From NCBI GenBank assembly GCA_016887485.1, contig CP069395.1, positions 62,001 through 126,000 on the forward strand: a DNA stretch of 64,000 bases, in the 5' to 3' direction. Positions 1 to 64,000 of this stretch are shown here, piece by piece; within the stretch, counting starts at the first letter, position 1, and the number at the start of each line of letters is the position of its first letter. Position numbers and translations under genes: made by a program. The notes beneath the pieces were generated by a model. It worked only from the letters and a program-made list of their open reading frames with translations. It was not told where the DNA came from and made no database searches. The DNA is from Chloroflexota bacterium (GTDB taxonomy: Bacteria; Chloroflexota; Anaerolineae; Anaerolineales; Anaerolineaceae).

Positions 1-2170
1 TCCGAACATTGGCGAATTTAGTCTGTCCGTCAACTTTATTAAGGGGCTGATCGAGGAAATAATCCGCAAGCAAGCTATGCCATTTTCTTTTGGGGCGATT
101 TTCCTTGACCTCATTGGGTATTATTGAACAATATCGCTCTCGAACGCCGATCTCAAGGCTTTCAAAGAAAATATTATATCGTCCCTCACGCATCCCTAAA
201 TAAGGCTTGACCTGCCTGATGAATAGATTAACGGCTTCATTCACTTGACCCATATCCAAATCTGATTGGGGAATATTCCTGATAAACAAGCCACTCAATT
301 CATCAGGAGAGAGGCCTTGCCTGGAATTCAGCAGGAGGCCAAAGAGTAAGGGCACCCCATTTTCCGGGTCAATTATCGAATAACTTGGGTCCTGTTCGAG
401 CCGTCGCAGCACTGCCTTGAATGCTGAAACCGGCGTATCGCCAAAATCGCTTTCTATCCGGTCCTTTAATTGCTGAAAGGCACCAAAAACCCGAAGCTCT
501 GCAAGGACAACCTTCAAGAACAAAGGGTTATTTGCCCCTTTGATTGAAATAAGCTGTTCGATATGATTCTGATCCAGCTCCTTTAGGTATTGGGAAAGGT
601 AGGTTCTAACCAGTTGGCGGCGGTGTTCCGGATTATTGAATGGTTCGACGCTCACCATCGTGACATGATTGTTCGTTTTCAATCCTGCCAACAATTCATT
701 CGCCGTCTGATCGCCAGTGCGAAAACTGACAATTATTTTTACATTTTTGGGCAGCCCGGACATCGGCAGCCAGGATAAATCGCCCAAGCCTCGTTCCAAT
801 TGATTCAAGGCATCAATGACAATAACTGTCTTCCCACGCTTACCCAGTTCCAATAACTGTTCGCGCCAAAAACTTCGAAGGGCCTGCGTCTCCTTGGGAA
901 TCTCAATCGGTGGGATCTTGCCAGCAACCTCCTGAAATTCTCGCAGCAGGTAATATAAAAGTCCTGATAATGTATTGGAGCGATCGCTTTTGCCAATAAA
1001 CCGCACATGGTATGAGATTTCCTGATCTTTATTGGGCAGATTCCGGCAGCGGTCAACCCATTTTGCCAGAAGCATGGATTTGCCCATGCCGCCTTCAGCC
1101 GCAACAACCAGCAAATCGTCACTTTCCCCATTCACATAATTATCAAGGGCCTCGTAATCATGGCCCCGTTCAATAAAACCCTCACTATTGATAAATAAGA
1201 ATGCTTCGTGCTGATCAATTTCCTGCTGGAGATCGGTTTTCTCGCCAATCACCATATGCTCAGGGAAGCGCTTCGCAATCGCCTCTTTGAGGTCATTAAG
1301 GACAACCTCATGGAGAGTCTCATCCCCCACTCGGAAGTCACCGAGTCTTCCACCGGTCAGCTTATGGTTATATGCATTCCCAGCCGCCAGGAGATCCGCT
1401 GGCAGCTCCCTCCCCATAATGGGTTCATTAAGATTGAGGGCTTTCATCCACTCTCTTTGCCAGCGTGCGATATTGTCATCAAGCAAAGCTGGGCACAAAA
1501 CAGGCATAGCAATTTCCGGTGTCAGACTCTGACTATCCCAGGTGGCCTGATAATGGCGAATAGGCCGCCCCGTGTTGGGAATAATCTCTTCCTTTAGCGT
1601 GCTCATTTTCGAAAGCAGGAAATCTCGATAGCCAGAATCGATTTCTTCATTATCTGAATAAATCCGTTTTAATTGATTCGGCTCTTTTGGAAGGTTAACA
1701 ACATAATCATCATCCCGGAAGTAGAAAAATGTGTGCTCACTGTGATCCATCCCGCCCGAACCATCCCCATTCTTCATGAAAGGTCTGACGATGGCGTGCA
1801 GAATCTCGAGCTCTGTCACAGAGGTATCATTTTCCATTTTGCGATTTAGGCCGGGGAAATTCGAGAAAGTCTCCTCGGAGACATCTGAACTTTTCGGGAT
1901 CCAACCATAGCGCTGCCCCAGGAAGCAGAGGAAAAACGGGCGGCAATCATCTATACGTTTCAGACAAGTTTGGACAACATTGGCATTCGCAGTGGCATCT
2001 TCTTCAGTAACCCCCCAACGCAAATCGACATCTACCAATCTTAGTTTGCGTTCTTCACACCAATCGCTCAGTTCCGGAAAAACACGCTTGACAAGGTAAT
2101 CCCTTTCAGCGTGCATGTCATTGAAGGTGCTGCTAATGAAAATATGGACTTTCTCCCAATTCAAAGTCAC
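1..2170 (-). CDS. DUF4062-NACHT STAND NTPase, C-terminus beyond left edge
   Basis: An uninterrupted reading frame runs from a GTG at 2170 (GGAGG about 9 nt upstream) to the left edge, giving 723 residues without a stop, so the gene is partial. Residues ~7-110 match the DUF4062 domain of TEP1/NWD1/NPHP3-like proteins, with FISSTFNDM, ERDYL, VDLRWGVTEE and DCRPFFLCFLGQRYGW. A NACHT-type P-loop, GGMGKS, lies at 360-365 and a Walker B strand, VIVIDALNQ, ends near D453. Such proteins normally continue into TPR or WD40 repeats, which would lie outside the window. STAND ATPases act as ligand-triggered switches, and several families serve in phage defence or signalling. The role here is not known. 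A small HEAT-repeat gene lies 55 bp upstream on the same strand. The domain call is confident; any defence role is inference. Confidence 0.9.
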   Translation of the reverse strand, partial: MTLNWEKVHIFISSTFNDMHAERDYLVKRVFPELSDWCEERKLRLVDVDLRWGVTEEDATANANVVQTCLKRIDDCRPFFLCFLGQRYGWIPKSSDVSEETFSNFPGLNRKMENDTSVTELEILHAIVRPFMKNGDGSGGMDHSEHTFFYFRDDDYVVNLPKEPNQLKRIYSDNEEIDSGYRDFLLSKMSTLKEEIIPNTGRPIRHYQATWDSQSLTPEIAMPVLCPALLDDNIARWQREWMKALNLNEPIMGRELPADLLAAGNAYNHKLTGGRLGDFRVGDETLHEVVLNDLKEAIAKRFPEHMVIGEKTDLQQEIDQHEAFLFINSEGFIERGHDYEALDNYVNGESDDLLVVAAEGGMGKSMLLAKWVDRCRNLPNKDQEISYHVRFIGKSDRSNTLSGLLYYLLREFQEVAGKIPPIEIPKETQALRSFWREQLLELGKRGKTVIVIDALNQLERGLGDLSWLPMSGLPKNVKIIVSFRTGDQTANELLAGLKTNNHVTMVSVEPFNNPEHRRQLVRTYLSQYLKELDQNHIEQLISIKGANNPLFLKVVLAELRVFGAFQQLKDRIESDFGDTPVSAFKAVLRRLEQDPSYSIIDPENGVPLLFGLLLNSRQGLSPDELSGLFIRNIPQSDLDMGQVNEAVNLFIRQVKPYLGMREGRYNIFFESLEIGVRERYCSIIPNEVKENRPKRKWHSLLADYFLDQPLNKVDGQTKFANVR

Positions 2171-2225
2171 TTTTCAATCCTCCATAGTTCCCCCGAAATA
2201 TAAAATTGTCGATTGAGGTTATTAC

Positions 2226-2618
2226 CTAGCCATAATCCTTCAGTAAATTCTCAATTTTGCCTTCTGCCTCTTTATTCTTTTTGATCTCATCCATGTTCTT
2301 CAGGAAATAAAGGCATTGAAGCTTTTCCCTATCCGAGAAAGGTGCAATTAGTGACTCTAAGGGAAGGCCAAAACCCATTAGTTGCAAAACCGCAGAATTT
2401 CTTACAGTGCTATCACGGTCACTCAATACCTTTTGGAGTGGTTTAATCGCCCGTTCATCACCTATCTCCCCCAAATCTGCAACCGCCATCAAGCGAATGG
2501 CCATATCCTGATGTGACAACATCTTAATCAGCCCTTTGACATCCTTATTCTTTTTCAGTTTCATCATGGTAGCTTTGATATCTTTTGGATCTTCTTTTGA
2601 GCCGAATAACTTTTTCAT
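2226..2618 (-). CDS. Small HEAT-repeat protein
   Basis: This 130-residue protein starts at the ATG at 2618, which has AAGGAG 7 nt upstream; a longer in-frame start at 2657 lacks such a site. After a basic N-terminus (MKKLFGSK) come paired helices typical of HEAT/PBS-lyase repeats: DVKGLIKMLSHQDMAIRLMA, then the more canonical DERAIKPLQKVLSDRDSTVR, then a degenerate repeat. No catalytic residues or membrane segments are visible, so it is probably a cytosolic binding scaffold. It lies 55 bp upstream of the DUF4062-NACHT gene on the same strand and may be co-transcribed with it. Its partner is unknown. Confidence 0.8.
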   Translation of the reverse strand: MKKLFGSKEDPKDIKATMMKLKKNKDVKGLIKMLSHQDMAIRLMAVADLGEIGDERAIKPLQKVLSDRDSTVRNSAVLQLMGFGLPLESLIAPFSDREKLQCLYFLKNMDEIKKNKEAEGKIENLLKDYG

Positions 2619-2832
2619 CACACATCTCCTTAGGGTCAAAGGGGTCACATGATTCAAATGTCATAAAACTGAGAACTAATTCACTATAGCATAATTAATT
2701 TTCAAATCCGATACCTATTATGAGTATAACATTAGATGGATAATCTAATAATACAAAATTCTGAAATAAACGCGCGGTATTTGGAGAAAGGGTTGGGGAA
2801 TGTGTTTGTGGGTTGTAACTCTGTACTATTCT

Positions 2833-5028
2833 TCAGATTCCGGCCTGCTTAAGTCGAAATCTTAGCCCGGAATAACGTTCTGAAACTTTGTTCTGCCGAA
2901 TAGCTATACCAATCGCTTTCGTGTTACCCACCAAGACGCACCTTTGTGCAGCCCGGGTCACCCCCGTATAGAGTAAATTGCGCTGGAGCATCACATAATG
3001 CTGGGTCAGCACCGGCATCACGACCGCGGGGAATTCGGAGCCCTGGGCCTTATGCACAGAGACGGCATAAGCCAACACCAGCTCATCCGCTTCCGTGAAA
3101 TCATATACCACCTCGCGCATCTCGTCCATCCGCACAGTCAGGGTATGATCAATCCGGTTGATGCTCGTCAACAGGCCAATGTCCCCGTTATACACATCCT
3201 TATCATAATTATTTCGGATCTGCATTACCTTATCCCCTACACGGAAGGTCCCACCGGCCAGCTTCTGCTCGATCTTGTCCTTTGCGGGCGGGTTGAGTGT
3301 GGCCTGCAACTTTTGATTGAGCGCGTCTACCCCAGCCGCACCCCGATACATCGGTGATAACACCTGTACATCCGTCATCGCGTTCAGATCAAAGGTGGTT
3401 GGAACCCGATGTGCGACCAGGTCCACCACCCATTCCGCTGCCTTATCCGCCGAATCCGCCGGGAAGAGGAAGAAATCGCCCAGCTCAGAGCCTGAGAATT
3501 CAGGCATCTGGCCCTGATTAATGCGATGGGCATTGGTGATGATGGCCGAATCCCCCGCCTGGCGATAGATCGTCCGCAGCCGTGAGACCGGTACTACCCC
3601 TGAACGAATAATATCCCGCAACACATCCCCCGCCCCCACGGAGGGCAGCTGGTCCACATCCCCAACCAGCAGCACCTGAGTGCCGGGCTTGAGCGCGCGC
3701 AGTAGTTGGTGCGTGAGCAACAGGTCCAGCATGGAAGCCTCATCGACCACCAGAAATTCAATTGCCAATGGATTTTTCTCGTAATGGCGGAAACCGCCTT
3801 CCGGGGAATAACCCAACAGCCGATGGATCGTGCTGGCAGGCCGGCCGGTCGTCTCGGTCAGCCGTTTGGCAGCCCGTCCCGTTGGTGAGGCCAGCGCATA
3901 ACGCACCCCCCAACCTTCCAGCAATTCGATCAGAGCCCGCATGCAGGTGGTCTTGCCGGTGCCGGGACCGCCGGTGAGTACGCTGACCGGGCTTTGTAGG
4001 GTGTGCTCCAGCGCGGTGAGCTGCTCTTCTGAAAGCGTGTCGGATGCCAGGTTGAATTGCCCCTGGCGAGTAGGCACCGGCACAGCCAGCAGGGCTCTTA
4101 AGCGAGCCGCCACACCCTTCTCCGCTTTCAGGAAAGCCCGCAGGTAGATCGCATCCACCGTTTCAGCATCCGATTCACCCTCCTTCAGCACCACCGGTTC
4201 GCGCTGGATGCGCTCCTCATTGATCAGGCGTTCCACGCCGCCATAGAACAGCCCCGAATCCACCCCTAGCAGGTCAGTCGCCTTTTCCTGCAGCAGCGCT
4301 TCCGGCAGGAAAACATGCCCGTCGGATTGGCTTTGTTCCAACACATAGGCAATGCCGGCTTCAATCCGCGAGGGGTGATCCGCCGGCAGCCCCAAGTCAC
4401 GGGCAATCCGGTCAGCCGTTTTGAAGCCAACGCCATAAATATCCTGCTCCAGCCGGTAGGGATTTTCTCGCAGCACGGCCAGCGCATCATTGCCATAGGT
4501 TTTGAATATTTTGACCGCAAGGTTGGTGGTGATTTTATGACTATGCAGGAAGATCATGATCGCGTTGACCTGTTTCTGCGCTTCCCAGGCTGTGATGATC
4601 TTTTCCATCCGGTCAGGGCCAATTCCGGGCACCTCCCGCAGCCGCCAGGAATCCTTTTCGATCACTTCTAGGGTTTCGGTCTTGAAATACTGCACAATCC
4701 GGTGGGCCATCTCCGGGCCAATCCCCTTGATCATCCCCGAACCAAGATAGCGCTCGATACCTTCGAGCGTGACAGGTTTCAATTTTTCCAAATGAGAGGC
4801 TTTGAATTGCAGGCCATGTTTGGGATGGCTGGTGAAGTCCCCTTCCAGCCTGAGCTGCTCTCCTGCAGCCACGTCCGGCAGGTTACCGACTACAGTAACC
4901 AGCCCATCCAACCGGATCCCCGGCAGGCTCTCGCCGGGCTCCAATACCGGCCGCAGACGCAGCACAGTGTAACCGTTCTCTGCGTTGGTGTAGGTAATGC
5001 GTTCAACAGTGCCGGCGAGTGTGGTCAT
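2833..5028 (-). CDS. recD2: RecD2-type SF1B DNA helicase
   Basis: This 731-residue protein matches the RecD2 (RecD-like, AddB/RecBC-independent) 5'-3' helicases of roughly 720-850 residues. An OB-like N-terminal region starting MTTLAGTVERITY is followed by tandem helix-hairpin-helix motifs (GSGMIKGIGP, VPGIGPDRM) at ~105-150. Walker A is TGGPGTGKTT at ~353, Walker B LVVDEASMLD follows, and the C-terminal motif VSVHKAQGSEFP is the SF1 motif preceding VTRAAQR. I chose the ATG at 5028 because the family pattern begins there. In-frame starts at 5100 and 5112 would add an atypical basic extension. Neither has a strong ribosome site. The gene is divergent from luxE. Its expected role is DNA repair or replication-fork processing. 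Confidence 0.93.
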   Translation of the reverse strand: MTTLAGTVERITYTNAENGYTVLRLRPVLEPGESLPGIRLDGLVTVVGNLPDVAAGEQLRLEGDFTSHPKHGLQFKASHLEKLKPVTLEGIERYLGSGMIKGIGPEMAHRIVQYFKTETLEVIEKDSWRLREVPGIGPDRMEKIITAWEAQKQVNAIMIFLHSHKITTNLAVKIFKTYGNDALAVLRENPYRLEQDIYGVGFKTADRIARDLGLPADHPSRIEAGIAYVLEQSQSDGHVFLPEALLQEKATDLLGVDSGLFYGGVERLINEERIQREPVVLKEGESDAETVDAIYLRAFLKAEKGVAARLRALLAVPVPTRQGQFNLASDTLSEEQLTALEHTLQSPVSVLTGGPGTGKTTCMRALIELLEGWGVRYALASPTGRAAKRLTETTGRPASTIHRLLGYSPEGGFRHYEKNPLAIEFLVVDEASMLDLLLTHQLLRALKPGTQVLLVGDVDQLPSVGAGDVLRDIIRSGVVPVSRLRTIYRQAGDSAIITNAHRINQGQMPEFSGSELGDFFLFPADSADKAAEWVVDLVAHRVPTTFDLNAMTDVQVLSPMYRGAAGVDALNQKLQATLNPPAKDKIEQKLAGGTFRVGDKVMQIRNNYDKDVYNGDIGLLTSINRIDHTLTVRMDEMREVVYDFTEADELVLAYAVSVHKAQGSEFPAVVMPVLTQHYVMLQRNLLYTGVTRAAQRCVLVGNTKAIGIAIRQNKVSERYSGLRFRLKQAGI

Positions 5029-5138
5029 AGGGAAAGTATAACGGAATTTCAGCCCAGCACTGGCACGATTATCGCACCTGCCATACAATAAAAGCAACAT
5101 TTTTTCACCCACCCATCACACAGGAACAGTTCTCTGCC

Positions 5139-6260
5139 ATGAATGATCGCTTGAAACTCTTCGGACAGCGAAACCCATATGACCTCAAAAAATCACGGGG
5201 GGCATTCCTGCGCCTGATGCGGGATAACATTCGTTTTCAGCGTGAGCACTGCTCCGCCTATAGCAAGATGCTGGATGAAGCTGGATTTCAGCCGGATGAC
5301 ATCGTCGCCGAAGAGGATCTCGCTCGACTCCCGGTCATCCCCACGCTCTACTTCAAGCGCAACCGGCTTTTCTCAATGCCCGAGGATAAACTGGTCATCA
5401 AGGCCACCTCTTCCGGGACCAAAGGCACCCAAAGCCAGGTCGGTTTTGACCGCAAGTCACTGTTCAGCGGCATCCTGATGATGATCCGCTTCTTCTCCTA
5501 CCATCACATCCTCTCACTGAGGCCAACCAATTACATCATCCTGGGCTATGAACCCAGCGACCACACGCAGATGGGCGCAATCAAGACTGCCTATCACACC
5601 ACGAAGTTCGCCCCTGCTCTCCATCGGGCTTATGCCCTGCGGGATACCGGTACGGGGTATGAGTTGAATATTGAAGGACTGCAGCAGGCCCTTCACCGCT
5701 ATGTCAGACAGGGACTGCCGGTCCGCTTCGTGGGCTTTCCCTCCCATATGTACTTCCTGGCTAACCACCTCAAAGAGAGTAAGATCCAACTCAAGCTCAA
5801 CCGCCACTCCAAGATCCTGTTGGGCGGCGGGTGGAAACAATTTTCGAATGAAGAAATTGACCGGGAAAGCTTTTATGCACTCATCCATGAGACCCTGGGG
5901 ATAGAAAAGGACCATTGTTACGAGTTCTTCAGCGCGGTGGAACATCCCCTGCCCTATTGCAAGTGCATGAACGGGCATTTCCACGTGCCGATCTACAGCC
6001 GGGTGATCATTCGTGATGTGCAAACTTTACAGCCTGTCCCAAACGGCCAGCTTGGACTGTTGAGCTTCGTCTCTCCCCTGGTCCTGAGCATGCCCATTGC
6101 CAGCGTGGTAACGGATGACCTGGCGATCCTGCATGATGGTGAGCGCTGCGGCTGTGGGAACAAGACCCCCTATTTTGACCTGCATGGCCGGGCTGGCGTG
6201 AGCCAAATCCGCACCTGTACGACCGATGCCGCCTCACTCCTGGGAGGGAAAACGAAATGA
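5139..6260 (+). CDS. luxE: LuxE-like acyl-protein synthetase (fatty acid reductase subunit)
   Basis: This 373-residue protein has the length and organisation of LuxE, which activates a fatty acid with ATP and passes the acyl group via an enzyme cysteine to LuxC. Recognisable parts are the adenylate-forming loop KATSSGTKGT near residue 91, EFFSAVEHP, and a cysteine at C360 in IRTCTTDAAS, close to where the acyl-accepting Cys364 sits in Vibrio LuxE. It overlaps luxC by four bases (ATGA), so the two are translationally coupled. No luxAB luciferase or luxD transferase is nearby. The pair probably makes long-chain aldehyde or alcohol for another purpose, such as lipids or wax. That purpose is inference. 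Confidence 0.88.
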   Translation: MNDRLKLFGQRNPYDLKKSRGAFLRLMRDNIRFQREHCSAYSKMLDEAGFQPDDIVAEEDLARLPVIPTLYFKRNRLFSMPEDKLVIKATSSGTKGTQSQVGFDRKSLFSGILMMIRFFSYHHILSLRPTNYIILGYEPSDHTQMGAIKTAYHTTKFAPALHRAYALRDTGTGYELNIEGLQQALHRYVRQGLPVRFVGFPSHMYFLANHLKESKIQLKLNRHSKILLGGGWKQFSNEEIDRESFYALIHETLGIEKDHCYEFFSAVEHPLPYCKCMNGHFHVPIYSRVIIRDVQTLQPVPNGQLGLLSFVSPLVLSMPIASVVTDDLAILHDGERCGCGNKTPYFDLHGRAGVSQIRTCTTDAASLLGGKTK

Positions 6261-7540
6261 ACCTGATTTCTGGCCGAATCATATCGGATGAAGAAAGCAA
6301 GTCACAACTAAACAAGCTTCCTAAACTGATTCTTGAAACTCACCTGGGAGCCCCTCTCTCTATCCCCCGCGTGATTAAGGCTTGTGACACCCTCTCGCAA
6401 ATGCTGAACCCGGAGGAACACCTGAGCTTGATGGTCAGCCTGGGGATGTCCGAAGAAAAGGCTAAGCGGGAACTATCCACTGTTAAATTGATGCTCTCAC
6501 GAGGGTATCTTGAGAACCGGTTGAAGGCTGAATTTGGGTCACCTTATGACACCCCCTTCACGCCCTACGGTCACGACCGAACCGTTCGGCAAGCCTGGCA
6601 TCCCTTGGGCACGCTCTTCCACATCGCCGCCGGCAACATGGACGCCCTGCCGGTGTTCAGTGTTCTGGAAGGGCTGTTGACCGGCAATGTCAATATCCTC
6701 AAGCTCCCGGGAAGCGATAATGGGCTCTCAATCCTGCTCCTGCAGCAACTCATCAGCGCCTATCCCGAGATCGCCAATTATGTCTTCGTATTCGACACGC
6801 CCTCAACCGACCTGGCGGCGATGGAAAGTATGGCCGCCTGTGCGGATGCCATCGTGGTCTGGGGCGGTGACGCAGCCGTCAGTGCCGTACGGCAGATGGC
6901 CAAACCGGACACCCGGATCATCGAATGGGGCCACAAGATCAGCTTTGCCTATATCTCCGGGTCAGATATCCCGGATACCGAGTTGGAGGGCATCGCTTTT
7001 AATATCTGCGACACCAACCAGCTTTTATGCAATGCCTGCCAGGGGATTTATATAGACTCGGACAATTACGAGGACGTTACTGCCTTCGCGGAGCACTTCC
7101 TGCAAATTCTGGATGCCAAGGCGGCGAGTATGCCCCAGCCGGAAGACCCTTTCCTGACGGCGCAGAAGGCGCTTGAACTCCATACGGAAGAGCTTGAAGC
7201 GCCTCGGTCAAAGAAGAAAGTGTTTCGAGGTGAGAATAGCAGCGTGATCGCTTATGAAGACCCGACCCTGCACCCATCCTATATGTTCCGCAACTGCTGG
7301 GTCAAGCCGCTGCCGAAAAGTAAACTGCTGGCAGAATTATTGAAGTACAAAAACCACCTGCAAACAGTCGCCCTGGTTTGCCCACCGGAACAAAAGGCTG
7401 CGTTGGAAGCCCTTTTGGCCCAAACGGGTATCGTCCGGATCACCACAGGCGATCGCATGTCCACAAGTTACTGCGGCATGCCCCACGATGGTGAATTCCC
7501 TCTGCGGCGGTATATGAAACTGGTCTCTTATGAGGATTGA
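6257..7540 (+). CDS. luxC: LuxC-like acyl-CoA/acyl-enzyme reductase
   Basis: This 427-residue protein matches the LuxC family (aldehyde-dehydrogenase fold), which reduces an activated acyl group to a fatty aldehyde with NADPH. Visible features are the fold core GTLFHIAAGNMDALPVFS, the nucleotide-binding stretch GNVNILKLPGSDNGLS, VVWGGDAAV, and two candidate catalytic cysteines at C258 and C261 in NQLLCNACQG. The start codon lies inside the stop of luxE, so both subunits of a fatty acid reductase come from one transcript. No luciferase gene is present. Family assignment is firm, while the cellular substrate is not known. Confidence 0.9.
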   Translation: MNLISGRIISDEESKSQLNKLPKLILETHLGAPLSIPRVIKACDTLSQMLNPEEHLSLMVSLGMSEEKAKRELSTVKLMLSRGYLENRLKAEFGSPYDTPFTPYGHDRTVRQAWHPLGTLFHIAAGNMDALPVFSVLEGLLTGNVNILKLPGSDNGLSILLLQQLISAYPEIANYVFVFDTPSTDLAAMESMAACADAIVVWGGDAAVSAVRQMAKPDTRIIEWGHKISFAYISGSDIPDTELEGIAFNICDTNQLLCNACQGIYIDSDNYEDVTAFAEHFLQILDAKAASMPQPEDPFLTAQKALELHTEELEAPRSKKKVFRGENSSVIAYEDPTLHPSYMFRNCWVKPLPKSKLLAELLKYKNHLQTVALVCPPEQKAALEALLAQTGIVRITTGDRMSTSYCGMPHDGEFPLRRYMKLVSYED

Positions 7541-7618
7541 ATTACAGCAAGGGAGAGTTGTTTGGTAAATCCACCAACTAGAAATTTAAATATTTCGTAT
7601 TTTTATTAATTTTAAGTC

Positions 7619-8431
7619 CTAATACTCCGGCCAGGGAATGATCACTGGCTCTGAGAAGCCATGTTTTTCAACCGTATAAAGCTTGCCTGAGGAGGGCATG
7701 CTGCAGGTGTTGTCGTCCGTGACGGTGTAACTGGTGGTGTATTGATCCGGGAAGCCAGCCGTCCACCAGAGATAAGCCCCATTCTGGCATACCCAGGCTT
7801 CAATCAGGTATCCGCGATCGTCGTCTTCGGTCATCCAGACCTTACTCCAGCTGATCGTCACCTGATCCCCCTTGCGCGAGGCCCGCACATATTTGGGCGG
7901 TCCATACATATTGGAACCTACCCGCTCCAGATGCAGGTCAACATAGAATAAGGGAGAGAGATCGCCAGTCACCTCCACCACTGAGGGTGAAACCCAACAG
8001 TGATAGCTCAGTTTATCGAATTTAACATACAGCCAATTGCTATATGGCCAGCGGCCATCCACAATCCCGCGATCGCCCTCATAGAGATCAGCGGCATGTA
8101 AATAGGCTTTGGATGGGCCATAACGGCAGTGCGCCGCGGCCACACTGACGACCACATCCGGGAAGTCATAGGTTGGGCTCGGGGTAATCGTTGGGGTACT
8201 GGTAATGGTAGGCGTCAGCGTGATGGTCGGCGTGAATGTGGCCGTCGGGCTGGGGGTGATGGTAGGCGTGCTTGTCGCCGTGACCGTGGGCGTGACGGTC
8301 CAGGCGGCCGCTGTCTCGGTTTGTTGCAGGGCAACCTGGGTTTGTTGGTGGTGTTCCCAGGGTGCACAACCTGACAAGAAGATTATGACCAGCAGGAGGC
8401 CCTGCCATCCGTGGAGCCGCGCTTTTCTCAT
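7619..8431 (-). CDS. Lipoprotein with TP-rich linker and SH3b-like domain
   Basis: This 270-residue protein begins with a lipoprotein signal peptide (lipobox LSGC, residues ~19-22). A linker of TPT, TPS and TATxTPT units follows at ~45-88, a hallmark of Anaerolineae surface proteins. A bacterial SH3-like segment comes next (CRYGPSKAYLHAADLYEGD to WLYVKFDKLSYHCWVSPS), then a C-terminal beta-rich region with a fibronectin-III flavour (YVRASRKGDQVTISWSKVW). It should be anchored on the outside of the membrane and may bind wall or surface polymer. The ATG at 8431 is preceded by AGGG. The gene is convergent with luxC and divergent from the GH127 gene. Confidence 0.8.
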   Translation of the reverse strand: MRKARLHGWQGLLLVIIFLSGCAPWEHHQQTQVALQQTETAAAWTVTPTVTATSTPTITPSPTATFTPTITLTPTITSTPTITPSPTYDFPDVVVSVAAAHCRYGPSKAYLHAADLYEGDRGIVDGRWPYSNWLYVKFDKLSYHCWVSPSVVEVTGDLSPLFYVDLHLERVGSNMYGPPKYVRASRKGDQVTISWSKVWMTEDDDRGYLIEAWVCQNGAYLWWTAGFPDQYTTSYTVTDDNTCSMPSSGKLYTVEKHGFSEPVIIPWPEY

Positions 8432-8541
8432 GCCCTAAGTTTACTGGGGAGCAGTCCCAAAATGGTTTCGCATGTTACCCGCCATCTTCTGAGCAAGGCT
8501 TGCTATAATGGAGGGCAGACCAATTTCTTGGAGGGAACCCT

Positions 8542-10506
8542 ATGGCTGAGACTTTCCATTTTTCCAACATATCCATCACCGGCGGATTTTGGGATCAAAT
8601 CCTGAAATTAAATTCAGATACCGCCATCTTTCACCAGTGGGATGAGTTGAAAAAATCCGGATCGATCGAAAATTTTCGCATCGCTGCCGGACTAAGCGAA
8701 CACTTCCGCACAGGGTTCTTCTTCTCCGATTCAGATGTCTACAAATGGCTGGATGCTGCCTGCCGGATCAGCGTCCACCGACCCTCCCCTGCCCTCGAGG
8801 GTCGCATTGATCAGTTTGCCTCATTGATTCGCCAGGCTCAGGAACCGGATGGCTACCTTTTTACTTATAATCAGATACTCTTCCCCGAGGAGCGGTGGAT
8901 TGCCCTGCAGATTGAACATGAACTCTATTGCCATGGGCACCTGATCGAGGCCTGCCTCTCCCATGACACAGCTTTCCCCGAAGAATCGCTGCTCCCCGTT
9001 GCCACCAAAGCCGCGGACCTGATATGCGACGCTTTTCTGGATCAGCCTGCCCACCGTCAGCCTGGCCATCAGGAAATCGAACTGGCCCTCCTTAGCCTAT
9101 ACGAAAGAACAAACGAGGAACGCTACTTTGAGATGGCCAGCCAGTTCCTCGACCGGCGCGGTCGAGTCCACGGGCATGGCTGGCGGCTGCTGGATACCAC
9201 AATCCGCTCGGGGAAGCGCGGAAAATCGGTGACAAAGCGGGAAAAAGCCCACCAAACCGCCCATCCTGAGCTGACACCTTTCAATCTTCCGCCAATGAAT
9301 GAAGCCCCAGCCTCACTCGGGATCAACCTGCGTTTCATGGGCAGCGCACTCAGTGGAAAATACTTCCAGACCCATCAGCCCATTGCAGACCAAAAGGAAG
9401 CCGTGGGGCATTCGGTGCGTTTTGGTTACACCATGGCAGCAGAAACCCGCCGCCTGCGAATTGGCAATCACGAAAAAGCGGATTTTGCCCCCCAAGAAGC
9501 CCTCTGGCAGGAGATGGTCACCCGCCGGATGTACATCACCGGTGGATTGGGGTCACTGCCGGTGTTGGAAGGCTTTGGCAAGGATTTCGAACTGGACCCT
9601 AAACTGGCTTATGCCGAAACTTGTGCGACCCTGGCCAGTTTATTTTGGGATTGGGAACTGCTGACCGCCACCGGGAAAGCCTGTTATGCGGACCTGTTTG
9701 AATGGCAGCTTTATAATGCCGCTCTGGTTGGCGTCGGGCAAAACGGGCAATGCTACCTGTATAACAACCCCCTGGCCGCGGATGGCAGCCTGACGCGCGA
9801 ACCCTGGTTCCGAATTCCCTGCTGTCCCTCGAATATCTCCAGGGTCTTGGCTGCCCTTGGCGGATATCTCTATTCTTTTGATGAAACCACCTTAACAATT
9901 CACCAATACATCACCAGCCGGATGGAGAGCAACACCCCCTCACCTTTGCAAATTCATGTGGAAAGCAGGCTGCCCTTTGAGCCATCGGTCACACTGTCCA
10001 TCCTCGCGAGCCAAGCGAATACCGCCCTCCGATTACGCCTTCCCGGGTGGGCGGAGGGTGTCGATATTCGACATAATCGCACCCCGGTTGATGTACCTAG
10101 GACGCCCAGCGAGCCCGTCAACACTGCCGGTGGCTACTCACCTTTCGATGGTCGTTATGTCACCCTGCCCGGTCCATTCAAAGTCGGTGACCAGATCTCC
10201 CTCCAATTTCACCAGTCCGTTGTGGCCCACCAGGTGGACCCACGGGTGGGTTTGGGAACACAGAACACCGCCCTGAGCCTGGGGCCTGTGGTTTACTGCG
10301 CTGAGGATTTAGATAATTGTGAGCTTGACCTGGATCAGATCACTCTGGATATTCATTCTTTCTATCCCCAACCAACTTCCGGAGTTCCCGGCATCCCCTC
10401 GCTGGTGGGAAAAGACCTCGAAGGCAATACCATCCGCCTGATCCCCTATTTTGCCTGGGCCAACCGAGGGTCATCGAAAATGCGGGTGTTCTTCCATGCG
10501 AAATAG
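8542..10506 (+). CDS. GH127 family glycosidase (beta-L-arabinofuranosidase-like, DUF1680)
   Basis: This 654-residue protein has the usual length of GH127 enzymes and no signal peptide, so it acts in the cytoplasm on imported oligosaccharides. The zinc/catalytic set known from HypBA1 can be placed: E343 (in VLEGFG), E359 and C361 (in YAETCA), and the C427-C428 pair (IPCCPSN). The helical (alpha/alpha)6 barrel precedes C-terminal beta domains. A clear SD (GGAGGG) lies upstream of the ATG. A bidirectional terminator at 10528-10563 separates it from the convergent heliorhodopsin gene. HypBA1 releases L-arabinose from beta-1,2-linked di-arabinosides. The exact substrate here is unproved. Confidence 0.92.
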   Translation: MAETFHFSNISITGGFWDQILKLNSDTAIFHQWDELKKSGSIENFRIAAGLSEHFRTGFFFSDSDVYKWLDAACRISVHRPSPALEGRIDQFASLIRQAQEPDGYLFTYNQILFPEERWIALQIEHELYCHGHLIEACLSHDTAFPEESLLPVATKAADLICDAFLDQPAHRQPGHQEIELALLSLYERTNEERYFEMASQFLDRRGRVHGHGWRLLDTTIRSGKRGKSVTKREKAHQTAHPELTPFNLPPMNEAPASLGINLRFMGSALSGKYFQTHQPIADQKEAVGHSVRFGYTMAAETRRLRIGNHEKADFAPQEALWQEMVTRRMYITGGLGSLPVLEGFGKDFELDPKLAYAETCATLASLFWDWELLTATGKACYADLFEWQLYNAALVGVGQNGQCYLYNNPLAADGSLTREPWFRIPCCPSNISRVLAALGGYLYSFDETTLTIHQYITSRMESNTPSPLQIHVESRLPFEPSVTLSILASQANTALRLRLPGWAEGVDIRHNRTPVDVPRTPSEPVNTAGGYSPFDGRYVTLPGPFKVGDQISLQFHQSVVAHQVDPRVGLGTQNTALSLGPVVYCAEDLDNCELDLDQITLDIHSFYPQPTSGVPGIPSLVGKDLEGNTIRLIPYFAWANRGSSKMRVFFHAK

Positions 10507-10527
10507 GTTTTGAGAGTAATTAAACAG

Positions 10528-10563
10528 AAAATCCCCGGACACAACTAAACCGGGGATTATTTT
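10528..10563. terminator. Bidirectional intrinsic terminator
   Basis: AATCCCCGG (10530-10538) pairs perfectly with CCGGGGATT (10550-10558) across an 11-nt loop, with A-runs on one side and T-rich sequence on the other. It lies between the convergent GH127 and heliorhodopsin genes and can stop transcripts from both. Confidence 0.85.
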
Positions 10564-10581
10564 GATTAATCAAAACCGTTT

Positions 10582-11370
10582 TTAGACCGGTGCCAGGGTG
10601 CCGGTGAAGATCATCCAGGCTAAAGTGGTCTTGGCGGCCAGGCTGAGGATAATATAGACCTTTTCGCCAAAGAGGTAATCCTTCCACGGGCCCACCTTCT
10701 TATATTGCAGCACCATATTGACTGCAAAAATGTTGAAGAACACGAAGATGGTTGGAATGATGGCATAGACGAAGGCCGGGGGCTTGGCTCCAGCAGAATT
10801 GACCGCACTCAAGAAGTAGATCAAGATCACCACCCAGGGGACGATGCCGGCCAAGCTGCCAAAGATGAACGAAGTCCAGTTGGTCTTTTTGGTATATTGG
10901 TTGTGGAATTCCATCATGATACCAAACAAGTTCATGGTGGCATTCACAGCAAAGATCAAGATCACCGCGCCCAGGTCCCAAATGCCAACCAGTAAGCCTA
11001 TGAGCACGATCATCAGGGATGAACTCAACGCATATTCATAGAAGCGTACGGGATTCATACCCATCTTCAGGTTGCGGACATACCACTGATAGCCAAAGGT
11101 CGCCAAAGAGAAGTGCGCCACTGCTGAGAGCAGCAGGAATAAGGCCACTGCCGGCCCAAAAGGCACCTCGTAGAACAACTGCGGATCGGGGTTCAAGGAA
11201 AAGGTGCTGGTATTGAAGGTGAGAAAGTTGGAATAGATCGGATAGGTCGTGTCATTGCTGATCAGGAACATGAAAACGCCCTGCACCAGGTGCAAAAAGC
11301 CCATAATCAAGTTGAAACGACGTAAACCTTTCAGTTTTTTATCCATTTTTTCATTGGTTTGTTCTGACAT
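10582..11370 (-). CDS. Heliorhodopsin (retinal-binding seven-helix photoreceptor)
   Basis: The 262-residue protein has seven hydrophobic segments and clear heliorhodopsin signatures. The retinal Schiff-base lysine is K247 in the last helix (SLAAKTTLAWMIF). The counterion glutamate is E112 in RFYEYALSSS. The inner-cavity histidines of the family map to H27 (GFLHLVQG) and H86 (SAVAHFSLA). Heliorhodopsins have inverted topology compared with type-1 rhodopsins, do not pump ions in characterised cases, and are reported mainly from monoderm bacteria and archaea, which fits a Chloroflexota host. A GGAG site lies upstream of the ATG. No carotenoid cleavage enzyme gene is in the window. The signalling partner is unknown; neighbours give no strong hint. 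Confidence 0.95.
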   Translation of the reverse strand: MSEQTNEKMDKKLKGLRRFNLIMGFLHLVQGVFMFLISNDTTYPIYSNFLTFNTSTFSLNPDPQLFYEVPFGPAVALFLLLSAVAHFSLATFGYQWYVRNLKMGMNPVRFYEYALSSSLMIVLIGLLVGIWDLGAVILIFAVNATMNLFGIMMEFHNQYTKKTNWTSFIFGSLAGIVPWVVILIYFLSAVNSAGAKPPAFVYAIIPTIFVFFNIFAVNMVLQYKKVGPWKDYLFGEKVYIILSLAAKTTLAWMIFTGTLAPV

Positions 11371-11407
11371 AATAAATTCTCCATTTGATTTTTAATTTCT
11401 TTTCTAT

Positions 11408-11435
11408 ATCATACCGAATTCCGTACCATTATTAA
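11408..11435 (-). promoter_or_regulatory. Candidate promoter of heliorhodopsin gene
   Basis: On the minus strand TTAATA (11435-11430) and TATGAT (11413-11408) are separated by 16 bp, about 40 bp upstream of the heliorhodopsin start codon. The match to sigma-70 consensus is moderate. Confidence 0.45.
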
Positions 11436-11495
11436 AATTTTTGTATAACCTTTAAGGCTGAACTGCCCTTTCTTTGATACTGTTGAATATTGAAA

Positions 11496-11532
11496 TAAAA
11501 AATCCCGAACTTTACAAGTTCGGGATTTTATT
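11496..11532 (-). terminator. Intrinsic terminator of the adhesin-sortase gene
   Basis: A 12-bp perfect stem (AATCCCGAACTT at 11501-11512, AAGTTCGGGATT at 11516-11527) with a 3-nt loop lies between the adhesin-sortase stop and the heliorhodopsin promoter. A T-run follows on the minus strand. Confidence 0.85.
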
Positions 11533-11550
11533 AAGAGATTTATTTAGTAA

Positions 11551-14500
11551 CTACTGCGGGCCAACCGAGACCAGCACCGCTCGCACCAGCAGGCGGTTGA
11601 TGTACTCACCCTTGGCCGGGCTGAAGTCCGTACAGGTCATCAGAGTCACCCAATCCAGACGCTGCTCCTTGAAGGCGGCAGCCAGGTTCGACTGACTGAC
11701 CACAAGACTCTCTCGCACTTCGTAGACATAGGTTTGACCGTAGGCCTGGATTACAATTTGATCACCGTAGGAAAGGTCTCCCAGATCAGCAAAAAGACCC
11801 GGTTCATTATAGGCGGTGGTGTTATGGGCGGTCAGGACGGTATTACCGGACCAGGTTGGATAGGCGGAACCTTCCAGATAACCTACCTGATTGCCCAACC
11901 AGGTCACATCCCAGGCGCCATCACGGAATGGGACAGTCGTCACATAGGTGCTGACGCCCAATTTTGAAATTTGAATGGCCATACCGGTCGTGCTGTAGGC
12001 TAATGAGTCTGGCTGGCTGGGCATGATGGTCAAATAACCGGGTGCAAAACCAGTCTGAGGCAGTTCCTCAGCAGTCCAAGTCCTAGAAACTGTCACAGTT
12101 TCTTCCTCAACAGCAGTTATGCCCCCGTCACCATCCAGGTCAACACCGAGGACAGCGTTATTTCGGACAGAACCAGCATTTGCACTAACCCTGACGGCAT
12201 AATCAATAACCATTTCATTGATAGCTTGTTCAGCATTTGAAGCGCCCAGGTCTGGCCCCAAAGTTCCTTCCCAAATAATCCGGCCGCGTGGATATTCCAA
12301 AGTCGGTCCTTCATAATAACAATAGGTTGTGGTGGTCAGAACGGACAAGGGATCAGCCGTACAAGAGACGCCACTGGCCGTACTGCCCTCCGGCAGATCA
12401 CCTGTCGGTAAATCATAGCCACTTGAAACGCCGTCATTGAGGAAAGTTGAGCCGGAGGGAATCGGGTCACTCATCCGGGTTTGAATCGGGACGATGTTTG
12501 AATCGTTGATCCAAACAATGGACCATCCCAGCTTGGGCTGACCGGCATTATTATAGGTCTTGATACCCTTAGGCGGGTTAAAGAGGTTTCCATCAAATTC
12601 TAATGGCGTTGGGACATCATTGTTCGTTGGATCATAATCTGCATCCGGATCAGGATCGACCCCATTTTGTGAATCGTCGGTGACTGAAGTGCCTCTTTGG
12701 GTTTCACCGGTTCCAACAGCAGAATTCAGGAACGGGCCTGCATTCACAGGCACCAACTCAACCGTTACTGTCAGGGTGCCGCTTTCGCCGACATCGAGGC
12801 CGTTTAGGCCGCTGGCTAATAGGTTTGTATCGCCACCAGGACCGGAAATGCCGTTATAGAGCGGATTTACATCAAAGTCCGTGCTGCTGACATCAATAAC
12901 AGAGAACACGTGCGGGAGGGGGAAGACCGCAGAGAGATTATCCGTAATCTGAAGATTTGTCAGAGCAACGTTCCCCATATTGGCGATTTCGATCTCATAG
13001 GTGAATTGCCAGATGCCGGTACTAATCAGAACCGGTGAACTGCTCACAGTCTTGGCAACACCCAGCAAGCCACCTTCGGGAATATCCTGTGTGTCTTCAT
13101 CGGAATCGGTCAACGGGTTTTCATCAGGATCTTCCGCCATCACATCAGCATAATTGGTAAATGTACCCGCATTGATATCATCCTGGGTCACGGCATAAAC
13201 ACCCGTACAGCTGGTACTATCCACCTCACCTACTTCCAGAGTGCCGATGGTGCAACCCGTCAGGACTACATCGGGATCGGCATCCGTCACCTCGACATTG
13301 ACCAAGGTCACATTACCGGTGTTTTCAACAGTGAATTGATAGCTGATCTGATCACCGGCATTCACCATGCCCGCAGGAAGAACAACATCGTCCACAATCG
13401 TACCCGTCTTCTCGAGGGAGATCATGGGATCAGACGATAGTTCAATTTCCTCGGTATCCGAATCGGTAACTTCCTCATCATCCGTGGTCAGCGCTTTGGC
13501 ATGCGCAGTATTGGCATAAGTGCCGGAATCGATATCAGCCTGGGTCAGCGTGTAGGTCCCGGTGATTGTTGAATTTGCCTGCCCGGGAGCCAGATTGATG
13601 GTGACCGGGCTATTTGCCAGCGTGACACCGAGGTCCTCAACAGTGAGTTCGTGCAGGGTCACATTCCCGGTATTGGTAATCGTAAAGATATAGGTAATCG
13701 TGTCACCCACATTGACCTGACCACTCGGAGCAACCACATCATCGTGCAGCGTGCCAGTCTTGGTCAGGGCTAGTGATGGGTCGGGGGTTATTGAAACAGT
13801 CGTGTCGTCCGTATCGGTCACGGTGCCATTGGTTGGCGTCGTGCCGGATACATTAGCGGTGTTATAGACTGAACCGCTGTCGATCATGGCCTGGGTCAAA
13901 GGTAGTGACCCTGTAATGGTTGTGCTGTCCGATTCGCCCGGTTCCAGCGAAGCGATGGGATTACCTGCAACCGTCACCAAGGCATCGGTTACGGAGATGT
14001 TGGTCAGGGTCACATTACCTGTGTTAGTAACGGTAAAGGTGTATTCAATGGAATCGCCGACATTAGCCTGATCGGTTGGTGCGATGGTATCCATCTTGAC
14101 CGAACCTGACTTAACCAGGGCAATATCCGGCTCGCGGGTAATGGTTTGGGTATCCGTATCGAAATCTGTCACCTCTGTCGTATCCGGTGCTGTCCCGGTC
14201 ACGGTTGCTTCATTGGTGAACGATCCTGCATCAATATCCGCCTGGAGAAGAGTATAACTGCCTGTAAAGGTCAGTGTATCACTCTCGCCTGGGCCTAGGT
14301 CGATCGGCCCGCCCAGAATGGTGGCATCATCATCAGTGATCATTACGCCTGTGAGGGTCACATTGCCGGTATTTTCGACGGTGAATTCATAGGTGATCTT
14401 ATCACCCGCATCCGTTCTATCGGTCGGTGATACCTCGTCTTCAACGAGGGTACCCGTCTTGGTCAGTGAAATGGATGGCACAGCGGTAAAGGATTTCGAA

Positions 14501-17500
14501 TCCGTATCGCTGTCTGAAATCGTGGCATTATTCGGGTCTTTGGCGGAAACGGTCGCATTATTCTCAAAGGTCCCGGCATCAACATCTGCCTGAGAAAGGG
14601 AATACAACCCGGTAATAGTTGTGCTGTCGGTGGCACCGGGGGCCAGGGTAGCTATGGATCCACCAATGATCTGCACGCCAGCGACTTCGTCAGTAATCAC
14701 CAGGTCATGCAGAGTGACATTACCTGTATTCGTAATGGTGAAAATATAGGAGATCGTATCACCTGCATCCACCCGATCATTCGGTGCAATCGTATCCTGA
14801 TGCAAGGCGCCCACCTTGGTCAGTTCGACCAAGGGGATTTGAACCATCTGAACCACGGCGGTGCCGGTTTCAGGGGGTGTTTGGTCATTGGAGACAATAG
14901 CGGTATTGGTGTAATCCCCATTGTCAATATCCGCCTGAGTCACACTATGATAGGCTTCGCAATAGAGGATATCGCCCACCGCCAATTCGGCCGGCAAGGG
15001 AATAATTGTCGGATCTTCATTGAGCGTGCATGGCCCAAGGGGCAACTCTGTACCGGTGTCATCGACCGTGACGTTCGTCAAAGTGATATTTCCGGTGTTT
15101 TGAGTCACAATATCAAATGTCACCGTATCGCCCACAGCATAAACGCCCGTGGAGGTCTCAAATTTATAGACCGCTATTGAAGGATATTGCGCCAACTGAA
15201 GGCTGACATCATCCGAGACAGGTTCCACCTCATCCGCATCCGCAGAAGCAACATTGGTGAAAGTGCCCAGATCAAGGTCATCCTGGGTGACCACATAAGA
15301 AGCCGCACAGGTCATCATTTCGCCCGCAGCCAGGGTGGAACCCTGGACAGGAGTGCAGCTATCAATGACCACACCGGCGGTCTCTTCAGTCACCAGAACG
15401 TTGTTTAAATTGACTGTGCCGATATTGTTGACTTTAATACTGAATGTAATCGTGTCATCAACCTCGAAAGGTCCAACCGAGGTCAGGATCTTCTTAATGC
15501 TGATCGCCGGGCCGCCACTCAGCGGGACAGTCTCTTCATCGGACACCGGATCGGTACGATCCGAATCGGCATTCGCAGTATTGATATATTCACCGGCTGC
15601 GATATCTGCCGCTGTCACAGTGTGAGTTGCAGAACAAATCATCACATCGCCAGGATTGAGGGTGGAGCCCAAAACCGGATTACAGGCCCCGAGTACCGCG
15701 CCTTCGCCTGCATCTGTCACCTGAACATCGTTCAGTTTCATATCGCCCGTGTTGGTGACTTCCAATTCATAGGTAATAACATCGTCCTCATTGTAAGGAC
15801 CAGTGCTAGTTACCGATTTCACGATCTGCATATCAGGGGTACCGTAAACTTCGAGGGTATCCTCAGCAGGATCAGGATTGGTCACATTCGCATCACTGGA
15901 GGTGATTGAACCTTCAGGAATCACATTGCGATAGGTTGCCCTGTCATCCGCTTTGACCGCAACGGTCATTGTACAATCCTCAGGCTGCGGGTCATCGGGG
16001 TCAAGGACGCCGGAGAGGTATCCACCGCTGAGGGTCACCTGCGATTCGCCGACATTCGCCGTGAAGGTCCCACCGCAGGTATTGGTCGGGGGATCCAATG
16101 GCGCATCAACGATCACAACCCCAGTCGGGAAGGTATCCACCAATCCCAGATCATGCACAGCGGCATTACTGGTATTGGTAAGTTCAATCGTCAGAACCGA
16201 GTATTCATCTGATTCAGCCAGGATACGATTCGGTGTGAAGTATTTGCGCACACTGACACCTGGCAGGTTGGTCAATGTGGAACTGGCTGCGTCTTCATTG
16301 GAAACACCAATAAATGAAGAGACCGCACCAGCGGGAATTGTATTAATCAAGTTGCCGTTTACCCGGATAGTCGCATTCAAGGAAATCGTGCAGCGCCGCC
16401 CGGCAGCCAGGTAGCCGCCGCTGTAGTAGAAGCTTTGGCGATCTGGCGCAATAACAACCTCACCGCCACAAGTACTGGTATCAATATTGGTCGGCATGGT
16501 GATTTTCATCCCTGCGGGCATGACATCCGTGAAGCTGATTTCCGGGATCGGTACGTCATTGGGATTGATTAACAAAACGGTCAACCGTGAAGATGATCCA
16601 CCGGAAACGGAAGAGGGGTCAAATTTCTTGACCATCTCAATACTCATATCCTGAATATATAAGCGATCAGTGGCTGAGTAGCGTGGATAGGAGGGAGAAG
16701 CAGCACCGGAAACCGTTCCATAGGAATCGGTCGTACTGATGGTATTATCGCTGGTATTTGCATTACTATTGGCTTTGATCGTCACAGTAATCGTACAGGA
16801 GCCATCGACGCTACCCACCCGACCCGGAATAGAACCTCCATTGAGAACAATTGTGGAAGATCCAGGATCGGCGGTAAGCGCACCGCCACAGGTCGTGCTG
16901 GCGTTCGGTTCATCAGCAACTACGAATTCAGTGGTCCCCATCGTTGCTAGACGATCCTGCAGCCAGACCCCCGTCATTGGCCTCTCATCCTCATTGGTCA
17001 ATGTGATGGTCAGAACACTTCTGCCACCCCAGGTAATGATATCGGGTGCAAAGGTTTTTGAAACCAGATAGTCAGAGAAACGCATGTTGTCACTGACCGA
17101 GCTTGGGAAAGTCTGATTCTGGTCGTTGGTCAGGTCGATCGGTGAAATGGCATTGGTATAGGTGCCGGGATCATTTGCCGTGACATATACATACACATAA
17201 CAGGTCACACCGGCTGAAATCTCCCCATCAATCAGGGAGAAACTGCTGTCCCCCGCCACCCCGGTGACTGAAGCTTCAGCACCACAGTTTGTAAGTGAAT
17301 AAGTCATCGGCGAAGAAATAACCATGCCGAAGGGTAGGTTATCCGTGAGAGTCACACCTGTGAGGTTCTTGTCCTCAGGCGCTTTAAGCTGAAGCCGTAT
17401 CCGAATAGCTGTTCCGGTAGGCTGAGGCTGATTGCTGTCTTCAAATGTCTTGGAAAGGGTGGCTCCCAACCCTACTGGATAAACGTAAACGTCACGATAA

Positions 17501-19260
17501 GTGCTGCTATTGTTAGTGATCCCCGAGCCGATGATTGCCTGAGCGGGAATGGTATTCCGATATGTGCCGGCTGAACCGCCTGCCGTAGTTGTCACAAGGG
17601 CAGAAAATGTACAGGATGAGTTCGCACCGATGGTACCGTTTGTCAAAGTGATTGAAGAAGCGGTTACAGTGACCGTGCCGCCGCAGGTTGTGGTGACATC
17701 AGGGATCGCAGCTGGGGTAAGTGGAGAGGGTAAATCATCCGTTAGGTTAACGTTGGTAATTTCTGTGGCAGTGGGATTGGTCAACCGAATCGAAACCCGA
17801 GTCTGGCCGCCCAATTCAAAGCGCGTGGGCGAAAAATACTTATAGACATCTATGCTTTGCGGGTCCACAACAATATAGTCCGAAGCACTGTTGGTGTTGG
17901 ATACACTCTGATCATTCGTCAGTGTGTTCGTCGGAATGGAATTCCACATCGTTCCGCCGGCGGAGTTGCCCGGGGCAGTTACTGAAGCCGTAATCGTACA
18001 GGTTCCAAGCGTGACTGTTGAGCCATTGTCAACCCCTGCCGGGATTGTCCCCGAGGAGAGCGTCAGGGTTTGATCATTGTTGGAGAGTGTCAAAGAAGCC
18101 GCTGTTTCGCCGGTTTCACAGGTTGTGGAGAGTGTACCCGGGACAAAGACCAGGTCATAGGTACTCATATCATCCACCAATCCAGCATTGGTCAGGGTTT
18201 GTGTATGTGGATTCGAAATTGTCAGAGTCACTAACGAAGAATCCTCACCCGCCAGAATCGAACTGGCAGCGAAGTATTTCGATATCTGCACCCCTCTAAC
18301 AGTCAGATCATCCTGGGTAGAATTTGGATTGGTCACACCTTCATAAGTTGTCAGCTCATTCGCTGGAATGTTATTAATGTAGTAACCTGGTGTTGTCCCT
18401 TCAACATAATAGTAAGCATAGCAGGAACTATTGGCAGGGATCTCTGCATTTTGTACAGTGAAGCTGGTTCCTCCGACTTCACCAACCAAACTCACCTCGG
18501 AGCCGCAATTCGATGTATAGGGGCTCCCCGTACCGGCAACCACCAGGCCAGTTGGCAAGTTATCGGTAATGCTCACCTGATGGAGAGCATAATTGGTGTC
18601 ACGGTTATAGATTCTGATGGTGACTCGGGATTCCTGCCCAAGCCAAACACTGGTATCCGCGAAATATTTATAAACATAGGGGTCGGTCAATGTGACCACA
18701 TTCAGGGTTTCGTTCACGCCGCTGGTGTTGGCAAAATAGAGCGTCTCATCTTCAGGCGGAGTATATTGCGCAGTGAGATCGCCGGGGACTAATTCATTAT
18801 CCAGATTACCGGTCGTAAAGGAAGTCACGTTGACGGAAACCTGACAGGAGCCATTAATAGAGCCAACCTTCGCGCCGACGGTGCCGCCAGTCAGTGAGAG
18901 GGTCGTTCCCCCAGCTACTGCTGTGACCGAACCGCCACAGGTGGAAGCCGCCTGGGGACTATCCGCAATGATGATCCCTTCTTGCACCTTATCCAAAACA
19001 TCAGTGAAGGCGACGCTGCTCAAGGCATAATCATTGGGATTGTAGATATACACCGTCAGACGGGATGTACCACCCGGGGGAATGGAAACCGGCACAAATT
19101 TCTTATTAATTTCAGGGGGGATTTGAACGATTTGTTGGAGAGGAGCGCCTTCTCCATCCTCAGCCTGAACGGGCTGGATGGCAAAGATCAGTGAGAATAA
19201 GACAAGAATGATCGTGAAGCAGGCAAATTGAAACGACTTAGAAAATTTGGCAGAGTGCAT
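11551..19260 (-). CDS. Giant DUF11-type repeat adhesin with internal LPQTG motif and C-terminal sortase domain
   Basis: The ATG at 19260 is preferred because GGAG lies 9 nt upstream of it; a codon at 19275 lacks an SD. This gives 2569 residues (numbers below count from 19275). A signal peptide ending near QPVQA is followed by eight ~125-residue units of one Ig-like type (each opening with a K-x-F segment and holding TNP/TD-LP motifs). About nine DUF11-type units follow (TNTGNVTL, VTD), then a further beta domain. LPQTG lies at 2405-2409, not followed by a membrane helix. The final ~150 residues are a sortase: H2484 in NTVLTAHN, C2548 in TLMTCTDF and R2561 in NRLLVRA form the expected triad. 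The protein is exported and probably wall-associated. The sortase could act on its own LPQTG or on others; this is inference. Confidence 0.9.
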   Translation of the reverse strand: MHSAKFSKSFQFACFTIILVLFSLIFAIQPVQAEDGEGAPLQQIVQIPPEINKKFVPVSIPPGGTSRLTVYIYNPNDYALSSVAFTDVLDKVQEGIIIADSPQAASTCGGSVTAVAGGTTLSLTGGTVGAKVGSINGSCQVSVNVTSFTTGNLDNELVPGDLTAQYTPPEDETLYFANTSGVNETLNVVTLTDPYVYKYFADTSVWLGQESRVTIRIYNRDTNYALHQVSITDNLPTGLVVAGTGSPYTSNCGSEVSLVGEVGGTSFTVQNAEIPANSSCYAYYYVEGTTPGYYINNIPANELTTYEGVTNPNSTQDDLTVRGVQISKYFAASSILAGEDSSLVTLTISNPHTQTLTNAGLVDDMSTYDLVFVPGTLSTTCETGETAASLTLSNNDQTLTLSSGTIPAGVDNGSTVTLGTCTITASVTAPGNSAGGTMWNSIPTNTLTNDQSVSNTNSASDYIVVDPQSIDVYKYFSPTRFELGGQTRVSIRLTNPTATEITNVNLTDDLPSPLTPAAIPDVTTTCGGTVTVTASSITLTNGTIGANSSCTFSALVTTTAGGSAGTYRNTIPAQAIIGSGITNNSSTYRDVYVYPVGLGATLSKTFEDSNQPQPTGTAIRIRLQLKAPEDKNLTGVTLTDNLPFGMVISSPMTYSLTNCGAEASVTGVAGDSSFSLIDGEISAGVTCYVYVYVTANDPGTYTNAISPIDLTNDQNQTFPSSVSDNMRFSDYLVSKTFAPDIITWGGRSVLTITLTNEDERPMTGVWLQDRLATMGTTEFVVADEPNASTTCGGALTADPGSSTIVLNGGSIPGRVGSVDGSCTITVTIKANSNANTSDNTISTTDSYGTVSGAASPSYPRYSATDRLYIQDMSIEMVKKFDPSSVSGGSSSRLTVLLINPNDVPIPEISFTDVMPAGMKITMPTNIDTSTCGGEVVIAPDRQSFYYSGGYLAAGRRCTISLNATIRVNGNLINTIPAGAVSSFIGVSNEDAASSTLTNLPGVSVRKYFTPNRILAESDEYSVLTIELTNTSNAAVHDLGLVDTFPTGVVIVDAPLDPPTNTCGGTFTANVGESQVTLSGGYLSGVLDPDDPQPEDCTMTVAVKADDRATYRNVIPEGSITSSDANVTNPDPAEDTLEVYGTPDMQIVKSVTSTGPYNEDDVITYELEVTNTGDMKLNDVQVTDAGEGAVLGACNPVLGSTLNPGDVMICSATHTVTAADIAAGEYINTANADSDRTDPVSDEETVPLSGGPAISIKKILTSVGPFEVDDTITFSIKVNNIGTVNLNNVLVTEETAGVVIDSCTPVQGSTLAAGEMMTCAASYVVTQDDLDLGTFTNVASADADEVEPVSDDVSLQLAQYPSIAVYKFETSTGVYAVGDTVTFDIVTQNTGNITLTNVTVDDTGTELPLGPCTLNEDPTIIPLPAELAVGDILYCEAYHSVTQADIDNGDYTNTAIVSNDQTPPETGTAVVQMVQIPLVELTKVGALHQDTIAPNDRVDAGDTISYIFTITNTGNVTLHDLVITDEVAGVQIIGGSIATLAPGATDSTTITGLYSLSQADVDAGTFENNATVSAKDPNNATISDSDTDSKSFTAVPSISLTKTGTLVEDEVSPTDRTDAGDKITYEFTVENTGNVTLTGVMITDDDATILGGPIDLGPGESDTLTFTGSYTLLQADIDAGSFTNEATVTGTAPDTTEVTDFDTDTQTITREPDIALVKSGSVKMDTIAPTDQANVGDSIEYTFTVTNTGNVTLTNISVTDALVTVAGNPIASLEPGESDSTTITGSLPLTQAMIDSGSVYNTANVSGTTPTNGTVTDTDDTTVSITPDPSLALTKTGTLHDDVVAPSGQVNVGDTITYIFTITNTGNVTLHELTVEDLGVTLANSPVTINLAPGQANSTITGTYTLTQADIDSGTYANTAHAKALTTDDEEVTDSDTEEIELSSDPMISLEKTGTIVDDVVLPAGMVNAGDQISYQFTVENTGNVTLVNVEVTDADPDVVLTGCTIGTLEVGEVDSTSCTGVYAVTQDDINAGTFTNYADVMAEDPDENPLTDSDEDTQDIPEGGLLGVAKTVSSSPVLISTGIWQFTYEIEIANMGNVALTNLQITDNLSAVFPLPHVFSVIDVSSTDFDVNPLYNGISGPGGDTNLLASGLNGLDVGESGTLTVTVELVPVNAGPFLNSAVGTGETQRGTSVTDDSQNGVDPDPDADYDPTNNDVPTPLEFDGNLFNPPKGIKTYNNAGQPKLGWSIVWINDSNIVPIQTRMSDPIPSGSTFLNDGVSSGYDLPTGDLPEGSTASGVSCTADPLSVLTTTTYCYYEGPTLEYPRGRIIWEGTLGPDLGASNAEQAINEMVIDYAVRVSANAGSVRNNAVLGVDLDGDGGITAVEEETVTVSRTWTAEELPQTGFAPGYLTIMPSQPDSLAYSTTGMAIQISKLGVSTYVTTVPFRDGAWDVTWLGNQVGYLEGSAYPTWSGNTVLTAHNTTAYNEPGLFADLGDLSYGDQIVIQAYGQTYVYEVRESLVVSQSNLAAAFKEQRLDWVTLMTCTDFSPAKGEYINRLLVRAVLVSVGPQ

Positions 19261-19313
19261 CGGCGTCTTCTCCATTTTTCGTATTAATATATTAATAATG
19301 TCTATATTAGTAA

Positions 19314-19342
19314 ATTATTTCAGTTAAATAAAACTATTTCAA
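19314..19342 (-). promoter_or_regulatory. Candidate promoter of the adhesin-sortase gene
   Basis: On the minus strand TTGAAA (19342-19337) and AATAAT (19319-19314) are separated by 17 bp, about 55-80 bp upstream of the start codon in AT-rich sequence. In such a context similar matches arise easily, so confidence is modest. Confidence 0.4.
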
Positions 19343-19469
19343 CTCCAATCGTAAGTATATCATGCCGTGGTTTAATACCTAGCTCCAATATATTTAATAT
19401 TAAATTATCTTTTGATTATTTCCAAAATTAGCGAATTATTAATTATCAGTCTATGAATAATCCCATTTT

Positions 19470-20393
19470 TCAAGTTTTAAGCCGAACTTCAACACCTTCC
19501 CGGTAGGGTAAAGCTGGGATAACACCCAATTTTGTGCAGCAAAGGCCACCCGCCACAACTGCGAAACGAGCTGCCTCTACCAGGCTGCGGCCTTCACCCA
19601 ACGCCGTCCCTAAGGCGGCATTGAAAGCGTCTCCTGCTCCGGTCGTATCCACCACATCCACCTTAATACCTGGCACTTCAGTCACTTCCCCATCCGGGTG
19701 CACCACCAACGCACCAGCCTCACCACGGGTAACCACAACAGAACCCACACCCCGTTTTTGGATTGCCCGGGCCAGATCAATGACATTGCCAGGCTCATCC
19801 GGCGCCAAACCCAATAAAATTTTCAACTCAGTCTCGTTTGGTGTGAGGACATCCACATCCTTGTAAATGGATTCAGGCAAAGGTCTGGCTGGTGCACAGT
19901 TCAGAATGGTGATCGCGCCGGCCGCCTTTCCCAGTGCCATCGCCCTGGCCGCGGTTTCGGCTTTGATTTCCAAAACGGTCATCACGACATCGCTATCCGC
20001 GATCACCGGTTGGAACGCATCCACATCCTCCGGTGAAAGCTCCTCATTTGCCCCAACATCCACCACGATCAGGTTTTCACCTGCCGGATTCAAGGTGATA
20101 AAGGCGACGCCGGTATAAGAATCCGGATCCTGAATGATATATTGCGTATCTATTCCCTCTGAAGCATAGAAGTTCATTGCTTCCTGGGCAAAGACATCCT
20201 TTCCGATCTTTTCAAGCAGGTTGACCTGTGCCCCTAACCGAGCTGCACCGATCGCTTGATTGGAGCCCTTACCACCCGGCCCCATATCAAAATCTGTCCC
20301 GATCAGGCTCTCCCCTACCACTGCGAAACGAGGTGCTCGCATGGTCATGCCAACGACGTAACTGCCAATTACGGTAATTTTTGGGGATGTCAT
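19470..20393 (-). CDS. rbsK: Ribokinase (PfkB family)
   Basis: This 307-residue protein is of normal ribokinase length and carries both PfkB signatures: GPGGKGSNQAIGAARLG near residue 38 and DTTGAGDAFNAALG near 251, the latter holding the catalytic aspartate. It phosphorylates ribose (or a related pentose) at O5 with ATP in the cytoplasm. An AAGGAG site precedes the ATG. It stands alone, between the adhesin gene and the divergent CarD-like gene, without local rbsABC genes. The RbsABC-like transporter at 52-57 kb could feed it, but that link is speculative. Confidence 0.93.
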   Translation of the reverse strand: MTSPKITVIGSYVVGMTMRAPRFAVVGESLIGTDFDMGPGGKGSNQAIGAARLGAQVNLLEKIGKDVFAQEAMNFYASEGIDTQYIIQDPDSYTGVAFITLNPAGENLIVVDVGANEELSPEDVDAFQPVIADSDVVMTVLEIKAETAARAMALGKAAGAITILNCAPARPLPESIYKDVDVLTPNETELKILLGLAPDEPGNVIDLARAIQKRGVGSVVVTRGEAGALVVHPDGEVTEVPGIKVDVVDTTGAGDAFNAALGTALGEGRSLVEAARFAVVAGGLCCTKLGVIPALPYREGVEVRLKT

Positions 20394-20658
20394 CTACGCT
20401 CCTTCAAGGTCTGGAATTTTTATTCATTATACACAGGTTCTCTCCTTAAAACCCCAATCCAAAAGTGCTTTTTCGGCCAATTATGTCAATGTGACAACCA
20501 GTTCTGTTATTGGGGGCTTATTATTAGTTTTGTCTTCCGGTATAACAAATATACGAAATAGAATTCAGAGAATTAAACAGTATCTGTTCAGGCGCTACAC
20601 AAGCTGAACCTTATTCAATCTACAATATCCTTCATCCATCATTAATGAAAGGCAATTA

Positions 20659-21180
20659 ATGACTCCAGAAGATAAAGGTAAATTTATAATTGGCCAATGG
20701 ATTATTCACCATCATTTTGGGGTCGGGGAAATAAAGGACATCAAGAAAAAAGGATTGGGGGACGAGCGTAAGGCCTATTATGAGGTCGAGACCAAGAAGA
20801 ATACTTATTGGCTTCCAGTCGGCGATGAAGACAGCAACCGAGTTGAGCCCATACGAAATAAGAATGATTTTAAAGAAGCGCTAGAAATCTTGGCGGAAAA
20901 ACCAATAGAAATTGAAACGAATCACAAATCCCGGATAAATCAATCCGATGAACGCTGGAATGAGGGCACCCTTGATTCACGGGCCCGGTTACTGCGGGAC
21001 CTTAATGGCCAATCAAATTGGAAAAGCTTGAATTTTAATGAACGGCAGCTGTTCAATAAGATTCGCAGCCAGTTCATTGACGAATGGCTGCTTGTGAAGC
21101 CATCACTTGACCGAAACGAAGCTAAGCAGATCATCCAACAAGCTTTACTTCAAAGCGCAGAGAAAGACGACAGAAATTAA
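20659..21180 (+). CDS. CarD-like RNA-polymerase-interacting regulator
   Basis: The first ~65 residues of this 173-residue protein match the CarD/TRCF RNA-polymerase-interaction domain: FIIGQWIIHHHFGVGEIKDI, a YYEVET strand, and YWLPVGDEDSNRVEPI. The helical remainder (~95-165) resembles the CarD/CdnL C-terminal DNA-contact domain in size, although it is divergent. CarD proteins stabilise open promoter complexes at many promoters. GAAAGG precedes the ATG. The gene is monocistronic as far as can be seen. Confidence 0.75.
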   Translation: MTPEDKGKFIIGQWIIHHHFGVGEIKDIKKKGLGDERKAYYEVETKKNTYWLPVGDEDSNRVEPIRNKNDFKEALEILAEKPIEIETNHKSRINQSDERWNEGTLDSRARLLRDLNGQSNWKSLNFNERQLFNKIRSQFIDEWLLVKPSLDRNEAKQIIQQALLQSAEKDDRN

Positions 21181-21613
21181 GGGGAATTGTTAGCGCGCCG
21201 GATTATTTATTTTTCATGCAAAGTTTAGCCTTGGCGTTGACAAAAAACGTCAAGGGACTTATTTCAACCAACCCCGGCAAAAAAAATCAGCCTCCCAACC
21301 GGCAGCAGGATCATGATGCCCAGAATGACTTGGAAAACGGTAAAGCCCGTCCATGTCGCCGCGCCCATGACCGGTTGAAAAAATCTCATCCCAAAGAAAC
21401 TGATCAAGCATGAGATCAGGTTGAACTCCCCCTGTGTATCCACATCTCGATTATATTGACCGCGACAAGGCCCAAAAATTCGCGTATAATCCATTGGATT
21501 GCCTTTACAAAGAAAGCCAGACCAGAGAAATAGCCTATGAACACCATCATTGCCAACATTGCAAATCGTCTTTATATAATGAAATCCAACCGACTTTCAC
21601 TGGGAGGCCACCA
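21181..21613. other. Intergenic region with a weak minus-strand membrane ORF
   Basis: No convincing gene lies here. On the minus strand a frame ending at 21264 encodes a hydrophobic stretch (GFTVFQVILGIMILLPVGRL) of ~45-76 residues, with a possible TTG start behind a GGGGGAG run. It could be a tiny membrane protein or a remnant and is not annotated as a gene. The plus strand holds the promoter of the HAD gene near 21550-21578 and a second TATAAT at ~21484. Confidence 0.3.
21550..21578 (+). promoter_or_regulatory. Candidate promoter of the HAD hydrolase gene
   Basis: TTGCCA (21550-21555) and TATATA (21573-21578) are separated by 17 bp, ~35 bp upstream of the start codon at 21614. Confidence 0.5.
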
Positions 21614-22738
21614 ATGAGCAAATCCATCATTCTCTTTGATATGGATGGCGTCCTATTGGAGCAAGTCGGATACCACACCGCCTTGATCGCCGCTGTCAAG
21701 CGGATCGGCGCAGCCCTCGGGATGCCCAATGCCGTGATCACCCCAGGTGAAATCGGCCGCTTCGAAGCCATGAGCGTGACCAATGAATGGGATTCCCAAT
21801 CCATTTGTGCCGCCCTGATGCTGATTGACCTTTGGAAACTGGATGGCTCCATCCGGTATGACCAAATCACCCCCCGCAATCCTATCATCACCGAGGAATC
21901 ACCGGACATTTCCTCTTTTTTAGACCGCTTCACCGAAATTGGCGACGATCCCGGCCCCAGAGCTTATGAGATCCTGGCCGGGGAAAATCCCTGGCTGGAC
22001 GCCGCTCAACGGGAATACCTCGAATTGGTCCTGTTCAATACCCGCAACATTTATAAATCTCCCCTCCTGCCGGCCTATCAGGAAACCATTTTGGGTAGCG
22101 AAGTCTTTCAACAGCATTACGGGTTGACCCCTCGGCTCAACGCGGAAAGTTTCCTGATGACCCAGGATAAACAGGTGATGACTGAATCCAAGCTGGCAGA
22201 ACTGCAGGACTGGCTTGATATGCCCGAACACCAGGCCGGTATTCTAACCAACCGCCCCTGCAAGACCCCGCCCGGTTACCTCAGCTCACCTGAAGCCGAA
22301 ATTGGCGCTCAATTTGTTGGCCTGCCGGATCTGCCCCTGATGGGCTCCGGCACCCTGGCCTGGTTTGCAGAAACCCAACTCCACGTTGCAGATCACCTTC
22401 TTTTTAAGCCCCATCCACTCCATGCCCTCGGACTTTTACAGTTGATTCTGGGGCAGACGGTGGAAGAATCCCTGCGGATCTCCAATGACCTGTTGGAAGG
22501 TCACGGAGAACGGACAGCCTGGGAGGCATTGGATGGTGCACGGGTTACGGTGATTGAAGACACTTTCAAGGGCCTGGCCTGTGGTCTGGCATCTCAAAAA
22601 GCGCTTGCTGAAATTGACATTCCCATTCATTTACAGCTAATTGGCATTTCCAAACATCCTGAAAAACGGGCAACACTGGCTCGTTATACCAACTGGCTTG
22701 TGGATGACCTCAACGCCATCTCCTGGGATGCCATTTAG
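21614..22738 (+). CDS. HAD-superfamily hydrolase
   Basis: I place the start at the ATG at 21614, preceded by GGGAGG, rather than at an upstream in-frame codon at 21434 that lies before the promoter. The 374-residue protein opens with the HAD nucleophile motif DMDGVLLE (first Asp nucleophile, second Asp acid/base). Motif II is probably GILTNRP near 217, and motif IV resembles VIEDTFKGL near 315. A large helical cap region between ~20 and 210 sets substrate choice. It is longer than simple phosphoglycolate phosphatases. The substrate is not identifiable from the sequence. It is followed by the S10 peptidase gene on the same strand, 60 bp downstream. Confidence 0.82.
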   Translation: MSKSIILFDMDGVLLEQVGYHTALIAAVKRIGAALGMPNAVITPGEIGRFEAMSVTNEWDSQSICAALMLIDLWKLDGSIRYDQITPRNPIITEESPDISSFLDRFTEIGDDPGPRAYEILAGENPWLDAAQREYLELVLFNTRNIYKSPLLPAYQETILGSEVFQQHYGLTPRLNAESFLMTQDKQVMTESKLAELQDWLDMPEHQAGILTNRPCKTPPGYLSSPEAEIGAQFVGLPDLPLMGSGTLAWFAETQLHVADHLLFKPHPLHALGLLQLILGQTVEESLRISNDLLEGHGERTAWEALDGARVTVIEDTFKGLACGLASQKALAEIDIPIHLQLIGISKHPEKRATLARYTNWLVDDLNAISWDAI

Positions 22739-22798
22739 GTCAGAATAAAAAGAGATACAATTAGATATCACCCGCCTGAGATCTAACTGGAGGAAACC

Positions 22799-24268
22799 TT
22801 GGCTGACGAAAAGAACAATTCCCCGGAAAATGATAAATCTGCTCCTGCCCCCACCCCGGTGGCAGAGACCACAGCCCAAACCCACCACTCGATCACGCTG
22901 AACGGTCAAAAGGTTGACTACACCGTCACCACCGGCACGATCATCCTCAAGGAAGAGGACGTTGAAGAGGGCGAAAAACAAAAAGCCAGCATCTTTTATG
23001 TGGCCTATACGAAAGAAAACCCGGAGCCCAATCGCCCCCTGACCTTTTCGTTCAATGGCGGGCCGGGGTCTTCTTCCGTTTGGATGCATCTGGGCCTGGT
23101 TGGGCCCAAACGGGTCCTGATGACCGAAGAAGGCGAACCCGTTGGCCCACCCCACAAACTCGTGGATAACGAATTTTCCCTGTTCGATGTGACCGATCTG
23201 GTCTTCATTGATCCGGTCAGCACCGGTTACAGCCGTCCCGTCCCCAAGGAAAAACCCGATCAATTCCATAACGTCCGCAAGGACATCGAATCGGTTGGCG
23301 AATTTATCCGAATCTGGACCACGCGCAACCAACGCTGGACCTCGCCCAAGTTCCTGATCGGTGAAAGTTACGGTACCACGCGGGCAGCTGGTTTGGCCGG
23401 GTACCTGCACCAGCGCCACGGCATGTACCTGAACGGGATCATGTTCGTCTCCTCCATACTGAATTTTATGACCGCCAAATTCGATGAGGGGAATGACCTG
23501 CCTTTCATCCTGTTCCTCCCCTCCTACACGGCCACGGCCTGGTATCATCACAAACTCCCGGCTGACCTGCAGGAAGACCTGGAAAAAGCCGTTGCCGAAT
23601 CTCGGGAATTTGCAATGACAGATTACACCCTGGCATTAATGAAAGGCAACGACCTCAAAGGTGAAGAAAAACAGCAGATTGTGGAGAAACTGGTCCGGCT
23701 GACCGGGCTCTCGAAGAATTACCTCGAACAGACAAATCTGCGGATCAACATCCACCGGTTCTGCAAGGAGTTGCTGCGGGATGAGGGCCTGACCATCGGC
23801 CGTCTCGACAGCCGCTATAAAGGCTTCGATACCGATTCGGTTGGCGAGGTCCATGAGGTAGATCCCAGTTATTCAGCCATCCTCGGCCCCTATACCGCCA
23901 CAATGTATGACTATTTGCGGCGTGACCTGGAATACGAGACCGATCTGCCCTATGAGATCCTAAAATCGCTCTATGAAACCTGGAAGTATGAGAGCTATCA
24001 GAACCACTATGTGAACACCGCGGCTGACCTGCGGCGCGGCTTCCAACTCCATCCCGGGCTGAAAGTGATCGTCTGCAATGGGTATTACGACCTGGCAACC
24101 CCCTTCCTGGCCACGGAATACACCTATAAGCACATTCCACTGCCGGAAATGCAGCAAGCCAATATCAAGATGACCTATTACCCTGCGGGCCACATGATGT
24201 ACCTGCACCTGCCGTCATTGGCTAAGGTGTCAAAGGATTTGCATGCTTTCATCGCAGATGCAGTGTAA
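22799..24268 (+). CDS. Serine carboxypeptidase-like peptidase, family S10
   Basis: The gene starts with TTG at 22799 behind a strong GGAGGAAA site and encodes 489 residues. The catalytic triad of S10 carboxypeptidases can be seen: serine in LIGESYGTTR (~residue 199), aspartate in CNGYYDLATP (~430) and histidine in YPAGHMMYLH (~468). The oxyanion-region motif FNGGPGSSSVW is at ~83. There is no signal peptide, only a charged, proline-rich N-terminus, so unlike most vacuolar or secreted S10 enzymes this one should be cytosolic. Bacterial homologues of this type are known from genomes but little characterised. A terminator follows at 24289-24324. Confidence 0.9.
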   Translation: MADEKNNSPENDKSAPAPTPVAETTAQTHHSITLNGQKVDYTVTTGTIILKEEDVEEGEKQKASIFYVAYTKENPEPNRPLTFSFNGGPGSSSVWMHLGLVGPKRVLMTEEGEPVGPPHKLVDNEFSLFDVTDLVFIDPVSTGYSRPVPKEKPDQFHNVRKDIESVGEFIRIWTTRNQRWTSPKFLIGESYGTTRAAGLAGYLHQRHGMYLNGIMFVSSILNFMTAKFDEGNDLPFILFLPSYTATAWYHHKLPADLQEDLEKAVAESREFAMTDYTLALMKGNDLKGEEKQQIVEKLVRLTGLSKNYLEQTNLRINIHRFCKELLRDEGLTIGRLDSRYKGFDTDSVGEVHEVDPSYSAILGPYTATMYDYLRRDLEYETDLPYEILKSLYETWKYESYQNHYVNTAADLRRGFQLHPGLKVIVCNGYYDLATPFLATEYTYKHIPLPEMQQANIKMTYYPAGHMMYLHLPSLAKVSKDLHAFIADAV

Positions 24269-24288
24269 ATTTCGATAGAAGATTATAT

Positions 24289-24324
24289 AAAAACGCTCTT
24301 CGGGTTTGCCGGGGAGCGTTTTTA
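24289..24324 (+). terminator. Intrinsic terminator after the S10 peptidase gene
   Basis: AAAAACGCTC pairs with GAGCGTTTTT across a GC-rich loop, ending in a T-run, about 25 bp after the stop codon. Confidence 0.8.
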
Positions 24325-24367
24325 ATTCTTAGAGTGATTCCAACTTCGAATAATACCCCATCCCCAG

Positions 24368-24391
24368 CCCTTCCTCTCTCGAGGGGAAGGG
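24368..24391. repeat. Short hairpin, possibly part of a dispersed repeat
   Basis: CCCTTCCTCTC (24368-24378) faces GAGGGGAAGGG (24381-24391) with one mismatch and a 2-nt spacer, in the gene-free stretch 24325-24615. The same stretch contains further runs of CCCC and GGGG-type sequence (to ~24415). It resembles dispersed intergenic repeats of bacterial genomes, but I see no second full copy in this window. Confidence 0.3.
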
Positions 24392-24615
24392 TGCCGAAGA
24401 CGGGAAGGGGTCACCATTCCGCATTTTCGCCCCATAAATCCATCGTCATGTCTCTTGCACGGCCATGACCTACAAAAATATCCTCCATCCTCATTACCCA
24501 TACCCTCCTGCAGCACTGGTCAAAATACCCCTCGGGGGGCAGGTCAGCCGACAGCCCATTAGCTATACTAAGATTGTCTAAATATTGTTACCCACTTATT
24601 CACCGGAGCGGCAGC

Positions 24616-25281
24616 ATGGCCGAAAAATACCCATTAATCATATTCTCCAACCTGAAAGATACGGTGGATGTCACCTCCAAAGCCCTGGCCGGGACACCCT
24701 TTGGATTGGCGGGAATCACCGATTCATTCATCAACGCGCGGACCCTCCTCAGCCAATATGCCCCTGAATTCCTACTGATCCACCTAAATGAGAACTGCCA
24801 GGAAACCAATGTTCTGGTCCAGCGACTGAAAACCGTCAGTCCTCGCACCCGAATCCTGGTTATCCCTAATAGCTGGGACTGCAATACTGTCTTTGATACA
24901 ATCCGGGCCGGCGCTGACGTCATCATCCCTGACCGCGGCGAACTGACAAAGCTGCCCAGGATCCTGCAAACGCTTCTGGATGATGAAATCTACCTGCCCA
25001 GTTTCGTAGCCAGCAGTCTGCTGGAACGCAGTCGCCAGGAAGTTCAATCACCATCCGAATTCCCCTTCCTTCTGACGGATAAAGAAAAGGAGATTTTAGA
25101 ACAATTTTCTCAAGGTACCTGCCCAACAACGGTCGCCGACAATTTGGGCCTCAGCCATGAGCTTGTTCGGGCCTATGCGGATAATGTCATCAAGAAAATC
25201 CACTTTGTGGATATCGCCCGCAAGCAATATGAAGAGATCATGTCGGGCCTGTTGGGCTATCACACTCATTTCAAATATTAA
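24616..25281 (+). CDS. LuxR/NarL-like regulator with a degenerate receiver domain
   Basis: The ATG at 24616 follows GGAGCGG; an earlier in-frame start at 24574 lacks an SD. The 221-residue protein has the NarL plan: a receiver-like domain (~5-125, ending in IRAGADVIIPDRGEL) and a C-terminal helix-turn-helix beginning LTDKEKEILEQFS (~155-205). The receiver lacks the phosphoryl-accepting aspartate: the strand reads PEFLLIHLNE where NarL has PDVVLMDI. The acidic pocket is also missing. It is therefore probably phosphorylation-independent. The HTH is also divergent from typical LuxR. The MalT-like gene starts 50 bp downstream, so the two may form one regulatory unit. Confidence 0.75.
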   Translation: MAEKYPLIIFSNLKDTVDVTSKALAGTPFGLAGITDSFINARTLLSQYAPEFLLIHLNENCQETNVLVQRLKTVSPRTRILVIPNSWDCNTVFDTIRAGADVIIPDRGELTKLPRILQTLLDDEIYLPSFVASSLLERSRQEVQSPSEFPFLLTDKEKEILEQFSQGTCPTTVADNLGLSHELVRAYADNVIKKIHFVDIARKQYEEIMSGLLGYHTHFKY

Positions 25282-25331
25282 CTACCGGACAAAAAAACCC
25301 TACCAGAGTATGGTGTGGGGATTAATTCGGC

Positions 25332-28073
25332 ATGTTAATATTTAATATGTCGTCTATTTTGGTGAAAACGAAACTCTTTATTCCCTATCTCCGCACAAAA
25401 CTGGTGGAACGCACCCGGCTTTTAGAAAAACTCTCGCTGGGGCATAAAAACCATCACCGACTGCTCCTGGTGAATGCACCGGCTGGGTTTGGCAAAACCA
25501 CTCTGGTCCGCTCCTGGATTGAAATGATTCATTCTCCAACAGCCTGGTTCACCATCGAGTCCGCAGATTCCCACCCTCGGCAGTTTCTCAACTACCTCGT
25601 CACAGCTGTTTGCCATGCACTACCGGAGCTGGAAGAAAGCCTCCTGCCCGTCACCACAGCCAGTCCACCTCTCCCCATTGATTACATTCAGACCCTATTG
25701 GTCAATAAAATCGCCGACACCCGGCAGCCTCTGATCATCGTGCTAGATGATTATCACAATGTCGATTCTCCCGAAATTGACACCGTTCTGGCTTTCCTGC
25801 TCGATCACCTTCCCACAACGACTACTTTAGTGGTGGTTACCCGGACCGAACCTAAATTCTCCCAGGCTCGTCAGCGCGCTCGTGGGCAGATGACCGAGAT
25901 CACGATTCGAGACTTGCGGTTCACCTCCGCTGAGACGGAGAACTTCTTCGATATCAACTTTGGCCTGCACCTCGACAGCGAAGTCCTCAGCTATTTGAAA
26001 CGGATCACCGAGGGCTGGGTGGCTGGGCTGCAGTTACTTGCTATGAACCTGCATGCGGACACCGCCCTGAAGGATATCCTCCACAGCCTCAAGCAGAATC
26101 GGGTCTACACCCTGGATTATCTGACCTGGGAAGTGCTGGAAGGACAGCCGGAAGAGATCCAATCCATCCTCTATTGTGCTTCGGCACTCGAAAAGATCAA
26201 TCCTGAATTGGCTGCTGCCATGCTGTTGATTGATAAAACCTCGGCCCGCCAATCACTTGCAATCATTCAAAAACAAAATTTATTCCTCTTCCCCTTGGAT
26301 TCCCAGTCTTTGTGGTATCAAATCCATCCTTTGTTCCGCGAAGTTCTCCAAAAGAAAGCTGAAGGATTCCTGCCAGGCCAAAAACGCATCCTCCACGGCC
26401 GGGCCAGCATGTGGTTTGAGAACAATGGCATGATAAAGGAAGCCATCCAACATGCCCTCACTGCAGGGGATCAACGTCGGGCCATCACTTTGCTCGAATC
26501 GCATGCCGAATCCCTGCTGCTTTCGGGGAAATATGACGCCTTCCTGCAATTCATTGCCGCCCTGGACGCTGACTATGGCAGACAAGCGCCCATTTTGATG
26601 GTTTACCGGGTTGTGGCAATGCTCTTCAGTGAATATTCCCAGCAATCCATTTTGGACGCGCTCAAACAAGCTGAAGACCAGATATCCAGGGGCAAACTAA
26701 CAGGCGAGATTGGCGCGATCAAAGCCGTCATTCAAGGCTATACCGCGGACCCGCTGGAAGGGATCGCCCTTTCAAAAAAGGCCCTCGAAAAGATCAGCAG
26801 TAAACACACCTTTTTCCGCAACCTCGTCGAACGCAACCTGGGTGTGGCCTATCTCCTACGGAATGACCTGGTGAATGCCATCCCCTGGTTCGAGCAATTG
26901 CTGCTCTCCAGCTACGAGTTGGGAGATTGGGGCGGCGTTTTGGCAGCCTACAACTACCTAACCTTCATCCGGAAGGTGCAGGGTCGGTTGAAAGAAGCCG
27001 GAGTGATTTACCAAAAAGCGCTGGCATTCATCGAAGAGAACAACCTTGAACTGATGCCCCATGCCATCAAGATCATTGCGGGCTACGGTCAGCTGTTGCT
27101 GAGCTGGCATCAAATGGAGAGAGCCAAGTCATTCTTCAAGCGCGCCATCCAGATGGGTAAGAAAACAGATATTTATTATGCCCACAGCGCCTATCACGGC
27201 CTGAGCGAAGTCTATATTCTTGAAAATGACACCCGCAGCGCCTTGAAGAACATTCAGGAACTGCGTTATCTGACCCAGGGCAAACTGGGACTATATCAAG
27301 ACATGCATGACCAGATGACCTTGGCGATGGAAGCCCGAATCCACCTGGAGGAAAGGCGGATCGAAAGAGCGAATATCTGGTTGATCTCCAGTGGGATCGA
27401 TAAACTCGCCCCCGATCAGCTCCTGACTCGTTTTGGCTTTGAACTGGGTCTGATCCTGCCAGTTGCGGCGCGGATCTACCTGGTTAAAAACCAACCGGAA
27501 CGGGCGGCCGAAATTCTTGAAGGGATCATCCCCTATTTCATCCAGCAGAACGCTAATGCCTACCTGACCAGCGCTTTCTGCTCCCTGGCGATTGTCCACC
27601 AGTACCTGGGATGTCACGAAAAAGCCGTTCGAGCACTAACTAAGGCAATTGAACTGGCGGAATCTGAAGAGAATTTTGGGGATTTCATGATCGTAGGCGG
27701 CAAATTGATCCCTTTGCTCTATGAAACTCTCTCAGCGGGGATCGCGCCGGAATTCACCAGTCAACTGCTGGCCTACCTGGCCGCTCTAAACCCCAGCCAG
27801 AAAAATCCGGTCAATGATCTGGGCAATATTGATACCCTCAGCCATCGGGAGATGGATGTTCTGAAATTGATATCGGAAGGGCTGACAAATCAGGAAATTG
27901 CTCAAAAGTTGTATTTGTCCACCAATACGATTAAATCGCACAGTATCAAGATCTACCGCAAACTCAACGTGAATAACCGCAGCCAGGCTGTCTCAAAAGC
28001 CCGGCTTCTGGGCATCCTGCCCACTCAACAGCCACCAAACTTCTCACAGGAATTCGGCCACAACATGTCTTAA
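25332..28073 (+). CDS. MalT-type LuxR-family STAND ATPase regulator
   Basis: This 913-residue protein has MalT architecture. The N-terminal STAND NTPase has a P-loop APAGFGKTTL near residue 51 and Walker B PLIIVLDDYHNVD near 136. A long helical TPR-like sensor region covers ~350-830. A C-terminal LuxR HTH (LSHREMDVLKLISEGLTNQE, then TIKSHSIKIYRKL) ends near 900. Such proteins bind an inducer in the TPR region, oligomerise with ATP and activate transcription. The start at 25332 or the internal ATG at 25347 are both possible, as neither has a strong SD. The inducer and targets are unknown. A terminator follows at 28102-28140. Confidence 0.92.
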   Translation: MLIFNMSSILVKTKLFIPYLRTKLVERTRLLEKLSLGHKNHHRLLLVNAPAGFGKTTLVRSWIEMIHSPTAWFTIESADSHPRQFLNYLVTAVCHALPELEESLLPVTTASPPLPIDYIQTLLVNKIADTRQPLIIVLDDYHNVDSPEIDTVLAFLLDHLPTTTTLVVVTRTEPKFSQARQRARGQMTEITIRDLRFTSAETENFFDINFGLHLDSEVLSYLKRITEGWVAGLQLLAMNLHADTALKDILHSLKQNRVYTLDYLTWEVLEGQPEEIQSILYCASALEKINPELAAAMLLIDKTSARQSLAIIQKQNLFLFPLDSQSLWYQIHPLFREVLQKKAEGFLPGQKRILHGRASMWFENNGMIKEAIQHALTAGDQRRAITLLESHAESLLLSGKYDAFLQFIAALDADYGRQAPILMVYRVVAMLFSEYSQQSILDALKQAEDQISRGKLTGEIGAIKAVIQGYTADPLEGIALSKKALEKISSKHTFFRNLVERNLGVAYLLRNDLVNAIPWFEQLLLSSYELGDWGGVLAAYNYLTFIRKVQGRLKEAGVIYQKALAFIEENNLELMPHAIKIIAGYGQLLLSWHQMERAKSFFKRAIQMGKKTDIYYAHSAYHGLSEVYILENDTRSALKNIQELRYLTQGKLGLYQDMHDQMTLAMEARIHLEERRIERANIWLISSGIDKLAPDQLLTRFGFELGLILPVAARIYLVKNQPERAAEILEGIIPYFIQQNANAYLTSAFCSLAIVHQYLGCHEKAVRALTKAIELAESEENFGDFMIVGGKLIPLLYETLSAGIAPEFTSQLLAYLAALNPSQKNPVNDLGNIDTLSHREMDVLKLISEGLTNQEIAQKLYLSTNTIKSHSIKIYRKLNVNNRSQAVSKARLLGILPTQQPPNFSQEFGHNMS

Positions 28074-28101
28074 TCGGCTTCATTTCTACCTCCTTCATAC
28101 G

Positions 28102-28140
28102 AATGACCTCCGGCCTGTCCACCCGGAGGTCATTCATTAT
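28102..28140 (+). terminator. Intrinsic terminator after the MalT-like gene
   Basis: A perfect 12-bp stem (AATGACCTCCGG at 28102-28113, CCGGAGGTCATT at 28123-28134) with a 9-nt loop is followed by a T-rich tail. Confidence 0.85.
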
Positions 28141-28166
28141 TCCTTTATATTAAATTTTGAGTTATT

Positions 28167-28385
28167 TCAGGCTTGTTTGCTGAAGACTAAGTTGCTGGCT
28201 GAAAATTGGAAGATCACCCCAAAGAATTGGGCGATATTGAGCGTCAAACCCTTACTTGGATTTAACTTGCCATTCTCAATTGAATTGATGATCAGTCAGG
28301 TCACCCCCACCGCGTTAGCAACTGCCTGTTAAGAGATCTGGTCACGGTCGAAACGTAATTATCGCAGTCAATTTTCGAGTTTCAC
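28167..28385 (-). pseudogene. Decayed Xre-family HTH regulator
   Basis: Reading the minus strand from a GTG at 28385 (AAGGA upstream) to a TGA at 28167 gives 73 codons in one frame without indels, but with four internal stops at codons 6, 9, 19 and 30. Between them the protein is plainly a short Xre regulator of the YozG type: VKLEN, LRFDRDQIS, QAVANAVGVT, INSIENGKLNPS and LTLNIAQFFGV. At least three stops (TGA, TAA, TGA) fall where the family has Arg or Gln and are each explained by one C-to-T change from CGA or CAA. The ribosome site and frame are intact, so inactivation looks recent and substitution-driven. Confidence 0.8.
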
Positions 28386-28497
28386 AGCTTTCCTTCACAC
28401 AATAATATATTCAATGCTATACAAATAGGTTTGTATACAGCTTGTCAAAACCGACAATATTTTCGTTAGGTGGATTATGAAATTAATCAGGGAGAAA

Positions 28498-29349
28498 TTA
28501 AAGAGAGCGGTCCACATTCACCAGACCTGTGCTTTTTGCCATCTCAATCAAGTGGTCCATAACGACATCCGTAGGTGACTCCCAGCTTGAGGCAATGCCG
28601 TGGGTTCCATGCGGCCGGAAACGCAGCAGGCGGAGATGGATCTCAGGATTCAGTGAGGCCAAAAACCCGGCAATTTCAATTATTTGCGCCTCATCATCCG
28701 TGTAGCCGGGGGCAACCACCGTGCGGACCATGTGGAACTTTCCCGCTTCGGCCACCATCTTGATCGTCTCAAGCGTGCGGGCATTATCCTGACCGGTCAG
28801 CGCGAGGTGAACTTCAGGGTCAAAGGCTTTCAAGTCCACCATCACATAATCCAAGTATGGCAGCAAGGTCTCAATCACTTCAGGCCCCACCCCACCATTG
28901 GTCTCAATACAGGTGGTCAGATCGGACTGGGATTTAATCAGTCTCAGCAGTTCAGCGAGATATTCCGGCTGGCACCCGGGTTCACCACCCGTGACAGTGA
29001 CACCGGAAATGAAGGGAACAAAGGCTTGAAGCGCTTTCCAGGTAGCTTGCGGTGTTTGGTTAAGAACTTTGGGGGAACTGCTGTTAGGGCAAATATCAAT
29101 ACAGGTGTCGCACTGCACACATTTCACTGCATCCCAAAGGACTTCGCCATCATCAAGCCTCAAAGCCCCGACCGGGCAGCTTTCCACACAGGTTCCACAG
29201 GCGTTGCAATAATTAATCGTATACGGATTATGGCAATAGAGACAGTTGAACTGGCAACCCTGTAAAAAGACGACACTCCGGTTTCCCGGACCGTCCACGA
29301 AACTCTGGGGGAGGATGTTATTGATCCGTCCCATCACCCTTTTCGTCAT
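28498..29349 (-). CDS. yjjW: YjjW-family glycyl-radical enzyme activase (radical SAM)
   Basis: This 283-residue protein has the radical-SAM cluster motif C32-C36-C39 (GCQFNCLYCH). Two ferredoxin-type [4Fe-4S] motifs are inserted after it (C48-C51-C54-C58 and C77-C80-C83-C87), the usual layout of glycyl-radical activases other than PFL and NrdG activases. SAM-binding features such as VTVTGGEPGCQ follow. It abstracts hydrogen from a glycine in its partner enzyme under anoxia. Its start overlaps the stop of the YjjI-like gene by one base, so the pair is coupled and the partner is evident. Confidence 0.9.
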   Translation of the reverse strand: MTKRVMGRINNILPQSFVDGPGNRSVVFLQGCQFNCLYCHNPYTINYCNACGTCVESCPVGALRLDDGEVLWDAVKCVQCDTCIDICPNSSSPKVLNQTPQATWKALQAFVPFISGVTVTGGEPGCQPEYLAELLRLIKSQSDLTTCIETNGGVGPEVIETLLPYLDYVMVDLKAFDPEVHLALTGQDNARTLETIKMVAEAGKFHMVRTVVAPGYTDDEAQIIEIAGFLASLNPEIHLRLLRFRPHGTHGIASSWESPTDVVMDHLIEMAKSTGLVNVDRSL

Positions 29350-30926
29350 CAGACCTGCCGCTCCCGGCGATGGAGAGTATTAGGCTGAGAATTGAAGAAT
29401 TCCCGGGCAATTTCCGCAGTGCCATAACGGAGCAGCTGCTCCTCCTGGCGGTGTTCCAGGTCAGCGCGCCGGACAAGATAGCCCGACACCCGGACAAACT
29501 CAGAATCGTTTGAACCAATTGAGATATCCCGCAGCCCGAGTTTCATCGCGCCGTTGATAATATCCAATACCGCCTCAGGATTTTGCCGGGCAGTCTGGTC
29601 AAATTCAAAAATATCACTCACGCCACCTTCCACCAAGGATTGCACAGGCGCGGTCGCCTGCAAATGCGTGTAGATCTCCGGTTCTGTACCGGCAGGGATT
29701 CGGCAGCCAGGGGTCGTTTCATCATCCTCGGAAATGCCGACCTGAGCGTGAAAAACCACCCGTTCACCGGTGCCGCGGCAATAAGGGGAAGGATGTTTAC
29801 CTAATTCTTGTTTAAGCCGGGAAATGATCTGCACAGCTACGGCATTCGCCTCGGCGTCGTGCCCATACTTGGCTTCGGGTTTCCCGCTCCGGGACATCAT
29901 TTCGTTGACCATTTCATTCAACCCAAGCACACCGGCATAAGCTGAGAATTTTTCTGGATCCAGCAGACCTTCCTGTACAAAAATGTTGCTCTCAAACCAG
30001 CCTATTTCTTCCACAATATGCTTGATGCGGCTGTTCATCACTTCCACCTGGAGCGCAGCCAGGCGGGGAATTTCGACATCCAGCAGTTTTTCCAGATTAC
30101 CGGAAAAATGCCGTACTGCTTCCGCCAGGTTAAGCCGAACCAATGTGAAGATCCCACCCCGCAGCCACATGATGTTATAGCAGCTGGCAACGATGTAATC
30201 CGGTCCCCAGTCCGCCAGATGCAGGGGATGGTTGAGGAAATAGGGTTTGGAAAGCTGCAGAGCGTTGCGAACAGCTTTCAGGGCGAAATCCCGGGGGGTC
30301 ACTTCCGAGTCATATCGCAGGGTCAGGTTAGTGATCGTCCCGGCTTCATGATCGATATCCAACAACATCTCGCCTGTGCGGGTCGCTTCCGGGCCAATAT
30401 CGGCATGCACAAAAGCATCCGGATGGAGCCGGTCAATCAGAGTCCAGAAAGATTTCAGAACCGGGCGAGCCACATCTGTGGGCAAGTCTTGGACAAAAGG
30501 TTCCAATAGGGTATCCAGATTGCCAATATAAGGCGGGTCACCGGCAGTGGGCGAATAATTATAGAGCGTCAACAGGCTCGTCACCGCCTCATAAAGGTTG
30601 GTCGCGGGTTTGAGGTCAAAGAAATCAGAACCCTCATCGAGCAGCTTTTGAAAATCGGGGGCAACATAGCGGGGATGATAGGGCGCAGGCCCCTCTCCCA
30701 ACAGACAGATGATACCCTCGCCCAGTGCTTCCAGGGCTGCATCGGAGGCCTGCGGATAGGATAAAGTCTTATAGGCAGCATCCGTCATTGCCAACCGCTT
30801 TTGTTCTTCCAAAAGCATTGGATCAGCAACCACTGAGCGGACCTGATCCTTAAACGCTTTCAGGTCATCCGCTTGCATGCCGTTTTCAAGGTGTTCAAAG
30901 GGATACGCGATTTTCGTTTGGGTCAT
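29349..30926 (-). CDS. yjjI: YjjI-family glycyl-radical enzyme
   Basis: The ATG at 30926 follows AGAGG; an in-frame start at 30971 has no such site. The 525-residue protein matches the YjjI family, shorter than pyruvate formate-lyase. The radical glycine sits in RVSGYLVRRADLE ~44 residues from the C-terminus, and a conserved cysteine for the thiyl radical lies in IVASCYNIMW (~257). YjjI has no firmly established substrate. It requires anoxia and the adjoining YjjW activase. The gene is first in a two-gene operon. The presence of the pair supports an anaerobic lifestyle. Confidence 0.9.
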   Translation of the reverse strand: MTQTKIAYPFEHLENGMQADDLKAFKDQVRSVVADPMLLEEQKRLAMTDAAYKTLSYPQASDAALEALGEGIICLLGEGPAPYHPRYVAPDFQKLLDEGSDFFDLKPATNLYEAVTSLLTLYNYSPTAGDPPYIGNLDTLLEPFVQDLPTDVARPVLKSFWTLIDRLHPDAFVHADIGPEATRTGEMLLDIDHEAGTITNLTLRYDSEVTPRDFALKAVRNALQLSKPYFLNHPLHLADWGPDYIVASCYNIMWLRGGIFTLVRLNLAEAVRHFSGNLEKLLDVEIPRLAALQVEVMNSRIKHIVEEIGWFESNIFVQEGLLDPEKFSAYAGVLGLNEMVNEMMSRSGKPEAKYGHDAEANAVAVQIISRLKQELGKHPSPYCRGTGERVVFHAQVGISEDDETTPGCRIPAGTEPEIYTHLQATAPVQSLVEGGVSDIFEFDQTARQNPEAVLDIINGAMKLGLRDISIGSNDSEFVRVSGYLVRRADLEHRQEEQLLRYGTAEIAREFFNSQPNTLHRRERQV

Positions 30927-31044
30927 AACATCCTCTAAATCAACAAATAAGTACAAGTTATTATATCCCAAACCTTATCGGGATGCTGCCCCGCGACCTT
31001 TTCTCAGTTCCTGCGTATAACTTAGTAAGAAAGGAAATTAAAAA

Positions 31045-31248
31045 ATGAATCAACCAACCAGAAACCCACTAAGACGCTCCCGCCGCAACCGGGTCGTAGC
31101 CGGTGTGTGCGGTGGATTGGGCGAGTTCTTCGGAATTTCAGCCTTCTGGTTTCGCCTGCTGTTCTTCATCCTATTGATCCCCGGCGGGCTGCCAGGTCTG
31201 CTCCCCTATATCATCCTTTGGATCGTCGTCCCCAAAGCAAGTCGCTAG
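31045..31248 (+). CDS. pspC: PspC-domain membrane protein
   Basis: The 67-residue protein is almost entirely a PspC domain: a basic N-terminus (RRSRRNRVVAGVCGGLGEFF) followed by two hydrophobic segments, FWFRLLFFILLIPGG and LPYIILWIVVP. PspC proteins sit in the cytoplasmic membrane and are tied to envelope stress sensing in other bacteria. AAGGAAATT precedes the ATG. No other psp genes are near. A bidirectional terminator follows directly. Confidence 0.88.
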   Translation: MNQPTRNPLRRSRRNRVVAGVCGGLGEFFGISAFWFRLLFFILLIPGGLPGLLPYIILWIVVPKASR

Positions 31249-31252
31249 AAAC

Positions 31253-31291
31253 AAAAAACCCCCGGCCATGTGTGACCGGGGATTATTTTTA
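31253..31291. terminator. Bidirectional intrinsic terminator
   Basis: CCCCGG (31260-31265) and CCGGGG (31276-31281) form a stem flanked by an A-run and T-run, between the convergent pspC and exchanger genes. Confidence 0.75.
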
Positions 31292-31302
31292 TATTGTGGG
31301 GG

Positions 31303-32337
31303 TTAGTCTGCGGCGAAGAAGATCATCCTCAGCGCAATATAGACAAAGTACAGGGCGATCAGATAGAACGCGCTCCACTTGCCCAGCTTACCCTTATTGA
31401 ACCACAGGATCAGCCAGAGCACAGCACCGGTGATGGTTTCCCAGGGCAGGTCCCAAAGGACCAATGGACCAGGAACCCAATAGCGGCTGATCAGAGCACC
31501 ACCGCCGATGGCAACCAGGGGGTTGGTGATGTTGCTGCCCACCAGTGTGCCGAGGGAAATCCCTGCATCCCCATGCCGAACGCCAGAGATGGCAGTAATC
31601 AATTCCGGGAGGGCTGATGCCACACCCAGCGTGATGACACCAATTAATGAACCGCCAACGCCTGTTTTGGCAACCACAACCTCGGTCGCCTTAAGGGCGA
31701 TCATGGCGCTGCCAACAGTGAGAGCTAAGGCTGCTAAGGCAATTCCAGCATCCCGCAGAGCCTGCTTACCGTTTTCAGGAACCCCTTCCGGCTTTTCACC
31801 CTCTTCGGTGAAACCATGATCTTCTTCACGGTAGTGCTTGCGTTCATCTACATAAAGATAATACATATAGGCCAAAAAAGAGCCAAAAAGGATCACACCA
31901 TCTAGACGGGAATAGACGCCATCAACACCCAGGATAATACACAGCACCGTAGTGGCAATCATAGGGATCATGCTTTTCCAGAGGAAATAGCGTTTAAATT
32001 GCAGCCCGCCGGCCATCAAGATCACAACCGCCATGATCAGGGTCTGCTGGATCACATCCGATCCGATATTCGCTCCCAGAACCACGGCCGAACTCACCTG
32101 GAAATCCAAGGCACCGCTGAGGATACCGAAGGACGCCGTATAGTGAGCTGCGATTTCAGGAATACTCGTCGCCAAAGAGACGACGGTGACGCCCATGAAA
32201 GTTGTAGATAACCGGAAATACCCCGCCAGTCCGGTCAATTTCTTCACAGCAACATTGGATGACAACACCAAAACTGCAATCGAGGCCACCCCAAAAACAA
32301 TCAGGAGTGGAAAACTTTGGTCCAAATAATCTAGCAT
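31303..32337 (-). CDS. Sodium/calcium exchanger family (CaCA) membrane transporter
   Basis: The ATG at 32337 (GAGAGG upstream) gives 344 residues. Two alpha-repeats of the Ca2+/cation antiporter superfamily are visible: LATSIPEIAAHYTASFG with the following GANIGSD, and GVASALPELITAISG with GSNITNP. About ten hydrophobic segments are present, and a central charged loop (ERKHYREEDHGFTEEGEKPE) marks the cytoplasmic linker. The protein exchanges Na+ or H+ for Ca2+ or a related cation across the membrane; the ion is not certain. The gene has a ~210-nt 5' leader with a stable stem, a terminator and a consensus promoter, so premature termination may control it. Confidence 0.9.
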   Translation of the reverse strand: MLDYLDQSFPLLIVFGVASIAVLVLSSNVAVKKLTGLAGYFRLSTTFMGVTVVSLATSIPEIAAHYTASFGILSGALDFQVSSAVVLGANIGSDVIQQTLIMAVVILMAGGLQFKRYFLWKSMIPMIATTVLCIILGVDGVYSRLDGVILFGSFLAYMYYLYVDERKHYREEDHGFTEEGEKPEGVPENGKQALRDAGIALAALALTVGSAMIALKATEVVVAKTGVGGSLIGVITLGVASALPELITAISGVRHGDAGISLGTLVGSNITNPLVAIGGGALISRYWVPGPLVLWDLPWETITGAVLWLILWFNKGKLGKWSAFYLIALYFVYIALRMIFFAAD

Positions 32338-32375
32338 AATAGCAGGAACCTCTCTAAACAACATATTCTTCGCAC

Positions 32376-32409
32376 AAAAAACCAGGGTCACAGAACTGCG
32401 ATCCTGGTT
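32376..32409 (-). terminator. Intrinsic terminator inside the exchanger 5' leader
   Basis: On the minus strand AACCAGG (32409-32403) pairs with CCTGGTT (32386-32380), extended inward by further pairs around a tiny loop and followed by six T residues. It lies between the promoter and the start codon at 32337, where it would stop the gene's own transcript unless read through. Confidence 0.75.
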
Positions 32410-32425
32410 ATTGCAAAGTTGAAAC

Positions 32426-32503
32426 TCAAGGAAGTTCTGGGCGCGTTTTTAGATCTGAAGGCACCCTTCAGGGTCGTCTTGAATCGGCGCTTGGAACTCT
32501 TGA
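32426..32503 (-). ncRNA. Structured 5' leader of the exchanger gene, candidate riboswitch
   Basis: Read on the minus strand, a nested long-range stem can be drawn: TCAAG with CTTGA, GTTC with GAAC, and GCGC with GCGC, separated by small internal loops (A/TTC and CAA/CCA). Inside is a 7-bp hairpin, CTGAAGG-GTG-CCTTCAG. The terminator at 32376-32409 follows about 17 nt later. Aptamer-like fold plus terminator plus transporter gene is the pattern of a cation riboswitch. I do not recognise the conserved loops of yybP-ykoY in it. No compensatory evidence is available from one sequence, so this is a candidate only. Confidence 0.5.
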
Positions 32504-32555
32504 TACTTATCCATCAATATAAACTTCTTTTTATAAAAAATAATCAAACAGAAGG

Positions 32556-32584
32556 ATTATACAACCCGAAATATCGACTGTCAA
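32556..32584 (-). promoter_or_regulatory. Consensus sigma-70 promoter of the exchanger leader
   Basis: On the minus strand a perfect TTGACA (32584-32579) and a perfect TATAAT (32561-32556) are separated by exactly 17 bp. The expected start of transcription is near 32549, ~210 nt before the start codon. The rest of 32585-32719 shows nothing further. Confidence 0.85.
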
Positions 32585-32719
32585 TCTTAGAATTGATAGA
32601 ACGGGCTAATATTTAATTAGGCTCAAACCCTTTATAATGTTTGCTTACTTATCCGAATTATATCCTTCTCTATGTTAATATTAACATTAATCTGAATATT
32701 TATCAGGAATTTATTGTAG

Positions 32720-33256
32720 ATGCAGAATATTATCAAACGCTTTGGCAACTCAAGAGTGGTTCTCATGCTCTTGGTCCTGGTCCTGTTTAATGTAGCTTTG
32801 TTCTCCATCCCGGCCCTGGCAGGCAGCCGGCCCCGGATATTGGCATTGGCACCCAATTACTCCGTGCCGGACATGAAAGGCATCTATACGCCGGATTATG
32901 TCTATGACTTCCTGACAGCCATCGGGCCAGCAGGCCGCCAAGCTTATCAGATGATGCACTTTACCACAGACCTGGCCTTCCCCTTCCTTTATGGATTATT
33001 ACTATTCGCAGGGCTCAGTCTGTTGGTAACACAAAATTCTGGGGAAAGCCGCCCTTTCCCGTTGATCGCCTTCCTGCCGTTTGTGAGTGATCTGGCAGAG
33101 AACTTCATTATGGTAGCGATCACGGCGAGTTATCCGAAATTCAAACCTGGGCTGATCTGGCTGGCGCAGGGTTTCACATTGCTTAAGTTCGGTGGAATCA
33201 CTTTCTGTGTGGTAGTGATAGTCTTTTTATCCATCAAACACAGAAAAACTGGATAA
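32720..33256 (+). CDS. Four-helix membrane protein of unknown function
   Basis: The 178-residue protein has hydrophobic segments near 14-33, 85-105, 115-130 and 145-172, with a ~50-residue extracytoplasmic region between the first two. I recognise no family signature. AGGAA lies ~10 nt before the ATG. It is divergent from the exchanger and upstream of another membrane protein on the same strand, with a 160-bp gap between the two. Confidence 0.6.
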   Translation: MQNIIKRFGNSRVVLMLLVLVLFNVALFSIPALAGSRPRILALAPNYSVPDMKGIYTPDYVYDFLTAIGPAGRQAYQMMHFTTDLAFPFLYGLLLFAGLSLLVTQNSGESRPFPLIAFLPFVSDLAENFIMVAITASYPKFKPGLIWLAQGFTLLKFGGITFCVVVIVFLSIKHRKTG

Positions 33257-33418
33257 TTGAATTAATTCATCAACGTATCATCAAGATAAAAGTAAGCTCT
33301 AACTATTGATTAATGAACAGTAAACACTAAAGCTTTATAATCAACAAATCGAATTCAAAATAATTATCATTATTTGAAAGTGACTGGAAAATTACAAGAA
33401 GGGAGAACTTGAGTATTT

Positions 33419-34378
33419 ATGGAAGAACTCTGGGGACTTTTCTGGTTAGGATTTATCTTAATTCCTGTTCTGTATTTAATTTCCAGGATATTCAATAAGC
33501 CCAAAGAGGATAACCAGGATAAATTTAGTAATGCACCTGGTAAAGCCTTTGCGGATTTCCTGATGCGGTCCTGGCGGGAATCCAAACAGATTCTGGCAAA
33601 TACTGTATTCATCCTCTTAACAATCATTTTTATGGGGGTAATCATCGTCACTAATCAACTCGACCTGAAAGTGTCGATCCTGATTGTTGCGATCCTGCTT
33701 TGTGGCGGATTGGTTTCCTTTGGATATCTGATTTCCCTCTATCGGATCTTTGCGATGACCAACCGAAAGAACTATGATTTCATTATCCCGATTGGTCTGG
33801 GTAGTATCTCCATCCTGATTCTGATCTTCATGCTTACTCTCACCTTGATTTCAATGGTCAGCCAGAAGGCGATGCAATTTCAGATCAATTACCTCTGGAT
33901 CCCTGTGGGCCTGGCGCCCTTTGGCTGGATGCTACGCGTCCTGATGGAAGGTATTGTTCCTGAGAAGACACCTCTCAAGAAGGCTATCTACGAACAACTC
34001 TTAGCCAACCCGACTAAATATCCATATTCAGACCCCCTTTCTCCCTGGGCTGTGCAGATGTTTAACGAACGTAAGCACTTCGATGGCGGGCGATATATCC
34101 CCGAAAACAGCAGCATGTATTTTGAAGCGGCAAAACGCGTTCAGGAATTGGTCGTCAATGGCTATTTGGGGGCCGGGGATTTCTCGGAAGGCTTTTTCTA
34201 TGCCACCGAACGTCTGCTGCTGGCCTATCTAAAAGGTCAGCCAATCAAGATCACGATCCCAGGTGTCTCATATGCCGGAGCCGAACTCTTCAAAACCGCC
34301 AAAATGGTCTACCTCTACATCGCTCAGAAAAACAGGAACCTGACCATCCACCCTGAAATTTATAAAGCGTTAAGATAA
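33419..34378 (+). CDS. Membrane protein of unknown function
   Basis: The 319-residue protein has an N-terminal anchor (LFWLGFILIPVLYLI), a short cytoplasmic segment, and four more hydrophobic segments between ~55 and 185. A soluble C-terminal region of ~130 residues follows (from EKTPLKKAIYEQLL), rich in aromatic and charged residues. No family is recognisable to me. GGGAG lies ~13 nt upstream of the ATG. It ends before a strong terminator at 34400-34433. Confidence 0.65.
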   Translation: MEELWGLFWLGFILIPVLYLISRIFNKPKEDNQDKFSNAPGKAFADFLMRSWRESKQILANTVFILLTIIFMGVIIVTNQLDLKVSILIVAILLCGGLVSFGYLISLYRIFAMTNRKNYDFIIPIGLGSISILILIFMLTLTLISMVSQKAMQFQINYLWIPVGLAPFGWMLRVLMEGIVPEKTPLKKAIYEQLLANPTKYPYSDPLSPWAVQMFNERKHFDGGRYIPENSSMYFEAAKRVQELVVNGYLGAGDFSEGFFYATERLLLAYLKGQPIKITIPGVSYAGAELFKTAKMVYLYIAQKNRNLTIHPEIYKALR

Positions 34379-34399
34379 AGTATTTATTTACCTATACGA

Positions 34400-34433
34400 A
34401 ACGAGCCTCGTCGAATCGGGGCTCGTTTTTTTT
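34400..34433. terminator. Intrinsic terminator between convergent membrane protein genes
   Basis: ACGAGCC and GGCTCGT form the stem, with an inner extension, and eight T residues follow on the plus strand. Confidence 0.8.
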
Positions 34434-34436
34434 ATG

Positions 34437-34919
34437 TCAGTCAGCCTGGTTTGGCTGAATCAATCCTTTGAGTAAAAGCTGATACAGCCCCACCAAAAGG
34501 AACACCATCGCCAGCAAGGATGCCCACATGCCGGATTGTTCCCGGATAAACAATGTTCCCCGATTAAGATCTGATCCGATAAAAGTGTTGATCTGCCCAG
34601 CCATTCTGTCCTTTCCGGCCCAACCGGAAGAATAGAATGAAGTCAGAGGTCGCTCACCGTCGATAGTGGTCAGGACGACTCGGTAGCTGCACCCTTCATC
34701 ATCACAGCTTTCTTCCACCTCAGCCCGATAAACATCCCGAAATTCATTGGTGGATAAGTGAATGATCCCCAGAAATTTCACTTCCACCGTACATTTCGTC
34801 GTACCGGTGTCCGTCTTATCGCAGGTCAAGTCCGTGATCTGGCCAAAGATGAACATGAAAACAATTCCCATGACCATGAAGATCAAACCAAACAATATCG
34901 ATTTCTTATCGAATTTCAT
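34437..34919 (-). CDS. Two-helix membrane protein with extracytoplasmic domain
   Basis: Taking the ATG at 34919 (a GTG at 34931 is also possible), the 160-residue protein has one membrane segment near the N-terminus (ILFGLIFMVMGIVFMFIFG) and one near the C-terminus (WASLLAMVFLLVGLYQLLL). Between them is a ~95-residue domain with four cysteines (LTCDKTDTGTTKC, SCDDEGC) that could form disulfides outside the cell. This layout resembles small membrane proteins annotated only as hypothetical. No function can be given. Confidence 0.65.
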   Translation of the reverse strand: MKFDKKSILFGLIFMVMGIVFMFIFGQITDLTCDKTDTGTTKCTVEVKFLGIIHLSTNEFRDVYRAEVEESCDDEGCSYRVVLTTIDGERPLTSFYSSGWAGKDRMAGQINTFIGSDLNRGTLFIREQSGMWASLLAMVFLLVGLYQLLLKGLIQPNQAD

Positions 34920-35045
34920 CAGGCTACTCACTTTTTCGCTTGAAAACTCTTCGAGTTATTATATCAATTTCCACTCCCCAAAAGCTGGCATTGGGCTTTA
35001 CTTCTGGCGTAAAATTACTTATCAACCCAATTCACAGGAGATACC

Positions 35046-36026
35046 ATGCCCCTGCGCGTTCATTTTTATCGTTTGACTTTTGGCGCTTACACTGACGAGT
35101 TCCGTTCCCTTCTGGACCCCAAGATCATCGTCACGGAAGGTCAGGAGATTCCCCAGAAACCTAATTTTGATATCCTGGTTTATCCCACACCTAAACCGGA
35201 GTGGATCGAAGCCAGCCCCAACCTCAAGGCGATAATCATCCCCTGGGCTGGGCTGCCCGAAGAGACCCGCACCTTGATGCTTAACTATCCGAAAGTAACC
35301 GTTCATAACCTGCACCATAATAACGTAAATACCGCTGAAATGGCTTTGACCTTACTTCTAGCCGCTGCCAAACGCCTGATCCCAATGGACCAGGCCCTTC
35401 GCAGGAATGACTGGCGGCCGCGCTATGAGGGACCTAAAGCCATCCTGCTGCGCGGTAAGCGAGCCCTGATCCTCGGCTTTGGTGAAGTCGGTCAGGCGCT
35501 GGCCGGTCTCTGTTTGGGATTAGGAATGAAAGTGATGGCGACCAAGAAACATCCGGAGGATTATCAAGGTCACCTGGATGTCGATATCTATCCCGACGAG
35601 CTGATGGCTGAACTGCTTTCAACGGCCGATATCCTGCTGATTGCCCTCCCCCTCACCTCCGAGACAGAAGGGCTGATCGGAGAAGCAGAACTCAACCGAA
35701 TGCCGCGCGGCGGCCTGCTGGTCAACACCGGGCGCGGCCCAGTGGTCGATCAATGGGCGCTGTATAACGCCCTGAAGTCCGGCCAACTGCGCGCCGCCGG
35801 CAGTGACGTTTGGTACCATTACCCTGAATCGCATGAAGCCCGCGCCAACACTCCACCCACCGATGCACCCTTGGGTGAGTTGGATAATTTTGTCCTCAGT
35901 CCCCACCGTGGCGGAATGGTGGAAGAAGTCGAACATCAGCGGATCGTTGCGTTGGCGAAATTACTGAATGCCGCCAACCGCGGTCAGCCCATTCTCAATA
36001 AAGTCGATCTGGTATTGGGATATTAA
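35046..36026 (+). CDS. D-2-hydroxyacid dehydrogenase family protein
   Basis: This 326-residue protein matches the NAD-dependent 2-hydroxyacid dehydrogenases. The nucleotide-binding fold carries LILGFGEVGQALAG near 142. The segment MPRGGLLVNTGRGPVVDQWA (~218-237) contains the active-site region, and LSPHRGGM near the C-terminus holds the catalytic histidine. The N-terminal catalytic half is divergent, so the acid reduced is unclear. AGGAG precedes the ATG. The alpha/beta hydrolase gene begins 40 bp downstream and may be co-transcribed. Confidence 0.85.
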   Translation: MPLRVHFYRLTFGAYTDEFRSLLDPKIIVTEGQEIPQKPNFDILVYPTPKPEWIEASPNLKAIIIPWAGLPEETRTLMLNYPKVTVHNLHHNNVNTAEMALTLLLAAAKRLIPMDQALRRNDWRPRYEGPKAILLRGKRALILGFGEVGQALAGLCLGLGMKVMATKKHPEDYQGHLDVDIYPDELMAELLSTADILLIALPLTSETEGLIGEAELNRMPRGGLLVNTGRGPVVDQWALYNALKSGQLRAAGSDVWYHYPESHEARANTPPTDAPLGELDNFVLSPHRGGMVEEVEHQRIVALAKLLNAANRGQPILNKVDLVLGY

Positions 36027-36066
36027 CCTTGAATCGCAGTACCCTATTGTTTGAAAGGTAAATCAA

Positions 36067-36984
36067 ATGGCAAAATCAAGCCCCTATCAACAACCGATGA
36101 CCCCCTGGCCCAGCCTGGCTGCTCTGGGGAAAACGGCAGCCCTCCCCAACCTCGGTTTTTCTATCTTCTATTTCGAAGCCGGCGACCCAAACCAACCCGC
36201 CATTGTGATGATTCACGGCCTGGGCGATGAAGCCGACACCTGGCGGCACCAAGTAGCACCCCTGGCGGAAGATCATCACGTGATCATTATGGACCTGCCC
36301 GGTTTTGGCCGCTCGGATCATATCAAACAAGCCTATTCCCCCGAATTGATGAAACAATCCATCCTAGAGTTGATGGATGTCCTGGGGTTGGAAAAGGCGA
36401 TCCTGATGGGCAGTTCGCTGGGCGGAATCCTCTCCCAGGGCATTACGGTTGAATATCCGGAACGACTCAATGGCCTAGTGCTGGTGGATGGCGCGCTCTA
36501 CCAACCGGACCGGATGGAAGATCGCGGCCTGAAAATGATGCAGCTCCCCTTGGTGGGCGAAGCGATTTATACCGGGTTACGTAAAGACCCCAAAGCTGCC
36601 TATGACTCCCTGCGGATTGTCTATCATGACCTGGACAGACTGCCGGACGCGGATCGGGAGTTCCTTTATACACGGGTGAACAAACGTGTTTGGAGCAACG
36701 GCCAACGCAAAGCCTACTTCTCCACCCTGCGCCATCTGACGCCCTGGGTTCGCAAGGTGCAGGCTGACCTGCCCGAGCAATTGGCGAAACTTGACGTTCC
36801 TACTCTGATCATCCGGGGTGAGCTGGACGATCTCTTCTCGGCGAACAACGTAGCTGCCATCCAGGCCGTCCAACTGGATGTGGAAGTCATGGACATTCCA
36901 GGGGTGGGACACCTGCCCCAGCAAGAAGATCCAACAGTGTTCAATGCCAGCCTGAAAAATTGGTTGAATCGAAAAGACCTTTAA
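36067..36984 (+). CDS. Alpha/beta-fold hydrolase
   Basis: The 305-residue protein shows the alpha/beta hydrolase plan: oxyanion motif MIHGLGDEADTW (~49), DLPGFGRSD (~77), nucleophile elbow MGSSLGG with the serine at ~119, acidic residue in GELDDLFS (~258) and catalytic histidine in GVGHLPQQEDP (~281). There is no signal peptide, so it is cytosolic. The substrate is not identifiable. AAAGG lies upstream of the ATG, and a strong terminator follows at 37007-37036. Confidence 0.85.
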   Translation: MAKSSPYQQPMTPWPSLAALGKTAALPNLGFSIFYFEAGDPNQPAIVMIHGLGDEADTWRHQVAPLAEDHHVIIMDLPGFGRSDHIKQAYSPELMKQSILELMDVLGLEKAILMGSSLGGILSQGITVEYPERLNGLVLVDGALYQPDRMEDRGLKMMQLPLVGEAIYTGLRKDPKAAYDSLRIVYHDLDRLPDADREFLYTRVNKRVWSNGQRKAYFSTLRHLTPWVRKVQADLPEQLAKLDVPTLIIRGELDDLFSANNVAAIQAVQLDVEVMDIPGVGHLPQQEDPTVFNASLKNWLNRKDL

Positions 36985-37006
36985 CTTCTATCCAAAGAAA
37001 CAACCA

Positions 37007-37036
37007 AAAAGAGCGGCTCACGCCGCTCTTTTCTTT
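37007..37036. terminator. Bidirectional intrinsic terminator
   Basis: AAAAGAGCGGC (37007-37017) pairs perfectly with GCCGCTCTTTT (37022-37032) across a TCAC loop, between the convergent hydrolase and bacterioferritin genes. Confidence 0.9.
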
Positions 37037-37055
37037 TTCTTGTTGTAACTTTATC

Positions 37056-37520
37056 TTAGATTTGGTGATTGAGCCAGACCTGGATGCTCATCTGTTCAAT
37101 CTGGTCAAGTTGTTCTTCAATCCAATCGATGTGATCTTCTTCTTCGGTCAGGATGGATTCGACCAGTACCTTGGTGCCATTATCTGCCAGTTTGGTTGTC
37201 AGCGCAATGGCCTCGTTATAAAGTTTGACCGCTTCCAGTTCAGCAGCATGGTCATTCTCAAGTTGTTTCTGAACCGTGGAACCGATGTGCAGGGGTTCCA
37301 ACTCAGACAGAATCGGCATACCTTCCAGGAAAAGGATCCGGCCGATCAACTTTTCTGCATGTTTCATTTCGGTGATGGCTCGAGCTTCGATCACTCCATG
37401 TAATTTCCCATAACCCCAGTCATCGCACATTTCGGAATGGAGCATATATTGATTGATGGATGTCAACTCTTCGGCCAAAGCTTTATTGAGGATGTCAATA
37501 ACCTCTTGATGTCCTTTCAT
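37056..37520 (-). CDS. bfr: Bacterioferritin
   Basis: The 154-residue protein is of standard bacterioferritin length. The di-iron ferroxidase ligands are present (E18, E51, H54, and the later E and H in TEEEDHIDW). M52 in ITEMKHAEKLI is the residue that binds haem at the subunit interface in this family. It forms a 24-subunit shell that oxidises and stores iron. A strong site (GGAGGA) precedes the ATG. It is monocistronic, with an AT-rich upstream region to 37625 that may hold its promoter. Confidence 0.94.
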   Translation of the reverse strand: MKGHQEVIDILNKALAEELTSINQYMLHSEMCDDWGYGKLHGVIEARAITEMKHAEKLIGRILFLEGMPILSELEPLHIGSTVQKQLENDHAAELEAVKLYNEAIALTTKLADNGTKVLVESILTEEEDHIDWIEEQLDQIEQMSIQVWLNHQI

Positions 37521-37625
37521 TGGTTTACTTCCTCCTAGTAATGGTAATTAAGCAAAGGAATTTGCCCTATACGTATTCTACATGATGGCACTATCAAAAT
37601 CAAAATAGGCACAAGTATTCAACCA

Positions 37626-38603
37626 TCACTCAAAATTCAATGCGTTTTGGAGAATCGTCTGGATCGCCGGGGTATTGGGTAATAAAACCGACGCGCCATC
37701 CGAGGTAGTCCAGTTCGTCACCTGATTTGGGCCAATGGTGTAATGATGGATTTTGTCCGCGCTGAATCCGATCCCTAATCGGCTCAGGATCAATAGATCA
37801 CCAGGAGTGATGTTGCTCTGGACATTTTCTCCATAAATGTTCATCAAAACCGGCAGCTTGAACAGCCCAAGCGGACTCACCACTTTTTTCATCACCGCCT
37901 GAACCACTTCCTGCGTTCGGCGCATTCGATCAAAGTCGCTGGAGTTATAGCGCGCCCGGGCATACCACAACGCCCAGTCACTATCCAGCCTGACGGTCCC
38001 CGGCCCCACTTCACACCAGCGATCCGCTTCCAGCGACCCATCACAGGCATCATCTGTTAAAACATCCGTTTCGATTTTTATGCCACCCAGGGCATCGATC
38101 ACTTCCAGAAATCCGGCCATATCGATCATGGCATAATCGGTGGGATAGATGCCAAAATTGGTTTGGAGGGTATCCGCCAACAAGGGAAAGCCGCCAACTT
38201 GCATCACCGTGTTGATCCGCTGTTCGTAATATCCGGGAATGGTCACCCACAGATCGCGCGGGAAGGAAACCAAACTGACCTGCCCGCTGATGGTATCCAC
38301 CGCCGCGAGCATGATCACATCCGTCCGGAAACCGGATTGCGGCCGGTAGTCAGAACCGAGGATCACGAACAGCTTGGTGGTGACCGGAACTTGCAGATCC
38401 ACCACCCCCCCATAAGGCGCGGGTTTCGGTCCGACCGTTTCAGCGACCGAAGCGGTTTGCTGATCGATCAACTGGAAGAACGGGATCTGCGAACGGAAGA
38501 CCGTCGCTGCAGCCTGGATCATCAGAATGGCAACACAAAATATGATCACTGAAAATATTAGAAAGATAACCTGACAGAAAGTCCGGTTTTTGTTTTTACG
38601 CAT
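37626..38603 (-). CDS. LytR-CpsA-Psr family wall-polymer ligase
   Basis: The 325-residue protein has one N-terminal membrane helix (VIFLIFSVIIFCVAILMI) and an extracytoplasmic LCP domain. Family landmarks are LFVILGSDYRPQSGFRTDVI, SLVSFPRDLWVTIPGY, INTVMQVGG, and the arginine-rich ALWYARARYNSSDFDRMRR, which binds the polyprenyl pyrophosphate. LCP enzymes attach glycopolymers to peptidoglycan, fitting a monoderm envelope. GGAGATG is the ribosome site. It lies just outside the partition module. Confidence 0.92.
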   Translation of the reverse strand: MRKNKNRTFCQVIFLIFSVIIFCVAILMIQAAATVFRSQIPFFQLIDQQTASVAETVGPKPAPYGGVVDLQVPVTTKLFVILGSDYRPQSGFRTDVIMLAAVDTISGQVSLVSFPRDLWVTIPGYYEQRINTVMQVGGFPLLADTLQTNFGIYPTDYAMIDMAGFLEVIDALGGIKIETDVLTDDACDGSLEADRWCEVGPGTVRLDSDWALWYARARYNSSDFDRMRRTQEVVQAVMKKVVSPLGLFKLPVLMNIYGENVQSNITPGDLLILSRLGIGFSADKIHHYTIGPNQVTNWTTSDGASVLLPNTPAIQTILQNALNFE

Positions 38604-39088
38604 AGATTCATCTCCAAGCGCATAATGGTTGATTTGACGCTTTTTTATAAGCCGTAGTTATACCTTAATTCGCTATTTTTACTAGATAATACCTATACGA
38701 AATAGTAGTCAGTAGAATAAGTTAGTTCTATTGACATAGACAAACGTAAACCAAGATAAACCATCACCAATATTTTTCCTCAAATGGATTTATTAACCAT
38801 TCTTTGCAGATAAACGCCCATCCGTGACTTTCAAATTTGTTGTGGAACAGTCTGCCTTCGCCCAATTTCAGCGGTCAATTCAACCCCTTCTTAGAATGAA
38901 TTTAAGGGCCCAGAAGGCAAATAATTAAGTACCCACCCAATCCCCCCCATTCAATATAAGGTTTGAATACGAGGCGTTTATTCTAGTGTATGTATATTAC
39001 TTGATTATCTATATGTATAGCAATTGTATATATTCATTTTCATATTAATATACATTCTCTTTACACATTTTCAGAATCTTCCCATTTC
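38604..39088. other. Gene-free, AT-rich stretch between LCP gene and partition module
   Basis: No gene is visible. The right part, ~38979-39060, is very AT-rich (runs such as TATATGTATAG and TTGTATATATTC) and could melt easily. At 38694-38703 there is an exact copy of the decamer TATACGAAAT found at three intergenic places in this window. The leftmost part should carry the LCP promoter, but I cannot fix it with confidence. Confidence 0.4.
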
Positions 39089-39649
39089 TCACACTTTCCC
39101 CATGTCCTCCGGGTACAAAGTGGCAATTTGCTGCACCGGAACAGGGTCAAGAACCAGATCACCAGCCTTGAAACGCGCCACTCCCCGCTCAAATAAATGA
39201 CGCGCCAGCTCTCCCTGGGTGACGCCCATGGCCTGACTTTTTTCCAGGACCGCCTGCACTACTTCACGCGGCACACCATAATAGGAACGCGGCTGCTGAG
39301 ATTTCTTGGAGCGTTTCCGGCGGGTGCGGGATGCGTTCTGTTTCTCATCGGGATAAAGCGTGTAACCACCAGGCACGAAAGAGGGTGCTACTTCTTCCTT
39401 TCCTGTGCCTATCCGCGCCAGACCATTTTCCAAGAAGTAACGGGCCAGCTCGCCCGGCGCGATGCCGAGATCCGCGGCAATGGATTTTAGGGATTCATGC
39501 AACTTTAATGGGATGCCGCGAAATGTCGCGATGTGAACCTTGGTTGCTTTTTTTGAAGGCACTTTCTGCTCCTCACCCCCACCCTTCTGAGTCGGCATCG
39601 TAGCACTTTGGTCTTTTTTTTCCAGGTTTTCGATCTCGTCCTTAACCAC
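39089..39649 (-). CDS. Tandem ribbon-helix-helix DNA-binding protein
   Basis: This 186-residue protein contains two copies of a ~60-residue unit: 38-102 and 121-182. Each has a strand (FRGIP / YYGVP), a helix, the turn LGIAPGELAR / MGVTQGELAR, a second helix (YFLENGLAR / HLFERGVAR) and a tail ending TLYPDE / TLYPED. This is the strand-helix-helix pattern of ribbon-helix-helix repressors, duplicated so that one chain could mimic the usual dimer. A basic linker (~105-120, RTRRKRSKK) joins them. The start is GTG at 39649 with GAGG upstream. Its promoter overlaps a parS-like palindrome. It lies downstream of parB on the same strand. A role as centromere-binding or copy-control repressor is inference. 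Confidence 0.75.
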   Translation of the reverse strand: MVKDEIENLEKKDQSATMPTQKGGGEEQKVPSKKATKVHIATFRGIPLKLHESLKSIAADLGIAPGELARYFLENGLARIGTGKEEVAPSFVPGGYTLYPDEKQNASRTRRKRSKKSQQPRSYYGVPREVVQAVLEKSQAMGVTQGELARHLFERGVARFKAGDLVLDPVPVQQIATLYPEDMGKV

Positions 39650-39696
39650 CAGTAATCCTCACTCCCTAATCCATTCATCACACAACTTATAAAATT

Positions 39697-39722
39697 ATTA
39701 TAACCGAACTCGATCACACATT
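39697..39722 (-). promoter_or_regulatory. Promoter of the tandem-RHH gene abutting a parS-like site
   Basis: On the minus strand TATAAT lies at 39702-39697, ~50 bp before the GTG start. There is no good -35 hexamer at the right distance. Instead the palindrome at 39723-39738 covers the -37 to -22 face relative to the -10 box, so a bound protein would directly affect this promoter. Confidence 0.5.
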
Positions 39723-39738
39723 TTTGCCACGTGGCAAA
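39723..39738. promoter_or_regulatory. parS-like palindrome, copy 1
   Basis: A perfect 16-bp palindrome TTTGCCACGTGGCAAA. Its CACGTG centre is that of parS, but the flanks (GCC..GGC instead of TTTC..GAAA) differ from the usual chromosomal site. Confidence 0.8.
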
Positions 39739-39829
39739 TCTTGTGAAAATCACAAATCCTTGAGCAGACTTATCCAACTCAAACATCGAAAACTCCGCAT
39801 TGAAGTTCCAGGTAAAAGTCAATGATAAA

Positions 39830-39845
39830 TTTGACACGTGACAAA
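39830..39845. promoter_or_regulatory. parS-like palindrome, copy 2 (variant)
   Basis: TTTGACACGTGACAAA differs from the other copies by one change in each half and is imperfect as a palindrome at one pair. Its centre lies 107 bp from copy 1. Confidence 0.65.
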
Positions 39846-39926
39846 TCTATCGGACGAAGCGCATACTCAACAACATACTTTTATGGCTCTCGAAAAGTCC
39901 AACCAGTTCGTGGGAAAACAAATAAG

Positions 39927-39969
39927 ACCAAGCGTTATTATATTTGCCACGTGGCAAATATCGCTTGGT
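39927..39969. promoter_or_regulatory. parS-like palindrome, copy 3, inside a larger dyad
   Basis: The 20-bp perfect palindrome TATTTGCCACGTGGCAAATA spans 39941-39960. It is framed by an outer inverted repeat, ACCAAGCG (39927-39934) and CGCTTGGT (39962-39969), set asymmetrically. It lies in the gene-free stretch 39650-40048. Confidence 0.8.
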
Positions 39970-39990
39970 AATTTCCGAACGGAAGGAAAT

Positions 39991-40017
39991 AAAAAAGACC
40001 CGCTTTTTTGCGGGTCT
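39991..40017 (-). terminator. Intrinsic terminator of the parAB operon
   Basis: AGACCCGC (39996-40003) and GCGGGTCT (40010-40017) form a perfect stem. On the minus strand a T-run follows, 32 bp after the parB stop and between two parS-like sites. Confidence 0.85.
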
Positions 40018-40022
40018 CCATT

Positions 40023-40038
40023 TTTGCCACGTGGCAAA
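40023..40038. promoter_or_regulatory. parS-like palindrome, copy 4
   Basis: A perfect TTTGCCACGTGGCAAA sits 10 bp from the end of parB, between the gene and its terminator. Confidence 0.8.
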
Positions 40039-40048
40039 TCTTATGCGT

Positions 40049-41218
40049 TTAGCGATTCTTATTACGGATATTGATCCGCTTGATCAGATCCTCCAGAACC
40101 GAGACAACTTCCTTGACCTCGTCGGGTTTCATTGAGCCGACAATCTCGGTAGCAGCTTTATCCAAGAATTTCGGATCGCTCGCCATTTCAGTTTTCATCT
40201 TGGTAACAGAGCGGTTGAAGGAGCTTGCCAGTTTAATAACAGGCGGCTTTGGTGCACGGGGTTTGCGCTTTTTGGCAGGCGTTTCATCCAGCGCGTCCTC
40301 GTCCAGCAGCCGCTGAAATTCACGAACGCTGGGCGGGTCTTCCTGTTTGAGATAATATTTGACCGCTTTTTTCTGTTCGTCCGCGGACATAGCCATCAGC
40401 TGACGCAGAATGCCCTCGGGGATATCGGCCTGGTCCGCCAGGTATTGCAGTTCAATCGGCAGTTCCAATAATTTCCGGAAACGGTAATACTGATACTGGC
40501 TGATACCCAGGGTTTCCTCAATTAATTGGGCGGTCTCTGCTGTGGTTTTGACATCAAACATCTTCTTGAAGTAGATATCCTCAGGCTCATCAGCCACAGG
40601 GAAAATATCGGCTTCTTCTAAAATAATCCGAGCAATTGCTCGAGCCTTGCCGATGGCGGTCAGGGGTTTATGGGTAATATTTTCCAGGATCTGTTTGCGT
40701 ACGGTCGGATCCGAATCAACCAATGCCAACACCTGAGGTTCGTCTTCCTCGCCGGACATAACGGACCGGATGACGGTGGCCCAGAAACGACGTTCACCGG
40801 TCAGAATTAAAAATATCTGTTGGCCGGCCTTGTCTTTGATAAAGCTGCCGGTGATCGGTTTAATTTGGCCATCCTGATCCAGAGAGCGGCCCAGCTGCAT
40901 CAATTCATCCAGTTCGTTACGAACCAAATTGTCTTTACGGGCCAGCTCCAACCATTTATTGGCTGTCTCACGCCAATCCAATTCATGATTAAAGAAAGGC
41001 TCTCGCAGCTGCCGCGGCAGTACATGGCGGGCCTGATAGCGGTCTGGCCGAACGGCGGAAATCTGAATGGAGTAAGTAGACTGACGGTTAACTTGAATTT
41101 TTGAAGCGGCGCGATGAGTTTGCTTTGGTTGAGCCAGCGCTTCACTTTCCTCGCCGGTGTCGGTCTGAGTGAAAACGTTCGTGAGGTCTACGCCTGAAAA
41201 TGTCGGTCGCTTTGCCAT
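40049..41218 (-). CDS. parB: ParB-family partition protein (CTPase/DNA-binding)
   Basis: The 389-residue protein has the ParB/Spo0J core: an N-terminal region starting SIQISAVRPDRYQARHVL (~50), the nucleotide-binding arginine box TGERRFWA (140-147, usually GERRxRA), and the following box ILENITHKPLTAIGKARA (177-194). A helix-turn-helix follows around 235-255 (EETLGISQYQYYRFRKLLEL). A lysine-rich linker (KKRKPRAPK) precedes a C-terminal dimerisation-type helix. ParB loads at parS and spreads as a CTP-dependent clamp. The changed arginine box and the insertion at ~75-110 set it apart from chromosomal ParB. It is second in the parAB operon, 29 bp after parA. Confidence 0.9.
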   Translation of the reverse strand: MAKRPTFSGVDLTNVFTQTDTGEESEALAQPKQTHRAASKIQVNRQSTYSIQISAVRPDRYQARHVLPRQLREPFFNHELDWRETANKWLELARKDNLVRNELDELMQLGRSLDQDGQIKPITGSFIKDKAGQQIFLILTGERRFWATVIRSVMSGEEDEPQVLALVDSDPTVRKQILENITHKPLTAIGKARAIARIILEEADIFPVADEPEDIYFKKMFDVKTTAETAQLIEETLGISQYQYYRFRKLLELPIELQYLADQADIPEGILRQLMAMSADEQKKAVKYYLKQEDPPSVREFQRLLDEDALDETPAKKRKPRAPKPPVIKLASSFNRSVTKMKTEMASDPKFLDKAATEIVGSMKPDEVKEVVSVLEDLIKRINIRNKNR

Positions 41219-41247
41219 GATTCACTTCTTTCTCTGTTGCTTCAATA

Positions 41248-42081
41248 TCAGTTATCAATCCGCTCAACGACAGACCGGACAACTTTTAGGAACTGCCGAT
41301 AGGGCTGTGATTGGGGCGTGGTATAGGAAAAAATATCTGAGCCAGACATGTTGGCATCTTCGACTTCGACGAGGTCTTTGATATAGGGCAGAACCAGATC
41401 GGGATAGCCCTGGTTGATCTCTTCGATGGCCTCCATGTAACGCTTGCGGGCGACACGGACCCGGGAAGGCACAACGCCAATCACCTGAAGCTCAGGATTG
41501 AAATCTCGCTTGACTCGATTGATCGTGGCAAAAATCGAAGAAAGACCGATGATTGAAAGTGGGTCCGGTTCAATCGGTACCAACGTATACTGGCTGGCGA
41601 TCAGCGATGCCACCGGGATGATGTTCAGGGAGGGGGGATTGTCAATAATGATGTGGCTGTAATAATCCAGGATCGGCTCCAGGAACCGGGCTAGCTGTGT
41701 TTCGCTTTGTGGCAAATTATGCAGCAGGAAGGGCAGCTCGATCATCTTCTCATGATTGGTTTTGAAGATATGGACTTTATGCTCCGAGTCACGTGGGATC
41801 TTGGACTCGGTGATCAGGTTGTCGTAATCGCCAAACCCATCCAGCAGCGCCTCCGGGAAGGAGTCTTCCACCGTGATGATCGGCATGTAGGACGAGCTGT
41901 CATGTGGACCGCCGCAGGCGATCATGGTCGCATTAAGTTGGTCATCAAGATCCAGCAGGAGGACCGGCTTGGGGTCCTTGTGTTTGCGCTCTTCATTGAT
42001 TGAGAGGCCAGCGGCGAGGTTCACGCTGACCGTGGTCTTACCAACGCCCCCTTTATGGTTCAGCACCGAGATGATTGCCAT
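41248..42081 (-). CDS. parA: ParA/Soj-type partition ATPase
   Basis: The 277-residue protein begins directly with the deviant Walker A motif of ParA/MinD ATPases (KGGVGKTT, 10-17) and has no N-terminal DNA-binding domain, as in type Ib plasmid or chromosomal ParA. Further motifs are VLLLDLDDQLNAT (~41-53) and HIIIDNPPSLNIIP (~140). It should bind nucleoid DNA as an ATP dimer and move ParB-parS complexes. The start has GGAG ~10 nt upstream. The promoter at 42121-42149 is a good match. It is divergent from the AAA+ ATPase gene. Confidence 0.94.
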   Translation of the reverse strand: MAIISVLNHKGGVGKTTVSVNLAAGLSINEERKHKDPKPVLLLDLDDQLNATMIACGGPHDSSSYMPIITVEDSFPEALLDGFGDYDNLITESKIPRDSEHKVHIFKTNHEKMIELPFLLHNLPQSETQLARFLEPILDYYSHIIIDNPPSLNIIPVASLIASQYTLVPIEPDPLSIIGLSSIFATINRVKRDFNPELQVIGVVPSRVRVARKRYMEAIEEINQGYPDLVLPYIKDLVEVEDANMSGSDIFSYTTPQSQPYRQFLKVVRSVVERIDN

Positions 42082-42120
42082 GTTTTTTATTCTCCAATTT
42101 AATAGACTCAGGTTACCCCT

Positions 42121-42149
42121 ATATTAGCATAATTATTTAATTTTCTCAA
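42121..42149 (-). promoter_or_regulatory. Promoter of parAB
   Basis: On the minus strand TTGAGA (42149-42144), a 17-bp spacer ending in TGC, and TAATAT (42126-42121) form a sigma-70 promoter with an extended -10, ~40 bp before the parA start. Confidence 0.7.
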
Positions 42150-42157
42150 GTTTTTTA

Positions 42158-42202
42158 TGCTGATTTCGTCGAAATAACCCCATTTTAGTGCTGATTTTGA
42201 CG
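42158..42202. repeat. Two 14-bp direct repeats between divergent promoters
   Basis: TGCTGATTTCGTCG (42158-42171) and TGCTGATTTTGACG (42189-42202) match at 12 of 14 positions and are spaced by 31 bp, about three helical turns. They sit between the parA promoter and the AAA+ gene promoter and look like an operator for one regulator. Confidence 0.6.
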
Positions 42203-42204
42203 TA

Positions 42205-42233
42205 TTGACATAGTCTACGGGATATGTTAGATT
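42205..42233 (+). promoter_or_regulatory. Promoter of the AAA+ ATPase gene, probably leaderless
   Basis: A perfect TTGACA (42205-42210), 17-bp spacer and TAGATT (42228-42233). The ATG at 42240 lies only seven bases after the -10 box, where transcription should begin, and no SD is visible. Confidence 0.7.
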
Positions 42234-42239
42234 CTTGGT

Positions 42240-43055
42240 ATGAGCGGTACCCTAACCTTCACTGACCTTAATAAGACTGCCGGTATCAACGACAACCCCT
42301 TTCTGCCGTATCCTGACCATCGCTTCTTTGTCCCTGTGATCCATGAACAAAATGAGGCGATCCGGATTATGAACAACTTCCTGGTAAGCGATGCGGAGAA
42401 CGGGTTGATCGTTTTCACCGTCCCGACCGGTTGGGGCAAATCCACCATTTCGAAGCAGATCGTCAACAGCTTCACGCCCGGGTTTCAGCGCGGCGCGGAC
42501 CGAGGGGTCTATATGGACGGTAATCTACTGCTCAATAACCGCCAATTCCTGATTGACCTCCTCGATCTCCTGAGCATTGAGGGTCACCGGTCGAATGCAC
42601 AACGTCTAGAAAATTTTTACAACTATGTTGACCATTTGTCAAGCGGTCTGTTACTGCTGATCGATAACGAGCCCACGGATTTCGAATTGATCGGCCCAGC
42701 GCTATATGATTTCCTGGAATGGTCCAAAGACCATGGCAATAAAATCCGGATCGGTCTTTTCGCCCGCGACCTGATCGAACCGGCAGAATATCTCGGAAAG
42801 TTACAGGAGCACCTGGCGCATTATCAGCGCTTCACCGGAGCCACAGTGCCCGAACTGGTGCGCCTGTTAGTCGGCCGCTGTAAGATGGCCGGCATCCAGG
42901 ATCCGATTCACGAACTCTTCAGCGAGTCGGCCTGGATTGAATTCGCTGAAAGAGGACAGCCATCCATCCCAGCGGTGATGCGCCATGCCAATGCCGCCTT
43001 TGAAAAGTGGGTGTCCGACAAGAAAGAGAGCATGAGCCACGAGTTCAACTTCTAG
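42240..43055 (+). CDS. ExeA/TniB-like AAA+ ATPase
   Basis: The 271-residue protein matches the ExeA-type AAA+ pattern: NPFLPYPDHRFFVPVIHEQNEA near the N-terminus (19-40), Walker A VPTGWGKST (61-69), Walker B LLLLIDNE (137-144), a sensor-like IRIGLFARD, and a C-terminal helical lid with QPSIPAVMRHANAAF. This family includes transposition and secretion ATPases and is related to origin-loading ATPases (Cdc6/DnaC type). No transposase is near. Because it is divergent from parAB and followed by a probable initiator gene, a helicase-loader or partition accessory role is plausible but inferred. The transcript is probably leaderless. A parS-like site follows the stop by 5 bp. Confidence 0.75.
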   Translation: MSGTLTFTDLNKTAGINDNPFLPYPDHRFFVPVIHEQNEAIRIMNNFLVSDAENGLIVFTVPTGWGKSTISKQIVNSFTPGFQRGADRGVYMDGNLLLNNRQFLIDLLDLLSIEGHRSNAQRLENFYNYVDHLSSGLLLLIDNEPTDFELIGPALYDFLEWSKDHGNKIRIGLFARDLIEPAEYLGKLQEHLAHYQRFTGATVPELVRLLVGRCKMAGIQDPIHELFSESAWIEFAERGQPSIPAVMRHANAAFEKWVSDKKESMSHEFNF

Positions 43056-43060
43056 ATTCT

Positions 43061-43074
43061 TGCCACGTGGCAAA
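43061..43074. promoter_or_regulatory. parS-like palindrome, copy 5
   Basis: TTGCCACGTGGCAA (14 bp perfect, extended to AAAT on the right) lies 5 bp after the AAA+ gene, ~3 kb from the other four copies, so the sites bracket the parAB-ATPase block. Confidence 0.75.
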
Positions 43075-43198
43075 TATTCTCTCCATGCCGTTTCTGTACG
43101 ACCTCCCAACAGCAGGGGAGGGGTAGATGTGCAGGACTATAGGAAAGGAACAGTAATGACGAGGGGTTGATCCGACAGAAAAGGTCGGTTTAAAGCGA

Positions 43199-43220
43199 AA
43201 AGCCCGCTGCAACGGGCTTT
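43199..43220 (+). terminator. Hairpin, probable terminator after the AAA+ gene
   Basis: AAAGCCCG (43199-43206) pairs with CGGGCTTT (43213-43220) over a 6-nt loop. The T-run after it is short, so it is a weaker terminator candidate. The rest of 43075-43415 holds an exact TATACGAAAT decamer (minus strand, 43351-43360) and no gene. Confidence 0.55.
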
Positions 43221-43415
43221 CCCTGGATTTCCCTACGTTTACTAGTGGTTGTAGGAGATGGGTGTGTTATTAACTTCACACAAACAAATTGTACATTATG
43301 AAACCCCGGCTGTCAAGTATCAGGCCTTCTATTGGGGAAGATTCTACGCAATTTCGTATAGATATCTTTCCCTCGAGACCGGATATGCATCAGCAGGACC
43401 AGGAAGGGGGCATCC

Positions 43416-45635
43416 GTGACGCTAACCCTCCTGGACTATGAAGTCTTCGATTCCCTCAAAACGAAACTGGCTGAAAAAGATCCTAAGCACGCGGCATCCT
43501 TCTCGGAACGGGTGTTAGGCTATGGATTCACCACGCAGGATGATCCCTTGTCGGCTTTCGTTCTCATTTGCGGTCCCCATTTTCGAGATTCTCTGACTGA
43601 GTCACTCTCCGCTGCTCTGCCGGAATCCCTCCTGACAGTCCAAGAAACTACGATCAAAGTCCTCATCAGTGACTCGACCAACCAGCATGACCTGCAGCAC
43701 AACCTCCAGATCACAGAGAGCATCGATTCCACCCCTCAAGCCAATTCCGACAACATTGAGGACTGGGTGCAAATCTCACTTGGTCAGACCCTTCGACAGG
43801 CTGTCCTTCAGGAGAATCGGAAGATCATCCTGCCCGCTTATCTATTGCGTTACACACCCTTCACTTCACCCAACCTGATACTGTTGCGTGCCGCCCTCAG
43901 TCAGATCCATTTCCTGCACCAATCCAGAGCTCAGGCCGAGGATGAATTCGAGCAGCGCACCGTAACAGCCCGGATGAATGAGATTCAGCGCTGGAGCAGT
44001 TTCTCGCGCACATCCATTTACCGCCTGCTGCATGAAGACCCGCGCAGCGCCTGGCTGATCAGGGTGGAAAACCGGGGGGCCTACCAAAACAATCAGGGCC
44101 AGCAGATCTCGCTGCCCAACCAGTATCTGCTTGAGCCGCTCAAACTCACGCCCGGTGATGCCACCGATTTGGAGAATTACCTCCGCGAGCATCAAGCTGA
44201 ATGGCAGGATCTGGATGACTGCTTGCTTGACCTTCTTAGAACGGACCGCCGCCAAATGCTGGCCTATCCTTACCGTACACCACAGCCTGATGACCGCACT
44301 GAGCCTGCCTCGGTTCTGGAAATCCTGCAAAGTATGTTCAATGGATTTGAACTCACCGCTTCCCGGCTGACCCTGATTGACAAGCTACGAGATCACCTGA
44401 TGGGTGACGATTTCGTGGCCGCCCCCTGGTATCTACTGCGGCGTTTATTACCCGTCTATGGTGCATCCATCGTTGTAGCCTGGCTGATGTGCCAGCCGCT
44501 GCTCTTCAAGCACAATGGCATTGAGCGGGACAATTTCTGGCTGCCGGGTGGGGCGGAATCATTGGTAGCATGGACCAACGATCGGTCATTTGGTAAGTAT
44601 TTTCCTAAAGCCAACGCCAAAGGGCGGGGGCGCCCCGCTTCGGGCAAAGGAACTACAGACACCGAGTGGCGGAAGAATAAACAGGAATTGTTAACCGATT
44701 TCTTCCTGCGGACACAAACCCGCCGCGATGGGGAAGGGATCACGCAATGGCAGATCAAGGTCTCTGAAATGCCTGTGCTGCCCGAGGATGCCCGCCTGAT
44801 GTCATCGGTCTATACCCGGCTGGCGGAACTGATCCGCTATGACAGGTTGGATCAACTCATAACGCTTTTGGATAAGGTAGATCCGAGTCAAAATCCCCAA
44901 CCGAGTAAAACTGTTCTCGATCGGATATACCGTTTACCCGTAGTTGATGAGACAACCGAGGTCCTAACTTATCTAGTCAATAGTTTAATTTCCGATTTTG
45001 GAACACCGGTAAAGGCTGATATTTCCAAATTTGAAACACCGGTTGACCGATTAATTTCCCTTTTTGAAACACCGGAAAGTGGATTAATTTCCAAAAATGC
45101 AACACCGGTGATAGAAATAATTTCCGATCTTGAAACCCATTTAAAGATTCTAGAGAGCATTAAAGATTCAATTAGGATCATTAAAAATTCCAATACTCCA
45201 CCAGATTCCAACATTCCGCAAGAGCATTCTGACCTTTCGGAGGGGGAGGATTGGTATTTTAAAAGCATTCTTGAATCTGTATCAGAGCAATTCAGGCAAG
45301 AAATCCTGAATGACAGCGCAAAATCAAGGGTATTCAAAGCCTGGTTAGTGCATAATGCGCTGAACAGTCGGGTGAATCAGCCGCTCAACCTGGCTTTGAA
45401 CAAGGCCATGCAAAATGCTGCACCACCGGACACGGCTGCAATGCGCCTGGCTGATCTGGCGCTGCCGGATTTAGTACGCTTGCTGGAGAATAGCACTAGT
45501 CCTGCCGGGGAATGGGGATACCAGGTTGATGAGGTCAATCAACAGCGGGCGCGCGATCTGGAATTACTGCTGGTCGGTGAAGCGTCGAACATGCGAGCCG
45601 TGTTGATCCAGCGGCTTTTGGATTTGATCAGTTGA
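43416..45635 (+). CDS. Large DNA-binding protein, probable replication initiator, with internal iteron-like repeats
   Basis: The GTG at 43416 follows AGGAAGGGGG. The 739-residue protein has no family I can name with certainty. Residues ~181-240 look like a winged helix: helices with WSSFSRTSIYRLLHED, then a two-strand wing around RVENRGAYQNNQGQQISLP. Residues 403-407 are an AT-hook core (GRGRP) between basic stretches, close to a second possible winged helix (~415-455). From I525 onward come five 11-residue repeats (ISKFETPVDRL and similar), encoded by 33-bp DNA repeats. The C-terminus is helical. Size, DNA-binding features, repeats within the gene and the adjoining parABS suggest a plasmid-type Rep protein. 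This is inference; a large transcriptional regulator is the alternative. Confidence 0.6.
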   Translation: MTLTLLDYEVFDSLKTKLAEKDPKHAASFSERVLGYGFTTQDDPLSAFVLICGPHFRDSLTESLSAALPESLLTVQETTIKVLISDSTNQHDLQHNLQITESIDSTPQANSDNIEDWVQISLGQTLRQAVLQENRKIILPAYLLRYTPFTSPNLILLRAALSQIHFLHQSRAQAEDEFEQRTVTARMNEIQRWSSFSRTSIYRLLHEDPRSAWLIRVENRGAYQNNQGQQISLPNQYLLEPLKLTPGDATDLENYLREHQAEWQDLDDCLLDLLRTDRRQMLAYPYRTPQPDDRTEPASVLEILQSMFNGFELTASRLTLIDKLRDHLMGDDFVAAPWYLLRRLLPVYGASIVVAWLMCQPLLFKHNGIERDNFWLPGGAESLVAWTNDRSFGKYFPKANAKGRGRPASGKGTTDTEWRKNKQELLTDFFLRTQTRRDGEGITQWQIKVSEMPVLPEDARLMSSVYTRLAELIRYDRLDQLITLLDKVDPSQNPQPSKTVLDRIYRLPVVDETTEVLTYLVNSLISDFGTPVKADISKFETPVDRLISLFETPESGLISKNATPVIEIISDLETHLKILESIKDSIRIIKNSNTPPDSNIPQEHSDLSEGEDWYFKSILESVSEQFRQEILNDSAKSRVFKAWLVHNALNSRVNQPLNLALNKAMQNAAPPDTAAMRLADLALPDLVRLLENSTSPAGEWGYQVDEVNQQRARDLELLLVGEASNMRAVLIQRLLDLIS
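44988..45152 (+). repeat. Five tandem 33-bp repeats (iteron-like) within the Rep-like gene
   Basis: Units start at 44988, 45021, 45054, 45087 and 45120. Each begins ATTTCC, followed by a TTTTG/TTTGA-type stretch and, in the first four, ACACCGG. The third base of codons is conserved with the rest, so the DNA itself may be under selection. The period is close to three helical turns. The fifth unit is degenerate in its second half. Confidence 0.8.
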
Positions 45636-45651
45636 ACCGAGTGGGAAAATA

Positions 45652-45688
45652 AAAACACAGGATTATGTTTGGCATAATCCTGTGTTTT
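45652..45688. terminator. Bidirectional intrinsic terminator
   Basis: A perfect 16-bp stem, AAAACACAGGATTATG (45652-45667) and its complement (45673-45688), with a 5-nt loop lies between the convergent Rep-like and sulfatase-fold genes and closes the module. Confidence 0.9.
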
Positions 45689-45707
45689 AAAAGTCAAATC
45701 TGGGCAG

Positions 45708-47234
45708 TTACTGATCGGACGAATAGGTTTCCTGAGTGATGATTTCATCCGTTGCCAGGGGAAGATCAAAACCAAAGAACTGGTCAAGGACCACTCTGAA
45801 GGAATTGACCGGTGTGATGGCGGGGTTTAAATTCGTATAGTCCTCGCCCGGGAAGTAATAGAGGTTCAGAATTTGATGGCGGTTTGCACCCTTCCAACCA
45901 TGATCACCTTGAATGATGATGATGGGTGGATTGTCAGAATTATCAATGATCTCTTGCGAAATTTGGGCAATCGCCTGGCTGATGAATTCCACCTGATTAG
46001 TATAGCCGTCCTGACTATATTCATCATTAACAGCGCCCGCCATGTCTCCGGTGAAGTAGCCCGGATCCTGCAGCAAGGTCCCATCCGCACCGAAAACAAA
46101 AGGTACATGAGGAATCAGGATGTGAGCGAAGGTGAAGGTCGGATTTGTATTGAAGGGAATCTCTGGAAGGGTATCTAGAATGTTGTACTGGGTCTCGATA
46201 TGCAGGCTGTGATACACTCCGGCCTGGCCATAGTCCTCGGTTGTTGGGGTGGGGAGGTACTTGAGATAATATCCCCGGAAGGGAAAAATCAGGGTGTTTT
46301 CATAAAGCATATTCTCGAAGGGGGTCAGCGCTCCTAAGGGATTTGTGGATCGGATCTGGTAATAAAGATCCGCATCCGTCCATTCGCTCCAGCGATAACC
46401 GGTGGAGAAGGCGATCGTCTGGTAGCCCATCGATTCGAAATCCTGGCGAACCTCATTGTGGATGAGCAGGTCACCACCCTCCACACTGCTGGCCTCAATT
46501 CCGTGTGAATCCATATAGGGTCCAATCAAGTCCATGTTTAATGCTGTCGAGATGGAGGTGTAGGTTTCACCGTAATTGCTCTCGCTCTCACTGGCATAAT
46601 AGAACCCCAAATCAGTCATCCTAGCAACGAAATCCCAGACATCAATGCCATAAGTCTCATCAAGTGCGTCGGGCCTAGTGAACATATCGAGGATGATGTA
46701 ATAGACATCCGGCTGATAACTCAGTTTCTTCTCCCCTGAAGGGACTTCAATTGGGTTATCATGAAATTGGTTTTGGGCCAGCGTTTCGCTTAGATAAAAG
46801 TGTCCCATTTGGAAAAGGGGGAGGCTGACCAAAATGATGCCAAAGATATTGAGCAGTTTGGTAAGATCTGGTCCAATGTTGTTTCGGATGGCAATGATCA
46901 ACAAAACCAGCCAAATCAACCCAAACATAACAACCACATAGGGGTGCCTTCCCAGGAGTGGGTTCAGCCATGCTGAGGACTGAATTAGATTGAAGATATG
47001 CCCATAGGAAAAGAACAGCAGCAAGGATCCCCCAGCTAACAGGGCTGCTTTACCGGCTTTCTTATGGAATATTATGTAAAGCAGGCCATACAGTAAACTG
47101 CCAAACAGTAGAGTTAACAGCAGGGGGCGGAAAATATTGGCGAACTGGGTTTCAAACTTGTTATAGGCAAAGAGCGCCAGAACAGGAAAAACTGCCAATA
47201 GGAATGGATAAAAGGGGAAGATGTGTTTTTTCAT
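45708..47234 (-). CDS. Membrane protein with extracytoplasmic sulfatase/phosphatase-fold domain
   Basis: The ATG at 47234 (AGGAAA upstream) gives 508 residues. Four to five membrane helices cover ~8-150. The soluble domain has alkaline-phosphatase-superfamily traits: PDVYYIILDMFTRPDAL (~175), a possible metal-binding ILIPHVPFVF (~365) and IIIQGDHGW (~430). The layout recalls lipoteichoic acid synthase and phosphoethanolamine transferases, although the usual nucleophile motif is not obvious. It may modify a surface polymer. It stands alone between terminators. Confidence 0.7.
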   Translation of the reverse strand: MKKHIFPFYPFLLAVFPVLALFAYNKFETQFANIFRPLLLTLLFGSLLYGLLYIIFHKKAGKAALLAGGSLLLFFSYGHIFNLIQSSAWLNPLLGRHPYVVVMFGLIWLVLLIIAIRNNIGPDLTKLLNIFGIILVSLPLFQMGHFYLSETLAQNQFHDNPIEVPSGEKKLSYQPDVYYIILDMFTRPDALDETYGIDVWDFVARMTDLGFYYASESESNYGETYTSISTALNMDLIGPYMDSHGIEASSVEGGDLLIHNEVRQDFESMGYQTIAFSTGYRWSEWTDADLYYQIRSTNPLGALTPFENMLYENTLIFPFRGYYLKYLPTPTTEDYGQAGVYHSLHIETQYNILDTLPEIPFNTNPTFTFAHILIPHVPFVFGADGTLLQDPGYFTGDMAGAVNDEYSQDGYTNQVEFISQAIAQISQEIIDNSDNPPIIIIQGDHGWKGANRHQILNLYYFPGEDYTNLNPAITPVNSFRVVLDQFFGFDLPLATDEIITQETYSSDQ

Positions 47235-47289
47235 ATGGTTTCCTGAAGGATGTTGAGTTGAGAAGTATACCCTGACCGTTTGGAAATAA

Positions 47290-47317
47290 AAAATCCCCGG
47301 CACATACCGGGGATTTT
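47290..47317 (-). terminator. Intrinsic terminator of the four-gene sugar operon
   Basis: AAAATCCCCGG (47290-47300) and CCGGGGATTTT (47307-47317) form an 11-bp perfect stem, followed on the minus strand by T residues, 22 bp after the isomerase stop. Confidence 0.88.
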
Positions 47318-47338
47318 ATCATGATTGGTATTTGAGCG

Positions 47339-47899
47339 CTAACTGCGCAGACAGATGACCAAAACGTGATCAATGATCATGTGGAAATCTTCCACCATTT
47401 CGATTGAATCGGAAGGGATCACAATGGCATGGTCTACGACTTTGGCCAGCTCACCGCCATGAAAACCGGTCAGGCCAAGTGTGGTTGCACCGAGTTCATT
47501 GGCTGTCTCAACCGCTTTGAGCACATTGGGGGAATTCCCGCTGCCGCTGATGGCGATCAGGACATCCCCCGGTTTCATCAGAGTGATGATTGGTTCGGCA
47601 AAAACCCGATCATAGCCTTCGTCGTTGGCATAGGCGGTCAGGCTGGGGACGTTATCGCCCAGGCCAATCACTTTGAGCCGCTTCTGGCCTGGCATGCGGG
47701 TGTTCTTGCTGAAGTCCGCAGCCATATGAGCAGCTGTAGCCCAGCTGCCGCCGTTGCCACAGGTGAAGACGGTGTTTCCATTTTCGCGGGCTTTCTCAAC
47801 CGCTGCCAGGATGGTTTCCAGGTCCGCGACTGGGAAGTTATCAATGACTGCTTTGAGGGAAAGTAAGTATTTTTCAATAGTATGGGTATGCTTTGACAT
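47339..47899 (-). CDS. GmhA-like sugar-phosphate isomerase (SIS domain)
   Basis: The 186-residue protein is a single SIS domain of the sedoheptulose-7-phosphate isomerase type: FTCGNGGSWATAAHMAADFS (~45-64) is the phosphate-binding loop. LIAISGSGNSPNVLKAVETA (~115) and the late histidine in VEDFHMIIDHVLV follow. GmhA converts sedoheptulose 7-phosphate to a heptose 7-phosphate. The related DiaA and other SIS proteins have other roles. It is last in a four-gene operon with an HldE-like kinase and a HAD phosphatase, which favours a sugar-phosphate role. Confidence 0.82.
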   Translation of the reverse strand: MSKHTHTIEKYLLSLKAVIDNFPVADLETILAAVEKARENGNTVFTCGNGGSWATAAHMAADFSKNTRMPGQKRLKVIGLGDNVPSLTAYANDEGYDRVFAEPIITLMKPGDVLIAISGSGNSPNVLKAVETANELGATTLGLTGFHGGELAKVVDHAIVIPSDSIEMVEDFHMIIDHVLVICLRS

Positions 47900-47901
47900 T
47901 T

Positions 47902-48954
47902 CTATTCCTGTTCAAGTTGTTTTTGATACTGATAATGACGGTTAATTAAATCATCCTGGGTGGCGATTCCAGTAGTGCCAATCTGCTGGATCGTGATTGA
48001 GCCAACCAGGTTGCCGATAAAGGCGGCTTCCCGGGATGTGGCACCGGCACACAGGGCCAGGCCAATTCCGGCCAACACGGAGTCACCAGCGCCGACGATA
48101 TCTATCGGTCCTTCGATCCGGACGCCCGGATGATGGAAGGACTGACCTTCCGCGGTACCGGTGATTCCATCGGCACCCATTGTAACAAATATTGGGCGAT
48201 TGTTCTTCTCCCATAGAATTTTGGTGCAGCGTTCAACTGTTTGAGGGTCATCGCAATCTGCAAAGGAGTCAATCCCGAGCGCGTTGACGGCTTTGATGGC
48301 CTCAGAAATGTTCATCTTCAGTGAGACCCCCTCATAATTGGCCGCGAAATGGCGGGAATCGATCATCACGGGTTTTTCGGGGTGCAGGGCGGAGGCTTTG
48401 GTCAATGCCTTGCGAACGGTGGGTGAGAGAGTGCCGTAGCCATCCTTTTGGACCTGCTCAACCACCAAAATGCCATCGTAGGCCTCAATCGCATTGAGGA
48501 CATTTTCCGCCAGAGCCTGATTCAGCGATTCCGGGTTGGGTGAGCGGTTGATGAGGTCCATTCGGTTCAATTCAATATTGGCATTATCCAATTCACGCAT
48601 CATTGGCTTGGTGTAGGTGGGAGTGAAACGGTCGGGTGTCTCTAGGAAATAATCCAGGCTGACCTGACCAGCTTTAAGGGCTTGCCGGAGAGTGAAGCCG
48701 TTGCCATCCTGCCCGGTATAGCCTATAGCGGCTGCCTGCGCGCCCAACGCCACCAGGTTATTGGTGACCACACCTGCCGCCCCTGGCTGGCCGCGCCAAT
48801 CCACTGCCTGGAAGGCCTCTTTATGAGTCTCAATTGAAAATTCCGAGAGGGATCGCTCCAATTGGATATAGAGATCTAGGAAAAAATCGCCCAAAACGGC
48901 CACTTTACAGCCGGAGAAATTCGAGAGGATGGCCTCAAAGCGTTTGGTTTCCAT
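47902..48954 (-). CDS. HldE/RfaE-like PfkB sugar kinase
   Basis: The 350-residue protein resembles the kinase domain of HldE (RfaE). It has the N-terminal strand KVAVLGDFFLDLYI (~17), the substrate-lid region RGQPGAAGVVTNNLVALGA (~54), and the catalytic DIVGAGDSVLAGI (~286) with the base aspartate in GAGD. No nucleotidyltransferase domain is attached. It starts 3 bp after the preceding stop and its SD (AGAAGGGG) lies inside that gene, so it is translationally linked. Its substrate is probably a heptose phosphate or related sugar; this is inference from context. Confidence 0.82.
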   Translation of the reverse strand: METKRFEAILSNFSGCKVAVLGDFFLDLYIQLERSLSEFSIETHKEAFQAVDWRGQPGAAGVVTNNLVALGAQAAAIGYTGQDGNGFTLRQALKAGQVSLDYFLETPDRFTPTYTKPMMRELDNANIELNRMDLINRSPNPESLNQALAENVLNAIEAYDGILVVEQVQKDGYGTLSPTVRKALTKASALHPEKPVMIDSRHFAANYEGVSLKMNISEAIKAVNALGIDSFADCDDPQTVERCTKILWEKNNRPIFVTMGADGITGTAEGQSFHHPGVRIEGPIDIVGAGDSVLAGIGLALCAGATSREAAFIGNLVGSITIQQIGTTGIATQDDLINRHYQYQKQLEQE

Positions 48955-48957
48955 AGC

Positions 48958-49938
48958 TTATGCCCCTTCTTTTTCAGCTTCAAGTATCAACCGGTGCAAA
49001 TTGGTGATCGTGGAGCGGTGGTCACCACGGATATAGTGACTCTCGCCGCCATCCGCCACCGTGCGCACCAGAACGGTCTTATAGGGCCGGAAATAATAAA
49101 TGGCGTTGGATTTGGAGGCTTCTGCGTGGGGGTCATCGCCCAAATCAAGCATATCGAAAACGGCAGTGGTGAAATGTTTGATCACCTGTCCGTTCTGGTG
49201 GGCGACGTTACGGGCCATGGAGAGGGCTTTAAGGTATACCTCCGGTCCCATCACAGCCGTGCCGACATTCAGCATCACGCCGTCTTCCAGGTTCTCAACG
49301 AAATGAGCCAGGGTCAGGAAGTCATGGTATGAGGCTTCGCCAACCGCTGCACCGTCGAAATTTGGGTGTTCGTGGACAATGTCCTGGCCGATGCCGACAT
49401 GCACGGTCAGTGGAATCCCGAGGCGATACCCAGCTGCGAACAGACTGGAATCCCGAAAGGGAAATTCCATTGGGCTTTCAAAAATCATTTTGCCAATTGA
49501 TTCGCCCAGGCCATAGCCGTTTTCTTTCGCATAGATAGCGGCATCATTGACCCGGCCGGTCTCATTCCACAGCCCAAACTGGCCCTCCTGAATGTACTTC
49601 GCCACAGATTCGGTTGTTTGGCCGATCATGGCGAATTCCATATCATGAATGGTGCAAGCGCCGTTAGTCCCGATCAGGGAGATATAGCCGCGTTCCATCA
49701 GGTCAATCAGAAAGCGGTTGACCCCACTGCGGATCACATGAGCGCCGATCATCAGCATCACGGTGGCGCCACGTTTCTTGGCGGCCACGATGCGTTCAGC
49801 CAGAATTTTCAATCGGGGGTTGTTATAAGCCGGAATGGGGTCGGTCAGATCGAGGATCACATCCCGGGTCAGGTCATGTTCACGTTCGGCCAGGGGTTTG
49901 AGGTGCAGCCGGCTGCGATCAAAGGTGGGATAAGGCAT
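48958..49938 (-). CDS. Deoxyhypusine-synthase-like protein of unknown function
   Basis: The 326-residue protein has no membrane segment. It contains glycine-rich strand-turn elements (VMLMIGAHVIRSGVNRFL, ISLIGTNGACTIHDMEFAM, TVHVGIGQDIVHEHP) that recall the NAD-binding fold of deoxyhypusine synthase, but this resemblance is weak and the host needs no hypusine. GGAGGA precedes the ATG. Three-base gaps tie it to the HAD phosphatase before it and the kinase after it. A role in the same sugar pathway is the natural guess, but no reaction can be assigned. Confidence 0.55.
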   Translation of the reverse strand: MPYPTFDRSRLHLKPLAEREHDLTRDVILDLTDPIPAYNNPRLKILAERIVAAKKRGATVMLMIGAHVIRSGVNRFLIDLMERGYISLIGTNGACTIHDMEFAMIGQTTESVAKYIQEGQFGLWNETGRVNDAAIYAKENGYGLGESIGKMIFESPMEFPFRDSSLFAAGYRLGIPLTVHVGIGQDIVHEHPNFDGAAVGEASYHDFLTLAHFVENLEDGVMLNVGTAVMGPEVYLKALSMARNVAHQNGQVIKHFTTAVFDMLDLGDDPHAEASKSNAIYYFRPYKTVLVRTVADGGESHYIRGDHRSTITNLHRLILEAEKEGA

Positions 49939-49941
49939 AGA

Positions 49942-50769
49942 TTATTCCTCCTCCATCAGATAGGACCAAAGGTCGGAAAACGGGGTGAAATCCGGAAGGA
50001 TCACATCCGCACCGGAGGCGATCAAGCGGTCGCGTTTCCAGTCATCCACCCCGGAACGCCCGGCTTCATCGGTAGCCAGGCCAATGGCGATGCCGCCGAC
50101 CGCTTTGGTATCTTCAATTTCAACATAGCCATCCCCAAAAGCGACCAGTTCCGGCCCGCTAAGATTATTTTCTCGGATGATCTTTTGAATCACCATCCGT
50201 TTGGAGAAATTCAAATAATCATCCTGAGCGCCGTAGATGCCCTTGAAATAGGGCTTGAGGCCCAGGAGGTCAGTTTCATCGAATACGTACTTCTCATCCG
50301 TCCCAGAGGCCAGAAAACAGGTGATACCGGCTTCTGCGATCCTTTTCAGAGCCTCCAGAGCGCCGGGAACGGTCATTTCTTCGGGGGTCAGAGTGCCATT
50401 TCGCAGTCCTTCCAGCCGGTGAATGATGCGATCCATCAGAAGGTCATGGTAGCGGTTTTTATATTCAAGCGGTTCCAGAGGGGTGCCGCCGCGTTTTTGG
50501 ATCTCTTCCACCAGGCGGATCATCTGGTAAATGGTCTGTTTACCGGTCGTATTGGCAACATAGGTCCGCACGACCTGTTCCACAACGGCCTGGCTTTCAT
50601 GGTCAGGGGTTTCCATCAGGATCTCGACCATCATTGGGATCATGATCTGCTGCCAGCCCTCGCGGATCAGTGAAATGGTGCCATCAAAGTCGAAAATGGC
50701 GAATTGGATGTTGCCCCGGATAAAATCGGGATTGATAATTTCAATATTAGGATTTTTCAATGCGGTCAT
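49942..50769 (-). CDS. HAD-superfamily phosphatase
   Basis: I take the ATG at 50769. A longer frame start at 50838 would run through the terminator hairpin of the upstream gene. The 275-residue protein carries all HAD motifs: AIFDFDGTISL (motif I, ~23), ITCFLASGTDEKY (II), a lysine before motif IV, and VAFGDGYVEIEDTKAVGG (IV), like phosphoglycolate phosphatases. It leads the four-gene operon. With the SIS isomerase and PfkB kinase it mirrors the enzyme classes of heptose activation (isomerase, kinase, phosphatase). Confidence 0.8.
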   Translation of the reverse strand: MTALKNPNIEIINPDFIRGNIQFAIFDFDGTISLIREGWQQIMIPMMVEILMETPDHESQAVVEQVVRTYVANTTGKQTIYQMIRLVEEIQKRGGTPLEPLEYKNRYHDLLMDRIIHRLEGLRNGTLTPEEMTVPGALEALKRIAEAGITCFLASGTDEKYVFDETDLLGLKPYFKGIYGAQDDYLNFSKRMVIQKIIRENNLSGPELVAFGDGYVEIEDTKAVGGIAIGLATDEAGRSGVDDWKRDRLIASGADVILPDFTPFSDLWSYLMEEE

Positions 50770-50811
50770 TTTGCTTCGTGTTTTTCCGTGAATAAATTGG
50801 GTTAAAAATTC

Positions 50812-50840
50812 AAATGGAGAGCCTCTTTGGCTCTCCATTT
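50812..50840 (-). terminator. Intrinsic terminator after the Gfo/Idh gene
   Basis: AAATGGAGAGCC (50812-50823) and GGCTCTCCATTT (50829-50840) form a perfect 12-bp stem 14 bp after the stop codon, with a T-rich tail on the minus strand. It separates the ABC operon from the HAD-led operon. Confidence 0.85.
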
Positions 50841-50853
50841 TTCTTGGTCCGTT

Positions 50854-52041
50854 TTATTTGATGATCTGAGAGACCCGGCCGGTTTCTTTATCCTGCAGGA
50901 TGTATTTGTGGGTGCCATCCGGCATGATCTCATCCTTGATGAGGATATGCTTCTCATCATAATCCTTGGTGGTCTTGACCTTCTCATAGTGGCCGCCGCG
51001 CCAATCATCAATTTGGACGGGTTCCCATTTACCGGTTTCACCGGATTTATAGAGCGCGTCCAGGATGCAGTTGACAATATAGCCATCATAGAAGGTCTCG
51101 GTGGGTTCTTTATCCTCTTCCATCGAGTCGAACATGTCGTTGAACATTTCGATATAACCGAGAGAATCTTCCTCGTTGCCAACCGGGAAGAGCCAGCCTT
51201 TGTCTGCTTCAGATTTTTCAGCAACATAACCTTCAGCGCCGCCCGCTGTGAAGACCTCGAATCCAGTCCGTAGCCAGTGGTTTAGCCAGATGGTGCCTTC
51301 GGTGCCGGAGATTTCATCACGCAGATCCATGCCACCTCGGAAGGTCCAGGAGGCCTCGATCTGGGCCACAGCGCCATTCTCGAAGCGCACCAGGCCGATG
51401 GCGAAGTCTTCAGCGGCGATCGGATGCACGAGGGTGTCAATGTGTGCCAGCGCTTCCACAGGACGGACGTCTTTGCCGATGAAAGACCGGCAAATTTCCG
51501 CACAGTGGCAGCCCATGTCGATCAGTGCGCCGCCGCCAGCCTTTTCCTTATCGAAAAAGTGGGGGGAGTGCGGGCCGGGATGGGTCTCACGGGAACGTGC
51601 CCAGAGGATGCGGCCCAGCGCACCTTTATGGACATAATCCAGAGCCTTGAGAGTCTTGGGATTATAGACCAGGTCCTCAAGATAGCCATTGAAAACCCCG
51701 GCTTCTTCCACAGCTTCGAGGATTTCTTTGGCTTCCTTGCTGTTGCGGCCCAGCGGCTTGGTGCAGACTACGCCTTTGCCGGCTTTGGCAGCTTTGAGGA
51801 TGGCCTCTTTATGCAGGAAGTTGGGCAGCGCCACCACGACCAGATCGGTCTCGGGGTCATTGATGGCCTCATCCATATCGCTGGTCCAGCGGGCGATGTT
51901 GAATTTCTTGGCGAATTCCTGTGCGGTTTCAGGAGTCCGGTTATAGACCACTGTGACAACATCTTTCGAGCGGCTGCGCTGGATGGTGTTTGTGTAGAAA
52001 GCACCGATAAAACCGGCGCCAATCATAGTGATTTTGTGCAT
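50854..52041 (-). CDS. Gfo/Idh/MocA family oxidoreductase
   Basis: The 395-residue protein has the N-terminal Rossmann motif ITMIGAGFIGAFY (4-16), the dinucleotide-contact segment VVCTKPLGRNSKEA (EKP-type motif, with T for the usual E, ~92-105) and the C-terminal substrate domain with GGGALIDMGCHCAEICR holding the catalytic His region. AAGGAG precedes the ATG. It is the last gene after the two ABC permeases, suggesting that it oxidises or reduces the imported sugar or polyol. The substrate is unknown. Confidence 0.88.
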   Translation of the reverse strand: MHKITMIGAGFIGAFYTNTIQRSRSKDVVTVVYNRTPETAQEFAKKFNIARWTSDMDEAINDPETDLVVVALPNFLHKEAILKAAKAGKGVVCTKPLGRNSKEAKEILEAVEEAGVFNGYLEDLVYNPKTLKALDYVHKGALGRILWARSRETHPGPHSPHFFDKEKAGGGALIDMGCHCAEICRSFIGKDVRPVEALAHIDTLVHPIAAEDFAIGLVRFENGAVAQIEASWTFRGGMDLRDEISGTEGTIWLNHWLRTGFEVFTAGGAEGYVAEKSEADKGWLFPVGNEEDSLGYIEMFNDMFDSMEEDKEPTETFYDGYIVNCILDALYKSGETGKWEPVQIDDWRGGHYEKVKTTKDYDEKHILIKDEIMPDGTHKYILQDKETGRVSQIIK

Positions 52042-52079
52042 TTTATCTCCTTATGGCATGTTTGTGGATGGCAAGTGTG

Positions 52080-53063
52080 TCAGGCCCGCAGGCTCTTATC
52101 GCGGCCATAAATGACCAGGATACCCAGCAGCAGTGAACCGAAAATGATCTGCTGGAGTGCCTGAGGGAGCTGCATGGTAGTGAGTAAGCTGGTGATCAAT
52201 TGGATCACAATCGCACCAGCAATTGTGCCGAAATAGGACCCCTTACCGCCGGACATCTGCGTGCCACCAATGGCCACTGCGATAATTGAGGGGAATAAGT
52301 ACTGGTTGCCAAGGTTCGGGCCGGCATTTTGGGTGTAGCCTACCAGTAGGAAGCCAGCGAAAGCGGCCATTGCACCCGCAATCACGTAGGTGAGAACGAC
52401 CATCCGGGTCACCCGCACACCTGATAGACGGGCAGTCATCCGGTTCACGCCAATGGCGAAGAGCTGCTTGCCATATTTGGTTCGCTCGAGCAGGATTGTC
52501 ATTAATCCGCCAATGAGGATCCAGACGAAGATCATCCCGGGAACATCGGGGATCAGATCGCGGGCGATGATCTGGGTCATGATGTCGGCTACTTTGCCGT
52601 CGTAATAGCCCTTAGTCACCAGGATGACGGCGCCCTGAACGACGCCAGCCATACCCAGGGTCATCACGAAGGGGGAGATCTTTAAATACATGATTCCCAG
52701 GCCGTTCAGCAGACCGACAAAAGCACCCGTAACGATCACTAATAACAGCACAGGGAGGATTAAATTGTTGTTACCGTTGATCAGAATGTAGGTGATCAGA
52801 GCCCCCACGCTCACCAGCGATCCGGCGGAAAGATCAATGCCTTCGCTGCCGCTGATGATGACAAGAGTCTGGCCCGCACCGATGATGGCAATGAAGGAAG
52901 CCAGCCGCAGGATGTTCATCCCCTGGCGGATAGCAGAGGAAAAATCGTTGAACCCATTGGGCAGCAGTCCGCTGAGTAGGAAAAGCACCAGGGCGATGAT
53001 CAGAGCTGTTGCCGGGGGCGATATTCTGAATTTTTTTCTGGTTTTGAGATTGGTATCGTTCAT
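52080..53063 (-). CDS. Sugar ABC transporter permease (RbsC family), second copy
   Basis: Starting at the ATG at 53063, 2 bp after the stop of the preceding permease, the protein has 327 residues and about nine to ten hydrophobic segments. The conserved EGIDLSAGSLVSVGAL-type region and the late loop AVAIGGTQMSGGKGSYFGT, which contacts the ATPase, identify the branched-chain/ribose permease family. Two different permeases in one operon imply a heterodimeric channel, as in Lsr or rhamnose systems. Confidence 0.9.
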   Translation of the reverse strand: MNDTNLKTRKKFRISPPATALIIALVLFLLSGLLPNGFNDFSSAIRQGMNILRLASFIAIIGAGQTLVIISGSEGIDLSAGSLVSVGALITYILINGNNNLILPVLLLVIVTGAFVGLLNGLGIMYLKISPFVMTLGMAGVVQGAVILVTKGYYDGKVADIMTQIIARDLIPDVPGMIFVWILIGGLMTILLERTKYGKQLFAIGVNRMTARLSGVRVTRMVVLTYVIAGAMAAFAGFLLVGYTQNAGPNLGNQYLFPSIIAVAIGGTQMSGGKGSYFGTIAGAIVIQLITSLLTTMQLPQALQQIIFGSLLLGILVIYGRDKSLRA

Positions 53064-53065
53064 GC

Positions 53066-54067
53066 TTACTTCTTCTTCCCGCGGATGAGGTTGATTAACC
53101 CTGGACCGGCCAGCACCAAAACAATTAACGAGGCGTTGACCAGGGTGCGCCACCAGGAATCTAGTTTGAGGGACGAGATAATATTACGGATGTTGCCTAG
53201 GATGATGCCGCCAAAGACCGCACCAACCACCGATCCTGCGCCGCCGCTCATCGAGATGCCACCCAGAACGCCCGCCGTGATGGAGGCCAGGGTCATTTCA
53301 TCACCACTGGAGCTGAGCCCTGAGCCGGTTAGAAGGGAATAGCTGATCGCAGCCAGGGCAGCCATCAGACCGGAGATCATGTAGGTGGAGATTTTCATCC
53401 AGGTGACGGGCACACCGGTGGTGTAGGCCGCTTTGTCATTGCCGCCCACGGCAAACAGGAACCGGCCATATTTCCGGCGTCGGACAAAGGCCCAGATCAG
53501 AATGGTGACAACCACGATGATCAGACTGAGCGGTATGCCCAGCAGTTTTGTATTGCGATAGACATCTGTATATTCACGGGGAATGGCGCCGCCGGGGGAG
53601 GGGAGTAATAACAAGGCCAAGCCGCTGTAGACGAAACTTGAGGCAAAGGTGATGATGACAGGCTGCAGGCCTAAATAAGCGGTGAAAAAGCCGTTCAACA
53701 GTCCTGCGACCAAGCCAAAGGCGATCACAACCAGGACCATCAGGATATTCTTGCCGGGTTCATCGGGGGTGGTCACGGTCAACGCCAGGATCACATTGCC
53801 CACTGAGACGATGGAGCCATTGGAGAGGTCCAATCCGCCGCCCAGGATCACAATTGCCTGACCAACTGTTACGAGGATCACGGGGAGCCAGGTGCGGAAG
53901 TTACTGTTCAGCAGGCGGCTGACGGTGCCGCTGCTGAAAATGTTTTTCTGGAGGACGAAATAGAGGACGGTGGTCACGACCAGCAGGATCAGGGAGAGCC
54001 CGATGGAATGCCTGACATTGATCTTGTGCCACCATTGGGCGATCTTGGATTTGTTTTGTTCAGGCAT
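53066..54067 (-). CDS. Sugar ABC transporter permease (RbsC family), first copy
   Basis: The 333-residue membrane protein has the same fold and motifs as its neighbour: GGGLDLSNGSIVSVGNVILA near 76 and AGVLGGISMSGGAGSVVGA near 268. Its start overlaps the end of the ATPase gene by 8 bp, and AGAGGAAA lies upstream. It should pair with the second permease and the ATPase in the cytoplasmic membrane. Confidence 0.9.
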   Translation of the reverse strand: MPEQNKSKIAQWWHKINVRHSIGLSLILLVVTTVLYFVLQKNIFSSGTVSRLLNSNFRTWLPVILVTVGQAIVILGGGLDLSNGSIVSVGNVILALTVTTPDEPGKNILMVLVVIAFGLVAGLLNGFFTAYLGLQPVIITFASSFVYSGLALLLLPSPGGAIPREYTDVYRNTKLLGIPLSLIIVVVTILIWAFVRRRKYGRFLFAVGGNDKAAYTTGVPVTWMKISTYMISGLMAALAAISYSLLTGSGLSSSGDEMTLASITAGVLGGISMSGGAGSVVGAVFGGIILGNIRNIISSLKLDSWWRTLVNASLIVLVLAGPGLINLIRGKKK

Positions 54068-55598
54068 GCGTACTTTCCTCTTTATGATTGTTGTTATTGG
54101 TTGCGCCCATGCTGTGGAAGACCAGGTTGGCCTCGGTCAGTTTGTCACCGGAGAGGTCTGCTTTGATCTTGCCATCCTGCATGACGAGGACGCGCTCGCA
54201 AAGGTCCAGAAGTTCCTGCTCATCTGAGCTGTAGAACAGGATAGTCGTCCCGTTTTGTTGTAAATTGACAAGTAATTTATAAAACTCAGACTTGGTCCCC
54301 ACATCGACGCCCTTGGTGGGGTCATCCAGAAGCAGGAGTTTGGGTGAACGCAACAGCCATTTACCAATGACGACCTTCTGGGCGTTTCCGCCGGAGAGAT
54401 TGCTGACAGGGGAATCAAGCGATTCCATCACGAGTTTCAGCTGTTCGCTGACCTCCTCAGCATCGGAATAAGCCCGTTTGACCTTCAACAGCGGTTTGCT
54501 GTATTTGGCCCAGTTGGGCAGGTGCAAATTCTCAAAAATGGAGCGTAATAACAGCAAGCCCTCCGTGGCCCGGTCACCCGGGATCAGGGCTATGCCGTTG
54601 TCCATCGCTTCTTTGGGATGGTCAAAATCCAGGACTTCATCAAAAAGCGTGATCGTGCCGGTGTAGTGGTTGTTGCCGAAGAGGGTGTGCAGAAGAGAAC
54701 TCTGTCCCTGACCTCGCAAGCCTCCGATACCGACCAGCTCACCCTGCTTGATGTCAAAACTGACTCCGAAAAGGCGGTCAGTTTCAATCCCATCAACCTT
54801 CAGAATGGTGCCCATATCCGAAAAGTCCATCTGATCGATGATTTCCCGGCCCAATCCAATGTTCCCGCCTACCATCATGTTCACAATTTCGTCTTCATTG
54901 GATTCAGAGATAACAACTTCGCCGACTGTCTTGCCGTTTCTCAGGATCACAGCCCGGTCTGCAATGCGGAAAATCTCATCCATTCGGTGCGAGACGAACA
55001 CCAGTCCCTTATTTTCGCTCTTAAGCAGTTGCACGAGGTCAAACAGGCAGCTGACTTGCTTGCTATCCAGGCTGGCTGTGGCTTCGTCCAGAATCAAAAC
55101 ATCCGGTTTACGGCTGTAAGCTTTCAAGATTTCGACGATCTGGCGTTCATCCGGGGGAAGGTCGCGTACGTAGGCTTCAGGATGAAGGCTGGATTGATAA
55201 GTGCCTTCGAATAAGGTCAGCAGCTCTGCCGTATGCTCAATCATTGTCTTATCGTCAATGGAACCGAATTTGGTCTTGGCTTCATTCGCCAGCCAGATGT
55301 TCTGGGCGACCGTTAATGAAGGGATAAGGCTGAGTTCCTGATAGACGGCCATGATGCCGGCTTTTTGAGCGGCCATGGGGTTGCTGTAGGTGACCGGTTC
55401 ATCGTGGTAGATGATCGTCCCGCCATTTGAGGAAAGCACACCTGTAATGACCTTGGTCAGAGTGCTCTTTCCGCTCCCATTGGAACCTACCAGCGCAAGT
55501 ACTTCGCCTGACCGGACTTCGATGGAGCCGTCTTTCAGGGCGATGACGCCGCCAAACCTTTTTTCAATTTGTTCTGTATAAAGGACAATGGATTTCAT
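54060..55598 (-). CDS. Sugar ABC transporter ATP-binding protein (RbsA/MglA type)
   Basis: Using the ATG at 55598 (a GTG at 55607 is possible), the 512-residue protein contains two ABC domains. The first has a full Walker A (GSNGSGKSTLTKV, ~37), Walker B (DVLILDEATASLD) and a degenerate signature. The second has a degenerate P-loop (GGLRGQGQSSLLH) but a complete signature, LSGGNAQKVVIGKW. This asymmetric arrangement is normal for RbsA/MglA proteins. It powers sugar uptake with the two permeases and the binding protein. Confidence 0.92.
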   Translation of the reverse strand: MKSIVLYTEQIEKRFGGVIALKDGSIEVRSGEVLALVGSNGSGKSTLTKVITGVLSSNGGTIIYHDEPVTYSNPMAAQKAGIMAVYQELSLIPSLTVAQNIWLANEAKTKFGSIDDKTMIEHTAELLTLFEGTYQSSLHPEAYVRDLPPDERQIVEILKAYSRKPDVLILDEATASLDSKQVSCLFDLVQLLKSENKGLVFVSHRMDEIFRIADRAVILRNGKTVGEVVISESNEDEIVNMMVGGNIGLGREIIDQMDFSDMGTILKVDGIETDRLFGVSFDIKQGELVGIGGLRGQGQSSLLHTLFGNNHYTGTITLFDEVLDFDHPKEAMDNGIALIPGDRATEGLLLLRSIFENLHLPNWAKYSKPLLKVKRAYSDAEEVSEQLKLVMESLDSPVSNLSGGNAQKVVIGKWLLRSPKLLLLDDPTKGVDVGTKSEFYKLLVNLQQNGTTILFYSSDEQELLDLCERVLVMQDGKIKADLSGDKLTEANLVFHSMGATNNNNHKEESTHA

Positions 55599-55670
55599 AA
55601 AATTCACTTTATTATTATGAACATAGCCTTTTCAGGCTAGGTGGTGGGGATTTTTGTGGTTTAACTTGTG

Positions 55671-55702
55671 TTGGAGGCCCTCCAATTCTGGAGGACCTCC
55701 AA
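55671..55702 (-). repeat. Long hairpin between binding-protein and ATPase genes
   Basis: TTGGAGGCCCTCCA (55671-55684) pairs with TGGAGGACCTCCAA (55689-55702) with one mismatch around an ATTC loop. Each arm is itself nearly palindromic. It lies right after the binding-protein stop and could protect that mRNA end or partly terminate, giving more binding protein than ATPase. Confidence 0.7.
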
Positions 55703-55720
55703 GTTTTAACCTAAGCTAGA

Positions 55721-56797
55721 CTAATCACCAACAAAGAACTGTTGGATTTCTTCCTCGGTCATGATACCGGACATCAGGTAGGAATCCGGGAAGCCACCTT
55801 CAACGACGTAAGTGTTATACATTTCGTCGAAGTTTTCAGGGGTGATGACAACGGGGATCGGGATAACAATCTGGTAACCAAATTGGCCGGCCAGTTTGCT
55901 CTCGTCCAGTTCACGACCCTGGAGCAGTTCAACAGCAATCCGCAGAGCAGTGGAGTTCACGCCGGGGGCATTCGCTACAGCGATGGTCTCGAAATCTGGA
56001 TTGGCATCGAGCATTTCTTTCCAGAGTTTGAGGAATTTCACGCGGGCTTCACCCACACCCAGAGGTGCTGGGTCAGGATTGGCAGCGATCACAGCTTCGA
56101 GAGCGCCAATGGCCATACCATCTTGGGTCCAGTAACCGTTCAGGTTCGGATAGGCTGCCAGGAAGTTGGACATAACCTGCTGGCCGGTGGCCTCGTCCCA
56201 AAAACCAGATTCGCTGGCCAGAACGTTGATATCGTAGCCTTCGAAGGCATCGTAAACAGCGGACATACGGAGTTCATTGGCGGGATGGCCGATGAAGCCT
56301 TCAATAAGGACAACATCGCCAGTCTGTAGTTTCTCGGCAAACCAATCAGCACTGATCTGGGCCCATTCGTACTGGTCATGACCAACGTTGATTACGCCTT
56401 CGGCCTCAATTTCCTGGTCAATGGACAGAACCAAGATACCGGCCTGGACGGCTTCTTCAAGAATGGAGTTCAGAGCAACAGCATCGCCAGGATTCACCAG
56501 AATGGCGTCCACGCCCTGGTTCATCAGGTTTTCGATCTGTTCAATTTGACCGGCAACGTCGGTGTTGAAACTTTCAATCACCAGTTCGTTGGTCAGGCCC
56601 TTTTCCATATATTCAGCGTTTGTTTCGATGAGCTCATCGATCATCTGAGTACGATATTCGCTGGTGATGAAGGGGTTTGAAATACCGATCGTGAAGGGGG
56701 TGCCGACTTCTTCTTCTTGTGATTGGCAGGCAGCCATCAAACCGGCCAGCATCACAACGACTGCGAAGAGGGCTAACAGCTTCTGAAATTTCTTCAT
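55721..56797 (-). CDS. Sugar ABC transporter substrate-binding lipoprotein (RbsB-like)
   Basis: The 358-residue protein has a lipoprotein signal peptide with lipobox LMAAC (cysteine at 24) and then a periplasmic-binding-protein type 1 fold: TIGISNPFITSEYRTQM (~36), VDAILVNPGDAVALNSIL, and VLSIDQEIEAEGVINVGHD. In a monoderm it would be tethered outside the membrane and deliver a sugar to the permeases. AAGGAG precedes the ATG. A promoter lies upstream at 56936-56965, so it begins the transporter operon. Confidence 0.92.
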   Translation of the reverse strand: MKKFQKLLALFAVVVMLAGLMAACQSQEEEVGTPFTIGISNPFITSEYRTQMIDELIETNAEYMEKGLTNELVIESFNTDVAGQIEQIENLMNQGVDAILVNPGDAVALNSILEEAVQAGILVLSIDQEIEAEGVINVGHDQYEWAQISADWFAEKLQTGDVVLIEGFIGHPANELRMSAVYDAFEGYDINVLASESGFWDEATGQQVMSNFLAAYPNLNGYWTQDGMAIGALEAVIAANPDPAPLGVGEARVKFLKLWKEMLDANPDFETIAVANAPGVNSTALRIAVELLQGRELDESKLAGQFGYQIVIPIPVVITPENFDEMYNTYVVEGGFPDSYLMSGIMTEEEIQQFFVGD

Positions 56798-56935
56798 TTC
56801 TTTTCTCCTTGGTTTTTGATTAATAGAGGTACGGTTTTGAGGGGTTAATTCTGAGCTAAAGGTCAGTGCTTCACCTCCTTAGGCGAGATTAAGGATTTTC
56901 GTACTATTTTTATCCGCTAGCCCATATTATAGCCA

Positions 56936-56965
56936 GCAAGTCGTTTTAATGTTAAGTAATGTTAA
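56936..56965 (-). promoter_or_regulatory. Promoter of the ABC transporter operon
   Basis: On the minus strand TTAACA (56965-56960), an 18-bp spacer and a perfect TATAAT (56941-56936). The leader before the binding-protein ATG is about 130 nt and contains an SD-like AAGGAGGTG partly paired in TCCTTA/TAAGGA. Confidence 0.65.
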
Positions 56966-57009
56966 TAATTGATAAATAGTGTTTTATTAATTCAGTATAC
57001 TTTTAAAAG

Positions 57010-57030
57010 CTTGGGGTAGTAAAGACCCCA
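57010..57030 (-). terminator. Probable terminator after deoC
   Basis: TGGGGT (57012-57017) and ACCCCA (57025-57030) form a short stem directly after the deoC stop, followed on the minus strand by AGCTTTTAAAAG. It is short, so read-through into the transporter operon is possible. Confidence 0.5.
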
Positions 57031-57744
57031 TCATGATCTGAATTTTGCCACCGCCTCATCAAATAATTGGGCAGTCTGGGCAGTTCCTGTCCGGGTAACA
57101 CCGATCTCACGGATCTTAATCACGGCATCCAGTGTTCCGGATTTACCCGCCGCTTTGACCTGCACTTCCGGTGCGGCATGGTCCCGCATCAACTGAAGGT
57201 CATGCAGGGTTGCACCCCGATAGCTGTATTTACCATCCGCGCCTTTGACGTAGTTGTAACCGGTGGAGGTCTTGACGAAATCTGCACCGGCCTCACTGCA
57301 AATCTCGCAGAGTTTGATCTTGAACCGATCCTCCGGCAGGAGGTCGTTCTCGAAGATCACTTTGAGGATGGCGCCATTGAGGTGGGCCAGGTCAGCCAGG
57401 GTCTTAATCTCCTGGGAGACATATTGCCAATCCTCGCTGAGCACCTTGCCGATATTGACCACCATATCCACTTCCACTGCGCCATCTGCGAGGACCTGTT
57501 TAGCCTCAGCCACTTTGATCGCGGTGGTGGAATTGCCGTGGGGAAAGCCGATCACCGCGCCGACAGCCACATCCGTCCCTTTTAGGTATTCTGCGGCTTG
57601 GCGGACATGGTAAGGTTTCACACAGACTGAGGCGGTGTGATATTTGGCGGCAACAGCGCAGCCTTCTTTCAACTGTTTGTCGGTCAGGCCCGGTCCCAGC
57701 AGGGAATGATCGACCATTTTCATAATTTCCTGAACGATATCCAT
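57031..57744 (-). CDS. deoC: Deoxyribose-phosphate aldolase (DeoC)
   Basis: The 237-residue class I aldolase carries the Schiff-base lysine K158 in ADFVKTSTGY and the EVDMVVNIGK segment with catalytic D93. The usual second-lysine segment reads VKAAGKSGTL instead of VKASGGIRT, a notable change near the phosphate-binding region. DeoC cleaves 2-deoxyribose 5-phosphate to glyceraldehyde 3-phosphate and acetaldehyde, though related aldolases act on other sugars. It begins 4 bp after the Gfo/Idh gene and belongs to the GntR-led operon. The substrate may not be deoxyribose phosphate. Confidence 0.88.
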   Translation of the reverse strand: MDIVQEIMKMVDHSLLGPGLTDKQLKEGCAVAAKYHTASVCVKPYHVRQAAEYLKGTDVAVGAVIGFPHGNSTTAIKVAEAKQVLADGAVEVDMVVNIGKVLSEDWQYVSQEIKTLADLAHLNGAILKVIFENDLLPEDRFKIKLCEICSEAGADFVKTSTGYNYVKGADGKYSYRGATLHDLQLMRDHAAPEVQVKAAGKSGTLDAVIKIREIGVTRTGTAQTAQLFDEAVAKFRS

Positions 57745-57748
57745 TTTT

Positions 57749-58789
57749 CTATGCTCCAGTGCTAACTTTAGTGACGGTCCCGGTTTCGGCAGCCTGTTGG
57801 CAGGCGATCACAGCAGCCAGCGCCTTATAGCCTTCCTCGCCAGGGATCGGTACGGGTTTATTTTCAACGATGGCATCAATAAAGGCATCCACAACCCCGG
57901 ATTTGACCTGTTCCACATTGGTGGATTTCTTGCCGACCTTATAATATTCGGCTTCCTGCCAGTTATGATGCACAACCAATGGGAACTCCGGATTGCGATA
58001 GAGCTCAATCACACCATTCTGGCAGTAGATCATGGTGCTATTGTCCTCTTTTTTATAGGACCAGGATGCGATCATCGTACCCATAGCGCCTTTTTCGGTG
58101 CGCAGCAGGCAGAGCGCGTTATCTTCAACATCAATTAATTCGCCACTGGGGTAGGTCTTGTTGAGGGTATCCATGAAGCTGATGGCTTCGGTGTACTCGT
58201 CATCCAGCAGCCAGCGTACCAGGTCCAGCTTGTGGATGGCCAGGTCACCCAGAACGCCTAACCCGGTGATGGCTTTTTTATAAAACCAGGTTTTTGCGCC
58301 ATCAATGGCCCAATCTTCCGAGCCGGGATGACCAAAGACTGAAGTGAAGGTTAGCACCTTGCCCAACCGGCCGGACTGGAGGATTTCACGGGCTTTGACG
58401 TTGGCGGGTTCCATCCGCTGGTTGTGGGCGATCATCAACTGCTTGCCGGTTTCACGGGCCGCGTTGATCATTGCCTGGGCATCTTCCAGGGTGGTTGCCA
58501 TCGGTTTCTCGCACATCACATGCTTCCCGGCTTTGAGGGCGGCGATGGTCATCTCTGCATGGGTGGTGTTGGTCGCGGCCACGATCACCGCGTCCAGGTC
58601 GGAGTCCTGCGCCAGGTCACGGTAGTCCGTATAGGCTTTGCAGTGATATTTCTCGGCCATTTCTTTAGCCCGGGATTCGACCACATCACAAACCGCACCA
58701 ACTTCCGCATCGGGACAGCTTTGGGTCTCCGGCAGGTGCCGCACTCGGACAATTTTCCCAGCGCCGATAATTCCAATTTTGAGGGTCAT
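57749..58789 (-). CDS. Gfo/Idh/MocA family oxidoreductase
   Basis: The 346-residue protein has KIGIIGAGKIVRVRHLPE at the N-terminus, the classical VMCEKPMATTLEDAQAMI motif (~92-110) and a GVLGDLAIHKLDLVRWLL segment with the conserved histidine (~183). It is an NAD(P)-dependent sugar or polyol dehydrogenase. CAGGAG precedes the ATG. It lies between the epimerase and deoC genes in one operon, consistent with a stepwise pathway of oxidation, isomerisation and aldol cleavage. Confidence 0.9.
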   Translation of the reverse strand: MTLKIGIIGAGKIVRVRHLPETQSCPDAEVGAVCDVVESRAKEMAEKYHCKAYTDYRDLAQDSDLDAVIVAATNTTHAEMTIAALKAGKHVMCEKPMATTLEDAQAMINAARETGKQLMIAHNQRMEPANVKAREILQSGRLGKVLTFTSVFGHPGSEDWAIDGAKTWFYKKAITGLGVLGDLAIHKLDLVRWLLDDEYTEAISFMDTLNKTYPSGELIDVEDNALCLLRTEKGAMGTMIASWSYKKEDNSTMIYCQNGVIELYRNPEFPLVVHHNWQEAEYYKVGKKSTNVEQVKSGVVDAFIDAIVENKPVPIPGEEGYKALAAVIACQQAAETGTVTKVSTGA

Positions 58790-58819
58790 AAACTCTCCTG
58801 AGTTACAGATATTAAATAT

Positions 58820-59794
58820 TTAATCGCTTATCCACCACAACTCGGGTGGGTCCTCAGTCAGCACGATCGGGCGCAGGAAGTTAATCGCGTGCTGCAGCCC
58901 TTCATCGCGGGAAGCGAGGGGGTCTTCATGTTCAATACTAATCGTGCCGTCATAGCCCACCAGCCGCAGATTGCGGATGATGTCTTTCCAGGTGAGCGCA
59001 TCATGGCCATAGCCCACAGTGTGGTGGTTCCACGATCGGGTCAGGCCGTATTTGAAATGTTTGGGGTCCAGAACACCATTGCAGGCGGTATTGGCTGCAT
59101 CAATGCGGGTGTCTTTTGCGTGGAAATGGAAGATGGCCTTGTTGAAGGCCCGGATCACAGTTTCGGGGTCCGCGCCCTGCCACATGAGGTGGCTGAGATC
59201 GAGGTTGACGCCCAGATAATCGCTGCCCACGGCGTCATGCAAGCGCCAGAAGGTCTCGGGGTTATAAACGCAAAAACCGGCGATGGGCTCCAATGCCACC
59301 CTAATCCCGCGGGATTCAGCAAAAGGCAGGGTCTCCCGCCAGTAGGGGATCAGGACCTGGTTCCATTGGTAATCGAGGATGGCGTGCCAGACTTCGGGCG
59401 GCCAGAAACAGGTCACCCAGTTGGGGAAGATAGCTTCTTCTGACCCGCCCGGACAGCCGGAGAAGGTGATCACGGTCTCAACGTCCAGCGCTTCCGCCAG
59501 CAGGACGCCTTTTTTCCAGGCTTCATGGAAGGCCTGAGCTTTTTCTGGTTGGGGATCAACGGGGTTACCGGAACAGTTCAGCGCGCTGAGGCTTACCTGA
59601 TATTTTTCCAGCAGGGTTTTGAAGTCACGCAGGGCATGATCGTCAGCCAATAGGACATCAGGGTCGGCATGCGCCGTGCCGGAATATCCCCCGCAGCCAA
59701 CTTCGACTGTATGGATCCCCCGGTCAGTCAGATATATCAGGGCTTCTTCAAAACTCAGGTCCGCCAGGAGAACGGAATAGACACCGAGTTTCAT
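58820..59794 (-). CDS. Sugar phosphate isomerase/epimerase (AP-endonuclease-2 fold)
   Basis: The 324-residue protein is a TIM-barrel isomerase/epimerase: it starts KLGVYSVLLADLSFEEALIY and has the metal-binding elements VALEPIAGFCVYNPETFWRL, GVNLDLSHLMWQGADP, IFHFHAKDTRID and ISIEHEDPLAS. This family includes IolE, IolI and tagatose epimerases. GGTGGA precedes the ATG. It is the second gene after the GntR regulator (13 bp gap), in the same operon as Gfo/Idh and deoC. Confidence 0.9.
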   Translation of the reverse strand: MKLGVYSVLLADLSFEEALIYLTDRGIHTVEVGCGGYSGTAHADPDVLLADDHALRDFKTLLEKYQVSLSALNCSGNPVDPQPEKAQAFHEAWKKGVLLAEALDVETVITFSGCPGGSEEAIFPNWVTCFWPPEVWHAILDYQWNQVLIPYWRETLPFAESRGIRVALEPIAGFCVYNPETFWRLHDAVGSDYLGVNLDLSHLMWQGADPETVIRAFNKAIFHFHAKDTRIDAANTACNGVLDPKHFKYGLTRSWNHHTVGYGHDALTWKDIIRNLRLVGYDGTISIEHEDPLASRDEGLQHAINFLRPIVLTEDPPELWWISD

Positions 59795-59807
59795 AGTGGT
59801 CCACCTT

Positions 59808-60581
59808 TCACCAATAGTTTTGGCTGACGCTGAATTCGTACTTGTCAGCCCGGTAATAACTGGTAGATGCTTCTAGCGGCTCGCCATTTTCGAGGTAAGC
59901 GGTGGTGTTGACCAGCAGCAGGGGGATCTCCTGGGTAACTTTCAGGAGATTCTGATGCCATTCATCGGCAAATACGGCGCCGATGGTTTGGTCAATGCGG
60001 GCGATGGGAAGCTTGTACTTGGTTAGGATCAGGTTATAGAGGGAGGCTTCTTTATTGAAATCGTGCGATCCGAGATCGGGGCAGAGGTCAGTGATAATCG
60101 TTGTGTATTGCATTCCGATCGGGGTCTCATTGCCAAATCGAACCCTGATCAATTCCAGTGCACTGCTGCCGCGTTTATGCCGCAGGGTCTGCGGGGAGGA
60201 ATTATCAATCACAATTTCCTTTTGACGCAGCACTTCAGAATGGGGTTCGAATCCCATTTCGACGATCTGTTGGGCAAATGATTTATCCAGGAAAAATTTC
60301 AGCCGGTTGCGGCCGGCAAGTACGGTTGTGCCGCGGCCGGGGGTGCGCTGTAATAAATTGGACGAGGCCAGGTCGCCAATGGCCTGGCGGATGGTTTGCC
60401 GGCTGACGCAATACGCCTCTGCCAGTTCCTTCTCGGTTGGCAGCATCTGGCCGGGCTTGAGCTGCTCGGACTGCAGCATATTTAAAAGATCAATCCGCAC
60501 CTGTTGGTAGAGGGGGATTGGGCTGTTTTCATCGACGGGGCGAATATCCAGGTCGGTCGAAGGACTTAGGGGGGTGTCCAA
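59808..60581 (-). CDS. GntR-family (HutC/UTRA) transcriptional regulator
   Basis: I favour the TTG at 60581, preceded by GGGAG at good distance. An in-frame ATG at 60632 lies inside an operator and only 5 bp after the -10 box. The ~257-residue protein has the GntR winged helix (IPLYQQVRIDLLNML to TEKELAEAYCVSRQTIRQA, GRGTTVL) and a C-terminal UTRA effector domain (LELIRVRFGNETPIGMQYTT, LENGEPLEASTSYYRADKYEF). It should repress its own operon and perhaps the divergent ROK kinase, released by a sugar-phosphate effector. The palindrome TGTACGTACA overlaps its own transcription start. Confidence 0.9.
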   Translation of the reverse strand: MDTPLSPSTDLDIRPVDENSPIPLYQQVRIDLLNMLQSEQLKPGQMLPTEKELAEAYCVSRQTIRQAIGDLASSNLLQRTPGRGTTVLAGRNRLKFFLDKSFAQQIVEMGFEPHSEVLRQKEIVIDNSSPQTLRHKRGSSALELIRVRFGNETPIGMQYTTIITDLCPDLGSHDFNKEASLYNLILTKYKLPIARIDQTIGAVFADEWHQNLLKVTQEIPLLLVNTTAYLENGEPLEASTSYYRADKYEFSVSQNYW

Positions 60582-60618
60582 AATGACTGCTCCCGGTTGG
60601 TGAGGAGGAATTCTTCCG

Positions 60619-60634
60619 AAATGTACGTACAAAT
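60619..60634. promoter_or_regulatory. Putative GntR operator 1
   Basis: AAATGTACGTACAAAT contains the perfect palindrome TGTACGTACA at 60622-60631, positioned over the expected transcription start of the GntR gene, an arrangement typical of autorepression. Confidence 0.65.
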
Positions 60635-60637
60635 ACT

Positions 60638-60666
60638 ATAATAGGGATTCTTTTTGGCCCTGTCAA
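60638..60666 (-). promoter_or_regulatory. Promoter of the GntR-epimerase-Gfo/Idh-deoC operon
   Basis: On the minus strand a perfect TTGACA (60666-60661), a 17-bp spacer and TATTAT (60643-60638). The operator begins 4 bp downstream. Confidence 0.8.
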
Positions 60667-60735
60667 GAGGGAAAACAGCCGATTTTCATGGAAAAGGTGC
60701 GGATATTGAGTGGAATTTGTTATAATTGGGTAGAT

Positions 60736-60749
60736 TAACACGTACATTT
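60736..60749. promoter_or_regulatory. Putative GntR operator 2
   Basis: TAACACGTACATTT; its complement shares AAATGTACGT with operator 1. It lies 10 bp downstream of a TATAAT at 60721-60726 that could serve the ROK kinase gene. Confidence 0.45.
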
Positions 60750-60779
60750 GATCGGCGATCTGGCGAATGGAGTGAATAA

Positions 60780-61739
60780 ATGGCGGACCTCATCCTGGGT
60801 GTGGAAATTGGCGGTACCAAACTGCAACTGGCAATGGGAAAGCTGTCAGGGGAGATCCTGGTGACCCATCAAGGACGTGTGAAGAAAGAACAGGGCGGTG
60901 AGGGGATCCGCGCCTGGCTGAAACGTGAAATCCCGACTTTCATCAAAGAACAAAAAGCGAAATATGGCCAGGTAGGCGCGATTGGCTGCGGATTCGGCGG
61001 CCCAATGGATTCCAAGGCCGGCCAGGTGATGCGCTCGATCCAGATTGAAGGTTGGCAGGATTTCCCGATTCGAGAATGGTTCGAGGATACCTTTGAGCTG
61101 CCCACCACGGTTGATAATGATTCCAACGCCGCCGCCTGGGGTGAATATAAATGCGGTTTTGGCCGCGGCTGCCAGCATTTCTTCTATACCAATATCGGCA
61201 GCGGGGTGGGGGGCGGCTTTGTGTTCAATGGCGAGCTCTTTGATGGCCAGGGCTATGGCGCTGGTGAGATGGGCCAAACCTATGTTGCCGATTGGACCTC
61301 GAAGACTCCCGGCGCTGTAGAAAGGGTGGAAAACCTCTGCTCAGGCTGGGCGATTGAGAGCCGTCTGCGCACGCCCGGATATATCCCTGAGGAATCCAGC
61401 CTCTATCGGAAATTCAACTCAGATCTTACAAAGGTCACTGCGCGGGATTTGGGTGAGGCTGCCCGTGAGGGAGATCGCTTTGCCGTCGCGGAAATCGGTA
61501 ACATCGCCCGCAGCTTTGGGCTGGCACTCTCCAATGTGCTCTGCCTCTCAGGGGTGGAGCGGATCGCGATTGGTGGCGGGGTAGCCAAGATGGGGGACGT
61601 GCTGATTGAGCCGATCCGCCAGGCTGTGCATGAGTTTGAGTTTGTCTCCAATGTGGGGAATTATGAGATCAGCCCCTGTGAGCTGGGGGACGAGATCGTA
61701 CTGGTGGGCGCGATTTTGCGGGCCGGGGAGAGGTTTTAA
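60780..61739 (+). CDS. ROK-family sugar kinase
   Basis: The 319-residue protein has the ROK/ASKHA pattern: phosphate-1 motif LILGVEIGGTKLQLAMG (4-20), catalytic aspartate region PTTVDNDSNAAAWGE (~107), phosphate-2 motif TNIGSGVGGGFVFNGE (~134) and adenosine motif ERIAIGGGVAKMG (~258). The cysteine-rich zinc motif of many ROK proteins is missing; only ENLCSGWAIE is seen. GGAG precedes the ATG. Divergence from the GntR operon and the shared control region suggest that it phosphorylates the imported sugar. Confidence 0.9.
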   Translation: MADLILGVEIGGTKLQLAMGKLSGEILVTHQGRVKKEQGGEGIRAWLKREIPTFIKEQKAKYGQVGAIGCGFGGPMDSKAGQVMRSIQIEGWQDFPIREWFEDTFELPTTVDNDSNAAAWGEYKCGFGRGCQHFFYTNIGSGVGGGFVFNGELFDGQGYGAGEMGQTYVADWTSKTPGAVERVENLCSGWAIESRLRTPGYIPEESSLYRKFNSDLTKVTARDLGEAAREGDRFAVAEIGNIARSFGLALSNVLCLSGVERIAIGGGVAKMGDVLIEPIRQAVHEFEFVSNVGNYEISPCELGDEIVLVGAILRAGERF

Positions 61740-61848
61740 CGGTAGTAAATTTGTGGTCGGTGTTTTAGTAGATAATTATAAATTACGAGTTAATTATTAA
61801 ACGTAATTAAATTGTAATACTTAGGGGGCTTAATTAAATCTTTGTGTA

Positions 61849-61857
61849 TGCTATAAT
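61849..61857 (+). promoter_or_regulatory. Extended -10 promoter of the small membrane protein gene
   Basis: TGCTATAAT is a perfect extended -10 element 86 bp before the start codon, with only a weak -35 (TTAATT). The rest of 61740-61942 is AT-rich with no gene. Confidence 0.55.
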
Positions 61858-61942
61858 GTATTTAATCCAAAATTAATACTAGCTTTGTGTGTCCTTTCTT
61901 AAACGCTGAATTTATCTTCCTACTTATTGGAAAGGGGTCGCT

Positions 61943-62128
61943 ATGTTTAACTTTTCGAACTGGGGTATCATCGCCCTGATCTGCGGCCTGATTGGCCTTC
62001 CGATTGCCGGGATCATTGAAGACAGGAAGGGTGCTCCGTCCATTGGTGCTATCGTCGCCGGGATGGGTATTGTCTTTGTCGTCCTGGTACTCGTCCGTTT
62101 CCTGATGATCCAGCTTAATATCATCTAG
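61943..62128 (+). CDS. Small two-helix membrane protein
   Basis: The 61-residue protein consists of two hydrophobic segments (WGIIALICGLIGLPIAGII and SIGAIVAGMGIVFVVLVLV) joined by a short charged loop (EDRKGAP). GGAAAGGGG precedes the ATG and a terminator follows, so it is a real, independently expressed gene. No family or function is recognisable. Confidence 0.7.
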   Translation: MFNFSNWGIIALICGLIGLPIAGIIEDRKGAPSIGAIVAGMGIVFVVLVLVRFLMIQLNII

Positions 62129-62222
62129 TCGAGAGCGCAGTTTTCTGTGACGATCGGCTGACTCCTCGCATCAACCCCTGCACCAACAGGGGAATTTGGC
62201 TTTCTGCAAAGAGAGCCGCTCT

Positions 62223-62250
62223 GACCGCTGCGTACCTCCGCAGCGGTCTT
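62223..62250. terminator. Intrinsic terminator
   Basis: GACCGCTGCG (62223-62232) and CGCAGCGGTC (62239-62248) form a perfect 10-bp stem between the convergent small membrane protein and URO-D genes. A second, smaller hairpin (CCCCTG/CAGGGG) lies at 62175-62192. Confidence 0.8.
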
Positions 62251-62257
62251 TCGTTAA

Positions 62258-63385
62258 CTAATCTGCGCCATTTTCCCTGGCATACTTAAAGAGTTCAATC
62301 ACATTCTCGGCGGGCACGTCCGCTTGCAAGTGATTGCAGGGGGCCAGGATGTAGCCGCCGCTGGGAGCCAGGTCCCGCAGGCAGCGGTCTACGTCGGCGC
62401 GGACGTCCGCCAGTGAACCGGGCATGGCGTGGGAGATATCCACGCCGCCCAGGAAGCTGATCTGATCGCCATAGTCCTTTTTAACCTGGGCCGGATCCAT
62501 CCCGCTGACCGGCTCGAGGGGGTGCACCACATCTATACCCATCTCGATGAAGTCCGGCACCAATTTCCCAATGGCGCCATCGGAATGGAGCATGATAGCG
62601 ATATCCGGGCGCACTTCCCGCACTGCCGCAATGATCCGTTCCAGGCAGGGGCGGATCATTTTGCGGAAAAGGCGGGGGGAAAATAGCAGGTTGTCATTGG
62701 CGGCGTAGTCATCCCCGGGCAGTTCGATCAAATCCATTGCCGGGCCGGCTACCTCCAGGTAATTTCGGGTCAGGCCGATGATGATGTCGGTCACCCGGTC
62801 CAGCAGTGCGCCGGCGAACTCCGGTTCCATCATCATATCCATCATGAAGTTTTCCATACTCCTCAGGTCACAAGCCATCTGATAGGGTCCATGCGAGACG
62901 ACCATCCGGCCGATCACGAAATAGCCGCTGTCTTTCAGACTGGCAGCTCGTTCAGCTACCCCGGCAGTCCAGCGCGGGTCATTCACGTCCGGCCAGTCCA
63001 CCAGCTCATCAATTGCGCCAATAGAGTAGGCATTCTTCAGCAGTCCCTCTGTGGCGGAATAGTAGGGATAGGTCTGTTTCCAGGGCTGACCAAAGTCATC
63101 ATAGATCAGGTCGCCTTCCGGGGAAGGGTGGGTGGGACTGGAGGGAGAAGCGCCGGGCCAGATCAGGCGCGTGTCCATTCCGAGAGCTTCCAGCAGCCGG
63201 TCATCCATATGGTTGACGGTATGCCCTTCACGGATCGGTGGCTCCGGTTCGCCTAAACCCAGCAGCTTGACCAGATCAAAATATAGGGGATCGACCAGGC
63301 CATACGGGCCGCCCCACAAGGCCAAAGGCACCCGGTCGGGCTGCTGGTGCTTGAGTGCGGTCTGGATGCGGGTTCTGGGGTCCAT
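62258..63385 (-). CDS. Uroporphyrinogen decarboxylase-family protein (probable methyltransferase-like)
   Basis: The ATG at 63385 has GGAGGA at ideal distance; an in-frame ATG at 63406 is weaker. The 375-residue protein belongs to the URO-D superfamily (RIQTALKHQQPDRVPLALWG, IAIMLHSDGAIGKLVPDFIE, GGYILAPCNHLQADVP). Divergent members next to sugar genes are usually not haem enzymes but relate to MtaA/CmuA-type methyltransferases, with the H-x-C-like metal ligands near the C-terminus (here a cysteine in APCNHL). The substrate is unknown. Confidence 0.82.
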   Translation of the reverse strand: MDPRTRIQTALKHQQPDRVPLALWGGPYGLVDPLYFDLVKLLGLGEPEPPIREGHTVNHMDDRLLEALGMDTRLIWPGASPSSPTHPSPEGDLIYDDFGQPWKQTYPYYSATEGLLKNAYSIGAIDELVDWPDVNDPRWTAGVAERAASLKDSGYFVIGRMVVSHGPYQMACDLRSMENFMMDMMMEPEFAGALLDRVTDIIIGLTRNYLEVAGPAMDLIELPGDDYAANDNLLFSPRLFRKMIRPCLERIIAAVREVRPDIAIMLHSDGAIGKLVPDFIEMGIDVVHPLEPVSGMDPAQVKKDYGDQISFLGGVDISHAMPGSLADVRADVDRCLRDLAPSGGYILAPCNHLQADVPAENVIELFKYARENGAD

Positions 63386-63631
63386 CGGATCCTCCTGAGA
63401 TGTCAATAAATGTGAAATAACGTTAGTTTATGTTTGCTTATGATACCTATTGGTGTGTTTGCCTGTATAATACTCCCGAATGGTGTTGTTCGCACGTGGT
63501 ATTGCACCTGTGGGCCGGCACCATGATTATAAACCGTTCCAGCAGGGGTCAATTGAATTAATGGGTTGCATCGCTGCTGTGAGACTGTTATTTTTTCGGA
63601 ATGGAACTTACTTTTGGAAAGGAGTCTCTTA

Positions 63632-64000
63632 ATGGCAAAGAAATTTAAAGTCGGTGTGGTGGGTGTCGGGTTCATCGGCCCCGCGCACATGGAAGGAATC
63701 CGGCGGCAGGGTTTTGAAGTTCTGGCAATTGGTGAGGCCAATCAGGAACTGGCCGAAGCCGCTGCCGAGCGTTTATTGGTGCCAAAAGCCTATGGCGACT
63801 TCAACGACCTGGTCAATGACCCGGAGATTGACGTGGTGCATATTGCATCCCCAAACTTCCTCCATTTCAAGCATGCCAAGGCAGCCCTCGAAGCGGGCAA
63901 GCATGTGATCTGCGAAAAGCCGCTGGCGATGACCGCTGAGGAATCAGCGGAACTGGTGCGGCTTGCGGAAGAGAAGGGCCTGGTGAATGCGGTCAATTTC
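63632..64000 (+). CDS. Gfo/Idh/MocA family oxidoreductase, C-terminus beyond right edge
   Basis: From the ATG at 63632 (AAGGAG upstream) a frame stays open for 123 codons to the window edge. It shows FKVGVVGVGFIGPAHMEGIR (Rossmann motif), IASPNFLHFKHAKAALEAGK and the typical VICEKPLAMTAEESAEL, so the N-terminal NAD(P) domain is nearly complete. It is divergent from the URO-D gene. A TATAAT near 63463 could be part of its promoter. The substrate is unknown. Confidence 0.9.
   Translation, partial: MAKKFKVGVVGVGFIGPAHMEGIRRQGFEVLAIGEANQELAEAAAERLLVPKAYGDFNDLVNDPEIDVVHIASPNFLHFKHAKAALEAGKHVICEKPLAMTAEESAELVRLAEEKGLVNAVNF

Follow-up and report, generated by a model that had tools for sequence, protein, structure and literature searches.

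A recurrent signal-sortase tail suggests that surface proteins of Anaerolineales anchor themselves

A giant adhesin ending in a sorting motif and a sortase

The window analyzed here is the whole stretch of 64,000 nucleotides (positions 62,001 to 126,000 of contig CP069395.1, assembly GCA_016887485.1) from a Chloroflexota bacterium of the family Anaerolineaceae. An open reading frame on the reverse strand (11551–19275; all features below lie on the same strand) encodes a predicted protein of 2,574 amino acids, in which translation and Pfam matches revealed a signal peptide, Ig-like repeats, the motif LPQTGF, a linker, and a sortase domain. The predicted signal peptide (19162–19275, about residues 1–38) has a hydrophobic segment from residue 11. 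The 17 Pfam repeat stretches that follow (12670–19116, within residues 54–2202) comprise eight DUF7933, eight DUF7507, and one DUF11, in line with the roughly 17 Ig-like repeats of the original prediction. DUF7933 counts among the intramolecular isopeptide domain families listed in passages of PMC12617251, and these repeats may be cross-linked inside, as in pilins.

Between the last repeat and the motif, residues 2203–2404 (12064–12669) had no Pfam match. The motif itself (12046–12063, residues 2405–2410), identified from sequence and conservation, lies about 170 residues from the C-terminus and is joined by a 23-residue linker (11977–12045), ordered in an AlphaFold model and partly conserved, to the Pfam sortase domain PF04203 (11569–11976, residues 2434–2569). 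The chain stops five residues past this domain. Codons read from the sequence and an alignment of relatives (A2, below) placed the catalytic residues at His2484 (11824–11826; H95 in A2), Cys2548 (11632–11634; C159), and Arg2561 (11593–11595; R172). PF04203 scored 69.4 bits against a cut-off of 26.6, and TIGR01076 scored 41.1 against 39.35. The NCBIfam model for class C (NF033745) stayed below its cut-off (56.8 against 160 bits), as did those for classes D, E, F, and GN (42.4/165, 32.2/160, 35.1/166, and 24.8/158 bits, respectively).

A hydropathy scan of the protein found a single N-terminal signal and no hydrophobic helix or charged tail after LPQTGF; nor did the sortase domain have an adjoining membrane segment of its own, in contrast to class C. 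An LPQTG without a membrane helix, followed by a sortase complete in His, Cys, and Arg, had been predicted from the sequence, and all of these features were confirmed. LPQTG is the sole LPxTG in the protein, shuffled versions of which averaged 0.1, and an LPxTG fell inside the 40-residue stretch before the sortase in six of 2,000 shuffles. The prediction that the window holds no separate LPXTG substrate or sortase gene was borne out by a PF04203 and motif scan. Across open frames of at least 60 amino acids, the only other LPxT(G/A/S) was an LPLTS at 35646, without a hydrophobic tail.

The host genome (2.9 Mb, two contigs) contains three PF04203 matches, each at the C-terminal end of a long open frame (1362, 2587, and 1609 amino acids) and each preceded by LPxTGF (LPQTGF, LPETGF, and LPLTGF). 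The cargo differs among them: DUF7933/DUF7507 in the window gene, Big_12, Big_3_5, and cadherin in another, and fn3 and GH85_C matches in the third, where no single stretch passed alone. The other two genes (L150, 2114–6931, and L151, 13877–17965; G000 C1) lie on the other contig, with starts about 22 kb apart. No stand-alone sortase was found in the host genome by PF04203, although the assembly is 95% complete and one could be missing, and no match to the LPXTG anchor PF00746 exceeded the cut-off. Three further genomes of the same genus (G243, G263, and G357) had no PF04203 match at E ≤ 0.001, compared with three fused sortases in the window genome, which suggests patchy gain or loss within the genus.

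Conservation, distribution, and cargo of the tail

Relatives were sought in a species-genome collection with two peptide patterns inside the sortase core, leaving the motif unused, and the best 80 of 81 confirmed places were retained. The titles of all 80 loci name Anaerolineae, Anaerolineales, Anaerolineaceae, genera of that group, or Chloroflexi/Chloroflexota, and include the named isolates Leptolinea tardivitalis (L009), Longilinea arvoryzae (L035), and Levilinea saccharolytica (L074). In the profile searches described below, the open frames are long, nearly all without inner stops. A motif of the form xPx(T/S)G(F/Y) precedes the sortase in 78 loci, with T in 77, F in 77, and a first residue of L (49), I (19), or others (10). 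In a 79th locus (L010), the open frame lacks the motif and LPSTGF is readable just upstream in another frame; L081, a short frame with a partial domain, is without it. Lack of conservation of LPQTG among homologues of the same domain order had been named in advance as what would refute the prediction; these 78 loci, together with the 30 of 30 fused loci of a family search (10 of them repeating genes of the first 80), show that it is conserved.

Alignment A2 contains 80 rows, consisting of the window protein, its two own paralogues, and 77 loci, with L010, L081, and L015 (which runs off its contig) left out. The catalytic His, Cys, and Arg are each present in all 80 rows, as are the P and G of the motif, and its T and F are present in 79. 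The x position of the motif and the 15 residues upstream are free to vary, and the linker has conserved positions at T27, L29, P30, Q32, P33, and Y38 (A2 numbering). Further loci of a class search (L162–L188) had the motif in 26 of 27 cases, five of the 27 being repeats, among them the window itself; the exception, L188 (the same gene as L204, a 203-amino-acid frame with the core), is without the motif. Among 120 sequences distinct at 97% identity, L188 included, 119 had the motif (P 119, T 117, G 119, F 118), although loci added after the first 80 came via a motif-containing profile and are less independent. Motifs of divergent fusions were LPMTGF, IPQTGF, IPDTGY, IPETGY, and LPTTGR, and IPVTG and FPQTG also occur in the family. 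Two loci carry two tandem sorting-type motifs before the sortase (L049 near 5956, LPDTGF and LPNTGF; L200, IPQTGF and LPSTGM).

Stand-alone sortases of the class showed a different pattern. None of its 30 best PF04203 matches, which are stand-alone frames (137–420 amino acids, two cut by contig ends), had the motif, or any LPxT(G/A) in the frame; these controls were the best-scoring of the class rather than a random or same-genome draw. A family profile search was bimodal. Among the matches listed, 79 reached E ≤ 1.3e-53 in 35 of 61 genomes, in open frames of 287–4021 amino acids (median 1,233; at least 500 in 77 of the 79), and the weaker listed matches, in frames of about 300 amino acids, mostly start around position 42, beyond the motif. 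In the class sample, 28 of 37 genomes of the window's own order had a match at E ≤ 1e-25; at most eight candidates per genome were scored there and fused copies per genome are thus lower bounds. Across the phylum sample, 29 of 400 genomes had a match at E ≤ 1e-45, and 28 of these belong to the same order. Besides the fused type, 26 of the 28 genomes of the order that have it hold one or two further sortases; in one genome, G334, as in the window's, no stand-alone sortase was detected. On these sequence comparisons, the motif is tied to the fused form of the sortase, and the fused adhesin belongs to a large modular family.

The proteins that carry the tail are diverse. We scanned 20 of 77 relatives with Pfam, hand-chosen rather than random, and found the tail behind a subtilase (L051), Kelch (L017), RCC1 (L073), SBBP or DUF5122 propellers (L004, L024), LamG/Big_12 (L009), cadherin/Big_12 (L044), Big_5 (L067), a right-handed beta-helix (L022), GEVED (L012), and DUF11 (L019, L027, L080); in seven of the 20, the sortase was the sole domain at E ≤ 1e-5. 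The subtilase protein (L051, 4246–6507), with a fervidolysin-like prodomain and an LPATGF-sortase tail, is a protease with its own sortase. An N-terminal hydrophobic segment was present in 39 of 47 complete open frames of the family. A segment after the motif exceeded the hydropathy threshold in four of the 47, and in each of these it was the first strand region of the sortase core. Motif, linker, and sortase together thus appear from sequence to behave as a portable sorting tail.

Related arrangements occur elsewhere in the order and the class. In other genomes of the order, three anchor-like proteins (L215, L217, and L218) carry LPNTGFADEV, LPTTGFADEV, or LPSTGFADEV, followed by a helix and RR; they resemble a single family and fall slightly short of the PF00746 cut-off; the other anchor-like tails of the order-wide list lack the Phe. 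That order-wide search for canonical anchors was a weak screen, with matches in 12 of 41 genomes at E ≤ 0.05 and in four of 41 over the cut-off. At three loci (L211, L213, and L227), LPxTG-helix frames lie on the same strand as sortase frames. In other families of Anaerolineae, giant frames end in repeats, LPxTG, two helices, a Pro-rich linker, and a sortase, in all four examined (L189 in G242, L190 in G313, L191 in G163, and L192 in G279) of the eight frames above 1,000 amino acids in that part of the list, and this order is a second form of substrate-sortase fusion. Both forms could have arisen if adjacent genes for substrate and sortase fused and the helices were lost afterwards. In a phylogeny of 96 cores, the stand-alone rows form a clean split (100/100). 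Support for the main fused group (49 rows) is only 82/83, the divergent fused L200 and L201 lie outside this group, and the helix-bearing fusions take two places, neither of them forced.

Structural models and the class C lid

The best sequence matches among solved structures were 24rr_A (E 1.9e-18), 4d70_A (7e-17), and 2w1j_A (2.7e-16). These matches are mainly class C (pilus) sortases, apart from 4d70_A, which is class D by its title. An AlphaFold model of motif, linker, and sortase had a mean pLDDT of 92.6, with the motif ordered and itself of high pLDDT, although AlphaFold may have learnt class C lids. We compared this model and a second one without residues 1–21 with solved chains. In structure, class C sortases ranked near the top (Z 17.4), at the same score as class A and E rows.

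The motif segment added 8–15 aligned residues in 13 class C structures (with and without the segment: 3rbk 150/137, 3tbe 149/137, 2w1j 150/138, 2wts 151/138, 2w1k 152/139, 4g1j 149/137, 4g1h 144/133, 2xwg 146/134, 7cg9 165/150, 3g66 145/137, 4d7w 142/134, 3rbj 146/137, 3o0p 148/139), with 3re9 the class C exception (139/138, a gain of only 1). Five class A/E/F structures were unchanged (5cuw, 7cfj, and 7f87, each 134/134; 5uus 135/135; 5utt 138/138), but the Bacillus anthracis class A sortase SrtA (2kw8) gained 10 (155/145), so class C is not alone in showing the gain. With the segment, the first aligned chain residue moved from 60 to 34 in 3rbk and from 67 to 46 in 2w1j. The first aligned model residue against 3rbk was 6 with the segment and about 36 without it, and linker residues 22–35 may supply part of the gain.

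Model residues 6–35, which include the motif and some linker residues, overlay residues 34–59 of Streptococcus agalactiae SrtC1 (3rbk) and 46–66 of S. pneumoniae SrtC1 (2w1j). According to passages of PMC3166054, the lid of 3rbk spans residues 44–55, with Leu47 and Asp49-Pro50-Tyr51, and the lid anchor of 2w1j is Asp58-Pro59-Trp60. The class C lid is described in passages of PMC3493515 as a pseudo-substrate whose DP(Y/F) overlaps the LPAT bound to Staphylococcus aureus sortase A, with similarly placed prolines, and removal of the N-terminal region raised activity. In the models, the motif segment thus appears to follow the class C lid over the active-site groove, and the place of the pseudo-substrate lid appears to hold a genuine LPxTG in the fused family. 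Class C substrate peptides listed in the same source include IPNTG, IPQTG, IPKTG, and FPKTG, so that the family's IPVTG and FPQTG are within the known range. The original prediction that the sortase could cut in cis turned on whether LPQTG reaches the active site; the lid-like path makes this plausible, while the gain in alignment can be placed only within model residues 6–35.

We also considered coevolution between motif and core. Mutual information across 135 sequences (repeats of the same genes included, L188 left out) linked positions 23, 25, and 28 to 100–107, after the catalytic His, and to 135–145. These links were weak (z 2.1–4.6), with partners of similar strength elsewhere and confounding by phylogeny, and were not counted as evidence.

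Self-anchoring and its alternatives

We lean towards the reading that the last ~170 residues form a self-contained sorting tail, in which the enzyme would attack its own Thr-Gly and pass the cargo to the wall or to a neighbor. We infer docking, cleavage, nucleophile, acceptor, and wall attachment as follows. The protein would be secreted via its N-terminal signal, the sortase would fold, and LPxTGF, at the position of the class C lid in the model comparison, would enter its own active-site groove. Given the conserved chemistry, Cys2548 would then attack Thr-Gly, with the adhesin left bound to its own sortase through a thioester. A wall amine or a neighbor's lysine would take over the adhesin, and the sortase domain would be shed after a single use. 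The wall is a possible acceptor: passages of PMC13319060 state that Chloroflexota are generally considered monoderm, that Litorilinea has a peptidoglycan-like layer, and that tomograms of some members have been described as diderm. One point against self-anchoring is that, without a membrane anchor, nothing evident would hold the protein close to the wall until transfer.

A structural function in addition to recognition is indicated by the near-invariant Phe and the conserved linker, which argue that the segment is also held as a lid; the motif may be both signal and lid. That PxTGF is a lid only, a built-in pseudo-substrate that closes the sortase until a partner displaces it, with the enzyme acting on other proteins and the motif uncut in cis, seems to us unlikely. 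In its favor, the segment appears to take the path of the class C lid, the lids of that class are called pseudo-substrates in passages of PMC3493515, which report raised activity on N-terminal removal and in which lid cutting is unreported, the Phe resembles the aromatic residue of DP(F/W/Y), and the linker is conserved. Yet a lid would not require an intact scissile Thr-Gly alongside a free x, as found in this family where class C lids have DP(F/W/Y). The same LPxTGFADEV followed by a helix and RR also stands in the three anchor-like proteins of the order, all below the PF00746 cut-off. Finally, a lid alone leaves unexplained why the module ends so many different proteins; the same tail on many unrelated secreted cargos is hard to reconcile with a sortase tasked only elsewhere.

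Alternatively, the motif could be an ordinary signal that is processed in trans, whether a stand-alone sortase or the domain of a second fused molecule does the work, an explanation we judge improbable to a similar degree. It draws on the additional sortases, one or two per genome, in 26 of the 28 fused-type genomes of the order, which argue against self-cleavage insofar as processing in trans is possible there, and on the LPxTG-helix proteins that adjoin sortase frames at L211, L213, and L227. It fits poorly with the window's genome (95% complete) and G334, where no stand-alone sortase was detected, and with the absence of the usual hydrophobic retention helix, and it leaves unexplained why a conserved linker ties motif and sortase together at an almost constant spacing. 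A chance motif in a repeat-rich protein, combined with a domain-fusion or annotation artefact, has next to no probability and was ruled out by motif conservation: LPxTG does arise at 0.1 per shuffled protein and most relatives come, by their titles, from metagenome assemblies, but 119 of 120 distinct sequences carry the motif, three isolates are among them, and the long frames are nearly free of inner stops.

Self-anchoring by a recurrent signal-sortase tail is what these comparisons suggest. A more far-reaching version, which we consider quite doubtful, is that these are single-use, membrane-free, "self-charging" proteins that would each convert their own lid to a thioester and be welded to any docking amine, forming a covalent matrix among themselves or with foreign surfaces, beyond attachment to the cell's own wall. 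Its scope, equally speculative, would be many bacteria of one order, with giant repeat proteins, proteases, and propellers as cargo.

Textbook sortase sorting involves two proteins and a membrane-held substrate. In ordinary surface proteins, a membrane helix and a charged tail after LPXTG hold the protein for a separate membrane sortase. The fused tail shares with the canonical signal (PF00746) an LPxTG pentapeptide at the C-terminal side of secreted repeat proteins, and the string LPxTGFA with the anchor-like L215, L217, and L218, but the sortase domain replaces the hydrophobic helix and positive tail. It resembles class C sortases in its best sequence matches other than 4d70_A and in a pre-core segment that appears to lie over the active site. 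It differs from them in having (L/I)PxTGF where their lid has DP(F/W/Y) and in lacking an adjoining helix, whereas class C enzymes are separate integral membrane proteins (passages of PMC3493515). The engineered STEPL polypeptide likewise joins cargo, LPETG, and sortase, and its sortase frees the cargo while coupling it to an amine; STEPL is man-made with an added Gly nucleophile, according to passages of PMC11561820, while the window protein is natural, predicted to be secreted, and has a conserved, ordered linker. Clostridium perfringens SrtC (PDB 7d6t) has, by its title, a sortase and sorting motif in one structure, but with the motif C-terminal.

Sortases and LPXTG signals are each known, and the novelty lies in their arrangement and probable working mode, which we did not find described. 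Our search of the open-access literature, with subscription papers mostly outside its scope, found no papers on a sortase fused to its own signal. A survey of isopeptide domains restricted its sortase-motif scan to the final 50 residues (passages of PMC12617251), and a scan of this kind would miss signals such as this one, about 170 residues from the C-terminus.

The fused tail could offer a natural starting point for sortase fusions that are now built by hand. It would also open the role of sortase lids as pseudo-substrates to direct tests, as the lid here appears to be a real substrate. The finding bears on Chloroflexota, a phylum whose envelope is still debated (passages of PMC13319060). 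If true, a natural one-piece signal and enzyme would be a new way of displaying proteins on the cell surface.

Follow-up and report, generated by a model that had tools for sequence, protein, structure and literature searches.

Secondary chromosomes and chromids are known from several bacterial groups, such as Vibrio (chromosome 2), the Burkholderiaceae and the Rhizobiales, and chromid-like replicons have been reported in the Ktedonobacteria, which belong to the same phylum as the bacterium considered here. The origin of second chromosomes is an old question. A 2018 review saw no evidence for schism in bacteria, all studied cases fitting the plasmid hypothesis; the chromosome of Haloferax volcanii was split in the laboratory, after an orc deletion (both in PMC6090056). 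A 2026 paper suspected schism in Embleya and called it very hard to prove (PMC13152386). Natural chromosome-chromid fusions have been described in V. cholerae, S. meliloti and Cupriavidus necator KK10, and are reported to have arisen by recombination between IS, dif or rRNA operons (PMC8729776). As for initiators, those of the RepA_N kind have their origin repeats within the rep gene (PMC5703833).

The stretch of DNA analysed here (the window, 64 kb) is part of a separate contig of 179,736 bp, C2; the contig C1 (2.72 Mb) carries dnaA. We think, with moderate confidence, that C2 arose by natural fission of a bacterial chromosome, in which a terminus block became a replicon with a plasmid-type origin and the chromosome was sealed, and that the change was reversed in one sister, in which the initiator is decaying. 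Unsplit, split and re-fused states would then coexist in one genus, a claim that we hold jointly with that of fission and to the same degree. Since the three states and their junctions can be read at base level, the direction and the mechanism of the change become open to testing.

As in the schism hypothesis and in Haloferax volcanii, one chromosome would have given two replicons, the second of them on another origin; unlike the Haloferax case, the present one would be natural, bacterial and accompanied by unsplit and re-fused sister species. C2 resembles chromids in its plasmid-type replication and partition genes, its chromosome-like composition and the chromosomal genes aboard. It differs from them in three ways: sister species carry its body, in colinear order, as one contiguous block of their chromosome, the bacterium's own chromosome is closed up at the corresponding site, and C2 is only 180 kb long.

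Two contigs and a plasmid-type module

One transposase gene runs on over the end-to-start join of C2, slipping by 1 base, and at the ends of C1 a caspase-like gene continues in the same manner. As read from these ends, C2 appears to close on itself as a circle, and C1 appears to be a separate closure that does not contain C2. The cumulative GC skew of C2 has its minimum at C2:106,513 (44,513 in the window), inside the gene of a 739-aa protein, or at window position 45238 after detrending. Its maximum lies at C2:18,286, about 91 kb from the minimum, half a circle away on 179.7 kb. The skew of C1 flips at ~2.1-2.2 Mb and again at ~0.76-0.85 Mb. The base composition of C2 is chromosome-like, with a GC content of 0.507 versus 0.509 for C1 and tetranucleotide distances within the C1 range. 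About 50 of its genes are core genes that are chromosomal in other species, including pepF, deoB and recD2, and the cargo also comprises a threonine-synthase-like gene and rpiB. No tRNA genes are found on C2. A point that speaks against the reading as a replicon with this origin is the absence of leading-strand gene bias on its right arm (37 of 87).

The initial annotation had proposed a plasmid-type replication and partition module, sufficient for a replicon and possibly an origin-like locus. Both proposals are supported. We think that C2 is a circular secondary replicon that would replicate independently of the chromosome, with the module as its putative origin and partition locus. Plasmid-type functions (ParA, ParB, parS-like sites and a plasmid-like Rep) would then lie off the chromosome, on a contig that appears to be closed. 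The five reading frames are present where they had been placed (coordinates are those of the window):

39089..39649, minus strand: tandem ribbon-helix-helix-like (RHH) protein; its orthologue adjoins ParB in G001
39723..39738: parS-like palindrome 1
39830..39845: parS-like palindrome 2 (TTTGACACGTGACAAA)
39943..39958: parS-like palindrome 3
40023..40038: parS-like palindrome 4; an identical 16-mer flanks parB in G001
40049..41218, minus strand: ParB (ParB_N 4e-4; TIGR00180 2e-6; phrog_4715, ParB-like, 4e-8)
41248..42081, minus strand: ParA (AAA_31, E 1e-34; phrog_164, E 2e-41)
42240..43055, plus strand: AAA+ ATPase; low-confidence model resembling initiator-clade AAA+ (ORC/Cdc6)
43059..43074: parS-like palindrome 5
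43416..45635, plus strand: 739-aa putative replication initiator (Rep), with a DnaA domain I profile match, plasmid-initiator structural matches and the skew minimum (44513)
44986..45146, plus strand: five direct repeats of 33 bp, in frame within rep, candidate iterons or oriV

A different reading, also put forward at first, is that a plasmid was integrated into the chromosome or became domesticated there, or that a single chromosome has a second origin. Chromosome-type genes do flank the module on both sides, and loci of a related kind, here called type II (ParA-RHH-Rep), sit inside chromosomes, for example in a complete Leptolinea genome. However, C2 is a separate and apparently closed contig whose skew minimum falls at the module, and C1 appears to form a closure that leaves C2 out, which makes this reading very improbable. 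The neighbours that had looked chromosomal are indeed there, not from plasmid integration but because the body of the replicon is itself a chromosome block, and the module would serve the separate circle. Integration with initiator decay is found instead in the sister genome G009.

Partition genes and the candidate initiator

The five parS-like palindromes, an earlier observation that holds, share the form TTTGCCACGTGGCAAA and all lie within 39,723-43,075; no further copy occurs in the 2.9-Mb genome at ≤1 mismatch, and shuffled controls gave 0.28 matches per window at ≤3 mismatches. Together, the ParA ATPase, the ParB-like centromere-binding protein and these clustered sites would form a ParABS system. 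A tblastn search of a plasmid collection with ParB gave no match, and neither the RHH, the AAA nor the 739-aa protein has a family match above the curated cut-off. The tandem-RHH protein is a probable accessory centromere-binding protein or repressor; in six other genomes, a related tandem-RHH gene and a ParA gene form a pair that adjoins a relative of the 739-aa protein. Linkage of the module genes, for which comparison across relatives had been proposed, is seen in G001 and G029.

Structure prediction, also suggested at the outset, gave for the 271-residue AAA+ protein the low-confidence ORC/Cdc6-like model listed above, and among the phrogs matched by a relative in G029 are DnaC-like helicase loaders and MuB-like proteins. 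For Rep, Foldseek gave no significant match to the model (mean pLDDT 62), and the three best structural matches, over residues 121-263, are plasmid initiators of the RepA_N type (4pql, 4pt7 and 5kbj), with Z of 6.4-7.4, a range where chance matches occur. The Rep family profile matches DnaA domain I structures (4tps/8btg) with an E of 1e-10, and Pfam DnaA_N matches 6 of 10 family members, the window protein alone giving no match. Of the make-up of a DnaA-type initiator, Rep has the N-terminal domain I, found at family level, but Pfam matches neither an AAA+ domain nor a DnaA-box binding domain within it, and no DnaA-box cluster lies in or near the module. We infer that the family combines DnaA domain I with a winged helix like that of plasmid initiators.

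Rep is similar to the RepA_N initiators of the pSK41 type in its presumed winged-helix DNA-binding domain and in carrying repeats inside rep; the iteron-like repeats of the initial annotation proved to be five 33-bp direct repeats within the 739-aa gene, which are candidate Rep sites. It is unlike them in its length (739 aa versus ~320), and Pfam RepA_N is absent from the matches of Rep and nine relatives. Moreover, it has an N-terminal DnaA-domain-I-like region, whereas pSK41 Rep has a C-terminal DnaG-binding domain. Relatives of Rep were found in 16 of 61 genomes, and modules of the ParB-ParA / AAA-Rep kind (type I) in no more than four, namely G000, G029 and, in part, G001 and G017. With no tblastn match to Rep in the plasmid and phage collections searched, the family may represent a new initiator type.

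Comparison with sister species and direction of the change

The two ends of the chromosome-derived block lie at the module:

37626..38603, minus strand: LCP (LytR-CpsA-Psr) family gene, one end of the block (TIGR00350, E 8e-25)
38604..39088: AT-rich junction between the block end (LCP) and the module (RHH)
43190..43310, minus strand: small-RNA-like element, the other block end, with a conserved TTGACA/TGTAAAAT promoter, a hairpin and a terminator
47339..50838, minus strand: SIS isomerase, sugar kinase, 326-aa protein and HAD genes, with which the block continues

For about 50 C2 genes, the reciprocal best match lies within a single block, both in G010:C12 and in G013:C3. Almost all of them keep their order there, and this order continues through the ends of C2; in both sisters the skew peak (replication terminus) is inside the block. 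The flanks of the block, C1:712,072 and C1:714,048, are adjacent on the bacterium's own C1. In six unsplit sisters, LCP adjoins a glycerate-kinase-like gene (orthologue of C1:712072); in G013 that gene is missing and the next C1 orthologue lies near LCP. At the other end, six unsplit sisters carry one copy of the small-RNA-like element, next to their orthologue of C1:714048, and the order SIS-kinase-326-aa-HAD recurs next to this flank in unsplit G012 and G014. The module lies exactly where the two block ends meet.

An artefact in which the assembler popped a loop out of one chromosome made of C1 and C2 would agree with an assembly of only two contigs. Yet the sealed chromosomal junction is present in three separate assemblies (G000, G001 and G009) and the LCP-RHH-ParB-ParA junction in two (G000 and G001), shared repeats at the tested junctions are ≤11 bp, and the module falls exactly at the join, so this explanation deserves hardly any credit. 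Judged from these junctions, a third species, G001, is in the split state too. In the close sister G009, the LCP end lies close to the gene for trigger factor (C1 ~738 kb), and the SIS-kinase-326-aa-HAD genes adjoin a rep remnant with large deletions; on the same kind of evidence, its block has returned to the chromosome, at a different site from before, and the initiator has decayed. This re-entry resembles the natural chromosome-chromid fusions, but differs from the reported ones in the visible decay of the initiator and in that no repeat was identified behind it.

In the fission that we favour, a plasmid of the ParB-ParA / AAA-Rep kind would have come to one edge of the terminus block in an ancestor, and block and module would have been excised as a circle while the chromosome was sealed. 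With the terminus in the middle of the block and the new origin at the join, the circle would have had the right ori-ter polarity from the beginning. A simple rule for a viable split is suggested, namely to excise the terminus and place a new origin at the join, by which both circles keep correct polarity. Rep would bind the repeats in its own gene through the winged helix, its DnaA-domain-I-like N-terminus would recruit the replisome, and the AAA+ protein would assist helicase loading. Replication may then proceed bidirectionally from the module to the old terminus near C2:18 kb, with ParB on the five parS sites and ParA segregating the circle and the RHH protein regulating or assisting segregation. 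In G009 the replicon would have re-entered the chromosome, after which Rep decayed. No recombination site, repeat or dif that explains the excision was found: repeats shared by the C1 seal and the module intergenic regions are ≤11 bp, and the best scores for a canonical dif on C2, C1 and the relatives' blocks are no better than those of shuffled controls.

We consider the opposite direction rather unlikely: the genus ancestor would have had C2 as a plasmid-born chromid, which the ancestor of the seven 'unsplit' species fused near the terminus with loss of the module, G009 fusing independently. G009 is an actual fusion of this sort, opened at the module and with rep decaying, and natural chromosome-chromid fusions are known (PMC8729776). 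Trees rooted on one, two or nine genes disagree: the split genomes come out either as the sister group of the unsplit ones or as a paraphyletic grade at their base (support for the grade 62-92). The trees with split lineages at the base (support 92 and 89; another 63) favour the older fusion, and an AU test with the split genomes held together gave p 0.36. Synteny around the glycerate kinase gene in the outgroup and in 200-kb stretches of G085 and G068 is too eroded to polarise the event. Against an older fusion, it takes one extra event if the family ancestor had no replicon, as the few genomes with Rep relatives suggest, and type I modules are of restricted distribution. The block carries ordinary housekeeping genes, and the unsplit blocks examined, unlike that of G009, keep no module remnant; what matches they gave were weak and fell on P-loop proteins of other kinds or on paralogues of the sulfatase-like flanking gene. 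Parsimony favours fission first over an older fusion in the sister clade.

Small elements at the junctions

Three short elements complete the locus:

38689-38703, minus strand: motif ATTTCGTATAGGTATT, in the AT-rich LCP-RHH junction
43352..43366, plus strand: second copy of the motif, as TTTCGTATAGNTAT, just upstream of rep
45652..45688: 16-bp-stem inverted repeat between convergent genes

The inverted repeat had been noticed before and is a probable terminator shared by the convergent genes. The small-RNA-like element is single-copy in this genome, at the module, and Rfam at gathering scores has no match in the window. A role as plasmid antisense copy-control RNA was considered, as the element is located opposite a possible AAA-Rep transcript, and rejected: the small RNA is retained in six chromosomes that yielded no Rep, so its function is probably a different one. 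The ATTTCGTATAGGTATT/TTTCGTATAGNTAT motif has only two copies on C2, in inverted orientation and flanking most of the module, and it also precedes the rep remnant in G009.

The module and its replicon

The five genes (tandem RHH, ParB, ParA, AAA+ ATPase and the 739-aa protein, Rep; window 39089-45635), the five palindromes, the in-gene repeats and the end features described in the initial annotation were all found where it had placed them. Family models support the identity of ParA and ParB, and in family model searches the RHH, AAA+ and 739-aa proteins had no match reaching the curated family cut-off. All five copies of the parS-like palindrome lie inside the module, and a search of the whole 2.9-Mb genome allowing one mismatch gave no others. 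In the relative G001, parB is flanked by the identical 16-mer palindrome; the module of the more distant G029 carries a different one, TGTGCCCATGGGCACA, with three copies in 12 kb, one of them mismatched. Co-evolution of the site with ParB would be expected to produce such a difference between modules.

The same annotation took the module for a possible integrated or domesticated plasmid, or a second origin-like locus, between chromosomal-looking genes. Integration in the chromosome is not supported, as the genome consists of two contigs and the window is C2:62,001-126,000, on the 179,736-bp C2 rather than on the chromosome, C1, which holds dnaA and an ordinary chromosomal parAB. No tRNA gene was found on C2. 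Its cumulative GC skew is V-shaped, with the minimum at C2:106,513 (window 44,513), within the 739-aa gene, and the maximum at 18,286, on almost the opposite side of the circle. A transposase gene cut off at the end of C2 picks up again at its start with a slip of one base, and gene order in the relatives likewise carries on over this join; the C1 ends form a join of the same kind, and the skew of C1 changes sign at two positions separated by about half the contig. Taken together, the separate contig, the skew shape, the end joins, the relatives' gene order and C1's own skew place the module on an apparently closed secondary replicon, for which we infer autonomous replication. The gene cut by the C2 ends (end of stretch L017, start of L009) resembles a REP-associated tyrosine transposase.

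Plasmid-type origins are well established for secondary replicons. For Anaerolineaceae, no report of a secondary replicon was found in the open literature searched; such replicons have been proposed for another class of Chloroflexota (PMC13289182).

Origin of the C2 body

For about 50 genes of C2, the reciprocal best matches in the sister genomes G010 (contig C12) and G013 (1.8-Mb contig) fall in a single stretch. Nearly all are colinear with C2, beginning at C2:~125-133 kb, crossing the C2 ends and reaching C2:100.6 kb; the few that break this order match paralogous genes of transporter type. Two features mark the ends of this block:

Window 37626-38603: LCP gene, one block end.
Window 43190-43310, minus strand: small-RNA-like element, the other block end, conserved across the genus (also in L087, L088, L089, L090, L091 and L092).

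The stretch is flanked on one side by orthologues of C1:700-713.5 kb and on the other by the small-RNA-like element and orthologues of C1:714-720 kb, and both flanks adjoin each other on C1. The LCP gene adjoins the C1:712,072 orthologue in G006, G008, G010, G011, G012 and G014; G013 is without that orthologue and has the next C1 orthologue nearby. The element, a single copy per genome where found, adjoins the C1:714,048 orthologue in six sisters (in several, directly upstream and in the same orientation) and stands beside rep on C2. These positions locate the module exactly at the meeting point of the two block ends. In both G010 and G013 the block contains the skew peak and is thus the terminus region of the chromosome. 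From gene order, we conclude that the C2 body is this chromosomal block.

The element comprises a TTGACA / TGTAAAAT promoter, a CUCCUAC...GUAGG hairpin and a strong terminator. Its identity is 82-96% between species whose proteins are ~60% identical, and Rfam gave no match at gathering scores. Two further features of C2 are the following:

Window 38689, minus strand, and window 43352, plus strand: motif TTTCGTATAGNTAT, two inverted copies on C2, either side of most of the module.
C2:137231-137938, minus strand, outside the window (L015 17231-17938): peroxiredoxin gene, reading frame interrupted in all genomes.

The motif resembles a XerC half-site; further copies lie upstream of the rep remnant of G009 and, one each, in the stretches fetched from G010 and G013. 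The peroxiredoxin has a conserved in-frame TGA (DFTFV-TGA-PTE), then a conserved AACAGCG-GT-CGCTGTT hairpin, and is probably a selenocysteine enzyme.

States of the block and direction of the event

G001 combines a sealed chromosomal junction with LCP-RHH-ParB-ParA and has rep on a different contig, a pattern that we read as the split state in a fragmentary assembly. The closest sister, G009, has the sealed junction too. Its LCP end lies ~1.7 kb after orthologues of C1:729-738 kb, which are trigger-factor-cluster genes (L124, G009:C12), and of its rep only a few conserved pieces are left, with large internal deletions (L085 9119-9766, G009:C79), adjoining the syntenic sugar genes found after rep on C2. 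This position and the reduced rep suggest that the replicon has gone back into the chromosome near the terminus and that its rep is decaying. Natural fusions of such replicons are known (PMC8729776). In the unrooted tree, the three sealed genomes stand apart from the seven unsplit ones with full support.

At the sealed junction, a 78-aa LuxR-type helix-turn-helix gene (C1:713469-713705, minus strand) is present in all three split genomes and was not found in the unsplit stretches examined. The GC-skew slope on C1 has a break at this junction (715 kb), and from there to ~770 kb the curve hardly slopes, as if the stretch had changed replication direction.

The module is missing from most family members examined, and thus the shortest history would be one fission and one re-fusion. 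The main rival is the reverse history, in which the unsplit species descend from an ancestor whose chromosome had taken in an old replicon. We retain it because the genus roots conflict, several rooted trees placing our genome and G009 at the genus base (support 62-92) and others weakly supporting a group of the three split genomes (AU p 0.36 for that grouping), and because outgroup synteny gave no signal for direction. A 2018 review found the schism hypothesis without evidence in bacteria (PMC6090056), and a 2026 study suspected schism in Embleya, calling proof very difficult (PMC13152386).

Rep, its proposed working and its loci

At its N-terminal end, the profile of the Rep family is similar to DnaA domain I (4tps, 8btg; E 1e-10), Pfam DnaA_N matches six of ten family members, and residues 8-84 of the window Rep have a predicted helix-strand order consistent with that domain, in a model of low confidence. 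For residues 121-263, domains of three plasmid initiators score best in structure comparison (Z 6.4-7.4), with RctB of Vibrio chromosome 2 lower (Z 5.0, 4.5), all in the range of chance matches. The AAA+ protein gave a low-confidence model similar to initiator-clade ATPases, and a relative of this protein matches DnaC-like loaders. We think that Rep would bind the 33-bp repeats located within rep, that helicase would be recruited, that ParB would bind its sites and that copy control may operate. RepA_N plasmids likewise have origin repeats inside rep (PMC5703833).

In the family, Rep occurs in two types of locus. Type I, with ParB-ParA facing AAA-Rep, comprises the window module, G029 and probably G017. 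Type II (gene X-ParA-tandem RHH-small ORF-Rep and three further conserved genes) is found in many Anaerolineaceae (L073-L077, L079, L220-L235), inside several large contigs, one being a complete Leptolinea chromosome, and probably represents integrative elements. No Rep relatives were found in plasmid or phage collections. Several of the type II loci are perhaps near tRNA genes. One type II Rep is carried by a contig labelled Micrarchaeota (L233), which is likely misbinned Anaerolineae DNA.
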